Below are positions 1-34,407 of a stretch of DNA of 34,407 bases, in pieces. Origin of the DNA: Candidatus Fermentibacterota bacterium (GTDB lineage: Bacteria > JAFGKV01). Made by a program: the position numbers and the translations under genes. The notes under the pieces are model-generated. The model worked only from the letters and a program-made list of their open reading frames with translations, ran no database searches and was not told where the DNA came from. The stretch is taken from contig JAUXFG010000029.1 of NCBI GenBank assembly GCA_030620115.1, positions 1 through 34,407 on the forward strand, in the 5' to 3' direction. Numbering within the stretch: the stretch's first letter is position 1; each line of letters starts with the position of its first letter.

Positions 1-90
1 AGTCGTAGGTTGGGTTAGCGCAGCGTAACCCAACAACCCCGGCCAAACCATGAATCGTCGGGTTACGCTTTGCTAACCCGACCTACAGCT
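1..90. repeat. Two copies of a dispersed GGGTTA...TAACCC hairpin repeat
   Basis: Two related imperfect palindromes stand close together. The first (9-34) has arms GTTGGGTTA and TAACCCAAC. The second (57-82) has arms GTCGGGTTA and TAACCCGAC. The short spacers read GCGCAGCG and CGCTTTGC. The same hairpin recurs at 512-537, 5742-5767 and 11137-11162, each time inside a larger cassette. Hairpins of this kind are scattered between genes in many unrelated bacteria. I see no gene in this stretch. Confidence 0.8.
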
Positions 91-96
91 CTCCAG

Positions 97-212
97 CTTG
101 CGCCTTGTTTGGCGGGAGCCATGCTCCCGCCATTGCGTGCTCGGCCGATCGATATCTGCTCATAGCGTACTGATGGATGCCTGATGGAGTGCGCAAGCAT
201 GGCTTGCTTGGG
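97..212 (+). repeat. Dispersed repeat of about 120 bp, copy 1 (other copy at 30337-30475)
   Basis: This stretch matches 30337-30475 in the same orientation. Shared landmarks in order are: a CTTGCGC half-hairpin, a perfect hairpin with arms GGCGGGAGC (111-119) and GCTCCCGCC (123-131) around CAT, the string CGATATCTGCTCAT, a GATGG-rich spacer, and GCGCAAGCATGGCTTGCTTG. The two copies differ by scattered substitutions, so they are old rather than a recent duplication. It is noncoding, with no transposase. Confidence 0.75.
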
Positions 213-254
213 AAAAGCGGCAGCCCCGCGCAGTACGCGGGGCTGCCGCACTCC
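186..254. repeat. Nested multi-hairpin structure
   Basis: An outer pair GGAGTGC (186-192) and GCACTCC (248-254) encloses two internal hairpins. One is GCAAGC-ATG-GCTTGC at 193-207. The other is a perfect 14-bp stem with arms 217-230 and 236-249 around a CAGTA loop. A transcript of this region could fold into a three-way junction. It lies at the right edge of the dispersed repeat starting at 97. I see no coding potential. Confidence 0.6.
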
Positions 255-319
255 AAAGTGGGACGCAGACTGAATGGAGAGTACTCTCTTCCGACCTTAG
301 GGTTCGCGAAGGAACAATT

Positions 320-600
320 TCACATTCTTGCATCCCATCCTTGTCCCGCGCAGTGCACGGGACTACGTGCTCCCGTCTACGCCAAGGCTTCCGTCTACGC
401 ATGACTACGCCGTGACAAGCCGTCGTGGCAGGCCGATGGGCACGGTCCGCCAGCTGGCGGATGCCCCTCCATGGGGGAGGCCTGGGAGCGTCAGGAAGGG
501 GATGGGGGATTGTCGGGTTACGCTACGCTAACCCGACCTACGGGATGCTGTGCGACAAGAATGCGGATTCATTTCTGAGCGAACCCTGAGTGAGAGGTTA
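320..600 (+). repeat. Mosaic intergenic cassette, copy 1 of 3
   Basis: Modules shared with 5590-5890 and 11017-11215 occur in the same order: a CATCCC...CGGGACTACG segment, a GACTACGCCGTGACAAGCC string, the perfect palindrome TCCGCCAGCTGGCGGA (446-461), a GATGCCCCT...GGGGGAG hairpin, TCAGGAAGGGGAT, the GTCGGGTTA hairpin (512-537), TACGGGATG, a GTGCG-CAAGA segment, and a closing GAGCGAACCCTGAG. All three copies are on the + strand and end shortly before a gene or promoter. No open frame here looks real. Confidence 0.75.
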
Positions 601-640
601 CGGGAAGCGAACGTTTCCTCGATGGGGTGATTTATCGGCG

Positions 641-670
641 TTGACATATTCAGTCGAGAAGTCATATTAT
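641..670 (+). promoter_or_regulatory. Sigma-70-type promoter of the toxin-antitoxin pair
   Basis: A perfect -35 TTGACA (641-646) and a -10 TATTAT (665-670) are separated by 18 bases. Transcription would begin near 677, about 70 bases before the toxin start. The site lies just beyond the end of the upstream repeat cassette. It is the clearest promoter in the window. I see no obvious operator palindrome over it, though such pairs usually autorepress. Confidence 0.65.
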
Positions 671-745
671 GTATGACCCAGTGCAATATTGGGAATCAGT
701 TCTGTTCCATGTTGCCGGGGAGATGCAGCCGGGCCGGAGGTGACC

Positions 746-1024
746 TTGCGGATATCCGATTTTGAATGGGATGATGGGAACGCCTTGCATCTTGAGCTTG
801 GCCACGGCATTGCACCTGAGGAGGCCGAAGAGGTCTTTGCCAGCAGACCTTTCTTTCGGCGTACGAAGAAGGGGCACTACGCAGTCTTTGGCGCCACGTC
901 TGCGGGACGCTACCTTGCGATCGTCTTTGAACTGACACCGGGAGGGGTCGCCGGTCCCATCACGGGATGGGACATGAGCGGAGCAGAGATCAGATATTAC
1001 TCCAAGCGGAGGCCGCAACGATGA
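746..1024 (+). CDS. BrnT-like (DUF497) toxin of a toxin-antitoxin pair
   Basis: This is a 92-residue basic protein whose opening ISDFEWDD matches the FEWD start of BrnT, a RelE-fold ribonuclease toxin. An EEAEEVF helix follows, then RRTKKGHYAVFG and GRYLAIVFE, which occupy the places of the family's beta strands, and a closing RYYSKRR. I chose TTG at 746 because GGAGG at 736-740 sits five bases upstream. GTG at 740 overlaps that site, and the open frame continues back to 689. The region between EWDD and GHGI departs from the usual BrnT N-K-HG pattern, so this is a divergent member. It overlaps the antitoxin gene by four bases (ATGA). The toxin-first order is typical of brnTA. Family assignment is moderately sure; catalytic activity is inferred. 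Confidence 0.7.
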   Translation: MRISDFEWDDGNALHLELGHGIAPEEAEEVFASRPFFRRTKKGHYAVFGATSAGRYLAIVFELTPGGVAGPITGWDMSGAEIRYYSKRRPQR

Positions 1025-1314
1025 AGGAGTCCAAGACACCATCACAAGACTGGGCGCATTACTACGATGCTCGTGGCATCCTCAGCGATCTAACCGAGGA
1101 GGAGATCGAGCTCAGTTTGGTTGAGCAGCTTCGGGAGGACATCCGTTCAGGCAAGCGGCGTCGCAAGCTCAAGAACATCACCCTCAAGATTGATCCCCTC
1201 CAGATCCAAGCCATCAAGAAGCTCGCCACCCTGAAATCGATGCCCTATCAGACCCTCATCAGGCACTGGCTGGCTGAGGACATCAGAAAGGAGCTTGATC
1301 TGGTCGCGAAGTAG
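1021..1314 (+). CDS. BrnA/CopG-like antitoxin
   Basis: This 97-residue protein starts at ATG 1021, which overlaps the toxin stop as ATGA, indicating translational coupling. The N-terminal part is acidic (DLTEEEIELSLVEQL) and would bind the toxin. The C-terminal part carries the ribbon-helix-helix signature ITLKIDPLQIQAIKKLA followed by MPYQTLIRHWL, typical of the CopG-like DNA-binding domain of BrnA and COG3514 antitoxins. A basic stretch SGKRRRKLKN precedes it. By family precedent it would neutralise the preceding toxin and repress the promoter at 641-670. An earlier in-frame ATG at 967 lies within the toxin gene and would add residues not typical of the family. The pair is followed by more than 500 bases of repeats, so it stands alone. 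Confidence 0.8.
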   Translation: MKESKTPSQDWAHYYDARGILSDLTEEEIELSLVEQLREDIRSGKRRRKLKNITLKIDPLQIQAIKKLATLKSMPYQTLIRHWLAEDIRKELDLVAK

Positions 1315-1327
1315 GGGTTCGGGGATT

Positions 1328-1395
1328 TCTCAACAAGTCCGTGCGATATTGGGAAAATCCCCTTTGGTTCCCCTTTGCGAAAGGGGACAGCCGGA
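1328..1395. repeat. Degenerate copy of the MITE-like element at 19245
   Basis: The left end TCTCAACAAGTCCG (1328-1341), the following GTGCGATATTGG, and the internal palindrome AATCCCCTTTGG...CCCTTTGCGAAAGGGGA match 19245-19332. The right terminal repeat is reduced to CCGGAC near 1391. This therefore looks like a decayed copy. The internal CCCCCTTT/AAAGGGGG arm pair is a widely dispersed motif in bacterial genomes. Confidence 0.6.
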
Positions 1396-1880
1396 CACAC
1401 TTATCACTGGGAGTGTTTAGAGGAGCATCTTGACATTGAGCAAACGTCCAACATCGAACATCGAACATCGAAGTTCGGAGGGGAAGAGGGGAGAATTCCG
1501 GATAAGGACTTTGGGAAATCGACGAAGCTCCTGCCAAAGCTCCCGACGAAGTTTGTGGAGGAGTGGGAAGTTCGGGATCCCGCGGCGGACGCGGGATTCG
1601 AGACTAAGTTTATGAGGAGGAGAGAGCGGAGGAACTGCTGAACTGGGAAGCGGAGGACTGCGGGATTCGACGAGGCTCCCGCCGAAGTTCCCGATGAAGT
1701 TTTTGGGGGAAAGGGAGCGGAGGACAACATTGAACATCGAACATTCAACATCGAACGTCGAAGTTTGGAGGGGAGGAGATGGGGGGGAAGTTCGAGATCC
1801 CGCGTCCGCCGCGGGATTCGGGACGAAGTTTTGGGGACGAGGAAAGGGAAGTTTGGGGTGAAGTTTCGGGTTAGGGAATC
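1396..1880. repeat. Purine-rich degenerate repeat tract with AACATCGA runs and inverted-loop hairpins
   Basis: This strand is strongly G/A-rich. AACATCGA-type runs occur at about 1448-1475 and 1726-1765. Degenerate blocks of GACGAAGTTT and GGGATTCG alternate between them. Two hairpins share the arms ATCCCGCG/CGCGGGAT (1577-1597 and 1797-1817), but their five-base loops are GCGGA and TCCGC, reverse complements of each other. Open frames here change with repeat phase and look like composition artefacts. I see no gene; the XDH operon leader must lie at the right end of the tract. Confidence 0.65.
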
Positions 1881-1898
1881 AATCCAGAAGGAGGTTTC

Positions 1899-2762
1899 AT
1901 GAATAGCGTGCGATATGAACGGCCGACGAGCATTGCCGAGGCATGTGATCTCCTTGAGGCGGAGCCCAATGCAACGGTGTTGGCAGGGGGTACGGACCTT
2001 GTGGTCGCTATGCGCGGGGGGCGCGAAGTGAACCTCCTGATTGATATCAAAGGAATCCCTGAGCTGGAGAGGTTGGAGTTTGCTCCGGATGGTGAGTTGA
2101 CGATTGGGGCGTGTGTGATTCTCCAGCGACTGGCGGATGAATCGGCAATCAAGAAGCAGTATCCTGGTCTTGCGGAAGCGGCCGGCATGGTGGGGTCGTA
2201 CCAGGTGCGAAACCGGGCCACTATAGGCGGGAATTTGAGTAATGCTTCCCCATGCGCCGATACCGCTCCTCCTCTTCTCGTATTGGGTGCGCATATGACG
2301 ATCGTGAGCGCGAAAGGGGAAAGGAGTTTGGCTCTCCATGATTTCTTCCAAGGCGTGAAGGAGACAGCTCTTCTGTCTGGGGAGATCGTAAAATCCGTGG
2401 TTGTACCTTCCTCATCCCGGGTTTTTCGTACCGCCTTCTTCAAGATACAACGCATCCAGGGGCATGACTTGGCGCTGTTGAGCGTGGCAGGGGCGTACTC
2501 ACCGGAACAAGGGGAGTTTCGCTTGGCAGTTGGCAGCGCGGCTCCTACGCCCGTCCTGATGCCGGCGATTCAAGGGATTTCTCCATCAAACAATATCGAT
2601 GAGGTGGGGGAGCGGCTGGCCGACAAGGCGCTTTCGGCCATCAGTCCCATCGATGATGTTAGGGCCTCGGCGGAGTATAGGCGAGAGATGACAAGAGTCC
2701 TGTGCAGACGGTTGGCGCGGACGCTGCTCCAAACGGAGGAGGGAGGATGTTTTGCTGCGTGA
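1899..2762 (+). CDS. Xanthine dehydrogenase family, FAD-binding subunit (YgfM/CoxM type)
   Basis: This 287-residue protein is the FAD-carrying medium subunit of a molybdenum hydroxylase. It passes electrons from the 2Fe-2S clusters to an acceptor. The two FAD motifs of the PCMH-type fold are present: VLAGGTDL at residues 27-34 and TIGGNLSNASPCADT at 108-122. Length and architecture match CoxM, XdhB and YgfM proteins. ATG 1899 is fixed by AAGGAGG at 1888-1894. The 3' end overlaps the next gene by 11 bases, so the two are coupled and probably form one heterodimer. Gene order (FAD subunit, then fused Fe-S/Mo subunit) equals E. coli ygfM-xdhD. The substrate is not fixed by this subunit. Confidence 0.92.
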   Translation: MNSVRYERPTSIAEACDLLEAEPNATVLAGGTDLVVAMRGGREVNLLIDIKGIPELERLEFAPDGELTIGACVILQRLADESAIKKQYPGLAEAAGMVGSYQVRNRATIGGNLSNASPCADTAPPLLVLGAHMTIVSAKGERSLALHDFFQGVKETALLSGEIVKSVVVPSSSRVFRTAFFKIQRIQGHDLALLSVAGAYSPEQGEFRLAVGSAAPTPVLMPAIQGISPSNNIDEVGERLADKALSAISPIDDVRASAEYRREMTRVLCRRLARTLLQTEEGGCFAA

Positions 2763-5580
2763 AATAACCCTCACAGTCAACGGTGAGAAGAGTAGACTCG
2801 CGGTCCCGGCGCATCGAACGCTCCTGCAGTTGCTCAAGGGAGACCTTCATCTCACGAGCATCAAGGAGGGGTGCGGCATAGGCGAATGTGGCGTTTGCAC
2901 GGTGATCATGGACGGAAAGCCGGTGAACTCGTGCTTGATTCTTGCAGTGGAAGCGGACGGTTCTGATATCGTTACGGTTGAAGGGGAGTCGTCCGGTGAC
3001 CTGCTCTCGGACCTCCAGCAGGCGTTTCTGGATTTCGGCGCGATTCAATGCGGTTTCTGCACACCGGGGATGCTCATGTCGGCAAGAGCCCTATTGGATC
3101 GCAATCCCGCCCCTACCCGAGCTGAGATTGTCGAGGCCTTGGCAGGCAATCTTTGCCGTTGTACCGGGTATGAACCGATCATTGATGCGGTGGAAGCGGT
3201 AGCAAAGGCCGGGAAAGGGAAATATGAGGCTGCCGATGCCATAGAAGCTCCTTACGTGGGTGGTTCCAGCCGGCGTCTTGACGGCGTGGCCAAAGTCACC
3301 GGAAGTGCGGTATTTGTTCACGACATGGTTCTGCAGGGCATGCTGCACGCTCGGATCAAGGTGTCTCCCCACGCTTCGGCGAGGATCGTAGGTATCTCAA
3401 CTGAAAGCGCCGAGGCAATGGAAGGCGTCAAAGCTGTTCTGGTGGGGCGTGATCTGAAGGAGAAGGTCGGGCTCTACATGCAGGACAAAGACATTCTTGC
3501 ACGGGACAGAGTTAGGTATCAGGGAGAGGCTGTTGCCGCGGTGGCTGCCGAGACTGTTGAGCAGGCTGCTGCGGCATGCGAGGCGATCCTCGTAGAGTAC
3601 GAGGTTCTTTCCCCGGTGTTGAATGTTGATCAGGCACTAGAAGACGGGGCAAGCCTCGTGCATGAGGATCTGGGGGACTACTCCTGGATGGAAGGGGTCT
3701 TTTTCCCGAAACCCGGCACTAATATCGCGCACCACCAGAAGATCAGGAAAGGCGACGCGGAAGAGGGATTTCGTGAAGCCGACTTAGTGACCGAGTACGA
3801 GTTTGAGAATCCGCCGGTTCAGCATGTGCCCATGGAGACTCATACCGCGATAGTGCAGGCATTGCGGGGCGGTGAGGTCGACATCATCACTTCGGCTCAA
3901 TCACCGTACACTGTCCGTAATCTGTTTGCCCATACATTCAGTATCCCCCATTCCAAGATTCGAGTTCGCGTGCCATTTGTGGGAGGAGGGTTCGGAGGGA
4001 AAGCCGGGATACATCTCGAGCCGTTGGTCTATTGTCTGTCGAAGAAAGCCAACTGCAGACCAGTGAAGATGATTTGCACGCGGGAAGAGGAGTTTTCGAC
4101 TCTTCCGTCGCGTCAGGGTCTGAAGACATGGATCAAGACCGGCGCGACAAAAGATGGGCGAATCACTGCCTTAGATATCCGGTACCTATGGGACGCCGGG
4201 GCCTACGCCGACTATGGTGTGAACATCGGTAGGGCCGCGGCATACTCTGGCGCCGGCCCGTACTCCATCCAAAACTGCAAGATTGATTCCCTTGTCGTAT
4301 ACACAAACAAGGTTTTCGGAACCGCCTATAGAGGGTTCGGGCACTTGGAAGTGCTCTGGGCAGTGGAACGCAACATGGATCTGGTTGCAAAGAAATTGGG
4401 CCTGGACCCTTACGAGTTTCGCATGAAGAATCTCCTCGCGATCGGTGATACGACCATAACGGGAGAGCTGTTCACCTCCGGTCATGGGAAACCGGACAAG
4501 TGCCTGGAACTCGTGGCCAAAGAGATCGGCTGGTTTGATCGCAAACCGTCGCCTTCTGAGGGAGCGAAGGTGAGTGGGAAGGTTCGCGGTCTCGGACTCG
4601 CCATGCTTCACAAAGCCCCGGCTATGCCGACCTTCACTTCATGCTCGGTGGTTCTCAAACTCAATGAGGATGCCTCGGCAACTCTCCTGGTGAGCGGCGT
4701 CGACTATGGGCAGGGAACATACACGGCATTGGCCCAGATTGCGGCGGATGAACTCAAGGTCCCGCTGGATATGATCCGCGTTCCGTGGGAAAGCGACACT
4801 GACTTCACGCCGTATGATTGGCAGACCGTGGCCAGCAGGTTCTCTGTCATGGGAGGGAACGCAACTATCGAAGCTGCCCGCGACTGTCTCAAGCAGATAC
4901 GTCAGACAGCAGCAGAGGTTCTTCATGCACCGGAAGATCATCTGGTGTGCGAGGACTCCAGGGTTTATGTAAAGGGGTGTCCGGAAAGGTTCATAGAGTA
5001 CAAGAATCTCGCTTTGGGCTACACGTATCCCAACGGAAATGCCATTGGAGGCCCCATCATAGGCCGAGGCAGGTATATAGCCCATGGATTGACCAATCTC
5101 GACCCTGAAACCGGGCAGGGACTGCCGGCTTTGAACTGGACGTACGGCGCCCATGCTCTGGAACTCGAGGTTGACACCGAAACCGGGGAACTTCGTATCA
5201 TCAGGATTGTTTCTAGTTTCGATGTTGGGAAGGTGCTGAATGAGCAGCAATGCCGGGGACAGGTTATGGGAGGCGTTGTGCAGGGAGTTGGTTCCGCATT
5301 ATCTGAGAAGTTTGTGTTCTCGCAAGAGGGTCGTTTCCTCAATCCGACACTAACCGACTATAAGATCCCCACGACAAAGGACATACCTGTTTCAATGTCT
5401 CAATTCTTTCTGGAGACTCCTCATCCGGAAGGCCCCTACGGAGCACGCGGAGTGGCCGAGCATCCGATGATTTCGGTGCCAAGTGCAATCGGCAATGCTC
5501 TGGCACAGGCTACTGGCGTTGAATTATTCGAGCTTCCATTGGATCCCGAACGTGTTTATTTCGGGCTCGTGAGGGAATAA
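2752..5580 (+). CDS. xdhD-like: Fused 2Fe-2S and molybdopterin subunit of a xanthine-dehydrogenase-family hydroxylase (XdhD-like)
   Basis: This 942-residue protein hydroxylates an N-heterocycle, probably a purine. The N-terminal domain binds the first 2Fe-2S cluster through Cys41, 46, 49 and 61 and the second through Cys100, 103, 135 and 137 (QCGFCTPGM and GNLCRCTGY). From about residue 170 onward is the aldehyde-oxidase-type molybdopterin domain, with GGGFGGKAG, TAYRGFGHLE and, near the C terminus, GPYGARGVAEHPM. The Glu in that last motif occupies the place of the family's catalytic Glu. Small and large subunits are separate in most bacterial enzymes; the fusion matches E. coli XdhD (YgfN, 956 aa). 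The start is TTG 2752, behind GGAGGAGGGAGGA. Linkage to AllFGH homologues argues for a purine or ureide substrate; hypoxanthine, xanthine or another heterocycle cannot be told apart here. Confidence 0.92.
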   Translation: MLREITLTVNGEKSRLAVPAHRTLLQLLKGDLHLTSIKEGCGIGECGVCTVIMDGKPVNSCLILAVEADGSDIVTVEGESSGDLLSDLQQAFLDFGAIQCGFCTPGMLMSARALLDRNPAPTRAEIVEALAGNLCRCTGYEPIIDAVEAVAKAGKGKYEAADAIEAPYVGGSSRRLDGVAKVTGSAVFVHDMVLQGMLHARIKVSPHASARIVGISTESAEAMEGVKAVLVGRDLKEKVGLYMQDKDILARDRVRYQGEAVAAVAAETVEQAAAACEAILVEYEVLSPVLNVDQALEDGASLVHEDLGDYSWMEGVFFPKPGTNIAHHQKIRKGDAEEGFREADLVTEYEFENPPVQHVPMETHTAIVQALRGGEVDIITSAQSPYTVRNLFAHTFSIPHSKIRVRVPFVGGGFGGKAGIHLEPLVYCLSKKANCRPVKMICTREEEFSTLPSRQGLKTWIKTGATKDGRITALDIRYLWDAGAYADYGVNIGRAAAYSGAGPYSIQNCKIDSLVVYTNKVFGTAYRGFGHLEVLWAVERNMDLVAKKLGLDPYEFRMKNLLAIGDTTITGELFTSGHGKPDKCLELVAKEIGWFDRKPSPSEGAKVSGKVRGLGLAMLHKAPAMPTFTSCSVVLKLNEDASATLLVSGVDYGQGTYTALAQIAADELKVPLDMIRVPWESDTDFTPYDWQTVASRFSVMGGNATIEAARDCLKQIRQTAAEVLHAPEDHLVCEDSRVYVKGCPERFIEYKNLALGYTYPNGNAIGGPIIGRGRYIAHGLTNLDPETGQGLPALNWTYGAHALELEVDTETGELRIIRIVSSFDVGKVLNEQQCRGQVMGGVVQGVGSALSEKFVFSQEGRFLNPTLTDYKIPTTKDIPVSMSQFFLETPHPEGPYGARGVAEHPMISVPSAIGNALAQATGVELFELPLDPERVYFGLVRE

Positions 5581-5589
5581 CTTCGCATT

Positions 5590-5890
5590 TTGACATTCCA
5601 TCTTCATCCCGCCGTCGGCGGGACTACGCCTCCCGTCTACGTTTGACTACGCCGTGACAAGCCGGTGGGCACGGTCCGCCAGCTGGCGGATGCCCTACAT
5701 TGGGGGGAGACCTGGGAGCCTCAGGAAGGGGATAGGGGATTGTCGGGTTACGCTCCGCTAACCCGTCCTACGGGATGCTGGGGGGCACGGCATGCCGTGC
5801 CCCTACATGAGGGAGAGCAAATCTGTGCGCCAAGACTGCGGATCCCGCGCAGTACGCGGAACTCGATGTAGCTTGTTTATGAGCGAGCCC
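5590..5890 (+). repeat. Mosaic intergenic cassette, copy 2 of 3, with an inserted 22-bp palindrome
   Basis: The 323-base gap between the XDH and allF-like genes is almost entirely this cassette. Modules: hairpin CCCGCCG-T-CGGCGGG (5608-5622), GACTACGCCGTGACAAGCC, palindrome TCCGCCAGCTGGCGGA (5675-5690), TCAGGAAGGGGAT, the GTCGGGTTA hairpin (5742-5767), an extra perfect palindrome at 5782-5803 (arms GGGGCACGGCA/TGCCGTGCCCC), GTGCGCCAAGACTGCGGAT, CCGCGCAGTACGCGG, and the closing GAGCGAGCCCTAAGGAG. The last module supplies the ribosome binding site of the next gene. No coding sequence is seen. Confidence 0.75.
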
Positions 5891-5903
5891 TAAGGAGAGC
5901 ACT

Positions 5904-7442
5904 GTGAACAGAATCGTTATTGTACGTAAAGACTGCTATTACGACTCGGTGCTTCTTTTGCGGATCTCCCGGGAGGTTGAGGCCTCGTCAGGCGTTGTTG
6001 ACGCAGTAGTAGCCATGGCCACTCCGCAAAACAAGGAACTACTCAAAGATGCAGGCTATTCGGCTCCTTTGTTGGATAGTGCCGGACCAAATGATCTGGT
6101 GATTGCAGTACAGGCCGAGAATGTCCCACAGGCAAAGATAGAGCAGATGGTTGCCAATTTGCTGACTGGAGGGAGGGCCGGCGAAGAGCTTGAACACCGG
6201 CCGGCAACACTGGCGGCAGCAGTTTGTGAAGAGCCTGACGCGAATCTCGTCCTTATTTCGGTTCCAGGAGAGTACGCGGCGCGTGAGGCTCGTCTGGCGC
6301 TTGCTCAGGGACTTCATGTGATGATTTTCTCTGACAATGTTTCCTTGGAAAACGAAGTGGCCCTGAAGGAGGAAGCTGTTCGGAAGGGGTTGCTTTGCAT
6401 GGGACCTGACTGCGGGACCGCAATCATCAACGGCAAACCATTGGCTTTTGCCAATGTGATTCGACCCGGATCCATTGGGGTCGTAGGCGCCAGCGGGACC
6501 GGGATTCAGGAGGTGACGTGCTGTATTCACCGCCTCGGTGGAGGCATCACCCAAGCCATCGGAACCGGAGGTCGTGATCTGTCGGATGAGGTCGGTGGCA
6601 AGATGACGCTCATGGGCATAACTGCCCTGGCCGAGGACCCGGAGACCGAAGTAATAGCCGTTGTTTCCAAGCCGCCCGCCTCGCGGGTTGCGGAGCAAGT
6701 CGTTCTCGCTCTACAGCACACCGGCAAGCAATGCGTTGTTCACTTCGTGGGTGAGCCTCCCCGAAAGGAGAAAAACGAAGGCGGCGTTGTCTTCGCAAGC
6801 TCGCTGGCTGGAACAGCAGAGGAAGCCTGCCGATTGGCCGGTGTTCCGATTCCCACTAATCTTGGGTTGGAGCATGATAGCGCTCTTGTGGAAGAACTTG
6901 CGGAACTTGTTTCACCTGGGGCCAAGCTCCTGGGTCTTTTCTGCGGCGGCACAACCGCCCATGAGGCTCTTTCGCTATTCACGCGGCATGGCTTTGAGAT
7001 TTTGTCGAATCTCTATGAGGATGGCCCCCTCCGTGTGGACGACACGCGGCATGAAAGCGCCCATGTCATCCTGGACCTTGGAGCGGATGAGTTCACCGCC
7101 GGGCGTCCCCATCCTATGATAGATCCTGTGCTCCGAAATGAGCGTCTCGAGATAGAGATGAGTGATCCTTGGGTGGGTCTGCTTCTGTTTGATCTAATCC
7201 TCGGATACGGGTCGCACGACGATCCTGCCTCGGTTTTAGCCCAGGGTGTCCATCGAGCGCGAGAACTGGCTCGAGAACACGAAAGGAAGATTGTCGCGGT
7301 GGCGTCGATAACCGGTACTCCCGCCGATCCTCAGGGCTACGACAGGCAGCGGCGTCGTTTGGAAGATGCGGGAGTTGTCGTGATGCCGGATAACCTCAGG
7401 GCCGCGGCCCTTGTTGCTGCGATGCTTAGGAGGGTTGTCTGA
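5904..7442 (+). CDS. allF: FdrA/AllF-like subunit of oxamate carbamoyltransferase
   Basis: This 512-residue protein has a succinyl-CoA-synthetase-like fold. Motifs shared with E. coli FdrA (AllF) include MGPDCGTAI (166-174), GVVGASGTGIQEV (192-204) and IGTGGRDLSDEVGG (219-232). AllF, AllG and AllH together form the enzyme that phosphorolyses oxalurate to oxamate and carbamoyl phosphate in E. coli allantoin catabolism. The start is GTG 5904, six bases after AAGGAG (5892-5897), which lies at the very end of a repeat cassette. The stop overlaps the next gene (TGATG), so AllF and AllG are coupled. The C-terminal half (GLFCGGTTAHEAL, AHVILDLGADEFTAGRPHPM) is full length. The role is by homology; older annotations call it acyl-CoA synthetase FdrA. 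Confidence 0.88.
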   Translation: MNRIVIVRKDCYYDSVLLLRISREVEASSGVVDAVVAMATPQNKELLKDAGYSAPLLDSAGPNDLVIAVQAENVPQAKIEQMVANLLTGGRAGEELEHRPATLAAAVCEEPDANLVLISVPGEYAAREARLALAQGLHVMIFSDNVSLENEVALKEEAVRKGLLCMGPDCGTAIINGKPLAFANVIRPGSIGVVGASGTGIQEVTCCIHRLGGGITQAIGTGGRDLSDEVGGKMTLMGITALAEDPETEVIAVVSKPPASRVAEQVVLALQHTGKQCVVHFVGEPPRKEKNEGGVVFASSLAGTAEEACRLAGVPIPTNLGLEHDSALVEELAELVSPGAKLLGLFCGGTTAHEALSLFTRHGFEILSNLYEDGPLRVDDTRHESAHVILDLGADEFTAGRPHPMIDPVLRNERLEIEMSDPWVGLLLFDLILGYGSHDDPASVLAQGVHRARELAREHERKIVAVASITGTPADPQGYDRQRRRLEDAGVVVMPDNLRAAALVAAMLRRVV

Positions 7443-8854
7443 TGAAACTGTTCGAGCAGGATCTTGTTGTGGTGAATATGGGTCTTTCTTCATTCGGGGA
7501 AAATCTCCGACTCGAGGGGGCGCGAGTTGTGCAGATGGACTGGAAACCCGCAGCGTCCGGCAATCGGGAACTGATGGATCTCCTCGATCGGCTCGTGGGG
7601 GGCGACGGGGAACTGCTGCCCAAAATCCGGGACGCCAATACAAAGGCCGTGCGTCGTCTTCTTGAGGCTAAGCCGGTCATTGTAGGCATAGGCACGGCAG
7701 GAGAGGTTATCCCCGGAATGCACAAGGGGCTTGTGCTTCATTCGGGCCCACCTGTGGAATGGGCGCGGATGTGTGGTCCTATGCGAGGAGCGGTGGTTGG
7801 GGGATTAATCCTCGAAGGATTGGCCAAGAATTCCGAAGAAGCTGCGGAACTTGCCTCAGGAGGCGATGTGGAGTTCGAGCCATGTCATCATCATGGGACT
7901 GTGGGACCCATGGCAGGAATCGTCACCGCGTCCATGCCCGTATGGATTCTCGAGAACACAGCATTCGGCAACAGGGCCTTTTGTACACTGAATGAGGGCT
8001 TGGGCAAGGTGTTGCGCTATGGCGCCTTTTCGGATGAGGTGATCGCTCGCCTTAAGTGGATGAAGGAGGTTCTCGCGCCGATGCTGTCAGAGGCATTGAA
8101 TCTGCACGGGCCTTTGGATGTTCGCAGTTTGATTGCGCAAGCACTTCAAATGGGTGACGAAGTGCATAACCGTAACCGTGCGGCTACTTCACTTCTCATA
8201 CGTACTCTCGCTCCCTTTTTGGTTCGATCGAAGGCCGGCGGCGACAAGGTGGCAGAAGTTCTGGAATTCATGAATGGGAACGACCATTTCTTCCTCAACA
8301 TCAGTATGCCGGCCTGCAAGTGCGCCTTGGACCCGGCGTCAGGGATTCCAGGCAGTTCTCTGGTGAGCACAATGTCTCGCAATGGAACAGAGTTCGGTAT
8401 ACGTGTTTCGGGTTTGGGAGAGAGATGGTTCACTGCGCCTGCACCAATGGTTGATGGGCTCTATTTGCCAGGGTTCTCGGCTCAGGATGCCGCGCCCGAT
8501 ATCGGCGATTCCGTGATTACTGAATCAGCTGGTTTGGGTGGGTTTGCCATGGCCGCCGCCCCGGCAATCGTTCAGTTCGTGGGTGGCAGCGCTTCCCAGG
8601 CCCTGACCTTCACAAGGCAAATGTATGATATCACATTGGCTGAGCATGCCATATATAGGATTCCAGGGCTGGATTTCCGCGGAACGCCGACAGGAATCGA
8701 TCTGCTCAAGATCGTGCAAACCGGCATTGTCCCTGTGGTGAATACCGGAATCGCCCATCGTGATCCGGGCGTTGGTATGGTGGGGGCCGGTCTCGTGAAG
8801 CCGCCCATGAGTTGCTTCGAAGATGCCCTGAAAGCCTTTGTGGAGGCGATGTAG
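7442..8854 (+). CDS. allG: YlbE/AllG-like (DUF1116) subunit of oxamate carbamoyltransferase
   Basis: This 470-residue DUF1116 protein is homologous to E. coli YlbE (AllG). The family hallmark CHHHGTVGPMAGI is at 148-160, followed by ITASMPV-like TASMPVWILEN and later KCALDPASGIPGSS and MSRNGTEFGIRVSG. It starts at ATG 7442, one base inside the allF stop. AGGAGG at 7428-7433 lies within the end of allF. Together these indicate equimolar production with AllF. It would form the carbamoyltransferase with the AllF and AllH products. Unlike the E. coli arrangement, the third subunit is not adjacent: a cyclase-family gene and two repeats intervene. Family assignment is firm. Substrate is inferred from the E. 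coli enzyme, and a related ureide is possible. Confidence 0.88.
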   Translation: MKLFEQDLVVVNMGLSSFGENLRLEGARVVQMDWKPAASGNRELMDLLDRLVGGDGELLPKIRDANTKAVRRLLEAKPVIVGIGTAGEVIPGMHKGLVLHSGPPVEWARMCGPMRGAVVGGLILEGLAKNSEEAAELASGGDVEFEPCHHHGTVGPMAGIVTASMPVWILENTAFGNRAFCTLNEGLGKVLRYGAFSDEVIARLKWMKEVLAPMLSEALNLHGPLDVRSLIAQALQMGDEVHNRNRAATSLLIRTLAPFLVRSKAGGDKVAEVLEFMNGNDHFFLNISMPACKCALDPASGIPGSSLVSTMSRNGTEFGIRVSGLGERWFTAPAPMVDGLYLPGFSAQDAAPDIGDSVITESAGLGGFAMAAAPAIVQFVGGSASQALTFTRQMYDITLAEHAIYRIPGLDFRGTPTGIDLLKIVQTGIVPVVNTGIAHRDPGVGMVGAGLVKPPMSCFEDALKAFVEAM

Positions 8855-8883
8855 AAGCTATCAGCGATCAGCCAGAATGAAGA

Positions 8884-8912
8884 GTTGTAGGAGCGCCGTA
8901 AGGCGCGACAAC
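8884..8912. repeat. REP-like hairpin GTTGT...ACAAC
   Basis: An inner stem GCGCC-GTAA-GGCGC is extended by GTTGT/ACAAC across a small internal bulge. It resembles the GTAGGAGCG...CGCGAC REP-type hairpins common in proteobacteria and others. It lies 30 bases after the allG stop, where it could attenuate or protect mRNA. It has no T-run, so it is not a classical intrinsic terminator. Confidence 0.55.
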
Positions 8913-8994
8913 AGCATCACTGAGCAACTCGGGAATCACAATTCGAAAAGCGGCATAGCTGATGACCTTTTCACTTCACAGCATGGAGGAAAAA

Positions 8995-9858
8995 ATGAAA
9001 CTGATTGATCTGACTGTTCCCTTGGGTATCGGTACTCCGGCATGGCCTACCTATGAACCGCTCCAGATGAAGTATTTCAAACGGTTGGCTCCCAATGGAG
9101 CTAATGGCCAACTGCTGACACATTCCAATCACGTGGGCACTCATCTTGACGGGGAGATCCATTTTTACACCCCTGGTAAAGACATCGCGTCTTTGCAGCT
9201 GGACTATCTGGTGAGCGAGGGAGTCGTAGTAGACCTTTCCGATGCGGTGGGGGATTATGAGATCTACACTTCGGCAATGGTGGAAGAACGTGTTGAGGTA
9301 AAGGAGGGCGATATCCTCATTATTCACACCGGCTATCATCACTATGGATGGGATCAGCCCGCGGCAGACGAGATTGCTTACATGGTAAAACATCCGGGCC
9401 CGGATCGGGAGTTCGCGGAATGGGCCAAGGCCAAGAAGCTGAAGTGGATCGGTGTTGACTGTGGTAGCGCGGACCATCCGATGAATACCATAATCAGAGG
9501 TTGGATGCCACGGCAAGCCAGAGAAGCGGATGTTCTTTTCCAGGAGAAATACGGGAAACCATTGGCCGAGGTTTTTGACGATTCCAAGTATCAGCTTATG
9601 CATCTGGAGATGTTCAATCACGGCATCATTCACGCAGAATGCCTGGGCGGCGACATCGATCTGTTGCTGAACCAGCGTTGCACCATCGGCTGTTTCCCAT
9701 GGCGTCTGGTGGATGGCGAAAGCTGTATTGCCAGGATCGTGGCTTTCGTGGATGAGAAACGCTATGACGAACTCATGAAGACCAAATCGAGTTGCACCCT
9801 CACGAAGTTCGGAGACATTGCGGGATCGAAACACCCGGAACTTCATGGCAAGAAGTAG
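8995..9858 (+). CDS. Cyclase-family (kynurenine formamidase-like) metal-dependent hydrolase
   Basis: This 287-residue protein belongs to the cyclase family, whose members include kynurenine formamidase and isatin hydrolase and hydrolyse amide bonds in small or cyclic compounds. The metal motif is HVGTHLDGEIH (46-56), where the usual HxGTHxDxPxH proline is Glu. IIHTGYH, WIGVDCGSADHP and LEMFNHGIIHAECLGG follow as expected. ATG 8995 is chosen because GGAGG at 8985-8989 precedes it by five bases; the frame stays open to 8962. It sits between allG and allH, so I infer that it opens a cyclic ureide or imide to make the carbamoyltransferase substrate. The true substrate is unknown. The gene is followed after three bases by a large repeat. 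Confidence 0.87.
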   Translation: MKLIDLTVPLGIGTPAWPTYEPLQMKYFKRLAPNGANGQLLTHSNHVGTHLDGEIHFYTPGKDIASLQLDYLVSEGVVVDLSDAVGDYEIYTSAMVEERVEVKEGDILIIHTGYHHYGWDQPAADEIAYMVKHPGPDREFAEWAKAKKLKWIGVDCGSADHPMNTIIRGWMPRQAREADVLFQEKYGKPLAEVFDDSKYQLMHLEMFNHGIIHAECLGGDIDLLLNQRCTIGCFPWRLVDGESCIARIVAFVDEKRYDELMKTKSSCTLTKFGDIAGSKHPELHGKK

Positions 9859-9861
9859 GGG

Positions 9862-10110
9862 ATGTTTCAGGACAGGTCGGGAAGTGGTTTACGCTTTGGG
9901 GACCTCCGCGCAAAGAGCAAGGCTGTGCGGGGTGTCATCGCGAGCAGCGCGGCGATCTCAATGAGCGATGAGATTGCTTCGTCGGCCTTCGGCCTCCTCG
10001 CAATGACTGAATGTAAGGACACTGTTCTTGGATCTCTCTACAGGGTCCTGCATTCCTAAATATTGCACTATAGCGCAAGACCGAGACCGCAAGACGAGGA
10101 GATGAAGTAT
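9862..10110 (+). repeat. Long composite repeat, left copy of an inverted pair (partner 14437-14680)
   Basis: Read on the + strand, this matches the reverse complement of 14437-14680 almost end to end. Landmarks: TTTCAGGAC, GGGAAGTGGTTTAC, GGTGTCATCGCGAGC, GCGCGGCGATCTCAATG, GATGAGATTGCTTCGTCG, CTCCTCGCAATGACTGA, CACTGTTC, GATCTCTCTAC, CCGAGACCG. The middle part is the widely dispersed TCATTGCGAGGAG...GAAGCAATCTC bacterial repeat. The copy begins three bases after the cyclase stop and ends about 20 bases before the proposed allH start. No ORF or transposase is visible. Confidence 0.85.
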
Positions 10111-10130
10111 CCCGGAAATAGGAGCAAACC

Positions 10131-11015
10131 CTGAGAGCGGGTCGACTGGCTGCGACTGCACTGGCCGACGCCTCTGAAGGCGTAATCGTCTCAGTTTTTT
10201 CTTCTGCTGCCAACATGTTGCTTGATACCGGTCGGATAGTCGCTCTGCTCCCTTCGTGGAGGCCGCTGCATCCGTGGGCCGTCTCTGGAACTGGGCTTTC
10301 TGAGAATGTGCGCAACGGAATGCCGGTACGGATCAAGGGCGACATTCTTTCGTTTGGGGACATTGAGTTGCAGTTGGGCAAGGTTCGAATCCAAGACCTG
10401 AACCTGACCAAGAAGCTTTCTGTTGTTCCGGATGAGACGATACGACAGCTGCGCGTCGTAGCATCTGTGTCAGAGCAAGAGGATCCGCTGAGTCAGGTCG
10501 CATTGTCTTGCCTTGAACAGTGCAGGGAAACAGGGGATGTGACCCTGATTGCTCAGGCGCTCGGAGCAGGTGGGGGGCTTACACCGTCTGGTGATGATAT
10601 CTTGGTAGGTCTGTTGGCCGCTCTTGATTTGATGTCCGAGGAGAGTTGTGCGTGCCGGAATGATCAGCTGCAAACGAAACCTGGAACTATTGAATCGTCG
10701 GAGTGCCGGGAAGCCGTGATCACGGAGGGAAAGCGGTCCCCACCTTCTCGATTGCGGAAGATTCTTGTTTCGGCTTTGCCTGAGTCGTTGCACGAGCACA
10801 CCACTCTGCTCTCTGCCCAAATGATAGAAGCGGCAATGGTTGGCTGCTACCCGGAGCCTATCGTGACGCTGGGAGGATCGCTGGCTCAGTCTGATGCGTC
10901 ATGGGCGAAAGTCGAGCGAGCTGCCAAGATGGTGACCAAAATGGGGCATGGATCTGGAAGTGCCATGCTCCGCGGTTTCACCGTGGGCCTTGAGTTAGGG
11001 CTCGCGCAGGAATAA
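10131..11015 (+). CDS. allH: YlbF/AllH-like (DUF2877) subunit of oxamate carbamoyltransferase, apparent CTG start
   Basis: This is a DUF2877 protein homologous to E. coli YlbF (AllH). Family motifs present are GLTPSGDDILVGLLAAL (from residue 149) and MGHGSGSAMLRGFTVGLEL near the C terminus. The first ATG (10215) would cut off LRAGRLAAT...SVFSSAAN, which looks like the normal N-terminal strand and helix of the family. The frame is open back to 10122 but holds no ATG, GTG or TTG before 10215. CTG 10131 has GGAG (10121-10124) six bases upstream and gives 294 residues. The start is therefore proposed as CTG; a lost canonical start after repeat insertion is the alternative. It completes the AllFGH set, though displaced from allFG by the cyclase gene and a repeat. 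Confidence 0.8.
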   Translation: MRAGRLAATALADASEGVIVSVFSSAANMLLDTGRIVALLPSWRPLHPWAVSGTGLSENVRNGMPVRIKGDILSFGDIELQLGKVRIQDLNLTKKLSVVPDETIRQLRVVASVSEQEDPLSQVALSCLEQCRETGDVTLIAQALGAGGGLTPSGDDILVGLLAALDLMSEESCACRNDQLQTKPGTIESSECREAVITEGKRSPPSRLRKILVSALPESLHEHTTLLSAQMIEAAMVGCYPEPIVTLGGSLAQSDASWAKVERAAKMVTKMGHGSGSAMLRGFTVGLELGLAQE

Positions 11016-11016
11016 C

Positions 11017-11215
11017 TTCACATCTTGACATCCCGTTTTCATCCCGCACCCAAAGCGTTGGGTGCGGGATGAAAACGGTCCGCCAGCTGGCGGATGCCCC
11101 TACGTGGGGGAGACCTCAGGAAGGGGATGGGGGATTGTCGGGTTACGCTACGCTAACCCGACCTACGGGATGTTGTGCGCCAAGACTGCAAGGTTATTCT
11201 TGCGCAAGCCCTGAG
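11017..11215 (+). repeat. Mosaic intergenic cassette, copy 3 of 3
   Basis: The cassette fills the gap between allH and the GGDEF gene. It carries CTTGACATCCC, a perfect 46-base inverted repeat (11033-11078, listed separately), palindrome TCCGCCAGCTGGCGGA (11079-11094), GATGCCCCTACGTGGGGGAG, TCAGGAAGGGGAT, the GTCGGGTTA hairpin (11137-11162), TACGGGATG, GTGCGCCAAGACTGC, and GCGCAAGCCCTGAG. The final module supplies the GAGG used as ribosome binding site by the next gene, as in copy 2. Confidence 0.75.
11033..11078. repeat. Perfect 21-bp inverted repeat with AGCG loop
   Basis: The left arm (11033-11053) begins CCGTTTTCATCCCGCACCC, and the right arm (11058-11078) is its exact reverse complement, around the four-base loop AGCG. 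It begins 17 bases after the allH stop. The stem is strong enough to stop or stabilise a transcript, but no T-tract follows, so a Rho-independent terminator is not supported. Confidence 0.8.
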
Positions 11216-11223
11216 GCATGAAC

Positions 11224-14200
11224 ATGACGGATATTGCCAGAGAGAATGTGGATGCACTGACCGGGCTCTACAACCGGAGGTTTCTCAGCAGGCGGGTAGA
11301 AGAATACCTAAAGGGAGCCCGAAGTGACGACTTGCCTTTGTCGATCATATTGATCGATCTGGATCATTTCAAGGCCGTCAACGATACCTATGGACACGCC
11401 AGAGGTGATTCCGTGCTGATCCAGTTCGCCTCCTTTCTCAGGGGACGTATCCGTTGTGATGATTCTGTCTTCCGATATGGTGGGGATGAGTTCGTGTGCA
11501 TTCTTCCGAATACAGGCTATGAGCAGGCGATCAGGATCTCACAACGCTTTCTCGAGGAGAGCCGGGCAAGGGAGTTCGCAAGGAACAGGATAACGATGAG
11601 TATCGGCATAGCATCCTTTCCAGAGGACGGACCTGACTGGATGTCCATTTTTGATGTTGCCGATCAACATCTCTATAGTGCAAAAAAGCATGGGAGGGAT
11701 CGGATTGGAATCCGGGGCCGCGGCGAGAGGAGCCTCATTATTCCGACCCCCGAAATAGCCGGCCGATCGTTGGAATGCTTGATGATAGAGGATTCTATGA
11801 GGAGGACATATTCCGGCAGAGGGGGAGTCATCTGTATCAGCGGAGAGACAGGTGTCGGCAAGACGAGGCTGTTCCGGGAGATGGCGGTTTCCTGCTCGTC
11901 TCAGAAAGGCAGGTTTGTATGCAGCAACCTCTCAGCCGCGACCCATTCAATACCATACTATCCCTTCAGGGAGATGATACGCACACTGATCAGCGTGAAG
12001 AGGGGATCATCTCTTGATCAACTGTCCCGGGTCTATCAGATAGAGCTCGCCAAGATTGCCCCCGAACTGCTCAAGGAGCCTGCGGAGGAGGACAGAGATG
12101 TTCTCATGGTTGACAGGTTCAGGCTTTTCGAAGGCGTGAGGCGTTTTCTTGAACTTCAGATCGGGGAAGGACCGCTCTGCATTTGCATAGATAATGTTCA
12201 CTGGGCCGACGAGAATTCGCTTGAGCTCTTTCATTACCTGCTTGGAACGCTGCGAGAAAGCCCTGTTCTATTCATGCTTGCGTATCGGATCGAGGAAGCC
12301 CAGGACAGTGCCTTCCAGGAGATGCTACGCCTTGCGGCATATGAGAATGCACTTGAGAAAATCGACCTTGAGCCTCTAGAAGCATCTGATACAGCCCACA
12401 TGATTTCATTGATCATTGATGCGTGCCCTCCTGCGAATCTCTCGGAGTACATCTACAGGAAGACGGGCGGCAATCCCTTCTTTGTAGAAGAACTAATGAA
12501 GACCCTGTTGAGTGACGGCGCCCTCAGCTGGAATGGTAGCTCCTGGGAATTCGAGGAAGAGGGCAGCGTGACGATTCCTTTCTCAATAGAAGGTGTTGTT
12601 GAGAGGAAACTGGGAATCCTCGGCACTGAAGCCCGTTCTCTCCTCGAGTACGCTGCGGTCATCGGCAGGGAGGTTGACTTTGCTTTTCTCCATGAGGTGT
12701 CGATGGTGAACGAGGGGCATCTCTTCGATCTTCTTGATGAGATAGTTGAGATGAGGCTTTTTTCGGTGGTCGGCGGGGAGAAGTACTGCTTCTCGGAAGA
12801 CATCATCAGAGAGATAATCTACGACGTCATGAATGAGTCCAGGTTAAGGCATCATCACCGCAGAGTGGGCGAGAAGCTGCTCCTGCTCAACATAGAACGT
12901 ATCGACAAGGTCGTAGAAGAGCTATCTTCTCACTTCTACCAGGGCGGCGACTGGGATAGGGCGGTCGAGTACAGCATAATCGCGGGAGACAGGGCAAAAG
13001 CTGCTTATGCCAACCGGGATGCGGTTGGGTTCTATACAAGGGCGATAGAGTGCATAGAGCTCTCTGGGGAGCCCGGCAGTGAGTCAAAGCGTACAGAATG
13101 CCTCAGAAACCGGGCTCTGGTCTATAACCTGATTGGCGAGAACGAGAGGGCGATAGCGGATCTTGAAGAGGCGATAAGTCATTCGGAAAGAGCAGGGAGG
13201 ATCGAGGACAAAGCAGGCTCCCTGATTGCGATCAGTAGGGTCTATGATGATGTCTCGCGGTATGACAGGGCGGAGGAAGCCGCAGAAGAGGCGCTGAGGA
13301 TCTACAGGGAAGAGGGCGATAAGGGAGGAGAAGCGCAGAGTCTCCTGAAATTGGCAGTTGCAAATCGTTTGCGTCGTGACTATCAACCGGCAATCGAGTT
13401 CTTCCGGCTTGCACTGGAAGTAACCCGTGAGTTCCCTGAACATGAAGTGGAGATGAAAGCCCTCAATGGAATGGGGACATCATATGCAGCGCTTGGCGAG
13501 TACGATAAGGCTTTGGATCTCTATAATGAGGCTTTGATTCTGAGCGAACAGAGAGGCGAAAAGACAGTACAGATAGCCGCTTTGGTTAATATTGGCAATA
13601 TCAGTTACTACAATGGGGATTATCCAGGAGCCGTTGAGTTATATCACAAAGCCATGGTTATAATTAAGGACATTGGAAGTCGCAGAACCGAGGCTATAAC
13701 AAGCAATAATCTCGGCTGCATCTATATACAGAAAGGAGACTACTCAAGGGCTATTGAGTACTTGCATAATTCACTCGTATTATATAGGGAGACAGACGAC
13801 AGAGCAAATGAAGCCGGATGTTATCTCAATCTTGGTGAAATGCATGTCAGACAAGGCAATATCAAGAAAGGACACGAGTCGTTCAGGAACTCATTCAGAA
13901 TATTCGAGGGTTCGCCCAACCGCGATGGGCTTGCGAAGTGCCATACACGGGAAGGGAATGCCTTTCTTGAGGAGAATGATATTCATAACGCCAAGATCCA
14001 CTTCGACAAGGCTGAGGAGATTGCAGAGGAGCTTGGGTCAAGGCCTCTTCTCGAAACTGTACTAGTATCAATTGTCGCCCTCCATTTGGAAGAGGGTGAC
14101 CTGGGGAGCGCAAGGGGGCGTCTCGACGAACTCATGTCCCTCTTGGACGAATACGATTCAAAAGAGATCCGGGCGAAATCATTGTGTTTTGCAGGTCGGA

Positions 14201-14433
14201 TATCATCTCACGAGGGCGACCGGGACACAGCCAATTCATTCTTCCAACGATCGATTGCTCTTTGTGAAGAACTTGATGATGAATTCATGTTGGCGATAGC
14301 CATCTACTATCAGGGGCTCATGTTGATGAAAGCAGGCGATGAAACCTCTGGGAAGGAATGCATCGAACGGGCATTGAGGATATTCACTCAGCTTGGTGCT
14401 ATGAGTTGGGTAGGAAGACTTGGTGGGGAATGA
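11224..14433 (+). CDS. Diguanylate cyclase (GGDEF) fused to AAA/STAND-type ATPase and TPR repeats
   Basis: This protein of about 1069 residues has three parts. The N-terminal GGDEF domain (about 1-165) has DALTGLYNRR, IDLDHFKAVND and the active motif RYGGDEF (84-90), with a product-inhibition site RCDD five residues before it, so it should make cyclic-di-GMP. Next is an AAA_16-like ATPase (about 180-560) with Walker A GETGVGKT (207-214) and Walker B-like LCICIDNVHWAD (318-329). The rest is a TPR array (about 600-1065) with many GEYDKALDLYNEAL-type units. No signal peptide or TM is seen, so it is cytoplasmic. ATG 11224 is seven bases after GAGG; ATG 11218 is only one base after it. Arg codons AGG/AGA appear more frequent than in the preceding cluster, hinting at a different history. 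The regulated target is unknown. Confidence 0.9.
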   Translation: MTDIARENVDALTGLYNRRFLSRRVEEYLKGARSDDLPLSIILIDLDHFKAVNDTYGHARGDSVLIQFASFLRGRIRCDDSVFRYGGDEFVCILPNTGYEQAIRISQRFLEESRAREFARNRITMSIGIASFPEDGPDWMSIFDVADQHLYSAKKHGRDRIGIRGRGERSLIIPTPEIAGRSLECLMIEDSMRRTYSGRGGVICISGETGVGKTRLFREMAVSCSSQKGRFVCSNLSAATHSIPYYPFREMIRTLISVKRGSSLDQLSRVYQIELAKIAPELLKEPAEEDRDVLMVDRFRLFEGVRRFLELQIGEGPLCICIDNVHWADENSLELFHYLLGTLRESPVLFMLAYRIEEAQDSAFQEMLRLAAYENALEKIDLEPLEASDTAHMISLIIDACPPANLSEYIYRKTGGNPFFVEELMKTLLSDGALSWNGSSWEFEEEGSVTIPFSIEGVVERKLGILGTEARSLLEYAAVIGREVDFAFLHEVSMVNEGHLFDLLDEIVEMRLFSVVGGEKYCFSEDIIREIIYDVMNESRLRHHHRRVGEKLLLLNIERIDKVVEELSSHFYQGGDWDRAVEYSIIAGDRAKAAYANRDAVGFYTRAIECIELSGEPGSESKRTECLRNRALVYNLIGENERAIADLEEAISHSERAGRIEDKAGSLIAISRVYDDVSRYDRAEEAAEEALRIYREEGDKGGEAQSLLKLAVANRLRRDYQPAIEFFRLALEVTREFPEHEVEMKALNGMGTSYAALGEYDKALDLYNEALILSEQRGEKTVQIAALVNIGNISYYNGDYPGAVELYHKAMVIIKDIGSRRTEAITSNNLGCIYIQKGDYSRAIEYLHNSLVLYRETDDRANEAGCYLNLGEMHVRQGNIKKGHESFRNSFRIFEGSPNRDGLAKCHTREGNAFLEENDIHNAKIHFDKAEEIAEELGSRPLLETVLVSIVALHLEEGDLGSARGRLDELMSLLDEYDSKEIRAKSLCFAGRISSHEGDRDTANSFFQRSIALCEELDDEFMLAIAIYYQGLMLMKAGDETSGKECIERALRIFTQLGAMSWVGRLGGE

Positions 14434-14436
14434 GAG

Positions 14437-14680
14437 ATGTTTCATTCTCTCGTTTTACGGTCTCGGCCTCGCGCTACGGCTCACGATAGGAATACAATAT
14501 CCCGTAGAGAGATCACGGAACAGTGGCGTCACCCTCAGTCATTGCGAGGAGGGTAACGACGAAGCAATCTCATCCGCCCATTGAGATCGCCGCGCTGTCG
14601 CTCGCGATGACCCCTGGGGCCTCAGTCATTACAGGGAGGGTTCCGAAAGTGTAAACCACTTCCCGGCCCGTCCTGAAATA
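14437..14680 (-). repeat. Long composite repeat, right copy of an inverted pair (partner 9862-10110)
   Basis: This is an inverted copy of 9862-10110, beginning three bases after the GGDEF-gene stop. Readable blocks on the + strand are CGGTCTCGG, GTAGAGAGATC, TCAGTCATTGCGAGGAGG, ACGACGAAGCAATCTCATC, CATTGAGATCGCCGCGC, CTCGCGATGACCCC, GTAAACCACTTCCCGG and GTCCTGAAAT. It carries an additional block around 14617-14640 that copy A lacks. The flanks do not show a clear target duplication. Confidence 0.85.
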
Positions 14681-15057
14681 TCCCAGTTTCTGCGCATAAA
14701 CTTAAATAGTTTTCCAAACGGCCGATCTTTCGAAGCGAGCGGAGCAGATCGAATCGGTTGGGAGAATATGATGTGACGTGGTGTATTCCTGAGAGATAGC
14801 CTGCCCTGCAACGCAGACTGGCGATTCCGTACCGGCGAGGAATCCCTCATCGAGGCTCCCCACGATCTCGGAGAGATCCTCCGCTCCTTTCACTCACCCA
14901 GAATGAGAGTGGCGATATCCTGCCCAGGTCCTTGGGTTCGTGCAGGAATGAGTTCTCAGTCTCAGATTCCACAGAACGGTTGCCTGACCCGGTCCATGTG
15001 GTTTGTTTGCTTCCCCTGATTCATCGTGTCGGGAAACTACGCCCGTAGGCCCGGAAA
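14681..15057. other. Noncoding gap with repeat fragments before the membrane operon
   Basis: The left part (14681-14880) has no recognisable element beyond short hairpins. The stretch from about 14885 to 14975 (CTTTCACTCACCCAGAATGA, GTGGCGATATCCTG, GAGTTCTCAGTCTCAG) resembles 26015-26077 after priA, so it is a diverged dispersed repeat. I see no convincing gene on either strand. The promoter of the five-gene operon should lie here, but I cannot identify -35/-10 boxes with confidence. Confidence 0.5.
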
Positions 15058-15768
15058 ATGGAGAGACAGAACGTGCGCATGCTTCTTCCCATCGTGCTAT
15101 TTCTGATCCAAGTGCTCCCTGTTGTCTCGCAAGAGGACCAACCACTCGGGCGTACCGCTCTGATCATGCGCAGATGGGCCAATGTTCGCAGCAGGCCCAC
15201 TACTTCGAGCACCGTGATTCGGAGGGTTTACGAGGGAGAAGAATTTCCCGTCCTTGAGGAGCGAGACGAGTGGGTGAAGATTCAACTGGACGAGACTTCC
15301 GTGGCATGGGTCTTTGGGGAGCTGATTCAGCTGATAGAGGAGGAGAAAGAGCAGGTAGAGCGATCAGCTATTGCTCTGTGGGTGTATGTCCCTGTGATGC
15401 TCCTGATAGCCCTCGGAGGGACCGGATCGGTGTACTTCTGGCTCGCGAGAAATCAGCGTATCCTCGATTATTCGGGCAGATTGGATCGCCTGACCAGTGC
15501 CGGCTACATCGAGAATGTTTCGCGGGACGATGTGGTACGGCTTACCCGCGCATTCGGCATGAATGACAGAGCCGCACGCCACGTAGCTCGGCAGACGTAT
15601 CTCGATAGGTACCGTGTCTCCAGTAGTCATCGGAAATTGACCGAAAAGGAAAAGGCGAGTTTTCGAAAGCTTCAACTAGTCCTGCAGCTAGGCGATGCGG
15701 AGGTCATGAGACTCATGGCGAAGGTCTACAAGGGCAAAGGAAAGCGGGAAAAGCGGGGGGCGCAGTGA
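15058..15768 (+). CDS. Secreted/anchored SH3b-domain membrane protein (first gene of a five-gene operon)
   Basis: This is a 236-residue protein of unknown role. Residues 1-25 are a signal peptide (MLLPIVLFLIQVLPVVSQ). Residues about 33-90 form a bacterial SH3 domain with the typical ANVRSRPTTSSTVIRRV, EGEEFPVLEERDEWVKIQL and AWVFGELI pattern, placed outside the cytoplasmic membrane, where SH3b domains often bind peptidoglycan or peptides. A TM helix (about 105-130) leads to a cytoplasmic tail of about 105 residues, ending in a very basic stretch (KVYKGKGKREKRG). Start 15058 keeps the full signal sequence; ATG 15079 is an alternative. The stop overlaps the next start as GTGA. Domain calls are good; the function is unknown. 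Confidence 0.8.
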   Translation: MERQNVRMLLPIVLFLIQVLPVVSQEDQPLGRTALIMRRWANVRSRPTTSSTVIRRVYEGEEFPVLEERDEWVKIQLDETSVAWVFGELIQLIEEEKEQVERSAIALWVYVPVMLLIALGGTGSVYFWLARNQRILDYSGRLDRLTSAGYIENVSRDDVVRLTRAFGMNDRAARHVARQTYLDRYRVSSSHRKLTEKEKASFRKLQLVLQLGDAEVMRLMAKVYKGKGKREKRGAQ

Positions 15769-16973
15769 ACCTGTTGAGACTGCTCTGCGTTCTGGCCCTC
15801 GTCGGTTCGAGCCCGGGTTTTGCTCAAGAGGATATCCGGGCTGATTCGGTCGGCGCCGATTTCTTTGCTGGCATTCAAGACAGCCTCCTCATCCAGGAGC
15901 CCGATACACTCTCCTCGCTTCTTGATTCACTGCCGCCTGCGAGGGTCGATAGCATCGTAGCGTTGGATACCCCCACTGACGAAGGTGGATTCATCGATCT
16001 GTACTGGGCTCTATCCAGGGATGATGTGCTCGGATCGGGCAGAGTCACGGGGTACCAGGTCTTCCGCGCCACAGAGCCGTCAGGTCCGTTCCAGGGGATC
16101 GCTACACTTGGTCCCGGAACCGACCGCTTCGTGGATAGGCATGCACTCGCAGGTACGGATTTCTATTACAAGATCCGCACCAGGGGTTCTGCCGGGGGAT
16201 TCTCGGATTCGCAGACAACAGACGCGATTTGTAGCTCCGGGCAATGGTTCGACAAAGGCAAGGCCTCCATCCTCGGTGCTCTCGTGGTACTGGTGCTCTT
16301 CTTTCTCTTCACACGAACGCTTCCATTACTCGACGAAGTATGGGTTTACCCTGCGATCCAAAACATCGCCGATGCATTGGCGCGAGCCCACGAAGGCCCC
16401 ACGGTGTATGTGCCGGGCGCGGGGGGATTGGGCAGCATGTCGACCATTGCCTCGCTTACCCTGCTTGACCAGATCGTGCCACTTGTCCAAGATCGGGGCA
16501 GTACCCCCTACGTGTACGTCGCAGATGCCCTCACCTTTGCCGCTTCCCAGCAGCTCCTCGCTAACCAAGAAGCCGTTTTCACTCGATTCATCTGCCCTGA
16601 TCGTTCGGCCTTCAGTATGGCCTACACCGGCGAGGTATCCCGCATCAAACCTCACATGGCTTTTCTTGTGGGCGACATGCGGGACGAGGCCCTTCTCCTT
16701 GCGGAGGCCGACTCCCGTGAAGGCGCCCTCCAAGTCGCCGGATCCGATGACGTCAGCCAGATCCCGTTTCTGATCTCGACCTGTGAGCTGACGCTGATCG
16801 GCGAAGTCCTCTTTCTGGCAGGTCCCCAGCTTTCTGCAGGTGGCTTCCGTGCGGCAACATTGCTCCATGACCGGCTGAAGAAGCTCATATGGCTCCTCAT
16901 CGTAGTCGGCATCATAGGCGCGAGATTGGGCTGGTCGTGGTACATTGGATTCTTCGGCACGGGGGGAAACTGA
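15765..16973 (+). CDS. Membrane protein with FN3-like ectodomain and a conserved soluble domain, function unknown
   Basis: This 402-residue protein starts at GTG 15765, overlapping the SH3b gene by four bases. Residues 1-20 are a signal peptide (MNLLRLLCVLALVGSSPGFA). Residues about 72-155 look like a fibronectin type III domain (LYWALS, GYQVFRATEPSGPF, DFYYKIRTR). A TM segment follows at about 168-186. The next part, about 187-372, is a soluble alpha/beta-looking domain with VYVPGAGGLGSMSTIASL and IKPHMAFLVGDMRDEALLLAEA, and a C-terminal TM is at about 375-395. The architecture recalls DUF6754-type proteins, but I cannot confirm that. Its neighbours are all membrane proteins and the genes are coupled, so it is probably one subunit of a membrane complex. 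Confidence 0.78.
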   Translation: MNLLRLLCVLALVGSSPGFAQEDIRADSVGADFFAGIQDSLLIQEPDTLSSLLDSLPPARVDSIVALDTPTDEGGFIDLYWALSRDDVLGSGRVTGYQVFRATEPSGPFQGIATLGPGTDRFVDRHALAGTDFYYKIRTRGSAGGFSDSQTTDAICSSGQWFDKGKASILGALVVLVLFFLFTRTLPLLDEVWVYPAIQNIADALARAHEGPTVYVPGAGGLGSMSTIASLTLLDQIVPLVQDRGSTPYVYVADALTFAASQQLLANQEAVFTRFICPDRSAFSMAYTGEVSRIKPHMAFLVGDMRDEALLLAEADSREGALQVAGSDDVSQIPFLISTCELTLIGEVLFLAGPQLSAGGFRAATLLHDRLKKLIWLLIVVGIIGARLGWSWYIGFFGTGGN

Positions 16974-16974
16974 G

Positions 16975-17598
16975 ATGGATCGGCGGATTCGAATCGTCGT
17001 CTTGGTCCTGGGAATTTTGGCAGTGGTTCAATTCTTCGTGCCCCATGCCTCTGGGCGATGGGTTCACCAGAAGCTCCTCGACTGGCTGGTCATTCTTGAG
17101 TCAGGAGCCCTGGTGGCAGGCATCGTCGCGTTGGCGAGGCATGAGGTATTGCAGTTTGGTGCCTCAGGCGGCAGAGCAAGGATCTATCCACTGCTCACGC
17201 TTGTGGGCCTGGGAGCCATGATCTTCTCGGGGATTCTTGGGCCAATTAACGAGAGGTCATTGTTCGGTTCATTGTATGCATGGCTGTTGCAGCCTATCCA
17301 GGCAACAATGCTCAGTCTGTTGGTTTTCTACATGGCATCGGCAGCATTCCGGAGTTTCCGGCTGAGCTCCGCGCCCGCGACTATTCTCCTCGCTGCTGCG
17401 CTGATAGTGCTCCTGGGCCGTGTGCCGTTGGGAGAGAAGATTGTGCCCAACATCTCTCTGTTTTCGACGTGGATTATTCGTGTACCCAACGTCGGTGCTA
17501 CTCGGGGACTATGGATAGGCATAGGGCTTGCGGGGAGCGCAACGGCGTTGCGTGTCATTCTTGGCATTCAGGGGCCGGCAAGCTGGAAGGGGCGCTAA
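16975..17598 (+). CDS. Polytopic membrane protein, function unknown
   Basis: This is a 207-residue hydrophobic protein with about five to six TM helices (for example IVVLVLGILAVVQFFV, AGIVALARHEV, YPLLTLVGLGAMIFSGILG, LLQPIQATMLSLLVFYMA, APATILLAAALIVLLG, GLWIGIGLAGSATALRVIL). ATG 16975 lies one base after the previous stop with GGGGG eight bases upstream; the open frame extends back to 16945, but that would be inside the previous gene. No known family motif is visible. Position within the coupled operon suggests a membrane-embedded subunit that pairs with 18443-19084. Confidence 0.75.
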   Translation: MDRRIRIVVLVLGILAVVQFFVPHASGRWVHQKLLDWLVILESGALVAGIVALARHEVLQFGASGGRARIYPLLTLVGLGAMIFSGILGPINERSLFGSLYAWLLQPIQATMLSLLVFYMASAAFRSFRLSSAPATILLAAALIVLLGRVPLGEKIVPNISLFSTWIIRVPNVGATRGLWIGIGLAGSATALRVILGIQGPASWKGR

Positions 17599-17602
17599 GT
17601 CA

Positions 17603-18442
17603 ATGGACTATCCTGCTGTTGTTGCCTCAATAACCAAGATTGACCGGAGGTTCATCTATCTGCTTGTTGGACTGGCAGTGGCAATCCCGCTTCTTCTGGC
17701 TCATCAGGCCGAAGTCGAACCCACTGAGGAAAGCATGGCCTTTCATGCGGGGGTGAGCACGCTCGGAGAAGGTGATGTGGTTTTATTGAGTACTGACTAT
17801 CACGCCGGCAGTGCCTCTGAACTCAATCCCATGGTGAGGGCTTTTGCGACAGATGTGTTCAGGAGGGGGGCGCGACTCGTTGTCCTTTCTCTGAATGCCC
17901 AAGGAACGGGGTTGGTGGAGGCCGAGATCAATAAGATCGCTGCTGAGTACGATCGCACATACGGTGTTGATTGGGTCTTCTTGGGCTTCCGTCCCTCGAC
18001 GCCCGCGGTTATCCTCGCGTTGAGCGCCTCGCCGCATAGTCTCTTCCCCCAGGATTTCCGGGGGAATGAGCTCGCCGAGCTCCCGCTCACCGCGCATCTC
18101 AATGGGTATCGTGATTTCAGTCTTATCTGTGTCATTTCATCCGGGGCCACGGCGCAAGACTGGGTCATCTATGGCCATGGGCGCTTTCAGTGCCCCATGG
18201 TGGCTGGGCTATCGGGCGGGATTGGTCCGGCATTCCAGAGCTTTGTGGACACGCATCAGATTGCCGGTGTGCTTGTGGGGCTTCGAGGCGCAGCCGAATA
18301 TGAACAGATGTTGGAGTTGCCTGGTGAGGCGCTCCGCGCTCTTTTTGCACAGTCCCTGACACACATGCTTTTCGTCGCGCTGATCGTGATCGGCAACATA
18401 TCGCTTCTGGCAACAAGGTGGATAGAGAATGCGATGCGATAG
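17603..18442 (+). CDS. Doubly anchored protein with soluble alpha/beta domain, function unknown
   Basis: This 279-residue protein has an N-terminal TM helix (FIYLLVGLAVAIPLLLAH, about 18-35) and a C-terminal TM helix (MLFVALIVIGNISLLAT, about 255-272). Between them is a soluble domain of about 220 residues with Rossmann-like features: DVVLLSTDYHAGSASELNPM, RGARLVVLSLNAQGTGLVE, VDWVFLGFRPSTPAVI, VAGLSGGIGPAFQSF. The domain is probably extracytoplasmic. It starts four bases after the preceding stop; an earlier in-frame start at 17528 would overlap that gene heavily and is not favoured. I do not recognise the family. Its soluble domain could contact that of the 15765-16973 protein; this is inference from operon context. 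Confidence 0.75.
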   Translation: MDYPAVVASITKIDRRFIYLLVGLAVAIPLLLAHQAEVEPTEESMAFHAGVSTLGEGDVVLLSTDYHAGSASELNPMVRAFATDVFRRGARLVVLSLNAQGTGLVEAEINKIAAEYDRTYGVDWVFLGFRPSTPAVILALSASPHSLFPQDFRGNELAELPLTAHLNGYRDFSLICVISSGATAQDWVIYGHGRFQCPMVAGLSGGIGPAFQSFVDTHQIAGVLVGLRGAAEYEQMLELPGEALRALFAQSLTHMLFVALIVIGNISLLATRWIENAMR

Positions 18443-19084
18443 ATGGAGTTTCGCCTCTTGAGTACCGATCCCTCGATTCTGATTCCCGCGGTGGTGACCT
18501 TGGCGGTCTTCTCGATTCTTTACAGAGAGAATCCGGTGTTTCGGGCGGTGGAACGCCTCGGCGTCGGTCTTGCCGCGGGGTATGCATTCATCCTCATCGT
18601 GCGGACCGGCCTTATTCCCCGATTGAGCAAGGCGCTTGGGGCTCCATTTGATCCGTCCTCCGTTCTTCTGCTTCTCCCTCTGGCAGCCGGGATAGGTTTG
18701 GTGATGTCAGCCGTGGGGCACAGGACTCAGCTGGCACGGTTCGCCGTAGCGGGTGCTGCTGCAATCGGAGCGGGGCTTGCACTCCCCCTCCTTATGCAGG
18801 CGCTCGTGCTTTCTCAGATGAAGGCGAGCATGGTGCCGATGGGGCTCTCCTCCGTGGTTGGATTCAACGCGCTGGTCATCGCCATCTGCGTGCTCACCAC
18901 CATGGCCTACTTTTCTTTCACGCGAGAACCTACAGGGATACGGGCTCTCTTTGCCATTTCAGGGCTGTATACCCTGATGATCGCATTCGGCGCGACATTC
19001 GCTTCCCTGGCAATGAGCAGGATTACGCTTCTCATCGGCAGGTTCCTCTTCCTTTTGCGCGACGTTTTCCATCTCGTGCAGTGA
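18443..19084 (+). CDS. Polytopic membrane protein, last gene of the five-gene operon
   Basis: This is a 213-residue protein with about six TM helices (SILIPAVVTLAVFSILY, LGVGLAAGYAFILIV, SSVLLLLPLAAGIGLVM, RFAVAGAAAIGAGLALPLL, VVGFNALVIAICVLTTMAY, LFAISGLYTLMIAFGATF). Its ATG follows the previous stop (TAG 18440-18442) with no gap. A conserved-looking loop, GLIPRLSKALGAPFDPSS, lies after the second helix. No family motif is recognised. With 16975-17598 it would supply the membrane core of the proposed complex. The operon ends here; a repeat-filled gap of more than 400 bases follows. Confidence 0.75.
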   Translation: MEFRLLSTDPSILIPAVVTLAVFSILYRENPVFRAVERLGVGLAAGYAFILIVRTGLIPRLSKALGAPFDPSSVLLLLPLAAGIGLVMSAVGHRTQLARFAVAGAAAIGAGLALPLLMQALVLSQMKASMVPMGLSSVVGFNALVIAICVLTTMAYFSFTREPTGIRALFAISGLYTLMIAFGATFASLAMSRITLLIGRFLFLLRDVFHLVQ

Positions 19085-19244
19085 TAGGCCAGAGATGGGA
19101 ATCTGCAATCTGAAATCTATAATATTCAATCTGGAATCTATAATATAGGGAAGTGGGAAGCAGAGGGAGTTAGAATAGCTTTTCGTTTCCTGCCATAGGG
19201 GCGAGCCGATTTGATAGAAGCTATTAGCTATCTGATTTGCAGCT
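19085..19244. repeat. AT-rich tandem AATCTATAAT/AATCTGCAAT tract
   Basis: Short, imperfect head-to-tail units (AATCTGCAATCTGAAATCT, ATAATATTCAATCTGGAATC, TATAATATAGGG) make a local AT-rich island at about 19100-19147. Similar units recur at 29951-29980 after the ABC operon. The remainder to 19244 shows nothing recognisable. The tract could mimic -10 boxes, but no paired -35 is convincing. Confidence 0.55.
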
Positions 19245-19332
19245 TCTCAATAAGCCCGTGTGATATTGGAGAAATCCCCCTCGATCCCCCTTTGAAAAGG
19301 GGGAGAAGGTCGGATGACCGGGCTTATTGAGA
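19245..19332. repeat. 88-bp MITE-like element with perfect 14-bp terminal inverted repeats
   Basis: The terminal repeats TCTCAATAAGCCCG (19245-19258) and CGGGCTTATTGAGA (19319-19332) are exact reverse complements. Between them lies the palindromic AAATCCCCCTCGATCCCCCT / TTTGAAAAGGGGGAG core. A related decayed copy starts at 1328. There is no coding capacity, so any mobility would depend on a transposase elsewhere. From 19333 to 19501 I see only the ribosome binding site of the kinase gene. Confidence 0.75.
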
Positions 19333-19501
19333 TGTTATTCTGATTTCAGCAGGAAAGATGAGAGCGATCGAGATCAGGGATCCCAGACTGATTTTTGAAA
19401 GCGGGCGGTTCGCGAACCATCCCGCCGGTGACTCAGGCTTTGCATGTGGTTGAGGAGAGGGAATAGACACGGTCAAGGTTAGGCAAATAGTCAGGAGTGA
19501 A

Positions 19502-22500
19502 ATGGGAGATAGGGGTATTACTCTCGCGGCCTTGGTTCTGGTTGCAGCCCTGGGGATTCTCCGGCTCTCGGCCTCGATTGCTTCATATGCGCTTCCACTG
19601 CTCTGGCTGTTCATCCTCTTTCTCGCAGGGAGCACCCGCAGGCGAACCTTCTTGGCGAGCGCCGCAGTATTGGGATTTCTAGTCATCAACATCCATTTCT
19701 CTTCTTTTGGGTCTCAGGCTGCCCATGTTCGGATGGTGGAGCAGGCTCGTGCCAAAATGAGCGATCTCTTTGATGATGTATTGAAAAAGCATGAGCTGAA
19801 TAATCTTGCATCTCGATCTCGGAATGATCTCTTCGCCCTGACCGATCGGCTGATCGCCGATGCACCCCCAGGGGCAGGAATGCTCATCCGTGCTGCAGAT
19901 GGCACGCCGTTGGCGTGGGGAGGGGAGGTCACCGGAAAGGAGATGTTGCCCCAGGGCACATGGCTGGAGCTGGGGGAACCGACTTCTTTTCTTCGCGGGA
20001 GAAAGGGATTTGGGGCTGCGGGACTAGAGGTATCTCTCCCGCTTCCGATATGGACCGCACGTGACACCATGGTTCGGCTGAACAAGGAGTTCTCCGGCCT
20101 CGAGCGAGCAGAGCAGAGCACGTTGGTGCCGGAAGAACTGCTGATTCTCTTGATCACGGGTTTCTTGTTACTCCTGTTTGCCGAGCTCCATGGCGCCGGT
20201 CGGCGCCGCACAGCGGCCATCTTGGTTCTGGCCTGGCGCGGCGTATTGCACTTCATGGCGGGCGAAGGGGCTCTCGTCCAACCCGAGAAGTTCGCCAGTG
20301 GGATCCCGCTCGCCCAAACAGCCGGTGATATTCTCCTCTCGAGTATTGCGGTCTTTTGCGTGGTACTTCTCATCCCGTGCCAGATCCGGCGGCCGGGGCG
20401 CTGGAGATACCCTCTTCTGATATGGTACGCCGGGGCTGCTGCAGGGCTGGGTCTGGGGATCGCCGCAGTCCCGGGCTGGGTGCGCCAGCACATGTCAGTA
20501 TCCACAATGACAATCCATCGTCTCGTGCTGCATCCATCGATTCTTGCGCTGGCCTTGGCGAGCCTCTTGCTCTGCATGGCCGCAGGCAGGTTGGTTGCCG
20601 TTCTTCCTCGCCCTCGACGTGGGGAGCTTTTTGCCATCATCTGCCTCATGATCATGGGAATCGTGGTCATGGGCTGGCAATGGGGCGTGGCCATTCTCCT
20701 GATAGTCATATCTTTACTCTGGTCTGCTCCCGCTCTGTGGCCTGTTGCCCGCTGGACCGGAGTGGCCCTGGCCGCATCGGCATTCATGATTCCTGCATGG
20801 AACCACCAATTCTCTGTCCTCAGGAAGGATGTGGTCGAGGATCTCGCTGAACAGGTTGCTTCCCCCGGTGTCGCATGGTTCAGACTCCTGGCCGAGGAGG
20901 TTTTTCGAGAGGGAACAGGAGCACCGAGTATCCATGACATGTGGGCCAATGGACCTCTGGCTCGTCTCCCGGTCAGTGGTGAGCTGCTCTGGTTGGACGA
21001 ACAGTGTTGCGTAGAGGATCGCCTGGCGTTTGGTCTCACAGGGCACGAGATACCGGAGCTGCCGATGCTCCCGCCGAAGGAAAAATTCCTCACGTGGGTG
21101 GACGCATTTGACGAACTCGATCCGCCAATGTCGAAAGTCACTTCGGTGGCGCGAAGGGATGGCGGAACCGGATTTGCTCTCGTATCATTGGTTGCGGACA
21201 TGGCTTCGCCGATCCTTCTCGGAGGCGCGGGGATGCTTGCCGATGGATCCCCATGGCCCCTTTCGGCACACTTGACGGATCGAGGGCTCCTCTCAGGACT
21301 CGATCCAGGGGAACATGCTGTTGGTTGGCACGCGGATCGGGCGACCGGAAGCCACTATCTAGGGTTTCAGAGAGAGTTTGCAGACGGCCCCCATCTTCTC
21401 ACACTTACGGTGGAACCGGAGCCAGTTGTCGAGCAGGTGGTTGCCTATATGGCATGGATTGGGATGATCTGCCTGATTGCTCAATTGACGTTGGCGGCTC
21501 GGAATATGTGGATGGCCCCATCAGTAGGCAGTCTTTTTTTCAAGTTTCGCGACAGGCTATTGCCCTTTATGCTCGCCACTGCGACACCCCCTGTGCTGGT
21601 CATTCTCATCCTCGGTCCATGGCTCGAGGACAAGGTACTCCAGGGGCAGGAAACAGCGGAAGCACAAATGAGGCTGGATGAAACGGCGGCGCGCTTCCGG
21701 AATCTGGCGGTGGAGCATGCCCGGGCAGTCGCGAGACGCCCCTGGGCAGCTCCCATTGCGGATCGATGGCGCCTTGGTGAACGCATAGCCCAGATTGACC
21801 ACACGGGGAATGTGGTAGCCGGCTCTCTGGACACGGTATCAGCAGTCTCACCCGCGCTTCTTACTGCGGTCCAGCGGCGGCAGCGACCTCTTGTGGTGAT
21901 CCCTCGCGGCGTGAAGCGAATGATCGCAGTCGTCCCGGGCGAAAACGGTGCTGTGGTGGTGGACCGCCCCCTGCACATGATGGCCGGAGCATTGGCTGCG
22001 GGGGCCACTGATCTCTCCATCGGCGTGTGGCAGGAGGGTATGCTGGCCGCGGCGGCCCTTTCCCCTCCCTGTGATTGTGTGCCATTTCTGCTGCCGGATG
22101 CTCCCGTGCGGCTGTCTGTATCGCGGTTCGCCCATGGTTCCGTGAGGGCTGCCGACTGGAATTTCAAGGTCGTGTCTGATGATGTTCGGGATGCGGCGGT
22201 TATCATTGGAGTCCGCAGCGAACAGAGGCCTCGCGGACGATCCCTTTGGGTCACCGTTGAAGTATGGGGCCTTGGGATTCTGTTCCCTGTTTTGGCGCTT
22301 ATCGTGTTTCTCTCATCGGCAGCGGCGCGACTTGTGACGCGTCCGGTTTCGATCCTGACCGATCTGGCGCAACGAGTTGAAGGGGGTACTGTCGATACGA
22401 AGTGGCCCGCACCGTCAGGCGAACTCGGGCATCTGTCCAAGGCTCTGGAGCGCATGACGGAACGATTGCTATTGAGCCGGATGGACATCGAGAGGCGAAG

Positions 22501-23518
22501 GGCGTATTTGCAGACTGTGCTGGAGCAGATTACCTCGTCGGTGATCGTGGTTGGACCGGATGGAATGGTGGAACTCACCAACCGATCCGCCGAATCCTTG
22601 CTGCATTGGCTTCTTCCGCATGGGGTCGCGGGTGATCTATCGGTCATCGATGGCCCGCTTGGCGATGTGGTGGGCAGAGTCCTTGCCACAGGTAGGAGCG
22701 CCGAGCAATCCATTGCACTGAAGGACGATGCGGTGACAAGGCAGTGGCATGTCGGCGTGGCCGCGCTTGGAGTGCAGGGCCACGAGGCAGCCTTAGGGGT
22801 CGTGATTGTAGCCGACGAAACTACGGAGTTGGCTGAGCGTGAACGACTCCTGGCGTGGGCGGAGTTTGCCAGAGAGATGGCCCATGAGATCAAGAATCCC
22901 CTGACCCCGATGAAGCTGGCGGCGCAGCATCTGCGGAAGGCGCATGCCTCGTCTTCTCCTCGCTTTGACGCAGTTCTCCGGCAAGCGACCGATATGATCG
23001 AACGCCAGGCCACACGCATCGAGGGGATCGTGAAGGAATTTTCGATGTTCACCAAGGCGACAGGGAAGGAGTTTGTGGTGTTGGATCTCTGTACAGTGGT
23101 GTCGGAATGTCTTGGTGACTACCGCTATGCCATGACGGAATCCGTTGAGTTGTGTCCGGAATTTGAGGAACCAGAGATCAGGGTGAGGGGCGACCGGGAG
23201 GCGTTGCGGAAAGTGGTGGCAAATCTGTTGGACAATGCCCTTCGAGCGGTGGGGAACTCAGGCAGTGTGAAGATTCTCGTGGCATTGTCTGGAAACACAG
23301 CCAGGCTGGAATGTATCGATACCGGGCCAGGCATACCGAAGGAGATGCGGGAAAAGGTGTTTGAACCCGGAGTCACGGAGCGGCCGGGCGGCATGGGGCT
23401 TGGGCTCACGATTTGCCGTTCTCTCGTCGCCGCCCACGGGGGAAGGATTCGTATTGAGAGTGAAGATGAAGGCGGTACTCGTGTGATCGTCGAACTGCCG
23501 TGTGCCCCAGAAGAGTGA
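19502..23518 (+). CDS. Giant NtrY-like sensor histidine kinase
   Basis: This 1338-residue membrane sensor kinase is nearly twice the usual NtrY length. Two TM helices open the protein. Then come a probable extracytoplasmic section (about 60-210), a block of hydrophobic helices (about 215-430), a second section (about 435-650), two more TM helices, a third section (about 705-910) and a last TM. The cytoplasmic part has HAMP (about 935-990), PAS (about 1000-1110), HisKA with His1128 in HEIKNPLTPMKLA, N-box VVANLLDNALRAVG, G1 DTGPGIP and G2 GGMGLGLTI. It should autophosphorylate and signal to a response regulator, but none is encoded nearby. ATG 19502 is four bases after AGGAG. The priA gene follows after 52 bases, so they may be cotranscribed. 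Confidence 0.9.
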   Translation: MGDRGITLAALVLVAALGILRLSASIASYALPLLWLFILFLAGSTRRRTFLASAAVLGFLVINIHFSSFGSQAAHVRMVEQARAKMSDLFDDVLKKHELNNLASRSRNDLFALTDRLIADAPPGAGMLIRAADGTPLAWGGEVTGKEMLPQGTWLELGEPTSFLRGRKGFGAAGLEVSLPLPIWTARDTMVRLNKEFSGLERAEQSTLVPEELLILLITGFLLLLFAELHGAGRRRTAAILVLAWRGVLHFMAGEGALVQPEKFASGIPLAQTAGDILLSSIAVFCVVLLIPCQIRRPGRWRYPLLIWYAGAAAGLGLGIAAVPGWVRQHMSVSTMTIHRLVLHPSILALALASLLLCMAAGRLVAVLPRPRRGELFAIICLMIMGIVVMGWQWGVAILLIVISLLWSAPALWPVARWTGVALAASAFMIPAWNHQFSVLRKDVVEDLAEQVASPGVAWFRLLAEEVFREGTGAPSIHDMWANGPLARLPVSGELLWLDEQCCVEDRLAFGLTGHEIPELPMLPPKEKFLTWVDAFDELDPPMSKVTSVARRDGGTGFALVSLVADMASPILLGGAGMLADGSPWPLSAHLTDRGLLSGLDPGEHAVGWHADRATGSHYLGFQREFADGPHLLTLTVEPEPVVEQVVAYMAWIGMICLIAQLTLAARNMWMAPSVGSLFFKFRDRLLPFMLATATPPVLVILILGPWLEDKVLQGQETAEAQMRLDETAARFRNLAVEHARAVARRPWAAPIADRWRLGERIAQIDHTGNVVAGSLDTVSAVSPALLTAVQRRQRPLVVIPRGVKRMIAVVPGENGAVVVDRPLHMMAGALAAGATDLSIGVWQEGMLAAAALSPPCDCVPFLLPDAPVRLSVSRFAHGSVRAADWNFKVVSDDVRDAAVIIGVRSEQRPRGRSLWVTVEVWGLGILFPVLALIVFLSSAAARLVTRPVSILTDLAQRVEGGTVDTKWPAPSGELGHLSKALERMTERLLLSRMDIERRRAYLQTVLEQITSSVIVVGPDGMVELTNRSAESLLHWLLPHGVAGDLSVIDGPLGDVVGRVLATGRSAEQSIALKDDAVTRQWHVGVAALGVQGHEAALGVVIVADETTELAERERLLAWAEFAREMAHEIKNPLTPMKLAAQHLRKAHASSSPRFDAVLRQATDMIERQATRIEGIVKEFSMFTKATGKEFVVLDLCTVVSECLGDYRYAMTESVELCPEFEEPEIRVRGDREALRKVVANLLDNALRAVGNSGSVKILVALSGNTARLECIDTGPGIPKEMREKVFEPGVTERPGGMGLGLTICRSLVAAHGGRIRIESEDEGGTRVIVELPCAPEE

Positions 23519-23570
23519 GCGAGAGCGAGTACCCATGAGCCCGCAGGGGGAACAGTCACAGGCACGAGAA

Positions 23571-25988
23571 ATGGCGGTCCTTCGAGTTCTTCTTCCGGTA
23601 CCATCATGGCATGCGTACTCTTATGCGGCGAACGCTACGGATCTTCCCCCGCAGCCGGTTGGTTGCAGGGTGCTTGTTCCCGTTCGCCGGGGATGGAGTG
23701 TGGGGTTCGTGAGTGGAATGGAACGCCCGAATTCCGCGGCGGAGCTGAAACCGGTCAAGGAGTTTCTCGATACGGAACCATGGCTGAGTTCCGATCTATG
23801 GGAGCTTGGGCTTTGGATCTCGGAGTACTACTTCTGTCCGCCCGGGATCGCTCTTCGTGCGCTTCTTCCCGGGCCATTGCGGGTGCGCCTTACTAGAACG
23901 CTCCATGTAAGCGAGCAAGATCTTCAGTTCAATGAAGAAGATGCGCCGGCTGCCGCGAAGGAGATTCTCCGCGAGCTGCGGAACTCTGGTGGGCTTCCCC
24001 CGCCGGTCTTGAGGGCACGGGTTCCCTCAGCGGGGTTTGATTTCGCACTCAGATGGCTTCTCGAAAAGGGGTTCCTACGCCAGGGCATCATGGCCAAAGG
24101 GGGGCAGCAACGCAGAATCAGCATCGCCAGGATAGCGAAGAACGAAATCGAAGGCGAGGGAGTTACTCCCGCGGGGATACGCCTCTTGGAGGCGCTACGG
24201 GCTGCAGGCGGCGCACTCCCGGTGGCCCAGCTCATCCGGCTCGCTGGAACCACGAGGGGGCCTGTGACAACGCTCTGTCGCAAGGAGCTGGTGGCGGTTT
24301 CCATGGAGATGAAGCCTCCGGCACTTGCTCCCGGATTGCCCACGGACTACTCGGAGGCCCCACCACCTTTGACTGCGGCGCAGCGTGAGGCAGTGGAAGC
24401 GGTGGAGAGGGCGATTTATGAAGCTCGATTCGAATCATTTCTGCTCCATGGCGTGACTGCAAGCGGGAAAACCGAGGTCTACCTATCCGCTGCCAAAACG
24501 GCGATAGATCGGGGAAAGGGAGTGATCTGCCTTGTTCCCGAGATTGGGCTCACGGCGCAAGTGGTTGCGCGATTTCGCGTGCGTTTCGGGGACCGAGTGA
24601 TCGTGGTGCACTCCGGGCTCAGCCACGGCCAGCGATACGATGCCTGGCTGCGAATTAGAGAAGAAGAAGCTCCGGTGGTGGTTGGACCACGTTCCGCCGT
24701 ATTCGCGCCTATACGGGATCTTGGGCTCATTATTGTTGATGAGGAGCACGACGCAAGCTACAAGCAGAGTCATCAACCCCGCTACCATGCACGCGATGTG
24801 GCGTTGATGAGGGCCTCCCGTTCGGAGTGTCCGGTGATTCTAGGATCGGCAACCCCATGCCTGGAGAGCTATCGCCACGCGCGTTCAGGGAAATACATGT
24901 ACTTGACGCTCGATGAACGGATAGACGGTCTCTTCTTGCCACCGGTCATCATTGTTGACATGAGATCCGAGGCGCCGCAGAAGGGCTATCCCATCTTCTC
25001 AGACATCCTGCGTCTCAAACTGAAGGAGGTAGTCGAGCAGGGAAACCAAGCGCTTCTTCTGCTGAACAGGCGTGGCTTCTCTCGATCGGTCGTATGCTCC
25101 AACTGCGGCGACATGCCTCGATGCCCTGACTGTGACATCGCGCTCACATTCCACCGGTGCGACCATGTCATGATATGCCACTACTGCGGATACAAGGAGC
25201 CGGCGTCGCGTATCTGTCCCTCATGCGGGAATCATCGGTTGCTTTTTGGCGGTTTGGGTACCGAGCGTGTTGAGGGTCAGCTCCGGGAGCTTTTCCCGGG
25301 TACTCGGGTTGACAGGATGGACGGAGATACGACAAGGTATCGTGGATCTCATGTGAGCATCCTGAAACAGATGGTTCAGGGCGATACACAGATCCTCGTG
25401 GGAACCCAGATGATTGCCAAAGGCCTCGATCTTCCCGGAGTGGCTCTTGTCGGTGTGGTGAATGCCGATACACCACTGCAGTTTCCCGATTTTCGTGCCG
25501 GTGAACGTGCTTTTCAGCTCCTCACCCAGGTGGCCGGGAGAACTGGCCGGGGTCACGCAGGGGGTGAAGTAGTGATGCAGTGCTATTTCCCTGATCATCC
25601 GGCACTGCTTTGTGCGGCACGCCATGATTTTGAGAGCTTTGCAGCGGAGGAGATGAGCGTCAGGGAAGAGATGGGCTATCCACCCTTCACGCATCTCATC
25701 AGAGTTGAGCTGAACGGGCCCAAGGAATCCGAGGTGGATCGTCAATCACGAATGCTGCACCGAGCACTCCTGGAACAGCAGAAGGGAGGCGGATTCAGGC
25801 TGCTTGGACCCGCGCCTCCACTCTTGCCGCGATTGAGGGGTTCCTTTCGCAGGCATTTGCTGCTGATGCATCGCAGGAGGCCTCGGTTGCATGTCTGGCT
25901 CAAAGCCACGCTTGTCACCTTGGGAGACCGCTTCCCAGAGCAGAATGTTCGGCTTATCATAGATGTAGACCCGGATGAGACATTGTGA
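23571..25988 (+). CDS. priA: Primosomal replication-restart helicase PriA
   Basis: This 805-residue superfamily 2 DNA helicase reloads the replisome at collapsed forks. The N-terminal DNA-binding domain begins VLRVLLPVP, as in other PriA proteins. The helicase core has Walker A GVTASGKTE (294-302), PEIGLT, the DEEH box in VDEEHDASYKQ, and LGSATP. Eight Cys at about 508-557 (CSNCGDMPRCPDC, CHYCGY, CPSCG) bind two zinc ions. The C-terminal motifs DGDTTRY, LVGTQMIAKGLDLPGVALVG and QVAGRTGRG are intact. ATG 23571 aligns with the family start; GTG 23502 and ATG 23535 are in frame upstream, and 23502 would overlap the kinase gene. This housekeeping gene shows the window is chromosomal. Confidence is very high. 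Confidence 0.96.
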   Translation: MAVLRVLLPVPSWHAYSYAANATDLPPQPVGCRVLVPVRRGWSVGFVSGMERPNSAAELKPVKEFLDTEPWLSSDLWELGLWISEYYFCPPGIALRALLPGPLRVRLTRTLHVSEQDLQFNEEDAPAAAKEILRELRNSGGLPPPVLRARVPSAGFDFALRWLLEKGFLRQGIMAKGGQQRRISIARIAKNEIEGEGVTPAGIRLLEALRAAGGALPVAQLIRLAGTTRGPVTTLCRKELVAVSMEMKPPALAPGLPTDYSEAPPPLTAAQREAVEAVERAIYEARFESFLLHGVTASGKTEVYLSAAKTAIDRGKGVICLVPEIGLTAQVVARFRVRFGDRVIVVHSGLSHGQRYDAWLRIREEEAPVVVGPRSAVFAPIRDLGLIIVDEEHDASYKQSHQPRYHARDVALMRASRSECPVILGSATPCLESYRHARSGKYMYLTLDERIDGLFLPPVIIVDMRSEAPQKGYPIFSDILRLKLKEVVEQGNQALLLLNRRGFSRSVVCSNCGDMPRCPDCDIALTFHRCDHVMICHYCGYKEPASRICPSCGNHRLLFGGLGTERVEGQLRELFPGTRVDRMDGDTTRYRGSHVSILKQMVQGDTQILVGTQMIAKGLDLPGVALVGVVNADTPLQFPDFRAGERAFQLLTQVAGRTGRGHAGGEVVMQCYFPDHPALLCAARHDFESFAAEEMSVREEMGYPPFTHLIRVELNGPKESEVDRQSRMLHRALLEQQKGGGFRLLGPAPPLLPRLRGSFRRHLLLMHRRRPRLHVWLKATLVTLGDRFPEQNVRLIIDVDPDETL

Positions 25989-25996
25989 TGCTGAGG

Positions 25997-26077
25997 GTTC
26001 GCGGAGAGATTCTTCGCTCATTTCATTCACTCAGAATGACAGTGGTGATGTCCTGTGCTGTAGTGCTGAGTCTCAGG
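25997..26077. repeat. GATTCTTCGC...TCAGAATGACA dispersed repeat between convergent genes
   Basis: GAGATTCTTCGCTCATTTCATTC and ACTCAGAATGACAGTGG are the arms of a repeat very common in bacterial genomes; a fuller inverted form is at 30145-30252. The tail (TGATGTCCTG, GAGTCTCAGG) resembles 14900-14970. It fills the gap between the ends of priA and the oppositely oriented radical SAM gene and may act as a bidirectional mRNA end. Confidence 0.55.
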
Positions 26078-27055
26078 TTAGTCCTTGCGCATGGATGTCC
26101 CCAATAGTCCCGGGGGCGGGGGAGCGAGATCTTGTCGCCAGCCGCGCTGGAGCCCGAGTTCCCGAGCCTTCCGGATGGCTTCCTTGTAGGATTTATGCTC
26201 GAGACGGCGACCCAAGAGAGGATGTTGTCGGGCTTCATGCAGAGGTTCGAATTGGCTCAGGAGCGCGACAGGAACATCCGGTGACAGCTCGTGCGCAATG
26301 AATCTCAGACAGTCCTCGGTTGCATCGGGGAGACCCGGCAGTAAGAGCACGCGCACCATGAGCCCACGAACTGCAAGGCCCGATGGATCCGTCTCCAATG
26401 GCCCAATCGTATGGAAGATCTGTTTCGCCGCCTCGCGGCAAACGTGGTAGTAGGCTGCAAGGCCCGAGAATTGCTCGGCCTGTTGGGGGTTCGCGTACCG
26501 AATGTCCGTCACATAGATATCGACAATACCTGCGATAATGGAGAGGCTTTCACTAGTGATGAATCCAGATGTGTTATACACGAACGGGATGGTCAGTCCG
26601 GCCTTCCTGGCGAGACATATCGCCTGGATGAGCTGGGGAATCCATGGTTCTGGAGTGACTAGGTTTATATTGTGACAGCCCTGGTGTTGGAGCCTGAGGA
26701 ACAGGTCGGCAAGTTCGCGAGGTGAAAGCTCTCGTCCCGGTAGAGGCCTGGCGTGGCTCCAAAGATGGTTCTGGCAGTAGATACAGTGGAGTGGGCATCC
26801 AGAAAAAAAGACGGCCCCGGACCCACGATATCCTGAGATAGGTGGCTCCTCACCGTGATGAGGACCGGAGTGATGCACGATGAGTCGATCACCCGCACCG
26901 CACCTCCCGGTCTGCCCCGCGAGTCTGTTGACGCCACATCGGCGGGGGCAGAGCCGACAATTCTCGAGATGGGCAGTCAGTTGGTCATCGAGATCTTGGT
27001 GGGGGGATGTAGTGATCTTCATTCTGATACCTGCGCTGCTCCTGGCGTCATGCAT
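26078..27055 (-). CDS. PflX-like (COG1313) radical SAM protein
   Basis: This 325-residue radical SAM enzyme is related to pyruvate formate-lyase activases. The SAM cluster motif is SGCPLHCIYCQNH with Cys87, Cys91 and Cys94. An N-terminal cluster of Cys33, 36, 40 and 52 (CRLCPRRCGVNRLAGQTGRC) is typical of COG1313. The C-terminal half (YVTDIRYAN, VRGLMVRVLLLPG) is complete. No glycyl-radical enzyme gene is nearby, so it is probably one of the orphan members whose substrate is unknown. A second in-frame ATG at 27022 gives a shorter protein that still contains every motif; neither start has a strong ribosome site. It is convergent with priA and divergent from the ABC operon. Confidence 0.87.
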   Translation of the reverse strand: MHDARSSAGIRMKITTSPHQDLDDQLTAHLENCRLCPRRCGVNRLAGQTGRCGAGDRLIVHHSGPHHGEEPPISGYRGSGAVFFSGCPLHCIYCQNHLWSHARPLPGRELSPRELADLFLRLQHQGCHNINLVTPEPWIPQLIQAICLARKAGLTIPFVYNTSGFITSESLSIIAGIVDIYVTDIRYANPQQAEQFSGLAAYYHVCREAAKQIFHTIGPLETDPSGLAVRGLMVRVLLLPGLPDATEDCLRFIAHELSPDVPVALLSQFEPLHEARQHPLLGRRLEHKSYKEAIRKARELGLQRGWRQDLAPPPPGLLGTSMRKD

Positions 27056-27149
27056 GTATGGAACTCGTGACTAATGGTTTCTCTTGAATTCTTTTCTTGT
27101 GCCGAACAAGATACAGCGCTTCTTGAGAGAATTCGCGCGGAAGAAGAAA

Positions 27150-27196
27150 CGCCGAACATCGAATCCGCCGGCTGGCGGATTGGGCGTTGGATGTTG
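27150..27196. repeat. AACATCGA half-repeats flanking an AATCCGCC hairpin
   Basis: The hairpin AATCCGCC-GGCT-GGCGGATT has a perfect 8-bp stem. It is flanked by CGAACATCGA on the left and by GGATGTTGAG on the right, which are outward inverted relatives of the AACATCGA runs at 1448, 1726 and 34384. It sits in the 157-base gap between divergent genes, close to the start of the ABC operon. Confidence 0.6.
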
Positions 27197-27212
27197 AGTT
27201 CATGGCAAGCCC

Positions 27213-28181
27213 ATGCTTGTGGCACCCCGGATGATGCTTATGCGACTTTGTAGATTGCTGCAATGGGAGAACTCGGTGTGGCTGGTTGGTCTGGTGGCGG
27301 CATTGGTGGGTCTGGGAGTGGGCTCGGCCTTGAACGGCTTCGATGAGAGCATGGTGAAAGGAGTTACTGCGCGCTTTTCTTTACTCGGAGACAAAACCGC
27401 ACCGGTGTATTCCCGCATTATTACCTTCACGCCCGCGTTGACGGAAATCGTCTACGCATTGGACCAGGGCCATCGTGTGGTGGGGACCAGCAGTTTTGTG
27501 ACCTATCCCACTGATGCCGCATTGCTTCCCCGCGTGGGCGGCATTGTTGATCCCAATCTGGAGCTGATTACTCAACTCGATCCTGATCTTATCCTGACCC
27601 AAGGGGTGATTCCTGGGCTCGAGTCGATACGCGGCGGAATGTCCGCGCACGTGGAGAATCTCTCCATTGAAACGCTGGATGAGCTCTATGAGACAATCAC
27701 CCAAATCGGGAGTCTCCTGGCATGCCCTGCGGATGCGAAGATCCTGACGCTTCGACTGCGGCTGGAACTGGCGGAAGTGGCCAAGATGGCCGGAAAGCGG
27801 GCAGTCAGGAAGGTGTTCATTTGTCTGGGTCGTGATCCTGGGAGAGCGGCACGGCTCTTCACCACAGGGCGGGGCTCATTCATCAGCGAGATTGTGTCTA
27901 TCGCAGGTGGCGTCAATGTCTTCCAGGAGCTTGGTGCGCGGTACCGGGAGGTGTCGGGGGAGGAGGTTCTGGCGCGAACGCCCGACGTGGTGCTGGACTT
28001 CGGTGGAGGCTGGGCAGCCGAGCGTTCCATGACTGCGGTATTGGCGGCGTGGCAATCCTTATTCCCCCGGGAGTCGGTCAGAATTGTGGTAATTACTGAG
28101 GACTACGTCCTTTACCCAGGCCCCCGCCTGGGGCTATTGGCACGAACCATTGCGGACTCTCTCTCTGAGGAGTGCCGGTGA
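27213..28181 (+). CDS. BtuF/FhuD-type periplasmic substrate-binding protein, membrane anchored
   Basis: This 322-residue protein is the binding component of an ABC importer for a metal chelate such as cobalamin, heme or a siderophore. A hydrophobic segment at about 19-41 (VWLVGLVAALVGLGVG) anchors or exports it. The TroA/BtuF-like fold begins with SRIITFTPALTEIVYALDQG and YPTDAALLPRVGG, followed by LELITQLDPDLILT, ITQIGSLL and a C-terminal TIADSL helix. Several ATGs (27213, 27231, 27234, 27240) compete, and none has a good ribosome site; I kept the first. The stop overlaps the ATPase start as GTGA. Ligand-contacting residues cannot be read with confidence, so the substrate stays open. Confidence 0.85.
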   Translation: MLVAPRMMLMRLCRLLQWENSVWLVGLVAALVGLGVGSALNGFDESMVKGVTARFSLLGDKTAPVYSRIITFTPALTEIVYALDQGHRVVGTSSFVTYPTDAALLPRVGGIVDPNLELITQLDPDLILTQGVIPGLESIRGGMSAHVENLSIETLDELYETITQIGSLLACPADAKILTLRLRLELAEVAKMAGKRAVRKVFICLGRDPGRAARLFTTGRGSFISEIVSIAGGVNVFQELGARYREVSGEEVLARTPDVVLDFGGGWAAERSMTAVLAAWQSLFPRESVRIVVITEDYVLYPGPRLGLLARTIADSLSEECR

Positions 28182-28963
28182 CGTTGCCGCTGGTTGATGT
28201 CTCGGGGCTCGAATTCTCCCGGCCGACAGGTTTCCGACTGAATGTTGAGCATCTCTTTGTCTCTCCCCATGAAGTGGTGGGAGTGGTGGGTCCGAATGGG
28301 GCGGGAAAGAGTACGCTGCTGCAGATCGTGGCGGGCATCGAGCGACCGGATGCTGGGGAGATCCTGATTCGTGATCTTCCTCTTGCGGGATTCACCCGAT
28401 TGGAGATTGCGCGCATCATCGGCTATCTCCCGCAGGAGGTGAGCTCGGTCTACCCGTATACGGTTTACGAGTTGGTCATGCACGGGCGATACCCTCATCT
28501 CGCCCCGTGGCAACGTCCGGGGCCTCGCGATAGAACTGCGGTGGAGAACGCCCTGACGCAGACCGACATGAATCGTTTTGCAGATCGGAGAATGGATGAG
28601 CTCTCCGGGGGCGAGTTCAGGCGGGCATTGCTTGCTTCCGTGCTTGCCCAAGAGCCTGAGCTGCTTTTTTTGGACGAGCCGGTTTCCGGCCTCGACATCC
28701 ACCATGCCACCGGATTCATTCGTCTACTCACTGAGCTCGCACACCGTGGAGTGGGCGTGTTATTCGTGACCCATAATCTGAATCTTGCTTCATTGTTTTG
28801 CGATCGTTTGATGTTGCTGTCCGAGGGCACGATATTCGCCTCGGGTCCGCCGAACGAGGTCCTGACCATCAGTCATCTTGGCCGGGCCTACGGCAATGCT
28901 ACTCTTACCGTTTCTCACCCTGAAACAGGGGCACCTATGGTCCTCCCCCGACGTGACCAATGA
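28178..28963 (+). CDS. ABC importer ATPase (FecE/BtuD type)
   Basis: This 261-residue ATPase energises the importer. It has Walker A GPNGAGKST (38-46), Q-loop YLPQE, signature LSGGEFRRA (142-150), Walker B LLFLDEP (162-168), D-loop SGLD and H-loop VTHN (197-200). GTG 28178 is chosen because GAGGAG (28167-28172) lies five bases upstream and the start overlaps the previous stop by four bases. An in-frame GTG at 28172 coincides with that ribosome site. The stop overlaps the permease start as ATGA. The length fits FecE-type subunits. Confidence 0.93.
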   Translation: MTLPLVDVSGLEFSRPTGFRLNVEHLFVSPHEVVGVVGPNGAGKSTLLQIVAGIERPDAGEILIRDLPLAGFTRLEIARIIGYLPQEVSSVYPYTVYELVMHGRYPHLAPWQRPGPRDRTAVENALTQTDMNRFADRRMDELSGGEFRRALLASVLAQEPELLFLDEPVSGLDIHHATGFIRLLTELAHRGVGVLFVTHNLNLASLFCDRLMLLSEGTIFASGPPNEVLTISHLGRAYGNATLTVSHPETGAPMVLPRRDQ

Positions 28964-29934
28964 ATTTCCGTTGCCTTTTCCTCTTGGTTCTCCTCGTGGC
29001 TGTTTCCATTCTGGCTCTATTCGTGGGGCCGGTGGATGTGACCCCGCTGGACCTCTTGCGAGCGACTCCAGAGAGCCGGGAGTCCGGACTCGCCATGGAA
29101 ATCGTGCTTCGGCAACGATTGCCGCGGATCTTGTTGGCAGTGGTGACCGGCGGTGCGTTGGCGGTTGTGGGTGCTGCCTTCCAAGGTCTGTTGGGTAATC
29201 CGCTCGCCACTCCCTACACATTGGGCCTTTCCGGTGGCGGTGCACTGGGGGCGGTGATCGCTATCTGGGCGCCTGGGGTGGTGGGTGCGTGGGGCGCCCC
29301 GCCACTCTCCCTGGCAGGGGCATTGATGGCAGCGTCCATTGTGTATCTCTTAACCACCAGACAGAGAGGGCTGCGCGGCGAGCCTCTCATCCTTGCCGGT
29401 GTCATTGTGGGCTTTTTTTGTTCGGCCATGGTTCTCCTTGTCAGGTATCTCGCTAGTCCTCGCCAGGTGGTATTGATGGACAGGTGGATGATGGGAGGCC
29501 TTGAACAGGTGGGTTTCGGGCAGATCGCAATGATCCTACCGTATGTGTTCGCCGGTCTGACCGTGATTATCTCACTTCATCGAGAGCTCGACCAGCTGGC
29601 CTTCGGCTCGGCGCTTGCGACAGGCCGGGGTGTCAATGTGCCGAAGCTCAGGCGGAACATATTTGTGGCCGGTTCACTCAGCACCGCTGCAGTGGTCTCG
29701 GTAGCAGGGCCCATCGCATTCATCGGGCTCATGGTGCCCCATGTGCTGCGCCGATTGATCGGCTTCTCACACGGCAGGCTCTTGTGTGCGTCGTTTCTGT
29801 TGGGGGGCGCCTTTCTTGTCGCGTGTGATGCCGTAGCAAGAACGATTCTCGCACCGAGCGAGATTCCCGTGGGTGTCATCACCGCCGGCTTTGGAGGCCC
29901 ATTCTTCTTGGTGCTGCTCCTGCGGCGGAAATGA
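28960..29934 (+). CDS. ABC importer permease (FecCD/BtuC type)
   Basis: This is a 324-residue inner-membrane permease of the FecCD family with about nine to ten TM helices. Family landmarks are LRQRLPRILLAVVTGGALA, GAAFQGLLGNPLATPYTLG, and near the C terminus AGPIAFIGLMVPHVLRRLIG, followed by PSEIPVGVITAGFGGPFFL. It starts at ATG 28960, overlapping the ATPase stop by four bases. Binding protein, ATPase and permease form a complete type II importer. One permease gene implies a homodimeric channel. There is no outer-membrane receptor gene in the window. Confidence 0.93.
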   Translation: MNFRCLFLLVLLVAVSILALFVGPVDVTPLDLLRATPESRESGLAMEIVLRQRLPRILLAVVTGGALAVVGAAFQGLLGNPLATPYTLGLSGGGALGAVIAIWAPGVVGAWGAPPLSLAGALMAASIVYLLTTRQRGLRGEPLILAGVIVGFFCSAMVLLVRYLASPRQVVLMDRWMMGGLEQVGFGQIAMILPYVFAGLTVIISLHRELDQLAFGSALATGRGVNVPKLRRNIFVAGSLSTAAVVSVAGPIAFIGLMVPHVLRRLIGFSHGRLLCASFLLGGAFLVACDAVARTILAPSEIPVGVITAGFGGPFFLVLLLRRK

Positions 29935-30336
29935 TGAGGGATTGGGAGGAAGAATCTATAATCTGCAATCTATAATCTGGGGAAGGTGGGGATTGGGAGG
30001 AATTTCGAAATGCTTGATTGCTGGAATGCTCGAAAAAAGAGAAGAGACGGAGGAAAAGCGAAGTGGTGGATCGGGGAATCAGCCTCACGCATCCGTCTTC
30101 GCCAAGGCTTCGTCGTGACAAGAAGGCGCAAAGAACGCAAAGAGGAGAGCGAGATTCTTCGCTCCATGCAGTCGCTCAGAATGACAGGGGTTGCAAGCAG
30201 AAGGATGCAGCACTGTGTGTCATTCTGAGGGAGCGGAGCGACCGAAGAATCTGGGGGGAGGGGGGCGAGGATGGCTGACAACTGCTATTGTCAATGGCAA
30301 TGCGAAACGGCGGATTCATCGATCGTCTAACATCCT
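29935..30336. repeat. Repeat-filled gap after the ABC operon
   Basis: Successive elements are: AATCTATAATCTGCAATCT units (29951-29980); a GGGATTGGGAGGAATTTCG / AAATGCTTGATTGC block (29988-30021) also found at 34338-34371; a CGTCTTCGCCAAGGCTTCG / GTCGTGACAAG segment (30091-30121) related to the mosaic cassettes; and an imperfect inverted repeat (about 30145-30252) with arms GATTCTTCGCTCC...CTCAGAATGACA and TGTCATTCTGAGGGAGCGGA...GAAGAATC, a very common bacterial dispersed repeat. No real gene is seen. Confidence 0.7.
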
Positions 30337-30475
30337 TGGAGTGCGCAAGCCACGCTTGCGCTTTGTTTGGAGGGAGCCACGCTCCCGCCATTGCGTCCTC
30401 GCCGAATCGATATCTGCTCATGGTATAGTGTTGGATGGCTGATGGGGGGGCGCAAGCATGGCTTGCTTGGAGTCA
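30337..30475 (+). repeat. Dispersed repeat of about 140 bp, copy 2 (other copy at 97-212)
   Basis: Landmarks match copy 1: hairpin GCGCAAGC-CAC-GCTTGCGC (30343-30361), GGGAGC-CAC-GCTCCC, CCGCCATTGCGT, CGATATCTGCTCAT, GTTGGATGGCTGATGG and GCGCAAGCATGGCTTGCTTG. Copy 2 retains a complete left hairpin that copy 1 has partly lost. Its right end touches the stop codon of the membrane protein gene at 30476. Confidence 0.75.
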
Positions 30476-32506
30476 TCACGGCATGATGTCCACACTGAGC
30501 AGGTATCCGGCGATGGTCTCCTGCGTAGCCGGCAGTGGTTCTCCGTCGGAGCCCAATGCTTGGAGTTCCAAGGAATTAGGCCCCGGAAGGAGCTCAAGAT
30601 CTTCGGTCCGAATCATGGCGGTATTTCGGTGCTGTTGTATGGTCTCTACGAATGTACGGTTAAGAGAAATGCGCCACGCGGCCGTAGGAGAGATCGTCCG
30701 AATCAGCAGCTCAATGGAACACATTGAGGGCCTGCGGTTGGTGCTCATGAGCGTGATTGTGGCCTTGGGGGCAAGAGCACGTCCTCTGAGACCGGGACCC
30801 TCTTCCCATCTTCCCATGCCATTCTGTGCGGCGAATCTCGGGCCCGGAGTGTCCCTGTCCAATCGGAACACAAGGCTTCCCGGGTGATGCGCTCTCAGGG
30901 AAAGAGGCGAATCGGCGGACAGCGTAGGCCAGGGCTGAAGCATGCCACGCCCCCTGCCCACTCGATCCTTGTACACCTGCAGTGGAGGTTCCGGCGGACG
31001 GTGATGGAAAAGCAGAATATCGGTCCCGACACGAGCGAGCTCCCTGCATGCATGAGGATCGAGGGTGTTCAGGTGCCTGAGATCGCGGGTTGGGATTTCA
31101 TCGAGACTGTATCGATGATGGGTATGCTTCGCATATGCTCTTCGAGTCGTTCTTGGCGTTCTCCGGGTAATGAAGGGGAACTCGGCCAAGATCTCCATTC
31201 CTTGGCGGTTCCCCAGCCAGCGGTGGACTGGTTGAGCCGGGGCGAGCCTACATGCTCGGGGTGGGGGCAGGGGTGTGAACTCGAGAATGCCCAGGAGTGC
31301 CAGGAGAACCATGAGCGGGTTTCGTCTATTCCTGGAGCACAACACATGTATTCCAAGCGCCGCCATGGCACAGACTGAGAGATGCACGAATACCCCCATA
31401 CGGGCATAGCTTCTGAAGAATGGAACGAGCCGGGACACGTAGTAGCTGGGTAAGAGGAGAGTCTTGCCTCCGATTCCCCAGACAGGAGGCGCCGATAAGA
31501 GCATCGCAGCAACGCCCATGGCGAGCAACCACCCAAAGGCTTGCCGCCGGGCGCCAGGGATTCCGCGGTCGAGCACAAGACCGGCGATGCCCAAAGCGGC
31601 GAGCAGTAGAGGAATCCATCCGAGGAAGAGAGCCTGTTCTACTTCATTGGAGAGATGGAAATCGCCAGGAGTAGTCACCGGATTCCAGATGCGTCTTGCT
31701 GCTGATAGTCCTCCCGGCAAGAAGTAGTCAGCTGGTCGTGCCGAGTATCTCAACAGATCGTGAAGCAGCGTTTGCCGCGGCGTCGGGCCGCTCAGGAGCC
31801 AGCCAAGGTACGAGTGAGTGATGGGCAGCGAAACAAGAAGTAAGGTAATGATGGTGAGTGCAATCACCGCTACCGTTCGCTGTTTGCCTCTCAACAGAAG
31901 GACTACGATGGCTGGTACAAGAAGGGCGAGTGCCAGCAGAGCGGCAAAGAAGCCGTAGTAGAAGCTTGTGCCTACCAAGAGTGAGGCAGATACGAGCGTG
32001 AGCACGGCTCTGCCAATGGACGGTCTGGTGAGGAAGACCATGATTGTGAGCGCCACCAGAGGTATCCACTCAATATGTGCGAGGTAGATATGGCCGAGAC
32101 TTCGCGCCCAGTGGTATGGGCTCAGCGCGAAAAAGAATGAGGCGATGAGCGATGGTCCCACGCGGCGAGTGAGCCACAAGAACAGTGCATAGGAGCACAA
32201 CGCCGTCAGCACAAAACTGAGAAGCATGAGAGTGTTGTACACAAGAATGGGCGATACAAACCGAGAAAGAGCGGTGCCGAAAATATTGACAACAGGCCTT
32301 TCCATGTACTTGACAGAGAGCTGCCATTGTTCCCAACGTTCGAGCGTTGTGATCGAATCGCCAGGATGACCGATAAGTACCCTCGCTGGGTCCAGGACCA
32401 CGGGGAAGCTCCAGACGGCTACTGTGAGCGTCGTCACCGCGGTTGCCATAAGGCCGCCCAGCAGGATGTTTCGATGCGAGCTCAAGAACTGCACGGAAAT
32501 GAACAA
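30476..32506 (-). CDS. Large multispanning membrane protein, probable GT-C-fold glycosyltransferase
   Basis: This 676-residue protein has about ten to twelve TM helices in its first 430 residues and a soluble C-terminal domain of about 240. After the first helix is an extracytoplasmic loop with Asp (GHPGDSITTLERWEQWQL), the place where GT-C enzymes carry a catalytic acid. SFFFALSPYHWARSLGHIYL and SYYVSRLVPFFRSYARMG resemble DUF6311- and YfhO-like sugar transferases that use polyprenyl-linked donors. The start is TTG 32506 with AGGGAG six bases upstream. Adjacent GNAT and GT4 genes on the other strand fit a surface-glycan locus. The last codon abuts a dispersed repeat, so the native C terminus may have been altered. 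The family call is tentative. Confidence 0.75.
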   Translation of the reverse strand: MFISVQFLSSHRNILLGGLMATAVTTLTVAVWSFPVVLDPARVLIGHPGDSITTLERWEQWQLSVKYMERPVVNIFGTALSRFVSPILVYNTLMLLSFVLTALCSYALFLWLTRRVGPSLIASFFFALSPYHWARSLGHIYLAHIEWIPLVALTIMVFLTRPSIGRAVLTLVSASLLVGTSFYYGFFAALLALALLVPAIVVLLLRGKQRTVAVIALTIITLLLVSLPITHSYLGWLLSGPTPRQTLLHDLLRYSARPADYFLPGGLSAARRIWNPVTTPGDFHLSNEVEQALFLGWIPLLLAALGIAGLVLDRGIPGARRQAFGWLLAMGVAAMLLSAPPVWGIGGKTLLLPSYYVSRLVPFFRSYARMGVFVHLSVCAMAALGIHVLCSRNRRNPLMVLLALLGILEFTPLPPPRACRLAPAQPVHRWLGNRQGMEILAEFPFITRRTPRTTRRAYAKHTHHRYSLDEIPTRDLRHLNTLDPHACRELARVGTDILLFHHRPPEPPLQVYKDRVGRGRGMLQPWPTLSADSPLSLRAHHPGSLVFRLDRDTPGPRFAAQNGMGRWEEGPGLRGRALAPKATITLMSTNRRPSMCSIELLIRTISPTAAWRISLNRTFVETIQQHRNTAMIRTEDLELLPGPNSLELQALGSDGEPLPATQETIAGYLLSVDIMP

Positions 32507-32548
32507 GTATAACTCCCTATTTGGTTTGTACTCGGCTGAGGTTACGTC

Positions 32549-32668
32549 ATGAGATTGGATTTCGCCACCTTGCGGATGCTCAGATTCCGGATCGATGCCG
32601 CGGTTAAGACTCTCGTCGGGCGTACATGCAGGTTCTCCTTGGGAAGGAGACTGTTCGGCGCCCCTTGA
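32549..32668 (+). CDS. 39-codon frame with good ribosome site overlapping the GNAT gene (leader or displaced N terminus)
   Basis: ATG 32549 has GAGG (32538-32541) seven bases upstream, the best initiation signal in this gap. It encodes 39 residues beginning MRLDFATLRMLRFRIDAA and ending RRLFGAP at TGA 32666. It overlaps the GNAT gene in another frame for more than 70 bases. The stop lies just after a run of four C (32661-32664). It may be the true N terminus of the acetyltransferase displaced by a one-base insertion, or a short leader peptide. I cannot decide from sequence alone. Confidence 0.4.
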   Translation: MRLDFATLRMLRFRIDAAVKTLVGRTCRFSLGRRLFGAP

Positions 32669-33119
32669 TTCACATACGCGTCTTAGTTGGGAAGGCTACC
32701 TCGATATTCCGCCCGGGCGTCTGCAAATCCCGGCACCTGGCGCCTATACAATGCTGGCGCTCCATGGTCAGAAGGTGGTGGGACACGTATCCGTGTTCAG
32801 GCAATGGGAGAAGACCGATGTGGCGGTGCCGGGATGGTGGCTCACAGGGCTCGAGGTGATTCCACGATGGAGGGGGATTGGCGTGGGAAGGCAGCTCGTG
32901 CACTCGGTGATCACGATGTGGGAGCGGGAGCATCATGAGGAACCGCTGTATCTTGTGGTGAATCGGCGAAATACACCTGCCTCTGGTTTGTTCTTGCAGT
33001 ATGGTTTCAAGGAATTGAAGGATCCTGAGTGGGAGCGAAAGCTGCGCAGGGCATATCGTCAAGATCGACGAGGCGAGTGGGTCTATCAGATCTTGAAGCG
33101 TAACCCTGTAGATCAATGA
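32595..33119 (+). CDS. GNAT-family N-acetyltransferase
   Basis: This 174-residue protein has the acetyl-CoA-binding motif A, LEVIPRWRGIGVGRQLV (86-102, with RWRGIGVG forming the pyrophosphate loop). It is preceded by the strand VVGHVSVF and followed by LYLVVNRRNTPASGLFLQYGF, the usual beta5-alpha4 region with its Tyr. It probably acetylates an amino group on a sugar nucleotide or similar small molecule. ATG 32595 lacks a ribosome site, whereas a good one drives the overlapping frame at 32549, so the 5' end may be wrong or frameshifted. The stop overlaps the glycosyltransferase start (ATGA), indicating joint expression in glycan modification. Confidence 0.82.
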   Translation: MPRLRLSSGVHAGSPWEGDCSAPLDSHTRLSWEGYLDIPPGRLQIPAPGAYTMLALHGQKVVGHVSVFRQWEKTDVAVPGWWLTGLEVIPRWRGIGVGRQLVHSVITMWEREHHEEPLYLVVNRRNTPASGLFLQYGFKELKDPEWERKLRRAYRQDRRGEWVYQILKRNPVDQ

Positions 33120-34333
33120 ATCGTCTTCTCCTCATCACCGATAGCCCCACCGTTGCCACCGGATTTGGCACTGTGGCCAAGGCACTGTCGCCATACCTCC
33201 ACGAGTACCGACGCCATATCGATCAACTGGCCGTATACATGATCGGAAACGAACCCATTCTTGCTGATTCCGTCAGGCTCCACCCGGTGCAAGAGGATGA
33301 TTCCATGGGCCTGCGCCGGCTTGGAGACCTGGTTGCGCTGCAACCAAGCGTTGTTCTGTTGATCCACGAGCTCGTGTACTGTGGAGTATGGGCGGGGTGA
33401 CTTAGATCCTTGGGATACCGGGGTCCTATTGTGGGCTACTTCCCTGTATATGGGCCCATACTCTCCCCAAAGGAGCGAACGGCACTTGCCCTCATGGAGA
33501 GGAGGGCGTGCTTCACGCATTATGGTGCTCGTGTGATCAAGGATCACGGGTACCCGTGCGAGGGCATTCATCTGGGTGTTGATCACGGCATATTCGCGTC
33601 GCCCACTCAAGAGCGGAAGGCATGTCTCGCGGGAAAGTTCGGTTGGGGAGGCAAGTTTGTAGTGATCTATGTAGCCAGGAATCGATGGAACAAGCAGCAG
33701 CCGAAGCTTCTGCGCGCGGCACGGATCATGATGGATGCAGGCAACCAGGACATCATCTTTTATCTCCATTGTGTGCCTACTATATCCGTTCCTCACTGGA
33801 TCCCGGGGATGGGCTCCGTTCATCAGGAATGGGATCTTCTCAGTCTTCGTGAGAGCCTGGGCCTGGGAGATGTGGTGGAATTCCCTCAAGATATGCGACA
33901 GCAGACCTTGGGCGTGAAACAATGTGATCTTGTGGCCAGAATGCAGGCAGCGGATTGTTTGGTTCACGTCGCCCATGGAGAAGGATTCGGCCTCCCGCTG
34001 GTGGAAGCAATGGGCTGTGGTCTCCCTGTGATGTGCACTGCGGATGGAAGAGCCATGGAAGAGCTGCTTGGCTCCGCAGGATGGTTCGTGCACTCAAGCA
34101 GGGAACTGGAGGATGCAACGGGAAATCGATTCCAGGATGTTGGGGCAAAGGAGTGGGCAGAGAGTCTGATCAGATTACGCATGGCTCTCTCGGATCCTGA
34201 ACAGGGGGAGCGCCTTCGGCGTCTGTCGCGGGAGAGAAGCAAGGCATTCGATTGGAAGAAGACCGCTGAAGAATTGCAGGTCGTGCTTCAGGCCGCGGAG
34301 TCGGAGGAACGGAGCTTGTGGAGGCGTGGATAG
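33116..34333 (+). pseudogene. GT4-type glycosyltransferase interrupted by an in-frame TGA
   Basis: The reading frame runs from ATG 33116 to the stop at 34331-34333 with one internal TGA at 33398-33400 (codon 95). Both sides are in the same frame. The first part, LLLITDSPTVATGFGTVAKAL, is the glycine-rich acceptor-side loop of GT-B enzymes. After the stop, YRGPIVGYFPVYG, CFTHYGARVIKDHGY, GIHLGVDHGIF and the donor-site block AHGEGFGLPLVEAMGCGLPV with its Glu are complete. Unbroken, it would be 405 residues, normal for GT4. TTG 33410 could restart translation but would give only the second part. A CGA or TGG to TGA change, or a base-calling error, is likely. The gene is coupled to the GNAT gene upstream. 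Confidence 0.82.
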
Positions 34334-34337
34334 AGGG

Positions 34338-34407
34338 GGGGATTGAGGGGAATTTCGAAATGCTTGATTGCGGATTGAGGGAATGAACATCGAACATCCA
34401 ACATCGA
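34338..34407. repeat. GGAATTTCGAAATGCTTGAT block plus AACATCGA run at window end
   Basis: Positions 34338-34371 repeat 29988-30021 with about 20 identical bases across TTTCGAAATGCTTGATTGC. They are followed by AACATCGAACATCCAACATCGA, the same family as the runs at 1448 and 1726. The window ends inside the run, so its right edge is unknown. Confidence 0.7.

Follow-up and report, generated by a model that had tools for sequence, protein, structure and literature searches.

The four genes g2 to g5 in the window (the whole 34,407-nucleotide stretch of Candidatus Fermentibacterota DNA analysed here) form a conserved cassette that recurs in more than a dozen phyla. Judged from their sequences, they probably encode one of several paralogous forms of an inner-membrane complex with four subunits that is widespread and uncharacterised. 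We propose that such paralogs share a cytosolic module centred on a predicted ATPase (B) and a second protein (A), and that the window copy has been rewired to a histidine kinase (K); we regard this reading as about evenly balanced between right and wrong.

The initial annotation described five consecutive ORFs with near-zero spacing, and these are present as noted on the + strand: g1 (15058-15768), g2 (15765-16973, with a GTG start), g3 (16975-17598), g4 (17603-18442) and g5 (18443-19084), with intergenic gaps of -4, +1, +4 and 0 bases. Fixed stoichiometry, which had been read from this spacing, does not follow from it. For g3 and g4 the ORF list also has earlier in-frame starts, at 16945 and 17528 respectively; the family alignments agree with the ATGs at 16975 and 17603. 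K (19502-23518, + strand), a 1338-aa membrane histidine kinase with HAMP, HisKA and HATPase_c domains assigned by Pfam, begins 417 bases from g5. No Rfam family was found in the window, and no promoter or terminator signal around the operon rose above the shuffled background.

The lineage-specific accessory protein g1 consists of a signal peptide, an extracytoplasmic SH3b domain (approximately 15178-15327; PF08239, SH3_3, E 7e-14), a transmembrane (TM) segment (approximately 15367-15423, by hydropathy) and a basic cytosolic tail (15424-15765); with 21 of 65 bits it falls below the cut-off of TIGR04211 (SH3-and-anchor proteins). The first core gene, g2, encodes a signal peptide, an FN3 domain (approximately 15942-16244), a TM segment, a DUF6754 domain (residues 159-394; PF20539, E 3.2e-31, 108.8 bits against a curated cut-off of 27) and a C-terminal TM segment. 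The FN3 fold, N-terminal of DUF6754, was predicted by AF2 with pLDDT >90 and matches FN3 structures in PDB; the fold search with g2 otherwise returned only weak composite matches. The core protein g4 carries a Rossmann-like alpha/beta domain (approximately 17708-18337; AF2 pLDDT 94, pTM 0.88) between two TM segments, as indicated by hydropathy and the family alignment, and the core proteins g3 and g5, the latter encoded by the last cassette gene, are polytopic members of conserved families. By the hydropathy scan, g1 and g4 each have two hydrophobic segments and g3 and g5 several; g2 shows flanking helices in addition to its signal peptide. The positive-inside pattern places the alpha/beta domain of g2, DUF6754, on the cytosolic side, where it probably resides, and that of g4 outside. 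Pfam, AF2 and hydropathy thus bear out the SH3b domain, the FN3-like domain and the two polytopic proteins of the initial annotation; its two tethered alpha/beta domains are also present, in g2 and g4, although that of g2 falls on the cytosolic side.

Family searches offered little beyond these assignments. No Pfam or NCBIfam model scored above cut-off for g3, g4 or g5, in the window or among canonical members, and the g4 profile found no reliable match among PDB sequences. The PDB fold search with g4 found generic Rossmann-like structures only; glycosyltransferases were among the matches, at low TM-score, and were not read as homologues. The similar strand-helix pattern of DUF6754 and the g4 domain had raised the possibility of a common origin, which is unsupported at a profile-profile probability of 1.2%. 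Pfam and NCBIfam gave no match to a known complex.

Defined as g2-g3-g4-g5 contiguous on the same strand in that order, a definition that includes the window locus, the cassette order is kept after 189 of 209 g2 genes, which is far beyond chance. Tandem arrays of two to three cassettes also occur. DUF6754 was detected in 78 of the 290 sampled genomes (∼27%) and in 0/14 well-known reference genomes; g4 was likewise found in 78 genomes, 76 of them shared with DUF6754, and g3 has at least 579 relatives in GTDB genomes. The window genome, from a Candidatus Fermentibacteria relative, has seven DUF6754 loci. Searches of a plasmid collection with a g2 and with A found nothing. Across these loci the extracytoplasmic domains vary and the cassette core is constant. 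The conserved unit is four genes and not the five initially proposed: g1 was found only in three genomes of the Fermentibacteria family, the window genome and two relatives (G001 and G002). The genes g2 to g5 stay together across phyla, and we found neither a match to a known complex nor independent occurrence of these genes in relatives. The earlier idea of an undescribed multi-subunit inner-membrane complex with outside binding domains is thereby supported at the sequence level, and we infer complex formation for the four products.

A second module accompanies the cassettes. It comprises B, A and the small proteins C and L, usually in one copy per genome, so that one B/A set is set against 1-7 cassettes. 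B is predicted to be an ATPase of the GlmL/MutL-like ASKHA family (PF13941, E 1e-125, 420 bits), and the ASKHA phosphate motifs are kept in 56/57 B proteins. B reaches neither NCBIfam cut-off, with 226.6 of 475 bits for NF040745 (true GlmL) and 159.5 of 204.05 bits for TIGR01319 (GlmL subfamily). A is a 375-aa protein with an N-terminal lipoyl-like stretch and a C-terminal end that looks KOW-like by eye; a PDB sequence search with its profile gave no reliable match. A occurs in 73 genomes, all DUF6754-positive, and in 0/212 DUF6754-negative genomes, and it lies directly upstream of g2 in 49/75 cases. B at E <1e-100 occurs in 71 genomes, 69 of which are DUF6754-positive. Part of this co-occurrence is inherited. 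The window genome carries the A/B module on contig C105 and has a B-A fusion. Five DUF6754 genomes are without A, two of which (G219 and G257) may be fragmentary. A third genome, G060, is a single contig without A or B, and its DUF6754 keeps 80% of the conserved columns; B/A is therefore not required in every case, and a lack of it does not account for the divergence of DUF6754 in the window. C-B-A also adjoins glycine-cleavage and lipoate-ligase genes, which we set aside as a functional clue because it is C-B-A, in a few phyla, and not the cassette that they flank. An AmmeMemoRadiSam-B neighbour was seen almost only in Nitrospira.

The window copy is, by sequence comparison, a divergent cassette variant and the most diverged one. 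Its DUF6754 keeps 47% of near-invariant columns (53% lost) and so lacks the canonical set of conserved residues, against a median of 95% and a minimum of 69% among the others; g3 to g5 keep 69-84%. The loss is common to both orthologs; the three proteins share the loss of 34 conserved positions, 17 of which show the same replacement. The stem of the window clade is 1.38 substitutions per site long. The two relatives have the same five-gene order plus the kinase, whose homologues follow directly 3' of g5 with gaps of 6 (G001) and 0 (G002) bases. Among the pieces compared across the three genomes, the g1 tail is the best conserved (73-75% identical). Kinases are common neighbours of genes, and most other cassettes lack one. 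K is a probable partner of the window variant. The divergence of DUF6754, the gain of g1 and the kinase following g5 in two relatives together suggest rewiring to signalling. The sensor role suggested initially is plausible for the window copy, since a histidine kinase adjoins it in all three genomes, but does not extend to the other cassettes, which are generally without one.

We propose the following mechanism. The polytopic g3 and g5 would form the membrane core. The FN3 domain of g2 and the Rossmann-like domain of g4 would project outside, and DUF6754 would lie on the cytosolic side. In most carriers a single cytosolic module of B, A, C and L would be shared by several paralogous complexes of ancient origin. 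Nucleotide-driven changes in B, transmitted through A, likely act on DUF6754, and the resulting change, passing through g3/g5, likely alters the state of the extracytoplasmic g2 and g4 domains. The window copy would be a Fermentibacteria-specific variant with a remodelled DUF6754 face, probably uncoupled from B/A and probably recoupled to K via the conserved cytosolic g1 tail, in which case the complex would serve as an envelope sensor. With somewhat less assurance, we suggest that these systems constitute an undescribed class of bacterial inner-membrane machine, carried by about one in four of the bacterial genomes sampled. In it, one cytosolic GlmL-class ASKHA ATPase, with A as its adaptor, would drive several ancient paralogous four-subunit complexes, and one lineage would have rewired a copy into a sensor that bears SH3b and feeds a histidine kinase.

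The sharing of one B/A set by several cassettes, each with two polytopic subunits, could also mean that B/A powers transport or export by every cassette, with the paralogs differing in substrate and with FN3 and SH3b docking envelope partners. Such a role would fit two kinds of neighbour recognised by eye: polysaccharide-export-like proteins, which lie beside g2 at several loci in WOR-3 and elsewhere, and TonB-receptor-like proteins. We consider it unlikely, as no transporter family matches g3, g4 or g5, few charged residues are conserved within the predicted TM segments, and the ASKHA class of B is not known to provide transport motors. A general sensor function, with FN3, SH3b and g4 reading an outside signal that DUF6754 relays to cytosolic partners, would account for a cassette core that stays constant while the outside domains vary, and for the kinase in the window family and kinase-like neighbours at some other loci; most cassettes have no adjacent regulator, however, and their constant partner is an ATPase rather than a kinase, which makes this reading quite unlikely.

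GlmL is thought to be an enzyme-maintenance factor, and the place of B within the GlmL superfamily raises the alternative that B/A is an independent enzyme-maintenance module that merely has the same phylogenetic distribution as the cassettes. The metabolic genes beside C-B-A and the cassette of G060 speak for such independence, but the frequent position of A directly upstream of g2 and its confinement to DUF6754-positive genomes leave it improbable. Decay of the window cassette into a functionless duplicate, for which the long stem and the loss of half of the conserved DUF6754 positions might be cited, is already largely refuted by five intact, tightly packed ORFs, the orthologous gene order with kinase in two further genomes, the shared losses and replacements, and the identity of the g1 tail; its probability is very small.

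Eight components (L, C, B, A and g2-g5) in so many sampled genomes, Nitrospira being a named carrier group, amount to a considerable gap in the knowledge of the envelope, and the eight gene families now gain a testable shared context. The sources searched gave no assigned function for cassette or module, and no paper on DUF6754, PF20539, PF13941 or GlmL-related topics was found in the open-licence literature searched. As a natural separation-of-function variant, the window copy might help to locate the interface of the normal system.

Several known systems resemble parts of this arrangement. PF20539 contains g2, with a strongly diverged window member, and is itself a domain of unknown function; its cassette and the link to A/B are not described in the sources searched. 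ECF transporters and Mce systems, in which several membrane units depend on one shared ATPase, follow the same logic of several membrane cassettes with one energising module; they differ in that there is no S-component here, family searches found no ABC ATPase or MCE domain in g2-g5, and B is of the ASKHA class. ASKHA scaffolds of the PilM/GspL type, which serve type IV pilus and type II secretion platforms, are alike as cytosolic ASKHA proteins serving an inner-membrane complex, but B belongs to PF13941, the cassette proteins match no PilN, PilO or Gsp family, and no PilM/GspL or PilN/PilO-type family was found in B, A or g2-g5. In GlmL/MutL (PF13941, NF040745, TIGR01319), to which B is homologous down to the phosphate motifs, the ASKHA class has so far been tied to B12-enzyme maintenance; B scores below the NCBIfam cut-offs, and here the class is joined with membrane complexes, the partners being A and the membrane cassettes instead of a B12 mutase.

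Five open reading frames lie on the forward strand at window 15058-19084, at the positions claimed in the initial annotation, with intergenic spacings of -4, +1, +4, and 0. Pfam recognized an SH3_3 domain in the first gene (g1) and DUF6754 (PF20539) in the second (g2); g3, g4, and g5 each had no match in Pfam or NCBIfam. From hydropathy and positive-inside reasoning, g1 is predicted to carry a signal peptide, an outside SH3b domain, one TM, and a basic cytosolic tail of 114 residues, and g2 a signal peptide, an outside FN3 domain, a TM, an inside DUF6754, and a second TM. On the same basis g4 would have a cytosolic N-terminus with conserved Arg residues, followed by a TM, an outside alpha/beta domain, and another TM, and g3 and g5 would be polytopic. 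For g4, AF2 gave a confident model (pLDDT 94) with a Rossmann-like fold, for which a search of solved structures found no close relative (1kjn, TMt 0.61; 2iz7, TMt 0.54). In the g2 model the FN3 domain is confident, and DUF6754 forms an alpha/beta domain of moderate confidence. The g1 tail (window 15424-15765) gave a very weak match to the tellurite-resistance COG3793 (TerB-like) structure 2ou3 (E 1.2), which is a lead only. The next gene upstream of g1, also on the forward strand and 624 bases away, encodes a 1071-aa protein with GGDEF, AAA_16 ATPase, and TPR repeats (window 11218-14433). Further upstream, a molybdopterin/2Fe-2S dehydrogenase (window 2752-5580) precedes a likely purine/oxamate catabolism cluster (window 5904-11015) encoding a CoA-ligase domain protein, AllG and AllH (oxamate carbamoyltransferase subunits), and a putative cyclase.

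Profiles of the window genes recovered g2, g3, g4, and g5 jointly and in the same order in loci of many phyla. Of the 209 g2 genes in the loci analysed, 189 are followed, without a change of strand, by g3, g4, and g5, and several of the remainder lie on contigs that are short or truncated; a simple longest-ORF rule was used to call genes in these loci, which leaves small genes and precise start positions approximate, and order and adjacency counts are based on profile matches rather than on the gene caller alone. The proposed check, whether the genes stay together across phyla, thus came out positive for g2-g5; of the suggested five-gene unit this part is widely conserved, whereas g1 was found by profile search only in the window genome (G000) and its nearest relatives in the set, G001 and G002, of the same family. 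Some g2 proteins (258-314 residues) are too short for FN3 and others reach 1079 residues, which makes FN3 an add-on; with FN3 variable and g1 limited to one lineage, the membrane core is constant and the outside domains vary.

A g3 scan with one genome per GTDB species gave at least 579 confirmed relatives, the best 80 of which come from Fermentibacteria, Eisenbacteria, Poribacteria, WOR-3, Zixibacteria, Edwardsbacteria, Coatesbacteria, Latescibacterota, Cloacimonadota, Binatia, Nitrospira, and others. DUF6754 was detected in 78 of 290 genomes (mostly one per genus), and this 27% is an estimate for a sample centred on G000 (two same-family genomes, the remainder from other families of the same domain), not for all bacteria; none of 14 well-known control genomes had it. 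g4 was also present in 78 genomes, 76 of them shared with DUF6754. Cassettes often stand in tandem, two or three in a row (e.g., Zixibacteria L093, L095, L127, and L147), and one cassette in G000 is split (a lone g2 on contig C207, g3-g4-g5 on C122). The gene after g5 in most Nitrospira loci (L096, L103, L112, L134, and others) encodes a homolog of AmmeMemoRadiSam system protein B. G233 (L277:5685-8721) and G095 carry divergent g3-g4-g5 with no recognizable DUF6754; the g3 frame of L277 is 502 aa, with a replacement domain perhaps present.

Clustering of the neighbouring genes revealed four families, L, C, B, and A in that order, that recur upstream of g2. Of these, B is an ASKHA protein of the MutL/GlmL type (PF13941, E 1e-125) that scores under the NCBIfam cut-off for true GlmL; each phosphate motif is kept in 56 of 57 B proteins and the GSGG motif in 53, and B of other genomes is mostly 57-98% identical to the query. 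A (375 residues) has a weak biotin/lipoyl-like match in its N-terminal part and a C-terminal end that is KOW-like by eye (SPT5 and L24 hits were non-significant). C and L are small proteins, with a weak bacterial PH match in one L. A occurred in 73 of the 290 genomes, each of which carries DUF6754, and was absent from all 212 genomes that lack DUF6754 (Fisher 3e-63, a value inflated by shared ancestry); many families are represented among these genomes, so more than a single clade shows the pattern. B (E below 1e-100) was found in 71 genomes, 69 of them DUF6754-positive. g2 is immediately downstream of A in 49 of 75 cases, and A is mostly single copy per genome, compared with one to seven copies of DUF6754. 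These results support the service of several membrane cassettes by one cytosolic ATPase module, and we infer physical contact between them. In G000 itself, contig C105 carries C-B-A, and contig C160 carries a frame of 985 aa in which B and A are fused (L191:7132-10089), a second, diverged ATPase/A pair; fusions of ∼950-1050 aa also occur in G001, G002, G083, G117, G242, and G254. Glycine-cleavage genes and a lipoate-protein ligase adjoin C-B-A in several lineages (L190:5620-13166, L192, L195, L113, L077, and L138).

Among the seven DUF6754 genes of G000, the window member is the weakest by far (109 bits vs. 366-413). It retains 47% of 85 near-invariant columns, compared with a median of 95% and a minimum of 69% in the others, and g3, g4, and g5 retain 78, 84, and 69% of theirs. 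A tree built from 159 complete cassettes unites the window copy and its two orthologs with full support; their stem measures 1.38 substitutions per site, and where it attaches is not resolved. The remaining G000 cassettes included in this tree are separate deep paralogs, several of which cluster with other phyla at high support. Thirty-four near-invariant DUF6754 columns have been lost in G000, G001, and G002 alike, 17 with an identical replacement, which argues for an old and maintained change and against random decay. Across the three genomes the g1 cytosolic tail is the best conserved piece compared (73-75%; DUF6754 45-46%, FN3 51-52%, SH3b 54-59%). A membrane histidine kinase gene (window 19502..23518, +) follows g5 after 417 bases in the window and after 6 and 0 bases in the two relatives. 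We infer that the window copy has lost its link to B and A and gained one to g1 and the kinase. A check against this reading gave a mixed result: G060 has neither A nor B, yet its DUF6754 retains 80% of the columns, so that absence of B and A alone does not yield a change of the window's extent.

In the most likely mechanism, B and A would undergo an ATP-driven conformational cycle acting on DUF6754, and the resulting change would cross the membrane and reach g4 and the FN3/SH3b domains. The output could be transport, assembly, or sensing. Polysaccharide-export-like and TonB-receptor-like genes, recognized by eye among the cassette neighbours, point to the envelope and to no single substrate. 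The initial annotation had proposed a sensor or assembly complex; for the window copy we favour sensing because of the kinase. Searches of Pfam, NCBIfam, PDB sequences, PDB folds, and open-licence papers turned up no description of the cassette, the A/B link, or any function, though one may exist among subscription papers or preprints; already catalogued are DUF6754, as a Pfam family, and B, as part of a known superfamily.
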